Assembly: GCF_039555335.1 (NCBI RefSeq)
Contig: NC_092628.1
Location: forward strand, 78,680,713 to 78,744,712
Source of the DNA: Amphiura filiformis
Taxonomy: Eukaryota > Echinodermata > Ophiuroidea > Amphilepidida > Amphiuridae
Direction of reading: 5' to 3'
DNA length: 64,000 nucleotides
The position numbers were made by a program, and so were the translations under genes. Shown here in pieces: positions 1-64,000 of the stretch. Every line of letters starts with the position of its first letter. Position 1 is the stretch's first letter. The notes under the pieces are model-generated. The model did no database searches, had not been told where the DNA came from, and worked only from the letters and a program-made list of their open reading frames with translations.

Positions 1-344
1 TAAAACGCTCTTATTGGTTTTAAAGAAGTAATTGCTCCGCAATATATTCAACTTATCATGCGAGCCTGTAATTTCAATTTGTAGCTATAGTGTCTAATAA
101 ACTCTCAATTGCTGTGATCTCAATAATTTTGAGATCCTTGTTGCATTGGACAATGTGAAATCAGCTGATTGGGTGACATATTACTAGATTGGGCGACATT
201 ACCAAATCACTGAAGCAACATCGCCCAATTGTGAGCAATATTTGTGACTGAATGAGAGCCAATTGTTCCACACAAGAAAATGCTATATCCAGTCTGAGCA
301 CGTCATACGTCCGTATGACAAGCCCAGTTAATCTTCCATGTACC

Positions 345-511
345 CGGTACAATATAAGATGGATTGGTTGCATCACAGCCTGTCAATTTAAGCATCCTGA
401 AAACACTCTTGCACATAATATACAAAACCACAAACTCACTAACTTCAACTTGCACTACTGGCAAAATAAAACATAAATTATTACCGATCCTTCAGAATTA
501 CTTATTGTTGG
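345..511 (+). repeat. Interspersed repeat family A, copy 1
   Basis: Contains CCTGAAAACACTCTTGCACA, ACTTCAACTTGCACTAC and TTATTACCGATCCTTCAGAA. The same string order recurs at 6245-6530 and inverted at 1600-1862. Its continuation (TTTCATAGAATCCTGTTGCTG) is displaced to 893-990, so about 380 bp may have been inserted between. Confidence 0.75.
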
Positions 512-892
512 CAACACCTAGGTTTCATTATCATTGAGGTATAGGACTTTTTATTTTTTCGGAGGAGAGCAGGTAGGGCAACTACTTGATTATATTTCTA
601 CATGTTCATACTACATACTCTGAAAATTTTTGAAAATTCGGACGAGTCCGGTTTTTTTAAATCACATTTTTGTTCCTAAAATGGGGGTTATAGCGCCCTC
701 AACGGACATTCTCTCCATAGGGCTACATGTAAAGACCAGTTATAGACAACTGGCCCTAAAATAAAACGGACTCGTGCAAATTTCCTCAAATTTTGCATAT
801 GATGTAGATTTAGCATCTGGAATGTAATGCAAGTGATGTCGTTGCTGCTCTTCTAAATTCATTTTTAAAATGTCCGCCCCAGACCAAGGTGG

Positions 893-990
893 CGCAATTT
901 CATAGAATCCTGTTGCTGAGAATCGCAAATTTGACAAAGTTACATCAGATATGGGTCAGTAATCACAGGTGGGCAAATATGTATGCATTT
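893..990 (+). repeat. Interspersed repeat family A, displaced 3' part
   Basis: Carries TCCTGTTGCTGAGAATCGCA and GTCAGTAATCACAGGTGGGC, matching the 3' part of the copy at 6245-6530. Confidence 0.7.
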
Positions 991-1599
991 TACATCCCAA
1001 TTAACTTGACTTGGGCAATGTATGGTAAATTTTATTTGTGCACATAATTTTAGGCCTATATCAAATTTATATTTTTGTACAATTGTACAGCTATCGTTTC
1101 TACCCTTATGATGATTGAAAGTTACCTTTTATCAAAGTGTCTGCAAAAAACTGATCATCGCTAGCATCTTTGATGAAGAAAAATGAGAATATTCAAGTCG
1201 TAAGGGGCCGAAAACCTTACCTTGATCACAAAATCCACCCAATGTATGTCATAAACAATTCATTACCGGGTATATTCTTTGTTGTAATGTCAGTGATTGT
1301 CTCCCGGTATTGTCCTCGCACCTGCAAGCATGTGGGAAATGAGTTGACTGGCTTAGCAATTGTCCAAGTAGTTTTTTATACCAATCAGGTTAGACGCACT
1401 TCACTTTTCGTGGTAGGATCTACACTTCTGAAGAAGGCTGTCTCTTTGATTGGCTTACGATTGCGGAAAATGGTTTATATGCAACCAATCACAAAACGGA
1501 TTATGGAGCACGTTGGAATTGTGTACATGCGGCCCACTGAGCATGTGTGGGAATAGCTTTTCTGCAAAACAATCAAGTGGTACAAATTCAGCTTCAGAA

Positions 1600-1862
1600 C
1601 CAGGCTGCATGTTTGCCCACCTGTGATCTACTGAACCGTATCCGACGTAACTTTATCAAATTTGCGATTCTCAGCAACAGGATTCCATGAAATTGCCAAG
1701 ATATGTAAGTTATTCTGAAGGATCTGTAATAAAGAATGTTTTATTTTGTCAGTAGTGCAAGTTGAAGTTAGCAAGTTTGTGGTTTCGTATGTTAATATGT
1801 ACAAGAGTGTTTTCAGGAAGTGTAAATTGACAGACCATGTTGCAAAATGATCCATCTCATAT
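1600..1862 (-). repeat. Interspersed repeat family A, inverted copy
   Basis: Reverse complement of the family: GCCCACCTGTGATC, GCGATTCTCAGCAACAGGAT and AAGAGTGTTTTCAGGAAG occur in the opposite order and orientation to copies at 345 and 6245. Confidence 0.75.
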
Positions 1863-2410
1863 CGTACTTTTGGCTCTGAAGCTGAATTTATACCACTTGA
1901 TCGCTTTTGAAGAAAAACAATTCCCATATGTGCTCAGCAGTACCACACATGGCACTGAGACACGACATGTGCAAAATTCTGACATGTGCGCAAAATAACT
2001 TGCTCGAGAAGTCTACACCCATCAAATGTGTGTCATCGGCCCTCAGACACACATACAGGCATAGAGTTCTGCAGTAGCATGTTTTGTTGACATTTTTTTT
2101 ACTGCTTACTTCCATGACAGAAGTAATACCATCAACTGACAACTCAAATACAAAGGATATCAGTTGGCAATCTTAATGTTAAATGCAACCAAGTTTACAA
2201 CACTATCAGTCTTACAATGAGCAGAAAGTCACTGAGCTGAGTCACGCCATTCAAGTACCTATATTGATTACCTCAAGTGGCCTACTACAATGACCAGATA
2301 TGACCCTGTGTGATTTCCATGTTTAATATTTTGCAATAACAAAACCATGTTTTCCTTGATTTTGATGAAATTGAGCAAATAAAATTCAATGTCATGTCAA
2401 TTTAGAGTTA

Positions 2411-3047
2411 TTAAGGGATCTAAAATGAGCGTTTATTACGTTTCGACAGTATTTTTTGTGGGACATGAGAGCACCTCAGACCTATCGAATTGCATTCTGA
2501 ATCTGAAGCATGTCTTTCTGATATCAAATAATTTTCATTTTTGAAAATCACAATATAATACAAATTTTATGACAAATTATAAAAATTTGATATTTTTCAA
2601 ATTTTTGATATATAACAGTCCTCAAGTAAATTATATAAATTTAATGACATATTCTTAAAGTGTATGTAGCAGGGAGGAAAAGCCGACAGTCAATTGAAAA
2701 TTTTGACCTTTCATATTGAAGATATGGATTTTTTCCCAAAAAGACCTAATTTTTTTGGTGTTTTGGGAAAAAAATCCATATCTTCAATACTGAAAGGTCA
2801 AAATTTTCAATTGATCGTCGGCTTTTCATCCCACCTACATACACTATAAAGTTTACTTCAAGTACTGTTAAATATCAAAAATATCAATTTTTAATGATTT
2901 GCCACAAAATGTGTATTAAATTTCAAAAAATCAAAATTATTTGATATCAGAATGACATTCTTCGTATTCAGAATGCAATCGATATGTCTGATGTGCTCTA
3001 ATGTCCCACAATAAATACTGTCCAAACGCTCATACCCCAGCCCTTAA
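2411..3047. mobile_element. TTAA-flanked foldback element 1 (piggyBac/Kolobok-like target)
   Basis: TTAA at 2411-2414 and 3044-3047 flanks a 629-bp near-palindrome. Arms of about 300 bp share TGAGCGTTT, GACAGTATTT, GTGGGACAT, GAATTGCATTCTGAAT and CCATATCTTCAATA; the centre is near 2755. Non-coding and non-autonomous. A decayed copy of the same family is at 42780-43690. Confidence 0.85.
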
Positions 3048-3235
3048 GTGCAACTAAAACTGATATGAGGTTAAGTTTTATCTGTTTGGAATCTGTATTG
3101 ACTATTCTGAGGGAATTACTGCAAACAAACCAACTCATGGCCCATATGGACATGGCCATGGTGTACTGGTTTTCAGTACCTGTTTTCCATGGGTGACTGT
3201 AGGAACCCATGGATTCGATCCATGTACGAGAAGTT

Positions 3236-3530
3236 ACTCGAGAACTCTAGCTTCTAATTTGCACACGATAATTACGCATTCGATGCTAGAGTGCGTTGCT
3301 ATTGTTTTTCGGTCGGACAGCGATGCAATTTCTTGCACCGGAGGTTATTTATTCTTTTAATGTTGAAATTTGGATGAAAGTTATTTCGATGAGTCAACTG
3401 TATCTTTTGAGCAAGATTTGTCAAGAGTCTAAAATTTTGCTGAAGTGTAATTTTAAAGAAATTTTTGACGTGATCACCTGTCATGATCGGCTGTGTTTAC
3501 TTCTGAACTTCCATTGCTTTACACGGTGTC
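3236..3530 (+). repeat. Interspersed repeat family B, copy 1
   Basis: CTCGAGAACTCTAGCTTC, ACGCATTCGATGCTAGAGTG and GAAATTTGGATGAAAGTTAT recur at 8403-8700 and, inverted, at about 3620-3800 and 3995-4140. Several partial, head-on copies make this stretch a repeat cluster. Confidence 0.7.
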
Positions 3531-3619
3531 ATGCTTCAGCGAATCTGACTAGATTTTGAATGCAATGGTCTCTAGCCTAGAATGTGAAGCTATCGGTGAG
3601 CAAATTATTGGCTAGACTT

Positions 3620-4140
3620 CTCGAGCAAACGAGAAGCAATGGAAGTTCAGAAGTAAACACAGTTGATCACAACGGGCGATGGCATCAAAAATCAAAATAA
3701 CTTTCATCCAAATTTGAACAACAACAGAATAAATGACATTCGCTGCAAAAAATGTGAACGCTGTCCGACCGGAAAACAATAGCAATGACCAACGTCCAAC
3801 TTGCTCAAGAAACACTACTTACACTAGCAACGAATTTACTCACAGACGCCCTCGCATGCGTGAGCAAATTCGTTGCTAGTGGATCTCGAGCAAGCTTTGC
3901 GTTAGAGAATATGCTCAAACAATGTCTTGGCTTGCATGCTTGACTTGACTACAGGTTCAAAAGAGGCAAATTTTACTCAACAGACACAGTTTACTCATGA
4001 AATAACTTTCATCCAAATTCAACAACAACAGAATAAATGACATCCGCTGCAAAAAAATGTCAATGCTCGAACAATACCATCGACGAATGCGTAACTATCG
4101 TGTGCACATTTGAAGCTAGAGTTCTTGAGTAATATACAAT
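3620..4140 (-). repeat. Interspersed repeat family B, two inverted partial copies
   Basis: AACTTTCATCCAAATTTGAA and AGAATAAATGACATTCGCTG at 3690-3750, and a second similar run at 3995-4140 ending in AGCTAGAGTTCTTGAGTAA, are reverse complements of the family at 3236. Confidence 0.65.
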
Positions 4141-4429
4141 GTATAACCCGTTTTGTGATTGGTTGTGCAATCATAAGCCAATGAACACGACAGCCTTCTT
4201 CGGTGGCCGATAACAGTGTCTTGGCTTGCATGCTTGACTTGACTTTGTCACATCATGATCAAATCAATGTCAATGACATTGTCATTCAATGAATGTCGTT
4301 GTCATTGACTGAGTCCGAGACTAGTCCCAGTAACTGAGAACATGATGACATACATTGGGTATTATCTGCTATGTCATTTAAATGTCCAAATGATTATGTC
4401 CGTCTTCGATCTTAATACTATAGCTAAAA

Positions 4430-4589
4430 TAATAGTTTCTCGATCATGAGAGTATGAATGACACGGTAGCGCGATCGATTGTGCACGCACAGGAAATGCA
4501 GCGCTACCCAAAGCGTGTGTGGTAGGCGTTGTACGCTAACGCAATTGTCATTGCGTGCCTATTGAGCTCTCATGATCGAGAAACTATTA
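4430..4589. mobile_element. Short MITE with perfect 23-bp inverted ends
   Basis: TAATAGTTTCTCGATCATGA at 4430 is the exact reverse complement of the sequence ending at 4589. A TA duplication (4430-4431, 4588-4589) is the simplest target-site reading. The interior is unusually G+C-rich compared with its flanks. Confidence 0.75.
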
Positions 4590-4840
4590 ATTTAGGCTTT
4601 TAGCTAGTTACTGGACTAAAAAGTCCCGAGACAGAAGTGGCTGTGCCGACGTCAAAAATCGACATGTCCATAGTTGTCCACGCGTCCAACTTAGTTTCGC
4701 CAGCACAGACAGTTAATATATTATTTATTACTTCAATCCTTTAGGGAAAAAAAGCTTCTGAAGTTCTGACAAGTTTTCTGTCTTTCTGAACACGTCACAT
4801 GGAAGTTGATTTGATGAACATCAAATTGTACATGGTAGTC

Positions 4841-4862
4841 ATGATGATGATGATGATGATGA
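4841..4862. repeat. ATG trinucleotide microsatellite
   Basis: About seven uninterrupted ATG units. Confidence 0.95.
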
Positions 4863-5879
4863 CATTAAGCTTATTAAACCATTCATGCCTAACATGCTAA
4901 AGTTATTTCGAATGTCTTTCCTACCTGATGAAAACTGACTTTTTATGATCGATTCATGTGCTAAACCTAACGAAAGCTGTAAAAATGCATGCAGTTACAG
5001 ACTTCTTTGGAGTTCCCATCCGTGCGAAATTCCCATCACTCTCAGCTGACGAGATGTTTTGGCAATTACTGTATTTCTATAAGCTTTACTAGTGTAAATG
5101 AGGGCTTAAAATCGAGTCAAACATGTGTTTTCATGTACATTTCTTTTTTTTTTATCAGAATAACAACTGCACACTTAGTCGTTATAGAAAATTAAAAAAT
5201 GTGAATAGATTAGGTGAGAAAATGTGACCGATTTTAGGATTATTGTTTTTCTTTAAATAAACGCAGTTTCGACAAGTTTCGGAAACTTTTTCCGCCTACT
5301 GCTGTACTTTTGACCAATCAGAATCCCGTATTTTTGGCCCCGCCTATCCGAAAATGACCGAATCAGTTCAATCAACAGCAAATGCCATTTTCACGGCATT
5401 TTCAGGAATGAATTAGCCATAAATTACATCATGATATTGCAAACTTTCTACAAAAAGCCATGGCTCGAGCTGAAATCTGTAAACAAATACCACAAGCGGC
5501 CAAGGGAGTGACAACAACAAAATAATAATAGAGTTTGTGAATCATTCATTCATGTTAATTATCTATGCCCATAAAAGGAAATAAGAACTTGTCCATGTGT
5601 AGTGTTTTTACAATGTGTTATTTTTAATAAATCATTTATTATTCTGTGTTTGTTGTCAAACAAACAGCTTATGATTTAACTTCTTGAAATAACTAATATG
5701 TTAAATCAGTTCACGTGAAAATTAGCAATTAGATGGCTAAATCAATATTTTTAAATCAATTTTGAGAAAAATAAATGCGGAAGTGAAAGCTGTGCTAGAA
5801 ACACACATCAGGCAATATTAGTTTCGTTCCTATCTTTTGTACGCTATCGACTTCAGGCGTTGAAATTCCATTCAATGCT

Positions 5880-5887
5880 TATAAAAG
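5880..5887 (+). promoter_or_regulatory. TATA-like box of WDR1
   Basis: TATAAAAG lies 118 bp upstream of the start codon, so transcription would begin near 5910 and give a 5' UTR of about 90 bases. The stretch from the box to the ATG has no obvious splice acceptor. This rests on position and motif only. Confidence 0.5.
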
Positions 5888-5997
5888 TGGTCGAGGCTGT
5901 CAACCAATTAATTTACAAACTACAGGTGCACACGCGAGCCGTAGCCGTGAATAAGCCTTGTTTCTGCTAAATCGTCAGCATATTTTGCAAATCTGAG

Positions 5998-6013
5998 ATG
6001 TCGTACACATGCA
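5998..6013 (+). CDS. WDR1: WDR1 exon 1 (coding part), residues 1-5 plus one base
   Basis: ATG plus four codons (MSYTC) and a single A, followed by GTAAGT at 6014. The split codon A|AA (Lys6) is completed by exon 2. This exon is too short to find by ORF length; it is supported by the frame, the donor and resemblance to the short first coding exon of vertebrate WDR1. Confidence 0.85.
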
Positions 6014-9000
6014 GTAAGTTTTTAAGATGAGTTTTGATTCATGTAAATTTTTTTGGTTGTCTTGAAAATGTGTTTAATTCAAGTCTGAAGTTGTGGGAGG
6101 TGGCCCGATCGTTCGCGATATACATGTATTGTATAGCATCCCGGAAGTGCACTGAACTGAAACTGAAAAGCACAGCACAGGATCCAGCTGAGTTCATATA
6201 TCCAGGCTGGACACATCACACTACCGTGTGATGTGTCCAGTTCGTCGCCGAACTTGCATATAAGATGGAGAGCTTAGCATAACGGCCTGCCTATTTACGC
6301 TTCCTGAAAACACTCTTGCACATAACATACAAAACCACAAATTCACTAACTTCAACTTGCACTACCGACACCATGAAAAATATTTTAATTATTACCGATC
6401 CTTCAGAATACTTGCAAATATTGGCAGTTTCATAAAATCCTGCTGCTGAAAATCGTAAATTCCACAATCTTCTGTCAGATCCAGGTCAGTAATCACAGGT
6501 GGGCGAATCTACCAGCGTGACAAGACCAGAGATAATAAAAAGGATGAGAGGCCACGCCGTATAAATAGCTAGCCTGATTGGCAAGCGTCGTCGCTGGCCA
6601 GATCTTCTCGATCGTGTATGATGAGTAGAGACCATAGAGCCCTATATAGGGCTCTGTGGAAGAAGGTTCCTAATTTTGAAGCCATGGATAATATATTCAT
6701 TTATACGAGAACCATATTTTTGTACCAATCACAGAACAGAATTTCACTTACTCACAGCTGTCAATCATTCTTGTGAAACGTAAGCTCCGCCTAGTATCAA
6801 GGTCTTCTTCTGCGCATTGGTTGTGCGCATTAACTAACCTCCAGCACAAATCCTGTGCACACGATCAGGTTGGATGGGCGGTTTACGCCTGGTTTACACA
6901 ACAGGAACTGCGATGCATCCTAAACTGGATCGTTTCCGTGTATTCGCATTGCATGGTGGGTAATCGCCTGCCAATTTGCGTAGCTCCACGTTCACAACAG
7001 TTTAAAATCAACACAGGTAAATCCGTATAAAAATTAACATGGACACAAAATTGACATAGCTTATGTAATTCAAATAATAAAATGTAATATTAGGCCGTAT
7101 AAAATTAATGTTTTGGTTCTCGTCCAGAGGATTTTCATGAATTGATGAGGGAGGGAGGTGTTTTTTTTTTTTTTTTTTCAATGTAAAATTAGCATTGTCA
7201 GTAGTTTTCGGTCTTCTCCAACAGTGCTCGAGGAAGCGATGAGGCCCTTTTTTTTTTTTTTTTTTTCAAATGTGAGATTCTGAGGATAAACCCCTAGAGT
7301 ACCACAAAAGACTTGAAAGTGATGCTTGTTCTCTAATAAACTTATTTATATGTATGAAGATTTCATAAATCATTCCAAAGTCTAAAAAATTGAAAAATCT
7401 AAAAAAAAAAAAAAAATCTGACAAATCCCAGAAATTGAGGACGGAGGGGCGAGAACCAAAATATTAATTTTACACGGCCTTATCATGATAGATGCACGTT
7501 TTATTAAAACTTGAAAAGATTATTAAGTCCAATAATTTGTTTGTGTTAGTTTGCACGAGTCACAAAATGGCGACCCATCACGCATTTTCTGCATGTGCCG
7601 ACATTAGTAACTCATAGTGACTGTCCTCAAACGAGCGCCAGTGTGTCTGAGGCCTGATAACGACCCCAGGTAATTTTATGCAGAAAGTTTTCTGGCGAAC
7701 AGCTGCAGGTGACAATTAAACAATGAACACGGCTTGTTTATGTACATGCGTGGGGAGGCTTGTACGTCAGCTGGCGTGTTTTGGACATGTTCGGGCGTAA
7801 AAAGTGTCGTTTTTCTTCATGAAAAATACCAGCGATGACCAGTTTTTGTGGGCTATTTGATTTACAGGTATGTCGGTTCGTCATAGGGTAGAAATGATAG
7901 CTGTACAATTTGTATAACATACAGTTTAACATAGGCCTAAACATTTATGGGCACAAATCGACCTTCCGTATTATGCACAAGTATGTGGAAGTGGCAGGCA
8001 TACTGAGTTCATGAGTTTTTATTATGTTTTGCAAAGCAACAAAGCCCTTTTTAATCGCTGAACGAACAGGTAAATTAAGCAATTCTTGGCCGAGCTCGAA
8101 CATACCTGTTGTGTCCATGTCAGGGATGTCAGTTTTCAGGCAATTGCCTGCTGATTTCAGGCCTTTTGGCAGTTTTGCTACTCCACATTTCTGCAATTTT
8201 ATTTATTTTCAGCCCGTTTTGAGGCTTTATAGCCCAAATTTATGCGCTTTTTCAGGCTTTTCCTGCTAAGTCATTTCAGGCCACTTTCATCCCTGCCATG
8301 TATGTAGCGTACTAAGCGTGTATTGTAAAGCGCAAGGTAAGGTACTGAAGCTGTGATGTAAGTGTGCGGCGCGGAGTGCCGTGCTCATGGTGCATGGTGC
8401 TTTACTCGAGAACTCTAGCTTCAAATTTGCGCATGATAGTTACGCATTCGATGCTAGAGTGCATAGCTGTCGTTTTTCGGTGGGATAGCGGTGCAATTTT
8501 TTTGCACTGGATGACTGGAGGTTATTTATTCTGTTAATGTTGAAATTTGGATGAAGTTATTTCGATGAGTCAACTGTATCTTTTGTGAGGAAGATCTGCC
8601 TATTATTGGGCAGTCTAAAATTTTGCTGAAGTGTAATTTTAGCAACATTTTTGATACAATCGCCTGTCGTGATCAGCTGTGTTTACTTTTGATAAATCGA
8701 GCACTGTCCACACTCTAAAGTATGTTGCTATCATTTTTCGGTTTTGACAGCGTTGATATTTTTTGCAACAGATGTTATTTATTCTGTTTGTGTTGAAATT
8801 TGGATGAAAGTTATTTTGATGAGTCAATGTATCTTTTGAGTAAAATGTGCCTATTTTGAACAGTCTAAAATTTTGTTTTGAAGTGCAATTTAGCAACATT
8901 TTTGATGTGATCGCCTGTCTTGATCGCCTTTGTTTACTTCGGAACTTAATGAGTTTGTCTGAAAAAGACAAGATAACTACCAGTAACAATCAAGGAGATC

Positions 9001-12000
9001 ATGTTTAAGGCTACATGCTCTTTTTGGTTGAAATTTTTGGCGGTATATAATCCCGCCAAAACATTAAAAGTAATCTTTTCCCAAAACTAAATATCATAGT
9101 CAGGAAATTAATGATGCATCTGGTAGCTTAGATCATAACTTTCATTATACTTAGTTGCAATAATCCCAGATAATTCTTGATTTGTTTATACAGAGTCTTG
9201 AATTGTTGATGCTTTTGATCAAATAACATCACTCGGTGTATTTTGAAACTTGAGGCATTAACTCTTCTCAAATTAGCCCCAAATCATAATTTATAATGCA
9301 CGTGTAGCAAACACCAATGGGAATAATTGGACGTTGTTTGCGGAGCCTAAATTTGGTTTGATTTTATTTCACAATAATTCTAAGGTGAGAATTTTGACCT
9401 GACATTTCCTTTTTGGATTTCCAATTTAAATTCATTGATATGTGATATTTTGAATAAATAAAGTGTACGCTTACCTTTCTGCAATACTTCCCGGTATCAT
9501 TGAGCATCTGCTGATAGCCAACATTTTAGCTGAAAACAGTCCCTTCCTATCATTTTTGAACAAAATAGGGTTCAAAAGTACGTACACTGCGCGTATATTC
9601 TGGCACAGTGAGGTAATGAAGAGAGCTATTTACGGTGGGGTATCTATTGTAAGCTATTAGGGTAGGCCTATAGTATATATCTTCCCGCAAGTGACAAGAT
9701 GTGTCAAGCAGGTGCATACATAAGGGCGGTATATTCAAACGGTATTGTCTGGATCATTGAGTATCGATTGCGCACGTATACACGGATGCGTGTGGTCCTC
9801 CCCAGGTTTTGACATGAATTATAAATGACGTCGTGAATGACCCAGCGACCAGCGTTTTCATTTTATGATTACAAAATTAATCGTCGTTTATCACGAGTCA
9901 CAAGAGTCGTACCAGTTCAATTCATCAAAATTAATTTGTATAAAAATGAAAAACAAACAGACAAATAGAGTCATATGTCTTTCTATGACTGTATTCCTAC
10001 CAAAATCTGATTTTCAATTGACAATACACTAGAAACGTGCTTCAATAAAGACCCAATTGAAGCGATTTGGTGGAACATTTTGGCACCTACAGCCTGTCTC
10101 AAAACAAATTGTGCAAGTGGAAAGTGCCATCTTTGGCAATTAGAAAATACTTTTGTGACATGATGCTTACATCATCATCAAGGGAGCAGTCCTAGCTTTT
10201 CAAATACCGTTTGTTTCATTCATTTTGGTTTTGGCAATCCAGAGATCTGCTTCACTATACACAAATGTATGAAAATACTTTTGTGCCACTTTTTAGAAAA
10301 TGAATAGAATGTTATATCCATAATACATTTTTGTACCTGTACAATACAGGCAATAAGAGAACATTCATTTGTAGGATTAGAAATGTTGTAACAATTGCTA
10401 AGAAAAATTTCAAACGTATACGATATCAGATACGCAATATTTCGATGACATGATTTTAATTTTACAACAGAGTGTGCAATATTTATTTGTCTTTTAACAT
10501 GTCTTGAGTAACAAAGAGAACAGTATAGTTACCAGTTAAAAATCATCATTATGTACATGTATTTAATTCTACAGCAGAATGTGAAATATTTATTTAATAA
10601 GTGGGAAAAGAGAATCATATAAACAGAAAAAACAGTAAAAGTGGCACAATATAAACAGAAAAAACAGTAAAAGTGGCACAATATTGACACAAATACAGCA
10701 GCAATGTGATCTTGATGGAGAAAAAACAAACAAAAAATTCATTATAGCATGCTATGCACAGACTTAAACCAACAAGCCTCAGCACTCTTTATGTAACCTC
10801 TTTACAGTTAGGACGCTGGACAACCGATTGTTATTGTTCTGCAAGGCTCACTCAGTCATTTAATAAGGCAATACAAACGATCGAATTTGCTATTCAAATG
10901 AACAAAAATTTTTCTCGGCCAAATGAAAAGCAATAATTTTCATTTTTTCAGTAAATGTCAGAAAAAACTGTAATGCTTGATACTGTATTTTTTTTTTTTT
11001 TCCTAGTGTTAAACTTAGGCGTGAAATTCAGTCATTTAGTGTAAGATTTTTGATTTTGATAGGCTTCAACTCTGCCCGCGAGCCTTTTTTTTGATCAACC
11101 TTTTAGCTTTTCAAAGTAATATAGTTAAGCTAAAGAAGGATTTTTCCCAACTTTCTAACGCACATCACCGTGAGCGATATATCATAGTTTTGTCAGAATT
11201 TCCGTTTTGATTCCATAATTTTTGACTACCAGCTGAAAAATTTTCAAATCCACGCGTGAAATCTTAGGCTAATACTAGCATTGTGGATCGATATCTCTGG
11301 GTGCCCGGCCTGGATACAGTGTTGCCATAACTTCAATATAGCAAAGAAATTACCTAGTGTTTCAATTGTCATGAAGGTGACTGGGTATAGTGCCTTTGTT
11401 TGTGTTTGTTTGAAATTGCTTAAACCCACCGAAAGTCATAATGAAGCAGCCAAAACAATACAAGGTTAAACATGGAAGTTTATAACAACCTATTATAATG
11501 ACCTAAAGGAAAAATCATTTATGGTCATTTTCACAGTAAAGGTGTAACTTTTGATTTTTAGGGTCAAAATTTCAAACCACTTAAATATGTTTCTGTTTAC
11601 TGAAATCATGCATAGAAGCAACTTAAATTCCAGTAAAATAATGTTTCAAGGCTTAAACCTTTTGATTTCTAATAAAAAATTTGACATTTCCATAACATTT
11701 TGGTTAAAATCTAAGAAAAAATGTATTTTACATAACCTCAGAAAATTATGACATGAAAGCTGGAATACATGTGAAATCCCATTCCAAAGTACAATGTAAG
11801 TCAACAGATGGCTCAAAATATGCTAAGGTGTCATATTATAGCCATATATTTTGACATCTTTTTAAAAAAATAATAATTATAGAAATGGAATATTTGCTAG
11901 TTTAGTGGCAAGTTTAGGTAGTAAAGACATAGCATACACAATTTAAGTAAATTCCTTTCACTCTAAATAATAAAAAAATAAAAAAATAGCTGTAAAAATG

Positions 12001-15000
12001 CCTATTTTTACACTTTTATTTGTAACATGCCAAGAGACGCCTTTTTTCAACAGCTTTTAATTTTTTTATGGATCCTTATAGAAATTCATGTGACCTGTTT
12101 CCCAAAATGGTGCAGTAAACCAATCAAAAAACAGAAAGAGGCATTATGAATTATAAGTTAACAGATCAAAAAAGGATTTAAAAGTTTGCCTTTATGTATG
12201 TTACTATTGTCTGTCAAACTTTTGATTGATTTTGAAGTCCCTCAGTTTTTTATAAACAAAGACTTGAAGCATAAACTAAAGGGTAAATCTATTGTAAATA
12301 ACTTCATTTCTCCATATTATAATCAATTTGTAAGTGGCTGCCATCTTTTTTGAACATATAACAATTTTAAAATTTTTCTTGAAATGTCTGTCAAATAGTA
12401 ACATACGCAAGACGGTGCTGTAATTCCTGCTAAACTAGGGTGATACAGCTAATTATGCTACATGACATAGCATTTAGCTCCACCTAGCTTTGTGGCACTA
12501 TCACTTTGTGAGGAGAAGCTTTTTGATGACACAATCCATTGTTAAGTGTTGTCTGTCAAACATTTGTACGCAAGTAACATACGCAAGATTTGTATGTGTC
12601 TGTCAAAAGTAACATACATGTACGTTAAAAAAATTAAAAATCACTTGATGTTCACATTATGATGATAGTTTAGAGTTTATAAAAGTGTTTTAAAACATGT
12701 GATTTATAAACTGCATGTGATCTTTATTCAATTTCCCATCTTGAACTACTGTTTTTGCCAAATTATTATTCTGTATGTTACATTTGACAGACATCTTATG
12801 TATGTTATGGCTTGACAGACACACATATTTTATTTATAACAATTTATCCTCCTTATTGTAATATTTGGACACATTTTTTTCCACAATCAGTTGCTGTAGG
12901 TCCTACACCTAAATAACCACAAAATACCTTATGTAATACTTTATAAATTTTTATTTGATTGCAGAAAATCATCAAAATTGTGTCTGTCAAATATAACGTA
13001 CGCAAGGGCTAGAAAATTAAATTTGTGAAGTAAATGGTCTATAACTTATCTTTCTTTTAGTGTATTATGAACGATATATCGCTCATTCTACAAAATCCGG
13101 TGCCAATAGCCTTTTTTCCATTCTTTGGTCCACAAACACTTTGTCGAGCATTTAGGGCATCAAATATGTCGCTTTTTCTGGTAGAACTCAACGAGATCTA
13201 TCACGGACATATATAGTTTTCCATACTTTAAATGCTTTCTTCAGCCTGATTAACCCTTGCAAAGGCTCAAAAATCGCTAAAAATGCGTTTCCACTGCTCA
13301 AGTGTCACATCTTACCCTGAATATTTTCTTTGAATAAATGCAATTTCTTTACATATTTGTTGTTTTTTAATTAGATAACGCACCATCATATTGTTTATCA
13401 ACATTATTTTTTAGTGATTAAAACGTCTTTGTGTAATTCTAAAATAAATTGCACTTTCCACCAAAACGCTGTGAGCTACGTTACCCCTTTTAAACACACG
13501 TTATTGGAAAGAAGTAAAACAGAGGTATCAATGTAATTTGCGGTTTTTGAAAGGAAACACTCATAGGTTTTAAAAAGAACAGTAAAAATCGTGATGCTGT
13601 AGCATTTTTGGCACAGAAATGTTGTAAACATTGAAATTTCGACCGACCATGTTAAGATTGGTGAGCTACGTTACCAGGATTCTATAGTATGCACTTGTAC
13701 TTCCTAATAATATGTGAAAGCTACCAGTGGTCGAACCCCATTTATATTAGAATTAACCGACATAACGTTCTAACGTTCACAAATCACATCAAAAACATTA
13801 AAAACCAGTGAACTACGTTACTGTGAGCTACGTTACACACTCATTTACGCATTTTCAAAACTTCTATGAAATGGTGAAATCTGTTTTACATTTCACTCAA
13901 GTGATCTTTAGTTTGCTTTTTATGACCTTGGATTGAGTAAAACCAGCCCATTTTGTAGTCGGTAACGTAGCTCACATTACATTGAGTTTTAGTGTTAAAA
14001 ACATCATGACTTCCTGAAAGAAAAATATGCAAGTGGTGTTGGCAATTTTTTATATCTGAAAATAGTGATACATTTACTCTTAAAAACACAAAAAGCAGGT
14101 CTTTTTGAACAACTTTTATTTTTTCAATTTTTCTAGTGGATTGGCACCGGATTTTGTAGAATGAGCGATATGTGCATACTATAATTTAAACCTGGTTGGA
14201 GACCAAAAGAAAAGAGCTGGAAAAATAATTGTGTGTTACACTTTTATGACACCTTAGCTTATTTTGAGCCAGATATAAGTTAAATTTTATACCATGTTTT
14301 GCTATGTTTGTAATTGCAGTTTTGAAAATTTTTAACATCAAGTGTCATTTACAATGGAAATTTCCAAACCTTAAACATATTTTTTAAGTTTTAATTGGGT
14401 TCCTAAAATAATTTGAATGTCTAACTTCATGTGCAAATACTACTTGATAAAAGGAACCTCCCAGCCAAGTTTCACAGAAATTGGAGTTATTTTTTAGAAT
14501 TGGCAATTCAAGCGATTTGTGTTTCGGAGGCTTCAGTTAACAACACAGGTGATCATAAAAGTAAAATATTTGGCTAACTACTACAAGTTGACATTAAAAA
14601 ATAGGTAAAAAATATCACAATTACCAATTTTCATGCTTTGCTTCTAAGTATTGAATTTCAGTTGTGACAAAATTAAATTATCACAGCAAGTCATTTTTTT
14701 TTGTTTTGTAGGCTTCATGTTAACAATTGTTAAACATTGCAGAAGTAGTTTTTTTGAAAACAACAGTGTTGGGATCATCTAAGCTGTTTTTTTCTTGTGT
14801 GTATTGAGTCAATGATTCTATGCGGCAGATATTGTAGATTTATCACATGTTAATTTTTTCACCCATTTGTTAAGTATGGTGTTTTTTGCATGTGAAGCCT
14901 CCGAAACAGGCTTTTTGGGTATCAGTATATTTTTCAAACATTAACCATAATGTCAAAAATTTTTAAATTTATGACATTCTGCACATATCAAGTAATAATT

Positions 15001-18000
15001 ACAATGCAGATATCAGTATGAAACACACCAATTTAGATATGCATAGATGATAATTAATCTTATTGTTGTTTCGGAGGCTTCATTTGTTTCGGAGGCTTCA
15101 ATTGTTAACGGAAAGTTTGTATTGGGTCCCATTTTCAAACGGTGATATATATCTCCACGATTTAAAAACATGTGACTTGAGGATCTACTTTGCTACATTT
15201 TGATAATTAGATTGTATGAGCTCTTTTATTTATATTTGCACAAGCTTGCTGAACAGTTTGTTTCGGAGGCTTCAAAAAAGTTAACGGAAAAACGGCTCTT
15301 TGAAGTCAAGATTTTATAAAAATTTTAAAAGCTTGCAAATCGACTAATTTTTGTTACCCATTTCAAGTTAAGATAACAACTGTTATGAATCAAGAAGAAG
15401 TGAAGAAATAACCAAGAATTATGAACCAAAGCTACACCCACAAAGTTTGTTAACAATTGTTAACGGAAAATGAAGCCTCGAAGCGACAAATATCAAAGTC
15501 CGGTTCTCAAAAATACAGGGCTGTTCACAATTAAATCTAATCTGGCAGTGTTTACTGAACATATGACTGTACTTTCAGGAAAAGAAAAATTATCCATGAA
15601 CTAACTGAAGAAAACACAGGGTTTTACAAAAATGTTACTGTTTTTTATAGTTTTTCAAAATGGCAATATTAAGTACATTTAAGCCTGCTAAAACTGAACG
15701 CAGTAACTCCCAAAGATGATTATGCTACCCAAGGTAGCTGCTAACTAGATGACTTATGTGGCCAAAAATCATGGAATTCTGTGGCTTTATTAGAACACTA
15801 CGGATTAAAATGTTAAAAATCCAAAGTTACACCCTTTACCGTGAAAATGACCTTATGGCAACAATGAGCCTTGCATTGTAAGTCATGGTTAAAATATGTT
15901 GAGTACCCACCCACCCCCATAGGCCTACATAATATTACATACCGGTACCTTATAATATTTATATAGCACGGCTATAGCTATACATTTAGAAAGTAGGTCC
16001 TATAGCGCTAAATTATGACAAATAGGCCTACACAAACCCGAATGCAAGTCTGAAGGGTGTAATGAAAATGCCAACCCGCGATGGGGGGGGGGGGGGGTCA
16101 TTCAAAATTCACCTGGAGATAGGAGGGACAGAAAATTAAAATCCCCTCTAATAACATGCGAATTTTTCTAGGTTTGGACAGTGGATTTTCCCATGGACCT
16201 CATCCTAGGTAAATAAACAAACAAACAAACAGACAAAATGGTTTTCATAATCATGGAATCCATAGCCCCTATAAATTGAAATTGCAGGCTATCACGGAGC
16301 AAATTTTCAAAATTCACCTCATTTACCAGAATTGGGGATTTGGGCTACCAAATCGCTGGTCAGGCATGGAAAAGGGACCTGGTTGACAACAATTGAAATA
16401 TCGATTATTTCTGCTGGTTGCTCTCTAGATAAAGTACTGAGTTTGACATTTTCGGAGCATGAAGGGAAAAAGGGTAAAATAAAAACGGAAATTCTGACAA
16501 AACTATAATATATAGACCCACACAATGTGCTTTACAGAGGTGGAAAATATCTTTCTTTAGCAAACTATATTAGTTTGGGACGCTAAAAAATGAATTCCGT
16601 AAAAAGCTCGCGGGCGAACTAAAGGCCTATAAAAATCAAAAATATCACACTAAAAGACAAAATATGATGCTTGAATTTTAACACCAGGATTTTAAAAAAA
16701 ATGTATATCCAAGCACCAAGTTTTTAACTGACATTACTGAAGAAAAAAAAAATATTGCTTTATATTTGACCGAGAAAATAAATTTCATAGCAAAAAGGTG
16801 TATCTCTGAATTGTGCTGATTTTAACATGTATCGATCGACTTTTAGCGCGACTATGCATTTCTAAAGAATTGGTTGTCCAGCGTCCTAACTGTTTACATG
16901 ATATGTGTACAATTGTACATTTCACTGTATAAAATTTACAAGTATGTTAATTTTGTTTGTTTTTTCGTTGTTAACTAAACATATCTCAAGATGCAAAAAA
17001 GCAAATTGATCAGAATAAACGGCATTTAAAACTAAAACTACGCCCTTGACGTTGATGTACGCATCATGTCACAACAGCATTTTATAATTGCCAAAGAGAG
17101 CGTTTTTCACTTGCACAATTTAAATTAGAACAGTTGAAAAAGCTGGAAATTTGTGAAATGATGGTCCATGAATCCTTTCGTTGTCACGTTTTCCCTATTA
17201 TTGTAGGCATATAAAACGTGTTAAACATAGGGCCTAAATTGGTAAATGTCGAAAGCAGAAATGAAAATAGCCGCTTGTTTATCCACTACGCATGGGGTGT
17301 CTGAGGGGAACATTACCTCCCGCGAGGTAAAATTTTGCAAAATTAAAGTCCAATTGAAGCCATTTGGTGCATCATTTAAACAGAAAAAAAGGACCCGAAC
17401 TCAATTTGCAAAATTTCAAACTAACACTATACAAGTCTTGAGACTCGCAATCAATAAAACATGCATTTTTGGATCGATGCTGACAAAATGTGATGGGCCC
17501 TGCATATCGGGAGTAGGTCCTAAATGCCAAAAGCCGAGAATAAATGCACAATATCAGGTGTTTCTCTATTCAAATCTTGCAATATTTGAACTTGTACGTT
17601 TTCAAGATTTTGTATGCGTTGGACTTTGGGACATTGGATTTGAAGGGGTTGGCAAAGTGCCTGAATGCGTAAATATGCGTGTTTTGTGCGTTAAAGTAAA
17701 CCCTGTTGAATAGGTTTATCTCAGTAGGTACTGAATAATTTGCATTAATGATTTCCCTAAGCATTATATTTTTGCTTATTGTCTCTCCATACAGAATCCA
17801 CCCTTGCCAGTCTTCCAGCAACTACAAGAGGTTATCCAATAGTGTTAGGAGGTGACCCCAAGGGCAAGAATTTCCTCTACTGTAATGGCAACTATATCTA
17901 TATTAGAGACATAGAGGTATGTACAATTACAATAAATCACCCCATGACCAAATTGCAGACATTTCCATGTCATATTATGTAAGTAAGCTTAATACTGGTA

Positions 18001-21000
18001 TGTGCTGGACATCACAAATTGCATGGACAAAACCTATTGTAAACTTCAACTCATCCAGATCATTGCCAAATTATAGTTGAATTTTCATTCAGAACTTGGA
18101 AATAAATACATTTTTGCACAATTTCATGTTATTATTGTTCTCCATTACTACTGATAATCACAGCAAATGCTGTTTAAATCGGCTACCATTTTGAATAGAA
18201 CCCAGAAGTTAGCATATTTTCGCTCTGATGATTAAGCAAGCTTACAATGTAGCGATTTTGCAAGTAAAAATTTGCCTCTAATAAATGCACACCCCTTTTG
18301 AAAAACAGTACTAAATTTTGGCCAAGTTCTTAAATCAAATCAATAATTTTCTTTCACTAAAGAACAAATATCAGTTGATAATTAACATTCCACACTTAGA
18401 ATTTTAAGAAATTGACAAAGATGATAGAAATTACTGGTACATTGGGCATATACAAATGGGGATGATTTTTCTTATTTCTAAATTCAAGTACTAGCCCTTT
18501 CTTTATTATAAGCCCACCCCATTTTTGAAGTGAAATCTGCCATCTAGGGGTGGGCTTATACCCGAGTGGTTACGGTATTACTGACATTACTGTACACATA
18601 GCTTGGGAAGGGAATTTAATGCTATTATATGTGTCTTCTAGTCATGTGCTGTATGTATATCACAAAATAAGAAAAGACATAATTGTAGTGATTCTGATTG
18701 ACACAAATACAGCAGCAATGTGATCTTGATGGAGAAAAAACAAACAAAAAATTCATTATATAAAGCGTGCTATGCACAGACTGAAACCCACAAGCCTCAG
18801 CACTCTTTATGTAACCTCTTTACATGATATGTGTACAATTGTACATTTCACTGTATAAAATTTACAAGTATGTATAATGACTTTAATCACAATTAATGTT
18901 TTGTTTGTTTGTTTTTTCTTTACAATTTTTGTTTGAATAGGATCCTTCAAAGTGTGATGTATATGCTGAACATCAATACCAAACATCTGTGGCCAAATAC
19001 GCTCCCAGTGGTTTCTACATTGCATCTGGAGGTAGGCACTGACATGGGCATATGTGACACGATCAAGGGAAATGAGTTGCATGTCGCTGATATTAATTTT
19101 GAGATATTGGCAAATAAATTGTTCAAATTCTTTTGTTTTACATTGTTTTCAGCGATTGATAAATTGACGTAACTTCGCAAAGGAAAGACGTATCGACATG
19201 GGGTTTTCAGTTTCTGAAAGCTCTCAATGTCCTCTTTAGGAACCTACATGTATGTAAAACATGCGACTCATTACCCTTGATCATGTCACATATTAACCCC
19301 CTTCCCGATCTAACATTGCCTCTGATTGGTCAATTATGTGATATCTTCACTTTAATCACCAATAAGAATGAAGCTTTGCAAATAAAAGGACATATTCACA
19401 CTAGATAGTACACCTGGCAGTGTCTAAACTATAGTAGAAATTTCAACTGAATGAACACAGCCTGACATAGCGTGACGATTTTTCCGTTCACTTTGCGATG
19501 TATGCCAGTGTGTGCGACTGTGCATGAGTGACGCGGAAGTGAATCCAACCATGCCAACGCACTTGTGATTGATTAGAATTGTATCCAAGGTTGTGTGTTC
19601 GCCGTTCGCATTGTAGTTTGAAATACACGATATACGATCGCGGTTGGTTCGAGTACAACTGTTGGATATGTTGAAAGCTGTGTTCATTCAATTGAAATTC
19701 CTAGTATAGCCACCTACCCACCAGTCATTTTGTAGAGCCTGCTTTATGGATCATGATATTATATCGATGAGTCAATTTTCACATTTGCCTGCTGTTGCCA
19801 GGGCGAATCATTTAATGTGGAATGGAGAATGAACTAACAGTGTTTACACTTAAATAGAGACATATAAAGCAGACACACAAGAGGAATGGTATGGGTCCTT
19901 TAAGGAGATCCCAAGGCTTGATATAAGGGGTGTCATTCTCGGGAGGGAGAAAACACCCTGAACTTTTGTTTTTATATACTATTGGTCTTAAATCAAGAAC
20001 TGCCAGACCTATGTAAATGAGATTTATAATATTGGCTAGTAATATTATTATTATTAGTTAGTAATATTAAAATGTAACTGCAGTTTTTTAGTTAAATGAC
20101 TAAAATTGGAAAAATATGGCTCCTACGGCTCCTGCCTTCTCATTGACCTTAATAATTTTTATAAACCCAAGATCAAATCACTAATTGTTTATTATTATTA
20201 TAATGTGATTATTTCAACTGCAGATCAGACTGGTAAGATTCGTATTTGGGATACCACCAATGCGGAACATATACTGAAGGCAGAGTATCAGCCCATTGGT
20301 GGTGTGATCAAGGATTTAGCGTGGTCACCTGATAGCAAACGTATAGTAGTAGGAGGAGAAGGAAGGGAAAAGTAAGTATGGCTACAGTACAAGTACGCAT
20401 ATATGTGATGTGATCAAATGAGTCGGATGCCGGGAATATTGATTTTGAGGTATAGCCAATAATAGTATTCAACTTCCTTTGTATTTTATTGTTCTGAGCA
20501 ACACTAAAATGGCCATATCTCTGGAATTGTAAGTCTAATTATGATGGGGTTTTCAGCAAAATCAAGCTCTGAGAATTGTGTATGTAATCAAATTGAAAAC
20601 TGAATTTTGATTTTGATAGACATCAGACTCCATTTTGAGGTCACAATTCCTCCAAGTACAGGGGGCATATGTGCCTCAATTGAGGTCTAAATTTTAGACA
20701 GTCTATTGCTTCCAAGAACATACATTGGATCATTGACTGTGTGTGACACTGAACATCACAGCAATGAACTGAAACATTGATTAGTTGGTGATTATTCATA
20801 ACCTCATATGAATATAGGCCATGCACAAGATCCAATCAAACATGTTTATTTGCCAAAACACAGAAGATTTAGGTCATTATTTTGTTCCTTAGGGGGTGTA
20901 TGGATTTCAATTGGAATAGCCCATGGCAGGCCAATAATGTGTTGGATATATAAATCATGATCTGTTTGCCAGTAAAGAGCATTGTGTATAGTATGGATGA

Positions 21001-24000
21001 ACATGGTTGGGTTTAAGGTTGGTCTGAACCCTGGAATTATGGAAACTTTCGGCCTCAGTAACTTCTAAATTGTTGGTCTAAAGTATATAAAAGTATACAT
21101 ATTTAGAATGGCAAATACTTGATAAGTTCAGCTGTGAGGTCAAATTTGGGCCAAAATGGCACCTTTGGCCCAAAATCCCAAAAATAACGGTTTTGGCCCA
21201 CTTCTTTTTTGTGCACCATAACAAAAAAATTCTTGGGCCAAAATTTTTTTTTTATTAATTTTTAAAAACAAGATCAAAATATCTAGGACCCGTTTTTTCA
21301 TTTTTTTGAATTTCGACTTTTGATTAACGATTTTGGCACAAATTTCAAATATTTTGGGTGAAATCGGTCAAAATTCAAAAAAATGAAAAAACGGGTCCTA
21401 GATATTTTGATCTAATTTTTTTGGGGCCAAAAGTGCCATTTTGGCCCAAATTTGACCTCACAGCTGAACTTATCAAGTATTTGCCATTCTAAATATATAT
21501 ACTTTTATATACTTTAGACCAACAATTTAGAAGTTATGAGGCCCGAAAGTTTCCATAATTCCAGGGTTCAGACCAACCTTAAAGCCACAATGTACAATTT
21601 CCTTCCAATTTTAAGCTTGGTATTCTATACTCAAAGCGCTAAAATGATACTAATAATAATTGTTGGGTAGGGTTTCTGTCCATTTTGAGCTGAAATAATT
21701 AGATAAAGTGAAAGAAACTCTACTGGTTATTTTGGCTCTTTAACATGCAGTTCTATAGGAGGACATAAAGTCTTTTAAGAATTCATGAATTATGACTTTA
21801 TTAATGTCGAAACTTTTGCTCTGTTTACAAATACAACAAATTTGGCTGATGTGGTCCAGGAAGCTGTTTCATGTCATTACATTTTGCTGTTGTGTCAGTT
21901 GGATAACTGCTTGGTTACTGACATGTGTTTAGAGTAAAGTATTAAAGTAAATCTGTGTGTAATTTTGGTTCATTTTAATGGATTTTATGATATGATCTAG
22001 TGAAAAATTTTAAGTTTCTTTTTGAGCTCAGTTTACAATTGTTTGGATTTGTTTAGAAACAAATAATCTTAATTCATCAATCATGTGTAACAAATAATCT
22101 TAATTCATGTGTATGTTTTACTAACTTTTCGAATATGCACTAATCAATGGAAAGAAACAATACACTGATCCTCTCCAATCATCTTTACAGGTTCGGTCAT
22201 GTGTTTTTATTTGACTCGGGTTCTTCAGTAGGTGAAGTTTCTAGTCACAGCAAGCCCATCAACAGTGTGGATTATAAACCAAGCAGACCTTTCAGGATTA
22301 TCACTGGGTCAGAAGATTTCCATGTGGCATTCTTTGAAGGACCACCATTCAAGTTTAAATTGTCTCACAAAGTAAGGAGCATCTTGTTTGTCCCCGCCAA
22401 AACGAAATTGGGAAAGAGGACTATGAAATGAGCTCTGATGTATTTTTGTATGTCTGATTGTCTGTGTATGCAAAAAATGGCAACCCTTGGCAAAAGGAAT
22501 GAACCCTTTGCTTCTTTTGTTGATTTCCCCCACATCCTTTGATGTATTTTAATGGGACTTGGACACAGTGTACTTGGACACAATTTATATGTGTCAGACT
22601 CAGCCATTATCAATAGAAACTAATGGATATAAATCATTTTGCCCTTCCTCACACACAGCTTTTAGTAGGTGGTTATTGATACAATGTAGGCCTATTTCTT
22701 CACTCCTACAATTTGCATTCCAATGATTTTAAATGGTTGATGTATGATTATTTCAGGATCACTCAAGGTTTTTACAGGCAGTCCGATATTCTCCAGATGG
22801 CGAGTTCTTTGCGACAGGGGGTGCAGATGGAAAGGTAGGTATATCTCTTGATCAGGGTTCGAATTCAGCAGTTTGCTCCACATTTTGAAGTAACTGCTAC
22901 CCAATTTTGCATTTGTATAGCACTTTATATAGTGCTTTAGTATATGGAAGTATCCTGATTATGATGAATTGGCCAAAAACTGCTATGCAAATTTTTTAAA
23001 CGAATTCGAACCCTGCTCTTGATCCACTGTTATGATTGATTGTGTCTCTGTTTCATTTCCAATAAGTGTATCATTATCAACTCCTCATTCAATAAACTCT
23101 AGATCTATAGATTTGCTTATATGTGAGTAAAATCAATGTACTTAAAATTAAGCCAGGGATTTTCGGGCGGGCTCACTGGTACCTGCTCGATATTATATTT
23201 TTTTAAATTTTTTTAAAAATGTATGTAAATTCAATATGTCCCTGGCTGTTCAATAGAAGCAACAGTATTTAAAATGTACAACTTTATCCAGCTTTGAATA
23301 AAAACCTCAGAACTTTGAGTAACAAGAAATTTAGGGTCTATAACTTCAATATATATTTTTTTAAATAAAATAAATTTTTTTTTTTTCAATTTCGGAATTT
23401 CGGGTACCCAATTACCCGCCCAAAAATGCGTCAGGTATGCGGGTACAAAATTACCCGGAAATCCCTGCCTTACTCTAAATATTTAACTGTAACTTCTGAG
23501 TGCATGCAAATACACAAACATGCATGAAAATTACATACATACGGTACCTGGAAATAAATACGCATAATACAGTCTGTCAACAATGAAGGAATTTGTAAAG
23601 GTTTGTAGTTCAAAATGAAGACATATCTTGCCTCCACTTCCCTCCACTTCCTCTCTACTTCCTCTCTAAATAGAGTCAGTGGCATAGCCAGAACTTTTTC
23701 AGAGAGGGTGGGTAAAGTGGGCAAGACAACTTTGTAGGGGGAAAAATTGACTAAAAAGTACAAAAAAGGCATAAAAATCTTAAATATCAGGGTGGCTAGC
23801 ATCCGGGGAGGGGGAAAGAGTGGGTATGACTTCACAGGTTTGGTTTACGCCACTAGTTAGAGTTTCCACTATCTTCTGCTCCCATGAAGGGGTAGCAGAG
23901 AAAGAAATGTAGGATATGTGAAGAAGTGGGATCTGCCTGATTTGCTTTGCAATTGGATAGACCTTGGTGTCTCATTTCCTCTCTTCAATCATTTTGTTTC

Positions 24001-27000
24001 AGGTTATTGTGTATAATGGCAAGGATGCTACCAAAGTGTGTGAATTAGGTGAAGGTGGACAGGCTCATAAAGGAGGTATCTATGCTGTAAGTACAATTTA
24101 TGTGACATAGTAGTCTTATTGTTCAGTATGTTATTGGAAGACATTAATTCACAAGATATAGAGAATGATTTATTTCCCACAAGAGTAACATGTGTTTTTT
24201 CTGATGTAACAAGGCATCACAGTTTGTTATGTTTTAGTTCCGAGAAAGTGCAGTCAGGGTTTCCACAGTCCTTGAAAATCCTAGAATTTGAAGACACTTT
24301 TTCAAGGCCTTGAAAGTCCGGGAAATTTGCACAAGTCCTTGAAAATTGGAATTTTACCTAAAGTATAATTTTGACAAAATTTGGGGAGTGAAAAGTAGCT
24401 GTCACTTTCGTTAATACGCAGCTTTTTGTGTTGTGGTAAGTCCTTGAAAATCATTCTTTTGGACCTTGAAAGTCCTTGAAAATTTTAAAGGCTTCAAGGT
24501 GTGGGAACCCTGTGTAATGATCTGTTTGAGCAACAGTCATAACATTTGCGATTATAATACTGGGATCATTATAAACATCCTTGCAAATAATAAAACAAGC
24601 ATGATACATGATTTATTTTTATAAACTTTTGTGCTGTGTCATTTGAGATTCGGTCCTAAAGTAAAGGGTACCATCTACATTTGAGTCACATGTTTTTGCT
24701 AATGTGTACTCCCAAGTGGCTTAATATTACAGAATAATCTAAACTTACTAGCATTTGTTGATAGATTTTATGTGCAAAATATGTGTAATTGCAAGGTCAT
24801 TGTGGAGTCATCTGGGGTCAAATTGCCATATATTATTGCAGGTTCATGGAATTTGGTGGGAACGACCACTGTAGCGAGAAATGTCAAGGTCATTAAGGGG
24901 TCATTCAGGGTCATCCGAGGTCAAATGGCCATAAATTGTTGCATGTTTATGAAATTTGGTGGGAATGACCATAATAGCGAGACAAAATGTCAAGGTCATT
25001 GTGGGGACATTTGGGGTCATCTGAGGTCAAATTGCTATAGATTGTTGCAGGTTCATGAAATTTGGTGGGAACAAAATAATTCTAGTTCTGGTTCATAGAT
25101 AACACCGAACTATGGATGAGAAAAATGCTATTACTTGCAGAAAAATTAACTTGGAATTGAAAATCCAGTGAATATGATATGATCGATAGGTTGATTTTAT
25201 TGTATATATTTTGTAGGTGTCCTGGAGTCCAGACAGCACCCAATTACTCTCAGCATCTGGTGATAAGTCAGCTAAGATATGGGATGTCAAGGAAAATGTC
25301 TGCAAAACGTAGGTATTTTGAAATATATGTCCCCTCAAATTCAATCAAAAGCATAGTTAAAACATAAGCACTTTCAATTTCTTCATAAAATGACCTTAAA
25401 TGTTGAGCATTATAAATAGTTTAAGTTGACACATTTTTGCTTTTCAGATCAGTTTCATGCTTTTCACACTTTTATATTTTACACAAGTTTATATAAGCAC
25501 AAAAAAAATTTAAAAAGGAAGAAATCATTCTGGAATGTATTTCTACCAATACCAACAAGAAAAAAGTGAACTAGTTCCATTTAAAGGCCTATGTTTCAAT
25601 CAACAACTTCATCTCATGTCGACTTCCACACATAAACTTAAGTGGTCAAACTGCTGATATCTGAAGAGAGCTACTATTTTTCTTATTGACCCTGTGTAAT
25701 ATCAGGGCTGAAACTATTTCCCCCTTGGTATTGGCTACGGGCCTATTACCCCAACCCAGAGGGTGTATAGGCATTGCTAGTACCTGGGGAAAAATAGTTT
25801 GCCCTATTTGCTTTCTGATTATGTAGTATTTGTATAATAAACACAGCCAAATTAAAAAGTTATTATATAAATTATTTTGCATAAACTCATCAGACTCTGA
25901 TTAAATGGGGATGGAACTAGTGACGACTTTTTAATTTGGCTGTGTTTACCAGCATGACCTTCATAGATGGATAGCAAGAACTTTCAATCAAAGTGAAAAC
26001 ATGATGTGATAATATTGAATCACACTCCTTTAAAAGCAACCCCATAAATTACACAATGACTTCGAAGTGAGGCCCTTCTCATAAACAAAATTTTATGCAT
26101 GTATTTTGCAGTGAGTTTCAGATGGGTTCTGAAGTAATGGACCAGCAAATTGGATGCTTATGGCAAGGAGAACACATCATCACTGTATCATTATCTGGAG
26201 CTATCAATTACTTAGATAAGAACAACCCAGACACACCTTTACAAATTGTTAAGGTAGGTTGATTGATGATTGTGTACAGATGAGTTCTAGATGGTTATAA
26301 TATGGTTCACCTCAAGTTCGGCAGTGAAGAACATGCGTATCTTGCTCGCCGCAGTATCGAATCGAAGTTTAACAATGCGCTGAGTACTGTACATGCATGC
26401 ATACAGGGGCGGTTTGTCGGCATGCTTGCGGCGCAACCGCATAAAAGCACTGACATCACTAGTGAACTTGAGGTGAACCAAATTATAACAAAGTAATTGA
26501 TCAGTTGGCCTGGTAGTATTTCATCAGTTATATAGATAAAGACATAGACATACTTAGTTGTAGTGGATAAATGTGGCCGTCCACCACAAATAAGCTTTAA
26601 AATGACATTATTACATGTTCCATGTTTTCAAGGAAGTAAAAAAATGAGTGAAACAGTCGAAAAATTTATTGATTTCTATTGTTTTTTGAGAAGTTTTATG
26701 GACCATATCTGAAAACTGTGTACACCTTACAGCCCATTCGTGGTGGGTCACATTAATACCATGATCCTTTCCTGTGTTTCACACATTATGCAGTTTCACT
26801 AAATATATGTCTTCTTATTCGATATAGCTGTATATGTATTCAGCATTGTTAAATGACTATAATGTATTTAGCTGCTTCAATGCAGTGAGGTACACATATG
26901 TGGTGTATGTACAACTGTGCAGTAACTGAATAAGTACAATAATGTATTATTTTGTTCAATTATTTCAGGGCCATAATAAGCTTATCTCAGCCATGACTAC

Positions 27001-30000
27001 ATCGGAGGATGGATCAACTATTTACACTGCTAGTACTGATGGACGAGTGGATATCCTTTGATTTTAAAAATAATATTACAATATACAGAGCTGATCCTGC
27101 AGATGACTTCCTCATTTGCTGACAATCTTCTGTCTTCTGCAAAACATATGAAATCTTCTGCATTTGCAGCCATCTGGCTAAATCTTCTGCATTTACAGCC
27201 ATCTGGCTAAAAAATCAAAACAAAATCAATTATACGCCCACTGTCCTTTTGCAAAAAAAAGGTTGAGTAGCCTTGGAAAGGCATTTTTAAAGGTCTCCAA
27301 AAGCTAACGTCAAAGAGCTTTCGGAGCACTGATCCCACGCAAGGGCTGCTGCCTCTCGCGCCACACCCTAAGCTTTTTTTACACTTTGTAGAAATCTTCT
27401 GCATTTGCATATTCCAATGTTGGCAGCTCTGGAATATATGATTATTTGATCAATGTACATATGTACATCACAAATACCCACAAAATACCCTCCCATGTAC
27501 ATGTATGCGTACTCTCAATAGCATTCACTTATTATCAAAAAGATTTCAAGATTTGGTACAGAGTCACAACCATTCACACAGTTTTTCTTCAAACTTTTCT
27601 CTGCATTTCTTCTTTGAGTGTTCTTGCTAACAAAATAATAACTCAATAAATACATAGACGTCGGAAGGGTGGGGGGGGGGGGTTATGGAGGGACACATAT
27701 CATCCCTAAATTCTAGCAAGGGGGTGGTCCCCTTCAATTCATGACAGAAGAAAAAATAAAGCAATAATTGCCCTGTATATTTGTCTTTTTAATACAAAAA
27801 CACCTTGTTTTGGGCCCAAAATGGGGTCAAATTGGTTCCAGTAAACCCATAACAAAATATGCACGTCCCCAACCCTCCTAAATGTTAATGCTTCCGCCGC
27901 CATTGAACGAATCGGTGATTTGAAGGTAACATTCCTTGTCCCGGTTTTGAAATGGATCAAGTACTTGGCACACAAAATACACAAAAAGCATTCTACTGTA
28001 TTATCTTCCTAGTTCCTCCCTGATTTAAATTAGATCAAGAAATAGTTAAATAACATAGAGTTAAATTCCTTAACTCAAGTGTGTACTTGTGTGGGATGCA
28101 GCTAGTGGTAAAAATGATACAATTACAGGTCGTCTCCATGCCAACCAGGTTAATGGTATGACACTAGTTGGTGACAAAGTGGCCTCTATTGGAATGGATG
28201 ACAAGTTGAAATTCTTCAGTACAGCAGACAAGGCCTACACGTATGTATTAACTTTTGCATTTGACAAATAGAATTTAGCAAATGCATAATTGCATATTGC
28301 ATCCTAACTCACGCTATGTATTTCAGATTTGGTGATGTAAACTAGTGTTTTTAGGCTTTTTTTTCATAATATCTTTTTACCCTAACTGTACCAAACATAT
28401 AAAACCTCAATTCATAAAGCATATGCAGGGGCAGGTATCCCATGTGATGCGATTGCATCATCATGGAAAGCTTGGCCATCTCAAAATTCCTCACACTGAT
28501 CACTCTTTCAAACTCCTATACTTTCAGCGTTTTGTTTACTTAACACATTAAGACGAAACAAATCCATATCTCAGAGATGCCACAGTTTTTAGCCTGAATT
28601 CAGGTTTTTTGTGAGTCCAAATTCCAGCGTTTTTATATATTTTCAGCCCATTTTGGGTTTTTTTGGCCTGCATTCACATGCTTTTCAGGTTTTTTGAGTA
28701 AAACTGAGTGATATCTCTGATATCTAGTGTCTGCTTTATGTTAATAGTGAAGGAATTTATGTGTGAAAACTGACAAATTGATGTTTATGAATTATGCATG
28801 ATCATGAGCTCCATGTATGGTGGCACCAAACCCCTGTTTTTTTGTGTTTACCATATTTGGATTGTTGCTTATCATATTTGTCAAGCTGGTTAATTTGCAT
28901 TTGCGTAAGGCCTTTGATCGTAATCTTCTATGAATTATGCATGCTCATTTTCAGGTAGAGTTTGTACAGGGAAAATCTGTCTGACTTGTACTTAAAAGAC
29001 GCCTCTGTCAGGACTTCTTGATATATCGGATTTTGAAAGTCATGTCACTCATATATTCTGCTATTCTTTCCTGTACAGAGACTCAGAATTAAGCACAGGA
29101 TCCCAACCCAAATCAATCTGCAGCAGTCATGGTGGACTCATTGTAGTTGGCTGTGTTGATCAGGTAAGCATGTGCAAGAGTCTACTCAATATCTATTGAC
29201 TGGGATTCAGTCTGCAATTATCAGAATCAAAGTTTTTGCACTTGTAAGAATGAAGGAGATTATTTGGAGACTACTTGGTTACTGTAGAATTTAATACATC
29301 TCTTGTTGATCAGATAAGCAGTTACAAACAGTGGAGGAATTGCTGCAAAAAGTGGAAATTTTATTAATGTTGGGTTTTTACGAGGGGGGTCTGATGGGGT
29401 ATTTCCCCCTCACAGGTGCTGCCACTTGTCACAATAGGGCAGTCAATTGTATCAAGTAGTTACTTAAACTGTAGCTCCAGTAAGAATGAGATTCTAAGAG
29501 TCTGAATATAATAATGCTGTAGGTTTCAATGCATATACAAGTCATGTAGTAGCTATTTTTTTCCTTGCATTCTTGTTTGAATTTTTATCTTGTTGTACAT
29601 CATGTAAATAAATTAAACCAAATGTTTATGTTATTTTCCAGGTTCAAGTCTACCGTACTGATGTGAAATCTTCATCTATATCTGTTCCCTATGTAGCCCA
29701 GTCTGTTGCCATTCATCCCAATCATCAAGAAATTGCTGTAGGAGCAAATGTAAGTTTTCATACATTTCCTAACAATTACCGGAGGTCCCGTTAAGCTTTT
29801 GAGCACTGTGCGTTCAAACGGTCGCAAAGTGCATAGCAAATGTGTAAAATTATGCGTCCGGCAACAAATTCTTGAGTCCAGGATGTGAAGGATATTTTAG
29901 CAACTTTCCAAAGCTGTAGTCTGTACAGAACTAATGTTCAAATGTAGGAAAAATGTGGTTGTCTGCCAGGAAATCAGCTACCAATTCTGGATTTTCTGTC

Positions 30001-33000
30001 GAATGTTCCTGTTCATAATTTTCATAATAAGTTTTAAGTGTCATATATATGTTGTAAAATGTGTAATTTCTTTTGAGTTTCGATTTTTTTTTCGAGCTGC
30101 ACAAATACTTTGGGGTTTGACAATATTGTATAGTTGGTGTTACCATTTGCTAACTCTTGATTAATTTGATCTTGTTTTTAAAATTGCTTGTATTCACAGT
30201 ACAATCATAGTATTGATTAAGAAAATAAGTTAGATCATTAAAAATAGACACTACTTTCAGCATGTGATAAATAATAAAATTAAACATTAACCGCACGGCA
30301 GCAGTTCGGCATGAAAGAATGTCAGTTTTGTGAGCCAGGATCCGGGGCCAGGATACCCCCTGACATTATCGTTACGGAATGCATGGGTTTCCACAACACC
30401 TGTTTTTTTGTAGTGGACTATTTGCATGGTGTGACACTGCCAATAATGAACTAATCAATAGTCATGAGGTAATTTACTATATCGATAACAAAATTAATTT
30501 TATGCTTGTCATTGATGACACTTACAGGTGGGTGGTTAGATTTTTTTGTATTTTTTTTGTAGCTCAATTTAGATGCCTGTGCCAAAATAATCTGATTCCA
30601 AGTTTGGAGGTAAATTGCTCTAGCCGTTTTGATATTAGAAGTAAAAAACATGTTTCACTACAGCCAATTCAACAGTATGTGTGGTATACCACAATTTGGG
30701 TTGAGGCTATCACTTTTTCGTTCTTAACAACTAAATAGAATATATTTTAGGCCTAAAATTTCACCTGGATTATGAGGAACATTATGAGCTTTCTTCTGAT
30801 GCCAAAATCTCTATTTTGATAGGAAAAAGTGGGGGATGAGGTTGTCGATATGATCACCCATCTTTAATACAAAATGTGAATTTATTTGTATCAAAAGTAC
30901 GATGAACACAATGAAATGGTAAATTAGTCAGATGACTTGATAATACTTTATTGACCACACGGTAACTGTAAGCTACCTGCAGGGTTTCAAATTCGAGGAG
31001 TACAACTAGGAGAACCAAAATTGGTTCTCGTAAGCTTCCAATTGTCAGATTGCATGTTGTGTAATATTTTACCTTTTAACAACGTAAATTGATTTAATAA
31101 TCTCATTTATCCAAAAATATAATTGTGAAATGTTGGGAACTATTGAAAAGGCAAAGTTTTCTTCATTTCAGCTGTCAATTTATTGTACGATCATGAACTG
31201 GAATCCATGGCCCATGCATGTACTTTCAATGTTTATGTTACTCGACCAAGCGTCTCCTTTGGTTGCATTCGCTGTAGAAGTGATGATGTAACAGGATTCT
31301 ACCATAGTAATACTAGATGAATACAATTTTTGAATATATCACATCACCCTGCACTACAATGTTCATGCGAACCAACTGTTCTCGCAAAAGCCCTTTGCGA
31401 GAACCTAAACAGGTTCCCACAATTGATTGCGAATTTGAACACCTGTTCCCGACACATAAATACTTCTGATCGGCAGTGAACACCCTGTATGACTTTGACT
31501 GTTCTTTCAGGATACCAGGATCTATATCTACTCATTGGACAGCAGTGATGTGTTGACAGAAAAGACACAATTGAAGGTTGGAGGAGCTGTCAACACTTTG
31601 GCCTATTCACCAGATGGTAAATTCCTGTGCTCTAGTGGTCAAGACAAAGAGGTCTCCCTGTTTGATTTGGGCAACAATTATGAGGTAGGTCAATGACTTT
31701 TCTTTTGGAAGATTTTCTTCCAGTTTTCACAGAGACTTGTCAACTCATCAAAACTATTCAATGTTTGTTGATGTCTTACCCTTAGGCAAAACAAATTGTT
31801 TGCTTGTCCATATGGTCGCATGTCATAAGTTGGGTATGCTAAAAGGGTGGAGGGATTACACTTTTCTGAAAATTGCGATACAAATTTGATTGGCTTTCCG
31901 TAACCCTATATCCTACAGCAGTGGTTGATACCTCATTTTAAGCCTAATATTATACTTTTTCAGTCTACTGAAGCATATAATTATACATTATTCAGTAAAA
32001 AAATCACATCAGTTGAAATAAAAAATGCCAGGGGTGGAGGAGCAGGCGGATGTGGAGCAGGCGGATGCGGGAGTGTGCAATAGGGCATATGTGAAAATTC
32101 ACATGTCAGCATGTTAAAACTACTGGTTACTTTTTCAAATCTAGGGAGGGTATGATGTATTGACAGCTTTGAGTGTTGAATTTGTACAACTAAAACAATT
32201 ACTGACTACTTAAGGTGGCGCTACACCCTCTGATACATTTTGTGACAAATTTTGCATTTTTCTCAAAAAGTAACTACACACTGGTAACAAAAGTTATATG
32301 TATATTATAGGGGCAAGGAATCCAATTACTTCACTAAAATTTCAGTGATTTAAGACAAGGGATTCATTATATATGTTAAGAAGTGAGGTACATTCTAGCG
32401 GTACCTCTTTTCTTATCATAAATAACGTACCGCTTAGATTGAGTCACTGAAATTCCAGTGTAGTAACTGGATTCCTTACCCCTATAATATACATGACTTT
32501 TGTTACCAGTGTGATATTATTTTTTGAGAAACATGCAAAAATAGTCACAAATTTATCAAGGTGTGTAGTACCACCTTAAAGGGTTATATGTTCCATTTTT
32601 TCATTTTTAATGAAATCCTAGTTGAATTTCAGTATTTTTAGCAAATATGCTAATGTACAATTCTCTTCTTGATATTCATTTCCTCAATAATAGAATAACC
32701 ATCTTGCTAATTACTCATAAAAAGGTCATTGACCTTTACAATGTAATTAACATACATACAATTATTTTAAATAGTTCATTTGAAGCATTAATGTTTTGAG
32801 AACATATCCTCCAGATCTGATGACATTCTTGCATAAAATAAAAATTTTACAGTCATTTTTGTAATTGAGGTCCGATTTGAGAAAAAACGCATTTGAAAAT
32901 TGAGATTTACATAGACGCCTGTGTATTAATTAATTAGTAATTAAGCATTATCTCAAAAATCAAGCAGGTGTTAAGGTTAAAAATGGTGTTAATTATTAGA

Positions 33001-36000
33001 GATTGTCAATACATACAACATATCAAAGAATACATTTTTTGTCATTTTTTACCATGTAATGGAAATTGTACCCAACTTATGACATGCGACCACATATCAC
33101 TTTCAGAAGTTGGGTTGGTTGGTCTAGAAATTTTGTTTTTCTTATATCTTTTTTTTTCATGTATCAAAGTATAATGTGAAGTACTTGTTTGTATGTAAAA
33201 TACTCACTGACCACAGAATGTCCACCAAAGACAAATTCAAGGTAAACCCTACTTTATTTGACATGTATGTGTCTGACAGACTTAAAATACTGCATTTGAC
33301 GCTGAGAATGATAATACGAAATATTGAAACCCTCAGCTAAGTACGACTGGACAGAGGAAACATGCAGGAAATGGTTTTTTATAACATATCTTTTAAATGT
33401 TCAGTTTTTCAAATGAAAAGTTCATGACATTTTCGGGAAAGTTGAAAAAAAATATACCTTTTATCAAAAAAAAGTTCTACGGTCGGGACTGCCAAGACAA
33501 TCAGTCGGACGAAGACAAGCAAACAACTTTTTTTTTGCCTTATGTCTGAGGAGGAAATATGTATACTCTGTTGCTCTTACATATCAACTGCTCAGTGACA
33601 GATGTGGCTAAGTGCAATAGCTGCCATGTGTAGATGAGTACAATATACTCTGTGTAAATTACCAAATGTTCATACGGCAGCGATTGCACATACCCCCTTC
33701 TGGCACTGAACAGTCAATATACTTAGATTTATTTGTTGCTTACACTTATACTTGGTACCAAATAGGCGGCTAGCTTTATTACAATTTAGCTTGAAATCGG
33801 TATCCCTACAGGAAAATTAGGTAATTTTTGGCCAGGCTTGAACAATCGGAATGCTCGTGGCTCCACGATAAACACACACGCAGTACAGAAGAAACACACC
33901 TTACATTGCGAACACCATTATAGTTTGATCCGCTTTTGTTTATTGTTTGTTTACCCAGGTTGGTCCGTGAGGAACACATGCTAATCCATGGAAAACCATG
34001 GACCGTTCCAAGCTCATACAAATGCACAAGCCTGGATAGCCAGTGTAGGCTAATATATGCATGCTGGCCTAGATAGCTTTGATAAATAAAGCAAGAAATG
34101 GAAGAAAATAGCTAGGAAAAAGAGAAAAGAGAGAAGGCCACTCCCAAACACAATTGTACAATTTTACTCTTAGCCCTTACTTTGTGAGAAAGGAAACTGG
34201 AATTCCAATCTCAGGCCCCGATGCTTGTAATAGGCGGGAAATGTTAAGCTTTTACCACTACGCCAAAAAGTAGACCCACGTTAAGAGGGCTTTTAGTTGA
34301 CCTGTCTGGTCTATAGTTTGTGTGTTAAAGAAAGTGGACAAAGTATAGGACTTGAATTAATAATTTGTGATGTTTCTGGCGAGATGTCACAAGACAATTC
34401 TTAAAATATTTTGATACTAATCCGCGATGTTATAAGGCCCACTGATTATGAGCTGATTAAAGTATAGTTCGCTACATGGATGCAACAGGTACGTTCGAGC
34501 TTGGCCAAGAATTACATAATTTCCTTGTAGTTCCATGTAGCTGGCTTACCCAAAGAGATTATACCCAAAGAGTACCAACTCAAAATTGCCCCATCTGTAA
34601 CACCATTTTGGTTTGATGTACCTCCAGCAACAGCATTTTTGTTACAAGCCCAAATCAAATGATTAGCTTAGTGTGCAATTTTGGCGCAATGCATTACATG
34701 CAGAAGGCAAATAACAAAGCACTTTGAATCTAAGTTTGCCGGGCACAGCAGAATTTGCCTGCCATGAGCGACACGCAAACATGACGGAGTTGGTGCTCTT
34801 TGGCTTTCATTTAGTTTCGATTTGATTTTGACAACTCCGGATAATCCAAGATAGCATCTATTGAAGCTTATTTCCATTGGGGTCCATTTGAACACTGGGA
34901 CGTGTTTTGAACAGTCATGGGTTAACACCCTACTCTTTTCAAAACTGGCTGTGAGATACATGTACAGGTATGGCTCTCTGTACACAGGCCCAACAGCTTA
35001 ACATTCCCTCCGAAGGACAGAGTACTTTCATGATTCATTTACCCAATTCTAAAAGAACCATAGGGAGAGCGGAAGTCTGAATTTAATATACAGAGGTTGC
35101 CAATTAATTTCAGACATTTTTCCCCCAAGTAAATATCCCAGCAAATATATACCATCAGGAATTGCACCAAGGGCCTCATGCACTAAAGGCAATTACACCA
35201 CACTCCCCCTCTCCAAGTCCCACTTGATTGCAACAATATGAATTACCCTGCCCAATGTTTGAACCTTTCTTATTGATTGTTTCAGAAATCCAAGCATCAC
35301 TGGCAGCACCACACAGCATCCGTCAATGAAATCAGCTGGAGTCCAGATAGTCAACATATTGTTAGCTGTAGTCTGGATACAGGCTTGATTGTATGGAGTG
35401 TAGAAAAACCAGGAAGCTACATCAAAATGCTACGTAAGTTGAAACTTGTGCTTTTAATTTTGGTGTCTTTACCAATGTCAGGGCAGAATTTAACAGTTGG
35501 TAGCTAAGTAATTGTAACAAATCATTAATAGTACCAAGTATTTGAGTGAATAATTTATTACAAAATGAACTAAATGAAAAAGTTTGGACATCACTGACTT
35601 AAAAGCCAATGTAATTGAATTATTGTATAAAAACAGGGAAAATCTGTTCCAACTGACCAGCAGGGAACCAAAGGATGGATCAAAAAGGATACAACAGTGT
35701 CACACTAGCAATGGATAAAATTAAAAACAGGGAAAATATGACACAACATCCAATGGGGGAGTAACACAAAATATATAAACAGAGTTAAAAACCCGACGTT
35801 TCGAAAAGACAAAACTTTTCTTTTTCAAGGAGTAAGTCTCATTTTTTACTCCTTGAAAAAGAAAAGTTTTGTCTTTTCGAAACGTCGGGTTTTTAACTCT
35901 GTTTATATATTTTGTGTTACTCCCCCATTGGATGTTATGTCATATTTTCCCTGTTTTTTGAATTATTGTAGACATAAATTTATACAAAATGTTTACCAAC

Positions 36001-36449
36001 CCGTTTAAGGTTAGGAATAAGCAAGATGATAATAACAGTGAAGAGATTTTGACATTGAAATTATAATTAAGGGTAAGATTCAGATAAAAAGTTTATATCT
36101 GCATTAATATGAAGTTGCTCCAAATATTTCATTCAGTCAGATCCCATTCACACAATACTTGTGGTTTGATACTTTCAAAAGTACTCAAATATTAATAAGA
36201 TTGACCCTTATTCCCTATACTTTAAAAGTGATACCAATCATACCATAGGGGCTAATAGAGTAATCTGTTTTAGTTCTTCCCAACATTTGTAGCAATGTTC
36301 TAATTTCTTGCAAAATATTAATTGGTACACACCTTACAGGCTCACATCCCAGGGCCAACATCAGGAATGTGAGATGGCTTAGCAACACCAGTGTGGTCAG
36401 CGCTGCAGATGATTGCTGTGTCAAGATATGGGATATCACCCACCATTGA
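5998..36449 (+). CDS. WDR1: WDR1 / actin-interacting protein 1 (AIP1), complete 16-exon gene
   Basis: Joining 16 exons gives an uninterrupted 604-residue protein, close to the roughly 606 residues of vertebrate WDR1. It starts [18 protein letters not shown] and has the family signatures [11 protein letters not shown] (about 30-40), [14 protein letters not shown] (64-77), FDSGSSVGE (131-140), EGPPFKFK (175-182), [20 protein letters not shown] (243-262) and a C-terminal KIWDITHH. Recurrent GH/WD-type repeats fit the two seven-bladed beta-propellers of this family. From family knowledge, the protein binds cofilin-decorated F-actin in the cytoplasm and promotes severing and disassembly. The start is fixed because exon 1 ends in phase 1 and exon 2 restores a lysine, as in vertebrate relatives. 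Introns 1-9 and 11-15 are GT-AG and intron 10 is AT-AC. Intron 1 is 11.8 kb and full of transposons. No frameshift or internal stop was found. Confidence 0.97.
6207..6240. repeat. Perfect 15-bp hairpin
   Basis: CTGGACACATCACAC, a 4-base loop (TACC), then the exact complement. Lies in WDR1 intron 1 about 190 bp after the donor. Confidence 0.85.
6245..6530 (+). repeat. Interspersed repeat family A, most complete copy (WDR1 intron 1)
   Basis: Contains both halves that are separated in the upstream copies: CTGAAAACACTCTTGCACAT through TCACAGGTGGGCGAATCT. Type of element not recognised. Confidence 0.75.
7090..7482. mobile_element. Harbinger-like MITE with TTA duplication
   Basis: TTA at 7090-7092 and 7480-7482 flanks 387 bp with inverted ends GGCCGTATAAAATTAAT / ATTAATTTTACACGGCC; inner matches GGTTCTCG / CGAGAACC extend the arms. 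Contains two long T runs and one A run. TTA/TAA duplications are typical of PIF/Harbinger. Confidence 0.8.
8115..8301. mobile_element. Small inverted-repeat element with CCATGT duplication
   Basis: CCATGT at 8115-8120 and 8296-8301 flanks 175 bp that begins CAGGGATGTCAG and ends TTCATCCCTG. The interior repeats TTTCAGGC/GCCTGA words. A related sequence without clear ends is near 28570-28720. Confidence 0.7.
8403..8990 (+). repeat. Interspersed repeat family B, tandem partial copies
   Basis: Two consecutive partial copies of the 3236 family: ACTCGAGAACTCTAGCTTC at 8403, then GTTGAAATTTGGATGAA occurring at about 8539 and again at 8791. Confidence 0.7.
10621..10684. repeat. Two perfect 32-bp tandem units
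   Basis: AAACAGAAAAAACAGTAAAA followed by GTGGCACAATAT, twice without a mismatch, immediately before the segment shared with 18698. Confidence 0.95.
12208..13006. repeat. Short-repeat cluster (a): TGTCTGTCAAA with TAACATACGCAAG
   Basis: TGTCTGTCAAA occurs at 12208, 12385, 12550, 12597 and 12981, and inverted at 12783 and about 12812. TAACATACGCAAG occurs at 12399 and 12575 and as TAACGTACGCAAG at 12994. The spacer between the two words is only 0-5 bases in several copies. Intervening sequence is unique. Confidence 0.85.
13076..14171. repeat. Module bounded by perfect 32-bp inverted repeats
   Basis: ATATCGCTCATTCTACAAAA and its next 12 bases at 13076-13107 are repeated exactly inverted at 14140-14171. 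The module encloses cluster (b). Confidence 0.9.
13471..13975. repeat. Short-repeat cluster (b): GTGAGCTACGTTAC
   Basis: Exact copies at 13471, 13661 and 13823, one variant (GTGAACTACGTTAC) at 13808, and an inverted exact copy (GTAACGTAGCTCAC) at 13962. Confidence 0.88.
14521..15485. repeat. Short-repeat cluster (c): GTTTCGGAGGCTTCA with GTTAACGGAAA
   Basis: GTTTCGGAGGCTTCA at 14521, 15068, 15086 and 15260, inverted at 14893 and as a decayed inverted copy near 15472. GTTAACGGAAA follows closely at about 15104, 15279 and 15459. The cluster lies in an extra 1.3 kb present only in the right arm of the foldback element. Confidence 0.87.
16083..16097. repeat. 15-base G homopolymer
   Basis: Run of 15 G in the right arm of the 6.1-kb element; length is likely unreliable in any assembly. 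Confidence 0.9.
17795..17916 (+). CDS. WDR1: WDR1 exon 2, residues 6-46
   Basis: Preceded by a pyrimidine-rich tract and ACAG, followed by GTATGT. Encodes the diagnostic [15 protein letters not shown] segment of the first propeller blade. Ends in phase 0. Confidence 0.97.
18507..18580 (-). mobile_element. Hairpin MITE, TATAAGCCCACCCC family
   Basis: TATAAGCCCACCCC at 18507-18520 pairs exactly with 18547-18560; the adjoining GAGTGGTTACGGTATTAC completes a family signature that recurs in the other orientation at 63681-63758. Confidence 0.7.
18698..18930 (+). repeat. Empty-site copy of the 6.1-kb element's target
   Basis: TGACACAAATACAGCAGCAA through CTCTTTACATGATATGTG and onward matches 10683-10804 joined directly to 16893-16990, with few differences. 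It contains the unfilled TTTA target at 18819-18822 and one 25-bp extra block near 18872. It ends against the acceptor of WDR1 exon 3. Confidence 0.9.
18941..19031 (+). CDS. WDR1: WDR1 exon 3, residues 47-76
   Basis: Acceptor TTTGAATAG, donor GTAGGC. Encodes [19 protein letters not shown], strongly matching the family. Ends in phase 1. A duplicated intronic segment (18698-18930) stops just before the acceptor. Confidence 0.96.
19429..19709. mobile_element. Foldback element in WDR1 intron 3
   Basis: CTATAGTAGAAATTTCAACT with GAATGAACACAGC at the left is mirrored by GCTGTGTTCATTCA...CTAGTATAG at the right; arms about 33 bp with few mismatches. Confidence 0.75.
20224..20371 (+). CDS. WDR1: WDR1 exon 4, residues 77-125
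   Basis: Acceptor CAACTGCAG, donor GTAAGT. Encodes [12 protein letters not shown] and VVGGEGREK, conserved in WDR1. Ends in phase 2; the split lysine is completed by exon 5. Confidence 0.97.
21013..21582. mobile_element. TTAA-flanked foldback element 2
   Basis: TTAA at 21013-21016 and 21579-21582. Inverted ends GGTTGGTCTGAACCC, and about 150 bp of nearly perfect pairing each side (TTCTAAATTGTTGGTCTAAA, TGATAAGTTCAGCTGTGAGG), with weaker pairing to a centre near 21330. Lies in WDR1 intron 4. Confidence 0.88.
22191..22371 (+). CDS. WDR1: WDR1 exon 5, residues 126-186
   Basis: Acceptor TCTTTACAG, donor GTAAGG. Encodes [11 protein letters not shown] and [10 protein letters not shown], two of the most conserved WDR1 segments. 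Ends in phase 0. Confidence 0.97.
22757..22834 (+). CDS. WDR1: WDR1 exon 6, residues 187-212
   Basis: Acceptor TTATTTCAG, donor GTAGGT. Encodes [21 protein letters not shown] hAT-like element begins 18 bp after the exon end. Confidence 0.96.
22845..23023. mobile_element. hAT-like MITE with perfect 8-bp duplication
   Basis: CTCTTGAT at 22845-22852 and 23016-23023 flanks 163 bp with perfect 14-bp inverted ends CAGGGTTCGAATTC. Eight-bp duplications and CAGGG termini are typical of hAT. It begins 10 bases after the exon 6 donor site without disrupting it. Confidence 0.9.
23154..23467. mobile_element. hAT-like inverted-repeat element in WDR1 intron 6
   Basis: Begins CAGGGATTTTCGGGCGGG and ends CCCGGAAATCCCTG. 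GGTACC and ACCCGCCC words are mirrored inside. No clean target duplication was found. Confidence 0.55.
24003..24086 (+). CDS. WDR1: WDR1 exon 7, residues 213-240
   Basis: Acceptor TTGTTTCAG, donor GTAAGT, 28 codons in phase 0. Encodes [19 protein letters not shown] followed by HKGGIYA. Confidence 0.96.
24255..24512. mobile_element. CCTTGAAA-rich hAT-like element in WDR1 intron 7
   Basis: Starts CAGGGTTTCCACAG, ends GTGTGGGAACCCTG, and has AGTCCTTGAAAAT repeated about five times inside. Similar CAGGGTTCCCAC elements are widespread in animals. Flanking duplication not clear. Confidence 0.65.
24783..25060. repeat. Three-unit GGTCA-rich tandem repeat
   Basis: AAGGTCATTGTGG..GTCATCTGGGGTCAAAT, then a similar unit at about 24887 and another at about 24988, each ending GTTGCAGGTTCATG-like; unit about 105 bp. 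Related in wording to the array at 39290-40135. Confidence 0.75.
25217..25308 (+). CDS. WDR1: WDR1 exon 8, residues 241-270
   Basis: Acceptor ATTTTGTAG, donor GTAGGT. Encodes the near-invariant [20 protein letters not shown]. Ends in phase 2. Confidence 0.97.
25568..25949. repeat. Nested inverted repeats in WDR1 intron 8
   Basis: AACACAGCCAAATTAAAAAG (25841) pairs with CTTTTTAATTTGGCTGTGTT (25928). Inside lie AAACTATTTCCCCCTTGGTA and its degenerate complement near 25785. GAACTAGTTCCAT at 25570 pairs with ATGGAACTAGT at 25910. Probably a decayed foldback element. Confidence 0.6.
26112..26253 (+). CDS. WDR1: WDR1 exon 9, residues 271-318
   Basis: Acceptor TTTTGCAG, donor GTAGGT. Encodes [20 protein letters not shown] and INYLDKNNP, matching WDR1 closely. 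Ends in phase 0. Confidence 0.97.
26969..27050 (+). CDS. WDR1: WDR1 exon 10, residues 319-345, before the AT-AC intron
   Basis: Acceptor TTATTTCAG. Encodes [20 protein letters not shown] then ASTDGRV. It must end at 27050, because only a junction directly before ATATCCTTT joins in phase 1 to exon 11 and restores GRVVVWDA. No usable GT donor lies there. Confidence 0.93.
27080..27438. mobile_element. Inverted-repeat element inside the AT-AC intron
   Basis: AATATA at 27080-27085 and 27433-27438 flanks a sequence starting CAGAGCTG and ending CAGCTCTGG. AATCTTCTGCATTTGCA words are repeated three times inside. Confidence 0.6.
27667..27680. repeat. G-rich homopolymer
   Basis: Long G run near the middle of the AT-AC intron; length approximate. 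Confidence 0.6.
28087..28240 (+). CDS. WDR1: WDR1 exon 11, residues 346-396, after the AT-AC intron
   Basis: Starts directly after the AC acceptor and completes Val346. Encodes [20 protein letters not shown] and [19 protein letters not shown]. Donor GTATGT, phase 2. Confidence 0.95.
29079..29163 (+). CDS. WDR1: WDR1 exon 12, residues 397-425
   Basis: Acceptor CCTGTACAG, donor GTAAGC. Encodes [20 protein letters not shown] and LIVVGCVDQ. Ends in phase 0. Confidence 0.95.
29642..29749 (+). CDS. WDR1: WDR1 exon 13, residues 426-461
   Basis: Acceptor TTTTCCAG, donor GTAAGT, 36 codons in phase 0. Encodes [20 protein letters not shown] and the [13 protein letters not shown] blade. Confidence 0.95.
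30738..30876 (+). repeat. Partial copy of the inner element at 42899-43382
   Basis: ATGAGCTTTC, GATGCCAAAATC, ATTTTGATAGG and GGGGATGAGGTTGTC parallel 43300-43380, ending CACCCATCTTTAA as that element ends CACCTTTAA. Confidence 0.65.
31511..31684 (+). CDS. WDR1: WDR1 exon 14, residues 462-519
   Basis: Acceptor TTCTTTCAG, donor GTAGGT, 58 codons in phase 0. Encodes [20 protein letters not shown] and [19 protein letters not shown]. Confidence 0.96.
32210..32579. mobile_element. TTAA-flanked foldback element 3
   Basis: TTAA at 32210-32213 and 32576-32579 flanks 362 bp. Ends GGTGGCGCTACACCC and its mirror GGTGTGTAGTACCACC; inner arms share CACTGGTAACAAAAGT, TATAGGGG and AGGAATCCA. Lies in WDR1 intron 14. 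Confidence 0.85.
32640..35285 (+). other. Remaining part of WDR1 intron 14, no gene seen
   Basis: The rest of this 3.6-kb intron shows no convincing coding frame. A weak inverted pair CCAGGCTTG / CAAGCCTGG (about 33832 and 34037) may mark another decayed element. Confidence 0.5.
35286..35433 (+). CDS. WDR1: WDR1 exon 15, residues 520-568
   Basis: Acceptor TTGTTTCAG, donor GTAAGT. Encodes [20 protein letters not shown] and [15 protein letters not shown]. Ends in phase 1. Confidence 0.96.
35724..35957. repeat. Near-perfect 112-bp-arm palindrome
   Basis: Arms 35724-35835 and 35846-35957 with a 10-base loop. They differ at one or very few positions across 112 bp and contain ACCCGACGTTTCGAAAAG. 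Lies in WDR1 intron 15. AAAACAGGGAAAAT also occurs directly upstream near 35632. Confidence 0.9.
36340..36449 (+). CDS. WDR1: WDR1 exon 16 (coding part) with stop, residues 569-604
   Basis: Acceptor CACCTTACAG. Encodes [20 protein letters not shown] and ends VKIWDITHH followed by TGA at 36447-36449. This resembles the end of the last blade in vertebrate WDR1 but is slightly shorter. Confidence 0.94.
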
Positions 36450-36710
36450 GTTGCCATAGCAAGTACCTCTCAGCTTGCACATCATCAGGGAGGTTTATTC
36501 ATTTAGGTCAATTTTTATGTAGCATTGTGAAAATTTAGCTATCTATATGTTTATTTTTCAGAACTGAAGAACTTGTTTATAAAAATGATATATAATATTT
36601 GAAAAAAAAATGTCTTGGTATTTGTTGTTATTCACACTAGCAATATAATGAAGCCATAAATGGACAGATGAAAGACATAGATGGACTCAATATCAACATC
36701 TGTCTATAGG

Positions 36711-36935
36711 TAAAGTTTGTTCGGCTTATATAAGGCGGAAATTATTCGGCTTTTGTTACTGCGCGCGTCAATTAAGTCCCAACTCACGCTCGCGTAAATT
36801 CACATAAGCGTGTGCCAGTTACGCAACACACAACTAGTGTTAGCATTGCGCCCAGCTGTGTGCATGCCATTCTATATCAATACACGGTGTTATGAGTCTT
36901 ATATTTTCCGCCTTATATAAACTGAACAAACTTAA
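36711..36935. mobile_element. Harbinger-like MITE with TAA duplication
   Basis: TAA at 36711-36713 and 36933-36935 flanks 219 bp with inverted ends AGTTTGTTC / GAACAAACT, continued by CTTATATAAGGCGGAA / TTCCGCCTTATATAA. Lies 260 bp past the WDR1 stop, so it may be in the 3' UTR. Confidence 0.8.
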
Positions 36936-36989
36936 GAAGTATCTGTGCTCTATTAAATATATATATAAGAACTGTAGAAAGGTTGTAAT

Positions 36990-37195
36990 GAATATTGGAC
37001 TTTTCCAGTCGAAGCCCGCACACTCCGTATGGAAGACATAACTTTAATATTTCACACAGGGAGTGTGAATTTCAAATAGGGGTTACCTGAAAGGGTGACT
37101 TCATTTGGAATCTACACTCCCTGTGTGGGAGATTAAGGTTAGGTCTTCCAAAGGGGGTGTATGGATTTCAAGTGGAATATAGTCCATTGCACTGT
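36990..37195. mobile_element. Foldback MITE downstream of WDR1
   Basis: GAAGACATAACTTTAATATT and CACACAGGGAGTGTGAATTT at the left are mirrored by ACACTCCCTGTGTGG and GATTAAGGTTAGGTCTTCC at the right. A fragment with GGGGGTGTATGGATTTCAA is also present at 20890. Confidence 0.75.
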
Positions 37196-38775
37196 GCTAG
37201 TCATATTGTATGGTTTTATTCATCTAGTTAAAGAATTCCCTCAGTCTACTGCAAAATACCCACAAAATTCACCAAGATATGCTATATTTTTGTGATTTTG
37301 TTACTTGTCATTTGTTGCAAGTATTTGCATATTGACCAGACCTTGGGGTATTCTGCCTGTACTTTTATATAAACATTGTGGAAGGTGCGTGACCAGATGG
37401 ACAAACCTACACAGTGGATAAAGCATATTTGTTGGACATATATAGCACATTTGCTGGTGCAGGTGCAAGTGCATCATCATTGGTTCTAGTTCTGCAGTAA
37501 ATGTACCAAATTTCTCTTGGAGCATTTTAGTTGTTAAAATAGAGAGCAATACAGCAAGATTACTGGGCAGTATTATTTTCTTGAAAGCAAGAACAAATGG
37601 GATGTTCTGATTTTGCAGAATATATGAAAGAAATGATAAATGAAACATATATTGCCAATTATCCTATTGATACAAATTACTGATTTGCTCCCTTTTCCGG
37701 GAATTGTTGAAAAAGGAATGACAATACCAAGTCCTTATATGTAAAAAGTACTAACAGCAAAAACAAAAAGAAATACAAAATTGCAATCAATCTTTGGTCG
37801 TCTATAATATTTACAGGGTAAGTTGAATATTAAAACAAAAACTGATATAATCAAAAGCAAAAACAAAGGTGTAATCAGAACTCTAGATTTAAACGTATAC
37901 ACTGCTTTCATTTCAACTTTCCATGCATAAATGGAAAATTGTGTGCTTAACTACAATCATATGCATAATCAAAGATCATGTAATCCTTGAGCCAAACAAT
38001 CAATCTAAATATCTGCTACAGGTATAAAATGTATGCAAATGAAAGTTGAGAGGGGGTAAGCAGTGTTATTAGAAACAAATCATGCTGAGCACGCAAATTG
38101 ACCAAAAACAATAGAAATTTGTTATAACAGAATTTGTGTTACTAACAGCTTTTTAATAGAATAAGATGATATATTACACAAATGTTGTAGACTTGGAGCT
38201 GTATATGTGTATGGAAAGTTACTGTTGTATAAATACATAAGTACAGAATGGTGCTTTTTATAATACCACCATAGGAGTTGAGTTTGAAAGCTCATCAAGA
38301 AATTAAACACATACATTTTGCTGTACAAAGCAGGACTAAATATTTGGAAAGACATCACCATTGCAGGGATGTTTTGGAATAAATCTGCATGATTTGAAAC
38401 TGATTCTTGTAAAATGTTTTACCAGACGCTTGCAGTGTGTGTCGTCTGTTCAATTTCTTGATGCAATAGGTGTTAGAAGTCAGCTGCTTAAATATTGATT
38501 GATATATCGAAACTTTAATTTGACCAAATCATTTATTTAAAAGAAACTAGAATTTGGATGAATTTATATATAAATTTTGTTGTTGCATGCATTAAGTTAT
38601 TTCTTATTATGCTATAATTTCATAAAATATAATTATGAATACTATAATTGTAAAAGGGGGCATGTATTGGGGTAAAGGTGTGTGGTGGCTTTGGATACAA
38701 TTAAGGAAATATTACATTCTTCTGAACTTTTAAGAAATGTCTTTCTTGATAATGATACCATTATTTAGGTTGTTG

Positions 38776-38781
38776 AATAAA
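38776..38781 (+). terminator. Candidate distal polyadenylation signal of WDR1
   Basis: AATAAA about 2.3 kb after the stop codon. No canonical AATAAA was noticed nearer, only weak variants such as ATTAAA near 36950. Which site is used cannot be decided from sequence alone. Confidence 0.3.
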
Positions 38782-38984
38782 ACACCCAGGGTGATGTAGC
38801 ATGGAAGTCATTGTATCCAACCTATACATTATCAAAATATTTGATAGTACATCATCAAGTCTCGAGCCAAAAATTTCATTTTTACAGGATTAAAAGGATG
38901 CTTAAAGAAAAGTATTAATGTGTGATTAATGGGCCTGTCAAATGTTTTTAGTAATTATACTTTTAAGTACTTATACTTATACTT

Positions 38985-39050
38985 AGCTGAGTGGTTAAGG
39001 TACAGGTATCGTAAACCTGAGGTCCTGGGTTCAATTCCCAGGAGGGATCA
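38985..39050 (+). repeat. tRNA-derived sequence (SINE head or tRNA pseudogene)
   Basis: TTAGCTGAGTGGTTAAGG resembles a pol III A box and GGGTTCAATTCCC a B box with a perfect 5-bp T stem. An anticodon-like stem CAGGT/ACCTG encloses a 7-base loop. The would-be acceptor stem does not pair, so it is not a working tRNA. Confidence 0.7.
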
Positions 39051-39055
39051 CTTTT

Positions 39056-40175
39056 ATGCCTCCACCGCGAGGCATACTGTTTTTGCAATGTCCGTGCTTC
39101 CGAGCTTCCGTCCTTCCGTCCGGATGCGATATCTCGGGCATGGATGGGCGGATTGACTTCAGATTTTCAGGATAGGTGGGTCATGGTCAAAAACTCTGGC
39201 TACTTTTTTTGGGGTGAGGTTCAAGGTCATATACTGAGGTAAAAGGTCATTTGAGGTCAGAGGGCCAATTTTCCTTATTTACCTCTTTTCTCGGAGACTG
39301 GGGGTCGACGTTCCTCAAACTTGGTGGGTGGGTGCATCTTGACCCCAGACAGAACAAGTTTATATTGGTTAGTGGGTCAAGGTCTCCTGAGGTCATGCAG
39401 GGGTCATCTGAGGTCAAATTAGCAAAAATAGTCATATGGCCATGAAACTTGGTAGGTACAGTCAACATTTAGAGCCAAATTTTTGAAAGGTCATTTTGGG
39501 GTCATCTGGGGTCACCCAGGGGTCATCTGAGGTCAAATTAGTAAGAACTGTTGTATGGGCATGGAACTTGGAGGGTACAGTCAACATTCAGAGCCTAATT
39601 TTTTGAAGGTCATTTTGGGGTCATCCAGGGTCACCCAGGGGTCATCTGAGGTCAAATTAGTAAAAACTGTCGTATGGGCATGACATTTGGTGGGTACAGT
39701 CAATATTCAGAGCCAAATTTTTGGAAGGTCATTTTGGGGTCATCTGAGGTCATCCAGGGGTCATCTGAGGTCAAATGAGTAAAAACTGTCGTATGGGCAT
39801 GAAACTTGGTGGGTACAGTCAACATTTAGAACCAATTTTTGGAATGTCATTTTGGGGTCACCAGGGGTCATCTGAGGTCAAATTAGTAAAAACTATTGTA
39901 TGGGCATGAAAGTTGGTGGGTACAGTTAACATTTAGAGCCTAATTTTTGGAAGTCATTTTGGGGTCACCAGGGGTCATCTGAGGTCAAATTAGTATAATT
40001 ACTATATGGGCATGAAACTTGGTGGGTACAGTCAACATTTAGAGCCAAATTTTGGGTGGTCATTTTGGGGTCACCCAGGAGTCATTGAAAGGTTGTTTTG
40101 GGGTCATCCAGGTGTCATCTAAGGTCAAATTCAGTATCAACTTGTGAATTCCACATCACTCCCTTTGGTGGAGGC
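39056..40175. mobile_element. GGTCA-array element with ATGCCTCCACC ends
   Basis: ATGCCTCCACC near 39057 is mirrored by GGTGGAGGCAT near 40160. The left end is followed by CGTCC-rich sequence and the interior is mostly the tandem array described separately. It abuts the tRNA-derived sequence. Confidence 0.65.
39290..40135 (+). repeat. Tandem array, 119/107-bp unit rich in AGGTCA
   Basis: The landmark GAGGTCAAATTAG recurs at 39410, 39529, 39648, 39767, 39874 and 39981, with a variant at 40121. That is three periods of 119, two of 107 and one of 140. Each unit carries ATGGGCATGAAACTTGG, GGGTACAGTCAACATT and three to four GGTCA words. Confidence 0.92.
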
Positions 40176-41524
40176 ATCACGGTCGACGCTTTGCGTAAAA
40201 ACCGCTTGACATCCGAGAACCGCGGTCCATCTAGTTCTACTTGTCTCCTGTATTATTTGCGATGGCAAACCTGGTAAATCATGTTTATTTATATAATTCC
40301 TGTCGATCATGCCACTGTTTTTCTGTGTAGTAATTATTATACTCTTAACTTTGTGCGACCAGATCAGCAGCTCATCCCTTATTTTTCCTCATCAAGACCG
40401 AGATTTTAGCATTTCCCATATTATTCTCATTTACGAAAAATGTCATTTTGTTTAAAAGTGGTAACCACCACCACAATTTTTGGTTCTTGATTAGTATATA
40501 CTTACAATATATACTTTATTTGCACACAATTTCTCATTTAGATATCCAAGCACAAGTTTACATTATGGTTATGCTTTATCTTTATACGAAACTATTTTGA
40601 AATATATCTACTTTTTATACTTTCTAGGGTTGATTACTACAGCATTTGTAACAAGCTTACTTAAATAGGATATTATCACATCATTGTTACGTCAAGTTAT
40701 TATTATTTTTTTGTTGTAAAATTAACAATTTGTGAATACATGCATCCTGTATTTGGCAGTGTATGGAACCCATTACACTCACAGTTAAGTAGGCTGTGTG
40801 ATTTTTGGGTAAAATGTTGAATGACTTTGATCTATTAAAAGGAATTGGGTGCATCGATGAAACCCCTTTGATGTAGTTTTTGTATCAGCCTTCTGGAAAC
40901 TCCCATTATAATCCATTTGGTTTCCTTGAGTGAGTGCTCCATGTAGTATTAAATTCTGCACATTGACTGGTATGTATGTTTACATGCGCCATCAAATTAA
41001 CTCCGACAAATTGCTGACGTCACTGTCTCGAGGAGGCCAAATGGACTCTACACTAATATATCAGCATTTAGTGGATCACTGACAGAGACAACTGAACTGG
41101 CAGATAATAAACCACGGATACAGGGCAATTTTTTTACACATATTTTAAGCTGAAAATCAAGATTTTTCTTCTTTTTTTAAAAAATTTGAATCTTTTTTTG
41201 ATTTTTTTATTCATTTTTTGCAAAAAAATTAGAAAAAAAGTCTAGGGTCAGGCTTATTTTTAGGGTTGGTCGGGTTACGCCAATCAAACAAATTTTTTTT
41301 AGGCCTAATACTGGCAATGTCACATTTTGTGATGTCATGGTATCCACTTTTTTATTCAGTGGGGATAGATGCACATTAAAACCAATACTTTGAACTACTT
41401 TGGGGTAAAAATTCAAGTGAATGAATGCATGGATGCAATTGTCTGTATCTTCCACTACTTACCTACATATGCTAGCTCTAAATGTGTGCCTTGTATAAAA
41501 AGGTAACTACTGTACTGGACTGTA

Positions 41525-42345
41525 GGGTTGCATGACTAATTTGACTATAGCCATAGTTGCGACTATTGGCTGTAGTCACGGCTTTCGACTATGACCTTGT
41601 GGTATTGTCTCCTTAAAGAACACAAATATGGGAATTATTCGCATAAAATGCAGCTAGATTTACAATTCAAAATGTTTTGCGTCCATGTAAATGTTTCTTG
41701 GTCTATTGTGAGCAGAATTTAAGCGTTTTTGTTGTGTTTGTGTATTAAAAATGTGTTGTTTACTCTATCAGTTCTTAAGTTCATATTTTAATTTGTTTAT
41801 TTGTGTTTTGGGCACTTATACCACAAGATTTTGCACGCATATTAGTCATCATAGTCATGACTATTTGGTGGTAACTAATCAACTACTAAGGCATTAGAAC
41901 CAAATTTGTTTGATCTTTGGATCAACCATCACTGCTGCTTCTATATTTGTTAAACTATCAACTAATTTGCCAGAATTATTGGTAAATTTGTATTGGTCAA
42001 TATCATTACATGCAAAGATTCATTATGTTAGCACAATAGTCAATTAATAGAGGCCGTCAGCGTGACGTCATATGCCGCCATCTTGTGGGTACACGCTGCG
42101 ATGGTCGTTCGATCTGCATGCGTGAACAACAAAATCGCCGCATCAACCCGTGATAACAGTTGCGTGGCAAGCTGCGCCCTGCGCGTAGCGTCCGATTCAT
42201 GAACACGCAGATCATTTGTACCCACAAGATGGCGAAAGGCTGACGGCCTCTATTGATTTCATAAATAATAAGGATCAACCAATCATCGATGAAAGATCAA
42301 ACTAATTTGGTTCTATTTCCTAAATAAGCTGAAGTCGTGCAACCT
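41525..42345. mobile_element. Foldback element containing a second MITE
   Basis: AGGGTTGCATGACT near 41525 mirrors AGTCGTGCAACCTT near 42333, and AGAACCAAATTTGTTTGATC near 41897 mirrors GATCAAACTAATTTGGTTCT near 42296. The inner element at 42046-42254 interrupts it. Confidence 0.65.
42046..42254. mobile_element. G+C-rich MITE nested in the 41525-42345 foldback
   Basis: Inverted ends AATAGAGGCCGTCAGC / GCTGACGGCCTCTATT, then GCCATCTTGTGGGTAC / GTACCCACAAGATGGC. The interior is clearly richer in G+C than its surroundings. Confidence 0.82.
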
Positions 42346-42351
42346 TACTGT

Positions 42352-42528
42352 TATCTATTCCAGCTCCAGTGACACCTTGTTAATTTCCCTGGACCTTTGA
42401 ATGCATTCATATAGGTATTAGGATTCTACTATATATTTAATCAATATAGCAACTCAGTGCTACTTTAGGCCTAATCCTACTGAGGAAAATATGCATGAGG
42501 TGTCACTGGAGTTGGAACAGATAATAGA
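42352..42528. mobile_element. Small palindromic element
   Basis: TTATCTATTCCAGCTCCAGT with GACACC is mirrored by GGTGTCACTGGAGTTGGAAC with AGATAA; arms about 26 bp, interior AT-rich. Confidence 0.72.
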
Positions 42529-42894
42529 TTGGTTACTTAGTCCTTGCTACTATGTAATAAAACTATTTTCAAGGAAATGTAAACGTTTCTGAATTGTGTT
42601 ATTTGTTAGTTATCTATTTGGGTCCAGTCTACACTAAATGGGACATGCAGGAAAAGATTCTTCATATTATTGGATGACTTGTTGAAATTCCTTTAATTCG
42701 AGGAGCAAATGCAGGATCAAAACAGCACTGTCAATTTGTAACATTATTTATACAAACTCCAGATGAATTGTCCCTTGTTGAAAATGTATGATATAATACT
42801 AATTTTATAGCAAATTATTAGAAATTAAAATGTCAACATTTTTAAAAGTCTTCAAAGTAAACCAGGTGGACTTTATAAATCTAATGCTGTGTAC

Positions 42895-43386
42895 TTAAAG
42901 GAAGGTGACCTGATATATTTGGAAAATCGAATTCTTTAAAACTTGCCTATAACATAAAATGTCACATTCATGCATAAAGAACATGTAAATGTTCCTTGTA
43001 AATGTGACTAATTCCTTATTGAATTACTGACATTTTATACAGCGTGATTTGGTAGTCTACAGTGTTTTTATTAATGATCATGTAATAAATTGATATCAAA
43101 TGAGAGATCCTATTTTTCTCATGAACATATTGAAATTAGGAGTTCCAAATCAGTGTATTTCCAAAGATATGATCAAAAAACTGTCGAATTAGTCTCAAAT
43201 ATGGTATACCATATTTGAGACTAATTCGACAGTTTTTTGATGATTTCTCCGGGAATATACCAATTTGGAATGCCCAATTTCGGCACGTTAATGAGAAAAA
43301 TATGAGCTTTCACCTGATACCAAAATCAGCATTTTGATGGGGTAAAGTGAGGGGATGAGGTTGTCAATCAGGTTACCCACCTTTAA
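42895..43386. mobile_element. TTAA-flanked foldback element 4, nested
   Basis: TTAA at 42895-42898 and 43383-43386 flanks 484 bp. Inverted ends AGGAAGGTGACCTGAT and (reversed) AGGTGGGTAACCTGAT; arms meet in a perfect palindrome at 43172-43241. The site was cut from the sequence ACTTAAAGTGTATGTA of the host element. Confidence 0.82.
43172..43241. repeat. Perfect 70-bp palindrome without loop
   Basis: ATCAAAAAACTGTCGAATTA and the following 15 bases to 43206 are exactly complemented by 43207-43241; the centre is ATGGTATACCAT. It is the middle of the nested TTAA element. Confidence 0.95.
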
Positions 43387-43992
43387 GTGTATGTAACTGA
43401 AATAAAAAGCTAACCATCATGAAAATGTTGGCCTTTTGTATTGAAGACACAAAAACTGTATATCTTCAATCCAAAAGGTCAACATTTTCATGGGCAGTTT
43501 TTCCTCCCAGCTATATCCACTAAGATTTATGTTTACTTCAAAGACCTAAATGTCAATTTTTTAATAATTTGCCATAAAATTAATATTATATTACGAATTT
43601 CAAAAATCAATTATTTGATATCAGGACATTCCTCATATTCAGAATGCAATTTGGTGTGTAAGATGTGCTCTCAGGTCTCACCATAGATGAACCATGTGGT
43701 TTCAGCTACTGACCCAAGTCTTATGAGGAGTATTACCCCCGATGGGGGAAATTATTTGTTATCATTTTCTTTATTTTGTTCTCTTTCATTTGACACCACT
43801 CGAGAGGGAGGGTCATACCTTCGTGGCATTTAGAGATATGGCCATTTAATAACTTAGTAACATGCACTATTATAGGCTCAGTGATACCATTTCATGGTTC
43901 AGCAAAAATACTGTGCAAAGGTGGGTTACCGAACCCTTCAGTAGAGATATTACAATTTTATGTTAATGTAATGTGTCCCATTTTTTCTGTAC

Positions 43993-44130
43993 GATGCAGC
44001 TTTGGGCTTAACTACTAGCAGGCTATGTTAGCACATCTATGTTACTATACTAACAAAAGTGCCGAAAACAGAATTTGGACGATTTGTATGATTTTCCGAA
44101 TGAGCAAATCCCATAAGCCTTTATCAAGTA
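43993..44130 (+). repeat. Interspersed repeat family C, copy 1
   Basis: GCTAGCAGG-like opening, then GGCTATGTTAGCACATCTAT, ACAGAATTTGGACGATTT and CGAATGAGCAAATC. The same order occurs at 46690-46815. Confidence 0.75.
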
Positions 44131-45739
44131 ACGCTAATAAAACACAATGACTTTGCAATGATATTATCTTGAACTATGGAAGACTTTTTTTATTTCATTA
44201 TTATTAACAGTGTACAACAAGTGCTATAAATAACCAATTCATGAGAAAATACAAATATAAACATGAATGCTTCAGACAATGTCAGATTATTATTAAAATT
44301 GAAGTGAAAAACATAAAATTAAGTGAATGAGTCGCCTGTCAAACTTTTCCACCACAATTAGTTTTCTGAAATTTTACTTACATTGAAATTACTTTTCTTT
44401 GCATATGAAAATTGCTTCTTTTTAAAATGATAATACAACAACTGACAAACCTATTTTGTTAATTGAAACATTTGTGACCCAACAAAACGTGATAAAGAAA
44501 GTTCATAAATAATAAAGACATTGGATATGGGGATTGTCTGAAAATGGCATTTGGATTCATGTGAATGAATGAGTTACATTTACACCCTTATAAATATATG
44601 CTTAAATTGGTCAAGTATTCTAGTGAATTGTATATTGTGTGGCAGAAAAGAGTGCTCAACAAAAATCCACTATTCCATTTGTCCAGAGCGCCTCTTTGCA
44701 CTGACAAGATGGCGGATTTATGCAAAGGGTCTACCTAAAATGAACTGAACTTTTCTGACAATGTTACAGGCCCAAAATATGAAAACTTGCATCCAAAGAA
44801 ATACAGTATTGTTGTACATAAAACTATATACTTGAACTATTTTGAACTTTTAATGGAAAACAAACTTAGTTTGGGTATCATTATGGTCTTTGTCTGGTGT
44901 AGGAAATTGAGAAATTACATTTCATTTTCTCCCCTGGTTTTGAATTGGGGCACAAATTTGAACAATAAATAAGGCTAAAAAAAATAATGATATGTCTCAA
45001 ATTCCATAGTGGTTTCAAAAAAGAATGCGGAATGAGGTTTTTTTTAAAGATTTTTTTGAAACTTAATTTTGAATTAAGATGTCATTTTTGAGTGTTCAAA
45101 AGTATACTGCATAAAACTGTGGTTGATTTACACAATTGAAGTACATATATCAATCTGCATCTATAGATTACTGTGCAAACTCCTGTTAGGGTATCTCGCA
45201 CAGATTGTTCTATACCTAAACAAAGCCAGTATCGAATCAAATACAGTAACTTTTCTTCCAAATTTGTCACAGAATTTCATGATTTTACAGCAAAAAACTA
45301 TTTAAAAAAAAGGAAATAAAACATTAATTTGCTGTTTCAGCTGATATGGACGCGCTAAGAAAAGCAAACATGCGCGTGGGTTTTGAGACATAACAATTTT
45401 TTTAGCCTAAAAGGTTTTCATATATAGAAAATGCATAGCCAGTGTCACTTTAAACAGTGGTATTTAGTATTATAAAACAACAGAGTAATGAAAATCTCTT
45501 AATACATCTCTGTTAAATTACGGTGGTTATTGTTGCATAGTGGTTCTGCATAGACTGAATGCTTTTAAGGCTAATATAACTTTGTAAGTATCAAAACTTA
45601 TTTCATACCAATGTACATTATTTGCATATTTTTTCTTTCACAAGAATGTACATTATTTGCATAGTTTTCAATTGTCTTGAAACAATTGCATATCATGTAA
45701 GGAACAACATATTGCATTAAGGCAAATAATTCTGCTCAC

Positions 45740-45875
45740 AAAAATTACCCATCATATTATGATATGGATATGCAAAAATTACCCATCATATTATGATATG
45801 GATATGCAAAAATTACCCATCATATTATGATATGGATATGCAAAAATTACCCATCATATTATGATATGGATATGC
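45740..45875. repeat. Four perfect 34-bp tandem repeats
   Basis: Units at 45740, 45774, 45808 and 45842 are identical; each contains AAAAATTACCCATCATATTA then TGATATGGATATGC. The core CCATCATATTATGATATGG is nearly palindromic. Confidence 0.97.
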
Positions 45876-46434
45876 ATTAATAACAAACTACAACTGTTGA
45901 TTTGGTGTCCAATTATTTGTAAAAATAACTTAAAACTAGAAAAAGGCAGGTTGCATGAACTGCTCAAATATTTCTACAAATTCAGATTGTGGCAAAATAT
46001 TTTTAAATTACTTGGGCTAATCAGGTATTCTTTCAAAAGTGCTTTTTGTTTGTTAGTTTTCCAAAAAAATGTCGAAATCCAAGCTACTGCTATTACACAT
46101 AACAGTATTACTGTACTTTATACACTGGCTTGTTGCTTGTTGAGATAATAATTTGTAAGTAACAAACTCAACAAAAAATATACATGTATGTAGGCAATGG
46201 AAGTAAGGCACTACACTGATTCTCAGTGTAACAAGTACATTAAGTTACAGTCCAATTTGTTGAATCATTAAGCTAGTACAGTACAGATATTTACAACAAC
46301 AAAAATGATTACTTTCATGGAAGTGCAGGTTTTATTCCAACTATTACTCTTTCCAAACATTTGCAATGGAAGTTCCAATAGGATATGATCTCTTTGGAAT
46401 ATTTTGATGCTAATATAGTATGGAAATTGAAAAT

Positions 46435-46815
46435 TAAAGACCCGTTCAGTGAGCCCAGCCCAAATGTAAAAAATAAAATTGTTTTATAAATTTCTTAAAA
46501 GTGAAGGATATGTCATTCAAATTGTCATTTGGTATTTTTGAAATGAAAAGTTTGGCAAAAAACAAAGAAAACGGCAGTATTGACGAAGTTGAAGCCCCAT
46601 TCAAATACATGTAGCTAGTTTATATACTGAGTGACAGTATATAAATTACAGATTACATGTAAATGCTTTATTTTGTCTTAAATACAAGGCTTTCAGCTGA
46701 GCCGCTAGCAGGCTATGTTAGCACATCTATGACAATGACAAGTGTACCAAAATCTGAATTTTGATGATTTTTTTTATCTTCCGGATGAGCAAATCACTGA
46801 ATGGGCCTTTACGTA
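46435..46815. mobile_element. Inverted-ended element carrying repeat family C
   Basis: Begins AGACCCGTTCAGTGAGCCC and ends TCACTGAATGGGCCTTT; the 3' third is the family C sequence with GCAGGCTATGTTAGCACATC. Confidence 0.65.
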
Positions 46816-47587
46816 GCCACATTGTATAAAAGCCAAATTTACATGAGCTGCAAAATTTTACGCAATGTGTACAATAAGTACATTATTATGTTTTCATAAA
46901 ATCTTTCAATTTCATGTTTTTATCAATCTTGCATCATATACCTTTGTACATAACCTATCTATCAGATTAATTCACTCGGACAGTAGCCCGCATTTGCATA
47001 TTTCTGAAGGCTATTTATTCTGAAAACATGATAATAATAAAATTTGCAAGGATTTTTCTCATGATACATGAATTTATAAGTCTGGCTAGAGTTTTCAAGT
47101 ATTGTGCTCGACTTCATCTCGCATGATATAAAAACTTTTGCTCGACCGATAAATCCATTTATCATGCTCAAACCATCCAATTTTATACCAAAACCTGAAA
47201 TTCCATAATTAAGTACAAAACCTGAAATTCCACAATTTCTATCTCTCTACATTTATATCATCCACCACTGGTAAAGTGTACAATGTATGTTAGCACCAGT
47301 CATTATAACTAAATTAATTGCTTTACAAATGTTACACACACAAAGACAGACATTGTATTAATATATTTACATCAGCTTTAGTCTAGAAACACCTATTGAT
47401 ATCTATAACAAAAACACTTACACATGCCAGCGTTATCTCATGATGATAATAATTAACATGAACAAATAATGCTATATGGAAATGAAATATATTACTTGGT
47501 ATCTACAAAAACAATACAAAAGTTATGGTACTATACCATAAATAACTGCTGCAAGTTGATCGGTGAAAATCACCTTTTTACATGTAA

Positions 47588-47593
47588 TTTATT
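47588..47593 (-). terminator. Candidate polyadenylation signal of the zinc-finger gene
   Basis: TTTATT on the plus strand (AATAAA on the minus strand), about 1.9 kb beyond the stop codon. Further copies lie at 47014-47019 and near 46668. The end used is unknown. Confidence 0.25.
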
Positions 47594-47599
47594 TTACAT

Positions 47600-49470
47600 T
47601 TACAGGAAAACATGCAAGGAATGTCCTAGGAATGTTTAAATTGGTCATGGTCAAGCATGATTCACACTTCTAAAGATACAGAGAGGTTAGCCTGGTGTAA
47701 ATGACAGGTTCACCCTATGGCTAATCACATTGCAAACTAACACTGGATCAAATGGAACTATATTTATGTCCATGATTAATGTGTGAGCTTCTATTCAACA
47801 AATGTTCCAATGCACCTCTAGAAGTAAACAATGCATGACCTCCATAATATGATCAATTAGGGGGGAGGGGTACAGTAGCAGTAAAAACCCAAAATTTTCA
47901 AATAAATTCAAAAAATTCCTGGCACTGTCACTGGATTGATTTCCTTATCCTGCATAGTTTGTACCAATAACCCCCTCCTAAAATTTAAAACAAAAACAAA
48001 ATGTGTCTATGAACATACTATACTACTATAGGATACATTACTACTTGCTGATCCATTATGTAACTTTTATGCTGGAATGATTAGCAAATACTTAAAATCA
48101 TGCAATTCTGTGTTATGCAATACAGACATGTTCATGTTACATATCCAAGATCACAGTACACCCCGGAGTTTAGAATATCTACTGTGCAATGTATGCAAAT
48201 TACCTCTTGTTCAGTCAGTAATTTTGCCAGATTTGAACAAGAATTCAATTGAAAATGACCAACATTGGTGCATTAAATAAGTAGCCTAATATTACTTATT
48301 ATATTGCTATATATCTAGCGATTTTGTTGGACCATTCCATGTTTTATAAATAATGCTACAATTTAATAGAGTTAGTGTATGAAGAAGAATATGGCGTCGG
48401 TACAGGAATGTTAATATATACATGTAATACAAAAATCTGAAATGATCAGGTTTGGGCTTTTGCTAATAAATAATGGCTCTGAGTCCAAACCAATTGCAAA
48501 GAGTACCATCAATTTTGCTTCCTCCCCATGTTGGCACATTTTTTCCATGAGGAGTACCATCCAGTGCAATCAATAACAAACTTGAAAAATTATACATCAA
48601 GTCATTTACAATATCACAATATTTCATTTACTACATTGCACCTTAATATATCAATTTGGTTTGCAAAATTGCAGTGCATTACATTTTTAAACAAAATTAA
48701 ATTAATGAACATAGCTAATGGTTTTAATTTCATACATAAATAATAAAAACAAATTATAAGCAAAAATATTAAATGCCCATTTATATACTGGAGCTTCAAT
48801 TGCATACAATACAACTGGCGTGATTACAAATACTGTACATATATTCATGTTGCGAGGCCAAGTTCATTTGTACCGAAATTCCTTCCCACAATGCAAATTA
48901 TGTGTATTGCATAACAAAGGAGATGGATCAACCCCCAAGCTGTATCTATTGTTATGCAATATGCCAATTACCTTGTGGAAAGGAATTTTCGGAACTGACT
49001 TCCAGTAGAGAAACCCGTAAGCCATGTATTAACCTTAAATTCAAAGTTCAAACTACACATTCATGTTCCATCCATGATAAAATATAGCCTACAACTTGTA
49101 CTTCGCCTGGAAGACTCCCACCTGCATGCTGTAATAAGGCTCAATTGAACTTAAATGCTCTTTCTCTGTGAAGTGGTGACAGGTTTAATGCTTATAATCA
49201 TCAGTTCAGAACAGTTTCCATGGAAAACATTTTGAGGCACATAGTGAATATTTACAGTTCGTCTGGAAGAATTTAAGAGTATCTGGAAGAATTTAAGAGT
49301 TTCATAAAAACAGGCACAGATAAAAGGCACATGAATTGTAGGTTAAAGAGAAGACAGCTTTGCATAATGTAGGTCACTCGGATGAATACTCCCAACAGTT
49401 CTCAGCACTTCTTTCTTTTAGGCACTATTCAGACCCACAGTCATGTTTGTAAACTTGATGAACAAAACCA
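47600..49470 (-). other. Probable 3' UTR / downstream region of the zinc-finger gene
   Basis: No coding frame on either strand. A direct duplication CTGGAAGAATTTAAGAGT occurs twice at about 49263-49303. Assigned by position only. Confidence 0.35.
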
Positions 49471-49472
49471 AT

Positions 49473-52370
49473 TCATTTGGAAGCTTCTGCAGCATGTTCC
49501 ATATTCCAAACCATAAGATGTCTTCTCTCATGATGCTGCCATTCTTCAGCAACCTGAAACACATCACCGCAAAACTTGCATGGATACCGACGCTTTTGAA
49601 CTCCACCTACATCAATCAAAATACCGCTGGCATAATTACCAATCAGCGTTGCTGGGACACGAAGACATGCATTTTTGCGCTTGCTTGTCAATGTGGAGTG
49701 GCGCTTATTGTTACGATGTACTTTACGATGAGTGGCAATGGAAGATGCTGTTGCAGTGGAGAACACACAAAACTCACACTTGAACTCCTGCTCATAGTTA
49801 TGCAGACCAAGATGACGTCTTGCTTCTTTTTCACTACAGCTTGAATATGGACACAACACGCACACAAATGGATTCTGTGCATTCACCACGAGATGAGTGT
49901 GATCTATTTTGACATGGTTTTTCAAATGATTTTCTGTCTCATAAGTCTTTTGGCAGAGCTGGCATATGGCACCAGGCTGCTGCTGTAGAACTGGCTCTGG
50001 TGTCTCATTGTTGTTTTCTTGACTCTGTTTGACTTTTGTAGATGGCTGGATGACTTCAGGAGCCTTTGTAACTTCTGTTGGTATACTTCCTGGTTCAGTT
50101 TTGATCTGAAGCATTTGGTCTACTGGTGGAGTATCTTTATTCAAATCTATAGCTTGCTCTTGTTGCTCACCTTGAATATTTCCATCCTCAACAATCTCTT
50201 GGATCATTCCTTGCTCGTCTGTTTCTTGTACCTCATCTGCTTTGCTCTTTTTCAAATCATCATCATCTTCTTCCGTTGATTGGCTACCCTGACTTGTACC
50301 CTGTTGATCCAATTCTTGAACTTCGTCTAATTTTGTCATTTCCGAATCGCCATGTTTTCCTTCTTGGTTGTCCACTTCTTGAATTTCATCTTGCTTGTTT
50401 GCTTCTGGCCCACTTTCTTTATTCCTACTTTTGATCTTTTCTTGCTTGTCCATGACTTCCGAAGACCCACCTGCTTCTTGTATACAAGTATGACGACTCA
50501 AAGCATAAAAATGTGATGTCTTGAAGTTACATTCATCACATGTATAGACGTCTTTTTCAAGATGAGAACGCATGTGGGCATCGAGCTGATCTTTGGTTGT
50601 ACAGAAGCCACACTGAGCACACTGCTTGACATCTCTCAGATCCTTGATCTTCATTTGGATATCTGATTCTTCTATGTGTTCTTGCATCATATGGAGAGTG
50701 ATGCTACTTTGATGAGTAGTCTTATAAGGACATTGCTTACATTTATATACTTCTGGTACACCTTCTTGTGCAGACACGGTGTGGAGCTGCAGAGGAGTTT
50801 CTTGGTGGGTTTTTACTGATGATATCTCACATCTATACTGTCTTCCAGGTGTCATGTGGTTGATGGCATCTTCCACACTCAAACTCTGTTTACCATGATC
50901 CCTACTCTTGTGAATTGCAAGAGACTTGCTGTTGACAAATTCACGGTTGCAAACATCGCACTTGACGTTGGTGGTGTTGGTCTTGTGTGATTGTATGTGA
51001 TGGAGCATCAGTTTCTCATCCAGGGTACAATGGACACATTTTGGACACTGCAAGATCTGCTGCTTGTGGAGTCGATAATGACGCTTCAAATGATGCTTGT
51101 AAGCTGTTGCGTAGTTACACTTCTCACAATTGAAGGGTCGCTGCTGTTCATGGACGGTCAATATGTGACGAATCATAAAGCGTTTCTCTGGAGTACGATA
51201 ACCACAATGATCACACTGGAGAGTCATCTTCTTGTGGAGTCGCTTATGACGCACCATTCTTTCTGGAACCGAGGTGACATACTGGCACATATCACAAGAC
51301 AATTTACTAACGTTCTTATTGTGAGCTTTAAGCATGTGTTCCTCCAGCCCTTGCTGATCTAATACTGGAAACTGACACTCATCACAGGTAAGCATTTCAG
51401 CTCGTTCATGCATTTTGAAGTGTCGCAGATAACTATCCTGCACATTGGTTGTAAAACTACATTCTGTACAGAAGAACCAACCTTCGTCAGAGCCACTGGC
51501 AACTTCTACTTTGTTAAACTTCACACTCAGGGATTCAATAATTTCAGCTTCTGTTGGAACTTTTACTTTCTCCTTCTTCTTTTCTCCATTCTCTATCTTC
51601 TTCTCATCACCTTTAACCATCTCTATATTTACAGTTCCTTTTCCCGGACCAACCTTATCATCAATTTCACTTTGCTTATCACTGATCTTCACATTGGTCT
51701 CACTATTCTCGTCTTTTTCTGGGGATGGACGATCTTTAGATGAAGTCATTCGTAAATCCAAAGCCCCTGCATTCATCCCTGAAGAACCTGGGGCGGTATC
51801 AGGTGGTGGCATGGCAACATCTTTCTTCCACAATGGACTCCTTAAAGCCTTCATTTTGTTCTCCTCTCTATCATGACCTCTCTCATGCTTCAGCAAGGTG
51901 GTATAGCTACTTGAAGAATAGGTACACTTGTTGCATTTAAACTGATTCTTGGTTGGATGCATCTGTTGGATGTGGTCATACATGTCTTCAGCTTTCTTGA
52001 AGCAGGCTGGACATTGGCTACATCTGTACGGGAAATAATCCTTGTGCATGGTTTTATGAAGGCGCAGAGCATTAAAGTTGTAGAATGCCGACTTGCATTG
52101 ATCACAGTTGTAGACTTTCTTTGGCTTACTAGAATCAACCTGTGGTCTTTGTTGTTGCATTGCTGTCCTGTTCAAGTCACTACTATCCTTATTGGGACTC
52201 TTCTTATGGACTCTACTATGTGCAGCAAGACTCAACGGAGACTTGGCGATGAAGCTGCAGCTTGGACACGGCACATCTCTGGTCTGGTTCACCTGATGTG
52301 TGTTAAGATGACGTAATACAGCACTCTGGAATGCAAATATTTTGTGACAAACAAGACAGCTGAAGAAGTT
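49473..52370 (-). CDS. Zinc-finger protein, C-terminal segment with about 19 C2H2 fingers (frame 3)
   Basis: Opens after a TGA at 52371-52373. The first finger, CLVCHKIFAFQSAVLRHLNT, begins at 52358, so the frame change falls within 52359-52370. A methionine-only start would miss this finger. Fingers are mostly 23-residue C-x2-C...H-x3-5-H units such as LSCDMCQYVTSVPERMVRHK and FNCEKCNYATAYKHHLKRHY; one (YTCDECNFKTSHFYALSRHT) has Cys where His is expected. An acidic Glu/Gln/Asp-rich linker with IKTEPGS separates the main array from four C-terminal fingers. The protein ends AEASK followed by TGA at 49473-49475. Confidence 0.93.
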   Translation of the reverse strand, partial: NFFSCLVCHKIFAFQSAVLRHLNTHQVNQTRDVPCPSCSFIAKSPLSLAAHSRVHKKSPNKDSSDLNRTAMQQQRPQVDSSKPKKVYNCDQCKSAFYNFNALRLHKTMHKDYFPYRCSQCPACFKKAEDMYDHIQQMHPTKNQFKCNKCTYSSSSYTTLLKHERGHDREENKMKALRSPLWKKDVAMPPPDTAPGSSGMNAGALDLRMTSSKDRPSPEKDENSETNVKISDKQSEIDDKVGPGKGTVNIEMVKGDEKKIENGEKKKEKVKVPTEAEIIESLSVKFNKVEVASGSDEGWFFCTECSFTTNVQDSYLRHFKMHERAEMLTCDECQFPVLDQQGLEEHMLKAHNKNVSKLSCDMCQYVTSVPERMVRHKRLHKKMTLQCDHCGYRTPEKRFMIRHILTVHEQQRPFNCEKCNYATAYKHHLKRHYRLHKQQILQCPKCVHCTLDEKLMLHHIQSHKTNTTNVKCDVCNREFVNSKSLAIHKSRDHGKQSLSVEDAINHMTPGRQYRCEISSVKTHQETPLQLHTVSAQEGVPEVYKCKQCPYKTTHQSSITLHMMQEHIEESDIQMKIKDLRDVKQCAQCGFCTTKDQLDAHMRSHLEKDVYTCDECNFKTSHFYALSRHTCIQEAGGSSEVMDKQEKIKSRNKESGPEANKQDEIQEVDNQEGKHGDSEMTKLDEVQELDQQGTSQGSQSTEEDDDDLKKSKADEVQETDEQGMIQEIVEDGNIQGEQQEQAIDLNKDTPPVDQMLQIKTEPGSIPTEVTKAPEVIQPSTKVKQSQENNNETPEPVLQQQPGAICQLCQKTYETENHLKNHVKIDHTHLVVNAQNPFVCVLCPYSSCSEKEARRHLGLHNYEQEFKCEFCVFSTATASSIATHRKVHRNNKRHSTLTSKRKNACLRVPATLIGNYASGILIDVGGVQKRRYPCKFCGDVFQVAEEWQHHERRHLMVWNMEHAAEASK

Positions 52371-55115
52371 TCACCATTCTCATCAGTTTTGACTTCAAAT
52401 CGTTGAGTAGCTTCCGTTTTAGCTTCATGAACAGAGCATTTGTAACCGGAGTGTTGCAATAATGACAGCCTTTCTTCTTATCTTCCTTAGTATCAATAAC
52501 TCTAGAAGTCACTTTCTTGGTGGTGTCAGGAACTTCTTTTCCTTTCTTGCTCGGAACAGTCGCATCAAGTTTTTGGCTTTGTTTCTTGCGTGACAAATGT
52601 TGATCTTGGTAATGCTGCAAGCAGCGACTCTGGAAACGGTGATAGCGGTGACATTTGAGGCACTCATAAACATTCTTTTTAGTATCTGCATCAATTTCTA
52701 GCAGAACAGCTTGACGTAGATGAGCTAGCATTCTCCTATTTCTTTCTTGTCTCTGCAGAAGACAGTATCGGTAGAAAAATCTTCTCGGATAAAAAGCATT
52801 ATTTCCTTCTTTCAGGAATATCTTCTTCTTCCTCTGTGGATTTTCTTTGTAAGCAGTGATAATTTTGGCAAGAGCTTTCCTTTTCCTCTTTGCCATTTTC
52901 TTTTTCTTTTTCTTGAGCCGCTTGTCCTTCTTATCTGCTTCATTACCTTCTTTAACAGCCACACCTGCGCTGGCAGCACTAGGTTCCCTAAGGTGGTGTT
53001 TTTGTTTTGTTCCCTTTGTACTTCCAAGGGTATTCCTAGGTTTTTTCTTTTCTGGAATGGCAACAGACATCTTTTCTGACAAAGGTGGCACTTTGCCATT
53101 GGCAATATCACGGAAGTTGGGCATGTTCTGTCTTCGTCCAAGCCTGGTAGATTTAGTCTTAGTTCCCCTGCCATCTTTTCCAGATCTGCATGTGTAAATC
53201 TTACTGTGCGTTTTCTTGTGCCCCCACAATTGATTTTTGTGCTTGAAAGTCTTGTTACAGATATCGCAAGTTACAGAAGCTTCAGATGTACCTTCTTTGT
53301 CATCTGGTGACTCTTTTCCTTGTCGTGATTCAACTCTTTTAGCAAGCTCTTCACACAATGCTGCTAATTTACCTGGTGATTCTGGACCTTTCTTGGGTGG
53401 CCTACCTCTAGCTGGTGATTTCGGGTACTTGTCTTTTCGTCCTTTTCCTGAACTATAAACAACAGAGCGCTGGTACATGAAAGGTGTGTTCAGATTTGTA
53501 GCTTGTAAAGACAAAGGCATATTGAGGACCAGTGGCTTCAAGTGTTCATCTGATTCCATCTCTCCTATCCCTTCATCTTCATCTTGTGGCATCAAAGTCT
53601 TCCTCCCTGGGATATCAAACTGTCTCTTTCTGGAATGCGCATATTGAACTGGCGGTTGCTCTAACGAAGGAGTTATTTTAGGCATAAGCTTTAGCGCTTC
53701 TAGCATCTTGTTATCTGGTCTTGGCATAGGCAGATCTTCTTTTTTCTCACTACTAATGACTACCACTTCATCTTTCTTACTCTCCTGTCCAACAGATGAT
53801 ACACTTTCTACTTTTGCAGGCACAACAGGGGCACTTGTTTTAGCAACATAGTAGTTAGCAGCACTTTTAGCATAGCTTGTGGACAATGCCTCTGACAGAG
53901 CTCTTTTATCATTGACGCCATGGATATTCTGTAGATGCATTGCTAACCAGTGTCTGTACTTGTAAACAGCTTGACAGAACGGACAGCATAGATGTACAAT
54001 GCCTTGCTCGAGCTGCTTGTCGGCTACAGTTTGATACACGGGTATGTCAAAGCTCTGTCCACGATACTCATCTGATGTTGGCCGACTGACAGATTCAATG
54101 CATTCGTCTGTTCATTTGTGCTGCTGGTACTTGCCCTATTGTATTGACTTTGAGGGTTGTAACTCATCCCTCCCACAGCACTCATTGATGCATTTGGCTC
54201 AAGAAGCCTAGGCTGTTTTGCAACTTGTCTTGGATATGCCTCCTTATTACCATCTCCTGTGGAAACCTGGCTAGGTGAATTCAGTGCCTTCTGAGCAAAC
54301 TCTGGTTTCTTAGGTGGTAGCACTTCATCTGATAATCTCATCCACATGTGGTGGTCATAGTAGCTGATGAAATCCTGGAACTCTTGACGGCAGATGCGAC
54401 ACACATACATCGCCTGGTGACCATCGGATTTGTTGACGGATAGCAAGGCTTGTTGATGACTCAGGTAATGCGTTTTGAGATCGGATTTGGTCAAGTAACA
54501 AGTAGGACATAGTCTACAAGGGAAGACTATTACTGAACTCTGCGTCCGCTTGTCCCAGCGATAGACACCGTCTAAGAAATCTGAGAGTCCATCTGGAAGT
54601 TCATCATATCCGGTAACCCCAAAGCAAACTGGTTTCTGCCCCATGAACGTGTTATTCAGTTGACATAAGTATTGGGTGTCCGTGAAACGTTTGTGAAGTT
54701 TTGCAAGATGATTCAGCATGACCATTGGCTCGCTGGTCTGAAACGGACAGTTGCGGCACTTGATGGCATGCGTTCCTTCCTCAATAGCCTGAAGTTTAAC
54801 TGCGCAAAAATCTTTATGCTGAAGAAGTACCACAATAGGGCAACCAATGAATGTGTCAATCTCTTTTTCTGGGCATTCTGCTAGTCCAGGAGGAAGCTTT
54901 GAGCTCTGAAGAGCAGATGATGGTGATGGATAGGAATGTTGGTAATCATGAGGACCTTTATCCCTTGAGGCTGATGCAGCAAAGGATAGAGTACTGGATG
55001 GGTTAGATGCCTTGGCAGAGCTTGATGGAGACGGTCGATATGGCTCTGCTGCTGTTGCTGCAGATGCTTCTGAAGCTGCTAGACCTGCTTGGTACGATGC
55101 CATTTTTGTTTTTAC
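49473..55115 (-). CDS. Large multi-C2H2 zinc-finger protein, single 5.6-kb coding exon, three apparent frameshifts
   Basis: Read on the minus strand, three long overlapping open frames encode one zinc-finger protein of about 1,877 residues if three single bases are restored. The exon starts after the acceptor TCACTCCATTACAG at 55115, and the first ATG (MASYQAG) is at 55103. About 25 C2H2 fingers occur: roughly five scattered in the N-terminal half and about 19 in the C-terminal half. An AT-hook core (SPARGRPPKKG), a lysine/arginine-rich stretch (RLKKKKKKMAKRKRKA), ALNLS and ALDLR motifs like CtBP-binding sites, and IKTEPGS (a PsiKxE sumoylation type) point to a nuclear DNA-binding regulator. 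No internal stop interrupts the fingers. I do not recognise the orthologue; the layout recalls large vertebrate multi-finger proteins with one giant exon. Confidence 0.88.
52371..54111 (-). CDS. Zinc-finger protein, middle segment (frame 2)
   Basis: Contains the finger CCPFCQAVYKYRHWLAMHLQ, a Ser/Lys-rich linker, the AT-hook RGRPPKKG, the finger VTCDICNKTFKHKNQLWGHK, a long basic stretch and a finger-like YECLKCHRYHRFQSRCLQHY. This frame runs to a stop at 52303. From about 52477 a second frame opens, encoding GYKCSVHEAKTEATQRFEVK and DENGETSS, which reads naturally into the next finger. The frame change lies in 52371-52477; an A-rich run at 52471-52479 is the obvious place for a lost base. 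Confidence 0.85.
54024..55103 (-). CDS. Zinc-finger protein, N-terminal segment (frame 1)
   Basis: Starts MASYQAGLAASEASAATAAE, a low-complexity Ala/Ser/Pro region, followed by fingers KCRNCPFQTSEPMVMLNHLA, FPCRLCPTCYLTKSDLKTHY and YVCRICRQEFQDFISYYDHH. ALNLSVGQ lies near the end. The frame meets TAG at 54024-54026, while the next finger-coding frame is already open from 54111. The true reading must therefore change frame between 54027 and 54111, where one base appears to be missing. Confidence 0.88.
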   Translation of the reverse strand: MASYQAGLAASEASAATAAEPYRPSPSSSAKASNPSSTLSFAASASRDKGPHDYQHSYPSPSSALQSSKLPPGLAECPEKEIDTFIGCPIVVLLQHKDFCAVKLQAIEEGTHAIKCRNCPFQTSEPMVMLNHLAKLHKRFTDTQYLCQLNNTFMGQKPVCFGVTGYDELPDGLSDFLDGVYRWDKRTQSSVIVFPCRLCPTCYLTKSDLKTHYLSHQQALLSVNKSDGHQAMYVCRICRQEFQDFISYYDHHMWMRLSDEVLPPKKPEFAQKALNSPSQVSTGDGNKEAYPRQVAKQPRLLEPNASMSAVGGMSYNPQSQYNRASTSSTNEQTNALNLSVGQHQMSIVDRALTYPCIKL

Positions 55116-56610
55116 CTGTAATGGAGTGAAAAAAAATAAATGTGTTATTAACAATTCTTTTTTGTGATGTAATCAATCAAAATAATGACCTGCTTAGCAT
55201 GTGATATATTTTTTATTCTCAGGCTCTTTACTTTACTTATTCAGGCCCTAGGACAGGTTAAAATTTATAGCTCCTGTGATAGTGAAAGAAAGCTTAAAAC
55301 ATTGAGTACAAAACATTTTACTATCATTCCACTATGCAGCCCTGAAGTGCAAAGCTTAATTACTACCCTACAATATGTTGTAATTATCTCACCCAATGCT
55401 TGCACAATAAGCATATCTTTGATCTTTGAATTTCAACTACCTTGATGTTTTTTCATGACTCTAACATGCACATTTTCATATACATTATGTAATATAACCA
55501 AAGTTTAGTGCCTAGCTAATTTTGCTATTTAAGGCAAAACAAATGTGTTGTTACGTGTTACCCTTCGCAACTGACCCAAAAATTTGAAAAAAAAATGCAG
55601 AAAAGTTTGTAATTCATTATATATGCAAGGGAAATACCAGCCTAAATTTGTAATATTTGTGACAAATAAAGATTTTCCATTTGTTAAAATTCTCAATACT
55701 GGAATGCTAATTAGAGCCAATTTCTTATATTTGTAGGTCGTAGTTTTGCAGGGCTTCATTTTTTACACCTCCCTATTTTGACACTTTTGAACATTTATTA
55801 CTGCATAATTAAAGTAAAGTGTGCCGAGGCTTGTGGATCAACGCCTAGGCATTGTGCCTGTGTGTAGCGCACTATAAATCACTGCGCTATTATTTTCTTT
55901 CTTTTTTAACAGCCTTACATGCATACATCAAGTTCAACCCCTCATTGAGTGTGTTAAGTGATTCATTGATGTTCAAGTTGAGTAAAAAACCCAAATACAA
56001 AGTTAAATGATCAAAATACAATTATTACCAGTGGTGCAATCACATAGGTTTCCAAACAAAGTCTCTCTACAGCATGTCAGAACCAAGCCAACAGAATCTG
56101 AAAAAGAAAAGCGATAGAGCAACATATTTCTTGATCTATGCAATAATATTATATTATATTTTAAAGCTATTACATATTTACATGTAACCACTACCTTTAA
56201 TGGGGATATCTTTTGATTTCAAGAAAAACAGTGGCTTGTTTGGTTATCTTTTGATTTGTTGCCCTTGTAGTCTTGGTGGAAATTGAGCAAATTTTAGTCA
56301 TATCTGGTCAAATGAACCACCCAGCAAACACAAAACATTTTATAGAAAACGTTTTAGAGAAGACATTTAAATGTCCAGTTATATAAAGGGTATAAAACGT
56401 TTTAATATCATTCATAAAACATTTTTCAAAACTTAATGCAAAACATTCTATAATGCTATTAGGTATTGACAAAATGTTTGCCAAAAATGTTTTGCAATAA
56501 CATTTTAACAACATTTTCAAAATGTGATTTTTCATATTAAGTGTTTTAAACAAGTTTTCATGACCTTTATATAACCTGACATTTAAATGATATTAAAACG
56601 TTTCGACTTA

Positions 56611-56835
56611 TGACGCAATCAGCCTAAGTCATATATACCCAGGGAATTGCTGCCCGGAGCAGCCTAACCTCAGTAGCTACATGTCGGTGATCGTGTGTGT
56701 GGCATACGAGGGGTCCCGGGTTCGAATCTGAGGGGTACCAAGTGACTTCTTTCTTCACCTTCTCTCCTTTTTCGTTTCTTCTTTCCCTTCCGATAGCAAA
56801 AGAACCACGGGTAGGGTTAGGGTTAATTGACATGT
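56611..56835 (+). repeat. tRNA-derived SINE-like repeat, copy 1
   Basis: TGACGCAATCAGCCTAAGTC, a B box in CCCGGGTTCGAATC, a tRNA-like GGTACCA end and a pyrimidine-rich tail. Ends in TAGGGTTAGGGTTA (56812-56825), a telomere-like string; its complement follows at 56857-56869. Confidence 0.75.
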
Positions 56836-56933
56836 TTTTCCTAGATTTAGGCCTCCTTAACCCTAACCCAACTAAGTTTCATTAAAGCTCACTATTAAAA
56901 CCACTCTGCGTGCATGCATTCCATGTGACTTGA

Positions 56934-57143
56934 TGACGCAATCAGCCTAAGTCATATATACCCAGGGAATTACTGCCCGGGGCAGCCTAACCTCGGTAGC
57001 TACATGTCGGTGATCGTGTGCATGTCATGCAAGGGGTCCCGGGTTCGAATCCCAGGGGTACCAAGTGACTTCTTTCTTCACCTTCTCTCCTTTTTTGTTT
57101 CCGATAGCAAAAAAACCACAGGGGACACGTAGGGTTAGGGTTA
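56934..57143 (+). repeat. tRNA-derived SINE-like repeat, copy 2
   Basis: Over 90% alike by eye to copy 1, beginning 323 bp downstream in the same orientation. The B box (GGGTTCGAATCCCAGG) is better preserved. Again ends in TAGGGTTAGGGTTA (57130-57143). Confidence 0.75.
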
Positions 57144-59709
57144 AGAAGGCCATGTCTAATTATGATGGAAGAGTTGAAAAAAAACACAAATTTGCCTTGT
57201 CTTTAAAATAAAGTTTTGCTCTGCATTTATGTCCCTTTTCATCCATTGCTTATTACTAATTACAGATCGTCAATATCTGTTATTCACTCACCAATTTATC
57301 TTTTGGATCAAATCAATGTCTTCTCTGCTGAGACTATCATCAGTAGAGTCACAATCTCTGCTACAAAACAAAAAACATACCAAATTTGATTATCCTGAGG
57401 ATTTGTGTATACTCTCTTGCAGTCCAAACAGATCTCCTCTTGTATTATAATCATACAGAACAATTCCTTCTACAAGCATTATATGACTCTAAACCAGGGT
57501 TTTTTTTTTGATGAAAGAGACAGAAGCAAAAACACCTTCCCACAAAAGCATTACAATAGATTGGTGTTACAATAATATGTGTTTTTACAGCCACCTGTAT
57601 CAGTAATATAGGCTCATAGTTGCTCAAAGTCCAAATAATGTTTTGGTGGAAGGTGTCTGCCTCTTGTCTGTTTAAATCCTACTCAGGGTAAACTACATGC
57701 AATCTGAGAGTTTGTGTGTGTGACTTTCTGAGGAAAGTCACTTTGATCATTTTGACTGTGTTGATAGATCACAAATGGCATAAATAGCAATGTAATCAAT
57801 GTATGCAGTTGAGGGTGTATGATATTCCAGCTCCACTGCACAGCAGCTGAAAGGAGTATCCCATCATGCATTGCAGTATATCTGCTTGTTCCATAGCAAT
57901 GTATACAAAATATAAACAAGAGCCGCTTAGATATTGAGAGCTATTGATAGATTCACAATACTCTATGGGTGATATTTTTTGAAACAAAAGTCTAAGCTTC
58001 CCTGATTTAAGAGAGTAATTAAAAGTTGAAGTGTGGGATTTTGTGTACATTTTCTATGGCACAATCAGTTCTATAATGGTACCGCAAAGCATAATGGGAT
58101 ACTCCCTTTAGCTGCTGTGGCTCCACGGTCAAAGAGTCAGTGGTACTTTAAGTGTGTATTACTGTCTGTACTTTACTTTGTACATGTATATGGGTGTGTT
58201 TTCATACGCATATGTGTTCCGTTCCCATTTATTTGTCCCCTCTTAAAAGTAATATAAAAATTTAAAAAGCTCATGAGCTAAAACTACCATTTTTTACTTA
58301 CTATGTTAGCTGAGCAATTGTTTTATAGCCGTTGAGAAATGGATGTGCACTGATGAAAATAATATTGCAATCAGGTCGCAGTCCCACTTGGGTTCGCCAA
58401 TCTGGGGGTGGATAAAAAAGGATGATTATTTACAATGAAATTTGAAATTATACTTTCTTGTGTTATTACTTATTATTTTAAGACTATAAGTAGAAAGAAA
58501 CAAAAATAAGATAAATGGCCGTGTGTCCTGAACTCGCCACCCTTAGCGTTACATGACAAATATTATGAATTTTTACACCAACCGGGTTTCTAATTAGATT
58601 ATCTCGACAATCATCAACCCCAAACTAGCAAAAGTATACATTTTTGGAAAGCTGAAGGCATAAGCAATTCAAATATATACATTGCAACTCATTATACAGG
58701 GTGACCTGCAATTTATACAGGGTGGAATAAAAAAGATTTTGATAAAAAATGGGTCACTCAATGCATTGCTTATTACCAACGTACAGTAATAAACTGGAAG
58801 TAAACAACATTCATTTGGTTAGAGGATATGGAGAGCCAACTGATTTTGGAAGAAACCAAAATCACAGCTGTTTGGTAATCTAGGAATATTGTGTGTCCCA
58901 AAGTATGTTAGATTTTTTTACAATTCAACATATTTTGAACCTAAACATTTTCCCCTAACCCATACAGAAAAAAAATATGTCCATATTTAGATTCCTCGTC
59001 AAATTTCCCTTCAGAAAATCTATACTTTGACTATGATAGGATAAGTAATTAAGATTTTACAGTAATTTTTAGATTTTGAAGACATCTGCATTACTTACTA
59101 CAGTGTTTAATATGACAACGGGTAGTTTTGTATGGAAAAGTTTGTATTTGCTAGACTAAACCAATCTTAAAATATTAAAAACAATTAGTAGACTTGTTTA
59201 TCTGTAAGGCCATGAGTGTTTTAGATGCTAAATAGAGTCCAAATCCAATTTACAGCATTTACAGAAGCAGATTACGCACTAAAAATACCAATCCCATAGA
59301 GTTTGTGTGTACCACATCCCCCACCACCACATCCCCCACCACCGCCACCCTGCCCATTCTGAATTCTATGAAGCACAGTGTCAGTATTAAAAGGTTCAAG
59401 TATTTCTTTTTACAGGGTTGAAAGTGCATTTTATTTAGCAATAAAATGAGACCACAAGCATGACAATACCTTCTTGCTTGACAGAGATATTATCATTTGT
59501 TTTGAGTCAACTTTGGCAAAATGTAACGTCGCCACCTTTTTTTGGTGGCGAGCTCAAGACACACGACCAAATGCAAACAATACAAACAATATTTTATTTT
59601 ACACTCAATACAAGAATGCATATGCATACAGCTCTTGGTCCAGCAACAAAAAATCAACCAAAAGAAACAATGGGTCCACAATATAGGTCTGTTCTGTTGT
59701 ATATATAGA

Positions 59710-59930
59710 ACCTAAAATCCTGGAAAAAGGTTTTGGGACACATTACTACCATCAGTACCATGCATTGAAATTGACCCTCCTCCAGTACAATGTTGATTGG
59801 AATCATATCATCAGCCATGTTGTTGGGACTGGCAACATTGGTTGAATGGTGGGGGTGAGGAGGATTCAAGATACATGCAGAACATTGTTTGAAAAACATG
59901 AAGTGAATGAGAATGGTGAGGAAAACAATA
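59710..59930 (+). repeat. Interspersed repeat family D, copy 1
   Basis: CCTGGAAAAAGGTTTTGGGA, CCAGTACAATGTTGATTGGA and TTCAAGATACATGCA recur in order at 61930-62175 with roughly three-quarters identity by eye. The open frame across it is likely chance. Confidence 0.65.
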
Positions 59931-61179
59931 AGCATGATGCAGCAAGGGTCCCAACACATTTTTCCCCACATTTTTCTAGGATTGTCTAAGCAAAATCGGG
60001 AAGAAAAAAAGTAAAATTTTTCTGTCTTAACTTTGTTATCATTAGTCCTATCGATGCCATTTTTCGTCACAAAATGTTAATGTTATAGTAACACTGTCAA
60101 CTTATGGACATTACAAGTCAAACGACATTTAGGGATTGGTTATGCAAAAAAAAAAAAGGTTCGTTTCAAAGCTCACAAGTGGTTTGAAAACAAATGCGAA
60201 ATGCAATTTTTTTTAATTCCTGACTTGGTATTTTTTATGGTATTTTGAGAAGAAAAAAAATACTGGAGGCCTTATATTTATACACAAAATACAGCTATGT
60301 ATCAGTCCAGTCAATCTAAACAAATTTGTGGTATCACTCAGCACTAATTGCAACAGATTTTTTTTTCACTTTTATGCATTTTAGAGATGTCCCTAAATAT
60401 ACTTATCGGAAAGGTAGGTTGGTGTTTTTTTTGGGGGGGGGTCATACAGGGGTTAAAATTGCTTCAATCTTTTTAAAAACTATACCAAAGTATTCTTCTA
60501 GACATATTGATTCAGAAAAAGTATAGTTTGTACCATTCTCAAGTTATTTAAGCAAAACTTTAGGTCAAAGTACCATGTACAGTTTTCACAAGCGTGAAAG
60601 TCTTACCATATGAGAATGTTTGGTGCATAATTTTGACATTTTTTTTACTAAAATGTTTATTTCTCAGTGTTCACTTTTGACAACATTGCACGCTGTAAGA
60701 TAACTCAAAAATATGCAAGCAAAATGTAAACTTTTGTACATCAAAGTCCTGGGAAAGTGTTGTAACTTTTTCAAAATATTTGTTTTAACCAAAAATATAC
60801 ACCATTATGTGCAATTTTTTGCTGCATAGAGCAACAAAAATTTTCACATGTTTTTTCAATATTTTGAAAAACAAGGCAAATTTCCAAAAAAATATTTTAA
60901 AATTCCAAAAACCACACATTTTTGTTTAAATCTGACATTGGCATAGGCTTCGTCGACTTGTTACCATTCCAAAAATGTATAGTTTTATATACTTAAACTT
61001 CGGAAATAATGAAGTTGGAAAAGGGCCATGTTCAGATGTTCTCTTCCATTACTCTGGCCTACTCTGCTATCTAGTACTCAAGATAATAAACTTTTATCAT
61101 CAGCTACTGACTGTACCCCCCCCCATTGGAGTGTATGGTTTTGTATAATTTCTTGTCATTTCACTGAGCTTGTGACAGC

Positions 61180-61588
61180 TTAGGGGCTGTGCAATAATTA
61201 TGAGCCCGGGGGGGGGGGGTAAAATTTCCAAACCGCTCGCCACATATCACTTTCCCTCCTCTGCCCGCCAAAAATCGCTTGCCCCCCTCTCGGCCTGCCC
61301 CAAATTCTTTGCCCCCCCTTGCGCATGCCAATTTTTGGGGATCCCAATTTACAAACCTTAAATGGTCTGATACATTTGCATATATTTAAGCGTTTCCGTA
61401 CTGTTTTCCTAAGCCTTTTTAGAGCATTTTATTTAACAGGCACCCCATGAATGTGTGCCAAAAATTGCTTGCCCCACACCCCTCTCGACTTGCCACAAAT
61501 TGCTTGCCCCCCCCTTTCGGCTCACAAAAAAATGCCCCCCCCCAAGTTTACCCTTCCCCAGGGTTCATAATTATTGCACAGCCCCTTA
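61180..61588. mobile_element. Harbinger-like MITE, GGGGCTGTGCAATAATTATG family
   Basis: TTA at 61180-61182 and 61586-61588 flanks 403 bp with inverted ends GGGGCTGTGCAATAATTATG. The interior has repeats of GCTTGCCCCCC type and a G run. Ends and duplication fit Harbinger/ISL2EU-type elements. Confidence 0.85.
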
Positions 61589-61929
61589 ACATGAAATTGT
61601 CAAACATGTCCGTATATGTTGACCTTTAAGCGAATTCTGACCATTCCCTAATATTCCTTGACTGTAATTTGTGTGAAAGATAGTTTAAACTTTAATATAT
61701 TTGAATAATATATTATTGACATGTAGAAGTTTAAAAAAATTAATAATATAATATATATATATGACAATGCCCTAAAACTATGAACTGTATTTTAAAAATG
61801 TGTTATTGCTGTGACAAATTACAATAGCAGGATTTCCTCTGAGTTGTGATTAAATTTTATTGAAATCAATGCACCAGTTTAGAAATGGCATTAACAAAAA
61901 TGCAAAGCAAGAAGGAAATCGTTTGGACC

Positions 61930-62175
61930 TCCGACAATCCCGGAAAAAAGTCTTAGGACACTTTATTATTATGCATTAAAATCAACCCCCTATCCCCCAG
62001 TACAATGTTATGATGATTGGAGCCATATTATCAGCTGTGTTATTGGGCCTGTCAACATTGGTTGGTGTCCGGGTTGGTGGGGTGGGGAGGAATATGGCCT
62101 CAAGGAGGGTTCAAGATACATGCACAAAATAGTTTGAAAAATACCAAGTAAAAAATATGCGAATGGCAAGGAAAA
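61930..62175 (+). repeat. Interspersed repeat family D, copy 2
   Basis: CCCGGAAAAAAGTCTTAGGA, CCAGTACAATGTTATGATGA and GGTTCAAGATACATGCA parallel the copy at 59710. Confidence 0.65.
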
Positions 62176-62607
62176 CAATGATACACCATTTATTGTTAAC
62201 CATTTATGCTGTAGACACGAATAAGATAATATTTACAATTCCTGTAGGGTGCACACTTTTTCTTTTTTAGAGCACTTTTACAGTTTAACAACTGTAAAAT
62301 CTGTTGATCAATAATATTTTTTCCTCTTTGCAACTGATTGAGGAAGATTAGTGAAATAACAACAAAAAATGAATCCACTCAATCAATAAATCAATCAATC
62401 AGATTGGTAGAGGGTGTTACTTGTCCAGGTTGTCCACACCCAACCCAACAATATCTAAGATGCAAGGATAAGATAAACTATGTGATCTGGAGCAGAAAAT
62501 CACATGGCCAACTAAAAAAACATATCTGTTTCCAATTCCAGTATGCGCACATTTATACACTAGATCTGCATTATTTTTTTACACATTTCTAAGATATATT
62601 TGATATT

Positions 62608-63028
62608 TGACGTGTCATGTCAAAAGGAGACACTTTTGGGCAGGATTGTAAATGGAGAAATAGCCAAATATCTGCCCGGGGGGTGACTTTTTCACAATTT
62701 GGGTTTGTTGCGAATTTGTGATGTTATTAATGTTTAAAATATTGTCTGACAGTTTCAGACCGGTATATAACTGGCATCTTGTATTTTTGAGACATTTTTT
62801 CAAGGTAATTCCTACTCTCAACATTGTCAATAACATTTTTAAAGGCCGATATCTCAATTTCCAATTTTATAATACCATAACTTACGAACTCAATATCTTC
62901 ACTTAGGAATGTCCGATTTCATTTGGGGAAAATGGCGTTGTGGAGCAAAATATCTCTTTATTGAAGATATTCAAAAACCTCAAAATTGATAACCTGCCCA
63001 AAAGTGTCTCCTTTGACATGACACATCA
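62608..63028. mobile_element. Foldback element with TGAYGTGTCATG ends
   Basis: GTGTCATGTCAAAAGGAGAC with ACTTTTGGGCAGG at the left mirrors CCTGCCCAAAAGTGTCTCCT with TTGACATGACAC at the right, differing by one base in an A run. Weak pairing continues inward. Confidence 0.8.
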
Positions 63029-63680
63029 CATATGTTTAGACTGTATGAATTTTTTTGTGTAAGGTTCTCATCCCCACACACATCGTTTTCTTGAGTTTTA
63101 AAATTATTCCATATTTTTTTCTCTTCATTTTCAAGTAACCAATTTCCAAGCATGTGACAAAAAAGATCACAACTGCTAGCCAATTCTGTATTGCAAAAAA
63201 AAAATCATTTTCAATTCATGAAAATCTTCCGGAATCCGGATGACGGAAAAAAATTATGCTTCCTTGCCAAAGTTATGAATGTTTAAAAAAATTGATTTGG
63301 GGGAATTTATATAAAAAGGTAGACTCAAGATCATGAAAGTTTGTGTTTTAAGCAAACAAAGAAAAGCAATCCACATTAGACTTTTCAACCTGCATCCGGA
63401 AAACAGAATTAGTGGGGTTTCCTCCTTTAGAAATAATCAATAAGCATGTTTCTGGCCAGCATGCATCTTTTCACCAAATTGGAAAATGTTTTGTACTTTT
63501 CAGTTAAAAAAACAACAATAAACAACAGCAACAACACATCACCATAAAAACTGAAACAATCGAATAACCCATTTGCGTGCAATAAAATTACTAGAGTAAA
63601 TAAATCAAAATCTGTACATAAATTTTAAAAAGATGAGCATGTTAACTAACAAAACAACATATGAAAGTTATAAATAATTT

Positions 63681-63758
63681 ATTACCGTACTGACGCGAGT
63701 ATAGTCCCACCCCGTTTTTGGGTGAACATTTTTCAAAATTGGGGGTGGGACTATACTC
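63681..63758 (+). mobile_element. Hairpin MITE, second member of the 18507-18580 family
   Basis: GAGTATAGTCCCACCCC at 63697-63713 pairs exactly with 63742-63758, preceded by TTACCGTACTGACGC. Long A runs follow at about 63765-63785 and 63860-63890. Confidence 0.75.
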
Positions 63759-63861
63759 AATTTCAAAAAAAAAAAAAAAAAAAAATGATTTTTTTTATTT
63801 TTAGAGTTTTAGTAGTGTCCTAGACCTAGACCTAAATGCTAGGATCATTCATGGTTGACCT

Positions 63862-63893
<32 letters not shown>

Positions 63894-64000
63894 AGATATT
63901 TTGTATTTTTAATATGAAAATTGATAATTTGTATTCATGTCATAGTCTATTAATGATTTCAAAATGCATTGAATTTGAATGCATTTTGAAATCATTAATA

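Follow-up and report, generated by a model that had tools for sequence, protein, structure and literature searches.

A 6-kb non-autonomous foldback-like DNA transposon with three unrelated arrays of short motifs

The window analyzed here (the whole stretch of DNA, 64 kb) contains a 6-kb segment with matching inverted ends and three clusters of short repeated motifs, which raises the question of whether this segment is a mobile element and, if so, what its clusters are. A sequence-only reading had described it as a non-autonomous foldback transposon and had suggested protein-binding arrays or captured modules.

An insertion with a paralogous empty site

The insertion is revealed directly by a paralogous empty site within the window (Table 1), which matches the flanks of the element on both sides (94.5% to 10683-10806 and 96.8% to 16890-16951). 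Both the inverted ends and the target duplication are missing there. The duplication is TTTA, i.e., 4 bp; treating the ends as unequal would extend it to no more than 6 bp. The termini, which are of the CAG...CTG type, are identical at 21 of 21 bp. We conclude that a DNA transposon with terminal inverted repeats has inserted here and occupies 10805-16892. No second copy of the element was found within the 64-kb window. The element adjoins a putative actin-regulator gene.

Table 1. Features of the element and its empty site (positions in the window)
Feature	Position	Strand	Remarks
Whole non-autonomous element	10805..16892	.	6088 bp
TTTA target site duplication, left copy	10801..10804	.	empty paralogue reads CTCTTTACATG
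TTTA target site duplication, right copy	16893..16896	.	
Left terminus CAGTTAGGACGCTGGACAACC	10805..10825	+	
Right terminus, perfect inverted copy	16872..16892	-	21 bp
Left outer arm	10805..11248	+	pairs with 16442-16892, 70%
Right outer arm	16442..16892	-	partner of 10805-11248
Inner arm block	11520..11560	+	pairs with 15814-15855, 90%
Inner arm block	15814..15855	-	partner of 11520-11560
Inner arm block	11790..11835	+	pairs with 14245-14289, 80% (27 bp at 96%)
Inner arm block	14245..14289	-	partner of 11790-11835
Perfect 32-bp inverted end flanking array b	13076..13107	+	
Perfect 32-bp inverted end flanking array b	14140..14171	-	partner of 13076-13107
Array a: TGTCTGTCAAA + TAACATACGCAAG	12191..13006	.	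five site groups ~197 bp apart
Array b: GTGAGCTACGTTAC	13471..13975	.	four site groups ~164 bp apart
Array c: GTTTCGGAGGCTTCA + GTTAACGGAAA	14521..15484	.	six site groups ~189 bp apart
Paralogous empty site	18697..18878	+	contiguous, single TTTA

The longest stop-to-stop frame in the element is 99 codons, and a profile search of the 24 frames listed gave no match to a transposase or any other Pfam family at the cut-off. On these 24 frames, the element is a terminal inverted repeat transposon without a transposase gene of its own. The sequence-only reading had claimed perfect 21-bp termini, the lack of a transposase-sized ORF, and a non-autonomous transposon; all of this was borne out, and the last claim was strengthened by the empty site.

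Several transposon classes were considered. piggyBac and Kolobok, which duplicate TTAA, were rejected on the target duplication, and a Helitron was rejected because the element has inverted ends and a target duplication. Chapaev (CMC) elements combine a 3-4 bp target duplication with CAC...GTG termini (PMC4079192); the 4-bp duplication agrees in length, but the CAG...CTG termini rule this class out. The 3-4 bp duplication given for AcademX (PMC10045372) also agrees in length, and the element itself offers no transposase for comparison. Sola2 elements duplicate 4 bp of AT-rich sequence, with the pattern AWWT in one group and ATAT/AAAT/ATTT in another (PMC3627910). TTTA is likewise AT-rich and 4 bp long, but falls outside the AWWT pattern of the former group.

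The terminus 19-mer had no match in viral_contigs and genome_contigs (viral, bacterial, and archaeal contigs), the two-part motifs of arrays a and c and the end of the array b module had none in viral_contigs, and the plasmid collection yielded none. These blanks mean little, because the collections hold no animal genomes. When the motif strings and the terminus 19-mer were searched in the literature, only TGTCTGTCAAA or CATACGCAAG appeared among the matches listed, in papers on subjects that are unrelated by title.

Nested arms and three motif arrays

FB and sea urchin TU are foldback-like DNA transposons with arms made of tandem repeats. The arms of the element are long and inverted, as in foldback elements, and pair as four nested blocks, the outermost of which is 70% identical across 467 aligned columns. 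Tandem Repeats Finder reported no tandem repeats with a score of at least 50 in them. Thus, the earlier claims of a foldback element and of degenerate arms over 400 bp long hold as far as length, inversion, and degeneracy are concerned; in the lack of reported tandem repeats, the arms differ from those of classical foldback elements. The results support a non-autonomous foldback-like DNA transposon, with foldback taken in a loose sense. Long inverted arms are shared with Galileo, Tetris, FB, and TU, whereas arms with no reported tandem repeats and three unrelated kinds of array in the interior set the element apart. The arms of Galileo carry several transposase sites (PMC3688188). Tetris has no transposase, internal repeats of ~220 bp, and a target duplication of 8-10 bp (PMC4079207). 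The latter length, which a Mutator-type foldback element would be expected to show, differs from the 4-bp TTTA observed here. The general type of the element is known; its interior layout is unusual.

In array a, TGTCTGTCAAA is present in six exact copies and one copy with one mismatch (12208-12991; two of the seven on the minus strand), and TAACATACGCAAG in two exact copies, one with one mismatch, and three inverted copies with 2-3 mismatches. Array b consists of four exact copies of GTGAGCTACGTTAC and one with one mismatch (13471-13975; one of five on the minus strand). Array c contains five exact copies of GTTTCGGAGGCTTCA and one with two mismatches (14521-15274; one of six on the minus strand), a seventh, minus-strand copy with one base missing that was accepted by eye (15470-15484), and three exact copies of GTTAACGGAAA. 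In arrays a and c the motif has two parts, whose gap and relative orientation vary, and 5 of 19 sites are inverted. The element contains 15 different 12-mers with at least three copies, whereas 50 shuffles averaged 0.1, and 11 such 13-mers, compared with none in the shuffles. The earlier description of three unrelated arrays, each with its own consensus and in both orientations, is upheld by these counts.

Could the segment be AT-rich intron DNA that forms a mosaic by chance, its repeats being coincidental? Among 46 overlapping outside windows of the element's length, in which repeated 12-mers were counted with a stricter filter than in the shuffle test, one exceeded the element (3001-9088; 25 versus 13) and three scored 9. 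The richer window, however, contains dispersed repeats of about 90-290 bp, and the empty site, the perfect ends, and the 13-mer excess all speak against a mosaic. We regard this reading as extremely improbable and, with respect to the entire element, as refuted.

Array a lies within ~1.24 kb (11836-13075), to which no more than 73 bp correspond on the opposite side, and array c lies within ~1.5 kb opposite 229 bp on the other arm. The claim that c sits in DNA carried by one arm was thus correct for c, but c is not the sole case, while the perfect 32-bp inverted ends reported for the array b module were recovered exactly. These unequal stretches would also fit a nested composite. In this reading, array a belongs to the loop of an older element, into which two more non-autonomous elements (1.1-1.5 kb) inserted, one bringing array b with its 32-bp ends and the other array c, so that each element would have an array as its internal repeat set. 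Every array indeed has its own motif, the perfect ends of b look younger than the 70% outer arms, the 229-bp left stretch aligns clearly with neither of the right-hand stretches that flank c (P 0.14 and 0.18), and the window contains a further small element whose internal motif is repeated (24255-24512). On the other hand, the b ends have no clear target duplication, their AT-rich flanks reading ATAT/AT in a self-complementary AT stretch, and inverted likeness continues beyond them. No clear inverted ends were found around c (best P 0.01, in an alignment that includes motif sites). In addition, array a starts 1386 bp from the left end, array c stops 1408 bp from the right end, and b is near the middle, a placement (noticed post hoc) that is unexpected for random nesting. 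A nested composite appears possible but doubtful; it is possible that array b is a captured module.

Spacing of the sites and the DNA between them

The mean distance between successive site groups is 197 bp in array a, 164 bp in b, and 189 bp in c; the recurrence is fairly regular and includes close doublets. A joint test of regularity, chosen post hoc and covering 19 sites only, gave Fisher P values of 3.9e-5, 7.4e-5, 7.2e-5, and 6.6e-4 at merge cuts of 20, 30, 50, and 70 bp, respectively; for individual arrays, the P value could be as high as 0.22 (a at cut 20) or 0.09 (a at cut 30 and b at cut 70). A phase test of the site groups gave P values of 0.0002 and 0.00015.

Motif-anchored spacers showed no excess likeness over shifted anchors from the same DNA in six of six tests, in a control where some pairs can overlap, raising the control level. 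In another control, 2 of 19 upstream and 4 of 19 downstream spacer pairs of array a were above the 95% line (one and two, respectively, above the 99% line), as were 0 of 6 and 0 of 6 pairs of b, and 1 of 20 upstream and 0 of 20 downstream pairs of c. Mean spacer scores were raised downstream in a (12.08) and upstream in c (12.43) versus 9.93 in that control, whose local composition differs. The DNA between the sites thus has no clear relation. There may still be a faint likeness, because shifted control pairs may overlap and two of the six sets were mildly raised against the other control.

CENP-B boxes are short conserved protein sites inside alignable satellite monomers, at roughly nucleosomal spacing. 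The arrays are similar in site length and spacing, but their spacers are not alignable, unlike satellite monomers. Ordinary tandem satellites were set aside on the unrelated spacers and the inverted sites: alignable monomers arranged head to tail were not found, although one control left two of the six sets with mildly raised likeness. Relics of ~165-200 bp tandem repeats, similar to those of Tetris and decayed except for a short box, would account for a regular spacing close to a satellite-like period and for that mild excess, and tandem repeats of ~220 bp are described in the arms of Tetris, a foldback element (PMC4079207). However, the spacers show no excess over shifted anchors, 5 of 19 sites are inverted, and the output of Tandem Repeats Finder for the element was limited to two short doublets, so that such relics are unlikely. 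Given their regular spacing and unrelated spacers, the arrays are better read as constrained protein-binding sites than as ordinary tandem satellites.

A model for the interior arrays

The explanation that we prefer, with a probability of about 0.45, is a cut-and-paste element that lacks a transposase, is moved by a foreign one, and carries three arrays of binding sites. Its own transposase would have been lost or never present, and mobilization would depend on a transposase encoded at another locus of the genome. Because this foreign transposase must recognize them, the ends and the islands of high identity in the diverged arms may have been kept alike. The three arrays would be three sets of sites, each for a different DNA-binding protein with a long footprint, such as an accessory transposon protein or a host factor, with roughly a single site or doublet for every nucleosome repeat. 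Bound proteins might hold the 6-kb interior in an open state, bring the ends of the element together by folding it, or control silencing.

As judged from the sequence, protein-binding sites are a plausible identity for the arrays. The earlier proposal to this effect fits the regular spacing with unrelated spacers, from which we infer the function; the position of the arrays, which lie at least ~1.4 kb inward of the ends, unlike subterminal sites, argues against it. Since no excess of weak a- or b-type sites was found in the arms, arrays a and b are unlikely to be sites of an end-binding transposase. Five weak c-like sites were observed in the arms versus 0.23 expected, a number that none of 60 shuffles reached; the c motif was one of five examined, post hoc, and these could be decayed sites. 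It is quite unlikely that the interior is a scaffold of three nucleosome-phased arrays, each read by its own DNA-binding protein, with transposition or silencing set by the combined occupancy of three factors.

Parallels that speak for binding sites are the arms of Galileo, with their several transposase sites, and the subterminal regions of CACTA/EnSpm elements, for which 10-20-bp units in direct and inverted orientation are a criterion (PMC8978399). The arrays have units of this size in both orientations, but they lie 1386 and 1408 bp inward rather than close to the ends, are spaced at means of 164-197 bp and are of three kinds, and the element ends in CAG...CTG, not CACTA.

If the nested reading is true, the locus would be a clear example of elements stacked in one another, every one of them with an internal repeat set of its own. 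If, instead, the arrays are conserved between copies, a non-coding transposon would keep long interior recognition sites at nucleosome-like spacing, and each consensus could be used as bait for its protein.

Insertion, ends and coding capacity

The element, a non-autonomous foldback-like DNA transposon, ends in CAGTTAGGACGCTGGACAACC, perfectly inverted and bordered by TTTA on each side. Comparison of the window with itself revealed that a stretch 1.8 kb downstream of it, 18697-18878, joins likenesses of both flanks (left, 10683-10806, 94.5%; right, 16890-16951, 96.8%), with a single TTTA at the junction, CTCTTTACATGATATG. We conclude that 18697-18878 represents the target in its empty state and demonstrates insertion of the element, a point new relative to an earlier, sequence-only reading. 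The target duplication is 4 bp assuming equal ends; two bases beyond TTTA also agree by coincidence, and unequal ends would allow a duplication of up to 6 bp. A search of the window revealed no second copy of the element. The left and right flanks form an inverted repeat (9948-10322 with 16902-17283), 79.5% alike along 127 bp (10106-10232/16997-17121); the insertion target may therefore have been a palindromic repeat older than the element.

The sequence-only reading had reported no transposase-sized ORF, and this holds: stop-to-stop frames reach at most 99 codons, and none of the 24 frames searched (the four longest in each of the six reading frames, at least 47 codons) reached the Pfam cut-off. 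Two of them gave sub-cut-off scores (Colipase, E 0.049; DUF3443, E 0.029).

Inverted arms and layout

The arms consist of four nested inverted blocks, whose order is identical on left and right. The perfect or near-perfect islands over a 70% background suggest constraint, or an innermost block that is younger. Between the blocks, 1.24 kb of unpaired left DNA holds array a and ca. 1.5 kb of unpaired right DNA holds array c, while array b is placed, unpaired, in the central loop (arrays a, b and c being the three interior clusters of short motifs). Array c is thus unpaired, as had been proposed, but it is not alone in this, array a being one-armed too.

Features of the element
Feature	Window positions	Remarks
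Whole element	10805-16892	6088 bp
Outer arm block	10805-11248 with 16442-16892	70%
Inner arm block	11520-11560 with 15814-15855	90%
Inner arm block	11790-11835 with 14245-14289	80%; 27-bp core at 96%
Innermost block	13076-13107 with 14140-14171	100%
Array a	12191-13006	
Array b	13471-13975	
Array c	14521-15484	
Weak array c motif copies	11054-11068, 11421-11435, 11442-11456, 15679-15693, 16573-16587	arms

Array a starts 1386 bp in from the left end, array c stops 1408 bp short of the right end, and array b lies close to the middle (centre 13723 versus 13848.5 for the element). This near-symmetry, noticed post hoc, mildly favours a single interior built whole over random nesting. The element may be one scaffold element or, somewhat less probably, three nested ones.

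Motif arrays and their spacing

The three arrays of the sequence-only reading were borne out, with 11 complex 13-mers present in at least three copies in the element versus none in 50 shuffles. Alignment of sites revealed two-part motifs in arrays a and c and one 14-base motif in array b; each array contains at least one close doublet. At five of seven array a sites, TGTCTGTCAAA has a partner 2-3 bases further on, either TAACATACGCAAG or a truncated or variant version with a TAACATAC or TAACGTAC core; site 12550 has a 14-base gap, and the partner of site 12208 is inverted and upstream. At four of seven array c sites, GTTTCGGAGGCTTCA is followed 0-5 bases on by a GTTAAC core, within a full GTTAACGGAAA at two of the four. 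Sites 14893 and 15068 have no such partner of their own; site 15470 (15470-15484, the seventh, accepted by eye) is inverted, its partner being inverted relative to it. The arms (10805-12150 and 15501-16892) showed no excess of weak array a or b sites; weak array c-like sites, with 3-4 mismatches, numbered five versus 0.23 expected.

With doublets merged, site groups are fairly regularly spaced, at intervals of 193.5, 180.5, 216 and 199 bp in array a, of 190, 154.5 and 146.5 bp in array b, and of 182, 190, 184, 183 and 204.5 bp in array c. Every spacing test was post hoc, devised once the spacing had been seen. These hand-drawn groups gave P of 0.0004 (a), 0.016 (b) and 5e-6 (c) against uniform points without equivalent merging; a fixed merge rule, applied also to random points, gave 0.0067, 0.057 and 0.0016. 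With the merge cut set at four different values, joint P ranged from 3.9e-5 to 6.6e-4; taken singly, arrays reached P values as weak as 0.22 and 0.09. When phase was tested on unmerged sites, P was 0.0002 under a single shared period and 0.00015 when each array had its own.

Such arrays could be decayed tandem monomers. When motifs were masked and used to anchor the flanks, spacers were no more alike than shifted anchors in 6/6 sets (an earlier control had given a mild excess of likeness in two of six), and five of the 19 sites are inverted; decayed monomers are therefore the weaker reading. Regular spacing with non-aligning spacers likewise adds to the earlier account.

Setting, classification and parallels

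The window looks animal in content. A 40-residue peptide at ca. 17.9 kb matches two solved chains, one labelled WD repeat-containing protein 1 (E 2.6e-8), the other actin-interacting protein 1 (E 1e-4), a match that places the element upstream of a putative WDR1-homologue exon, probably in an intron of that gene.

A second, simpler case, a small non-coding element with a repeated internal motif, occupies 24255-24512 (CAGGGTTTCC/CAGGGTTCCC inverted ends, four internal copies of AGTCCTTGAAA); its ends resemble hAT ends. Related tandem arrays at 39398-40085 (periods 119/107 bp) and 24798-25072 (106 bp) have common words, GGTCATCTGAGGTCA. Four more self-complementary stretches of ca. 230-590 bp were seen (2439-3028, 32210-32579, 35723-35958, 43090-43323). 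Minus-strand positions 49473-52370 hold an open frame of 965 codons that encodes C2H2 zinc fingers (Pfam zf-C2H2, E 7.1e-26); more long frames adjoin it on that strand (52303-55172).

Repbase sorts non-autonomous elements largely on terminal sequences and duplications (PMC4455052). Target duplications are 3-4 bp in AcademX (PMC10045372) and AT-rich, 4 bp, in Sola2 (PMC3627910); judged on duplication length alone, membership of either is possible. Chapaev was excluded, its ends being CAC...GTG (PMC4079192). Tetris, a Mutator-like foldback element that lacks a transposase, offers a parallel in its internal repeats of ca. 220 bp, but duplicates 8-10 bp rather than 4 (PMC4079207). CACTA ends have short direct and inverted units nearby, the likeness being short units in both orientations, which in CACTA lie near the ends (PMC8978399). 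A further parallel, Galileo, carries multiple transposase sites in its arms (PMC3688188).

The element would be mobilised by a transposase supplied from elsewhere, and its arrays may be sites for long-footprint proteins, about one per nucleosome repeat. In kind, the element is ordinary; its interior is unusual.
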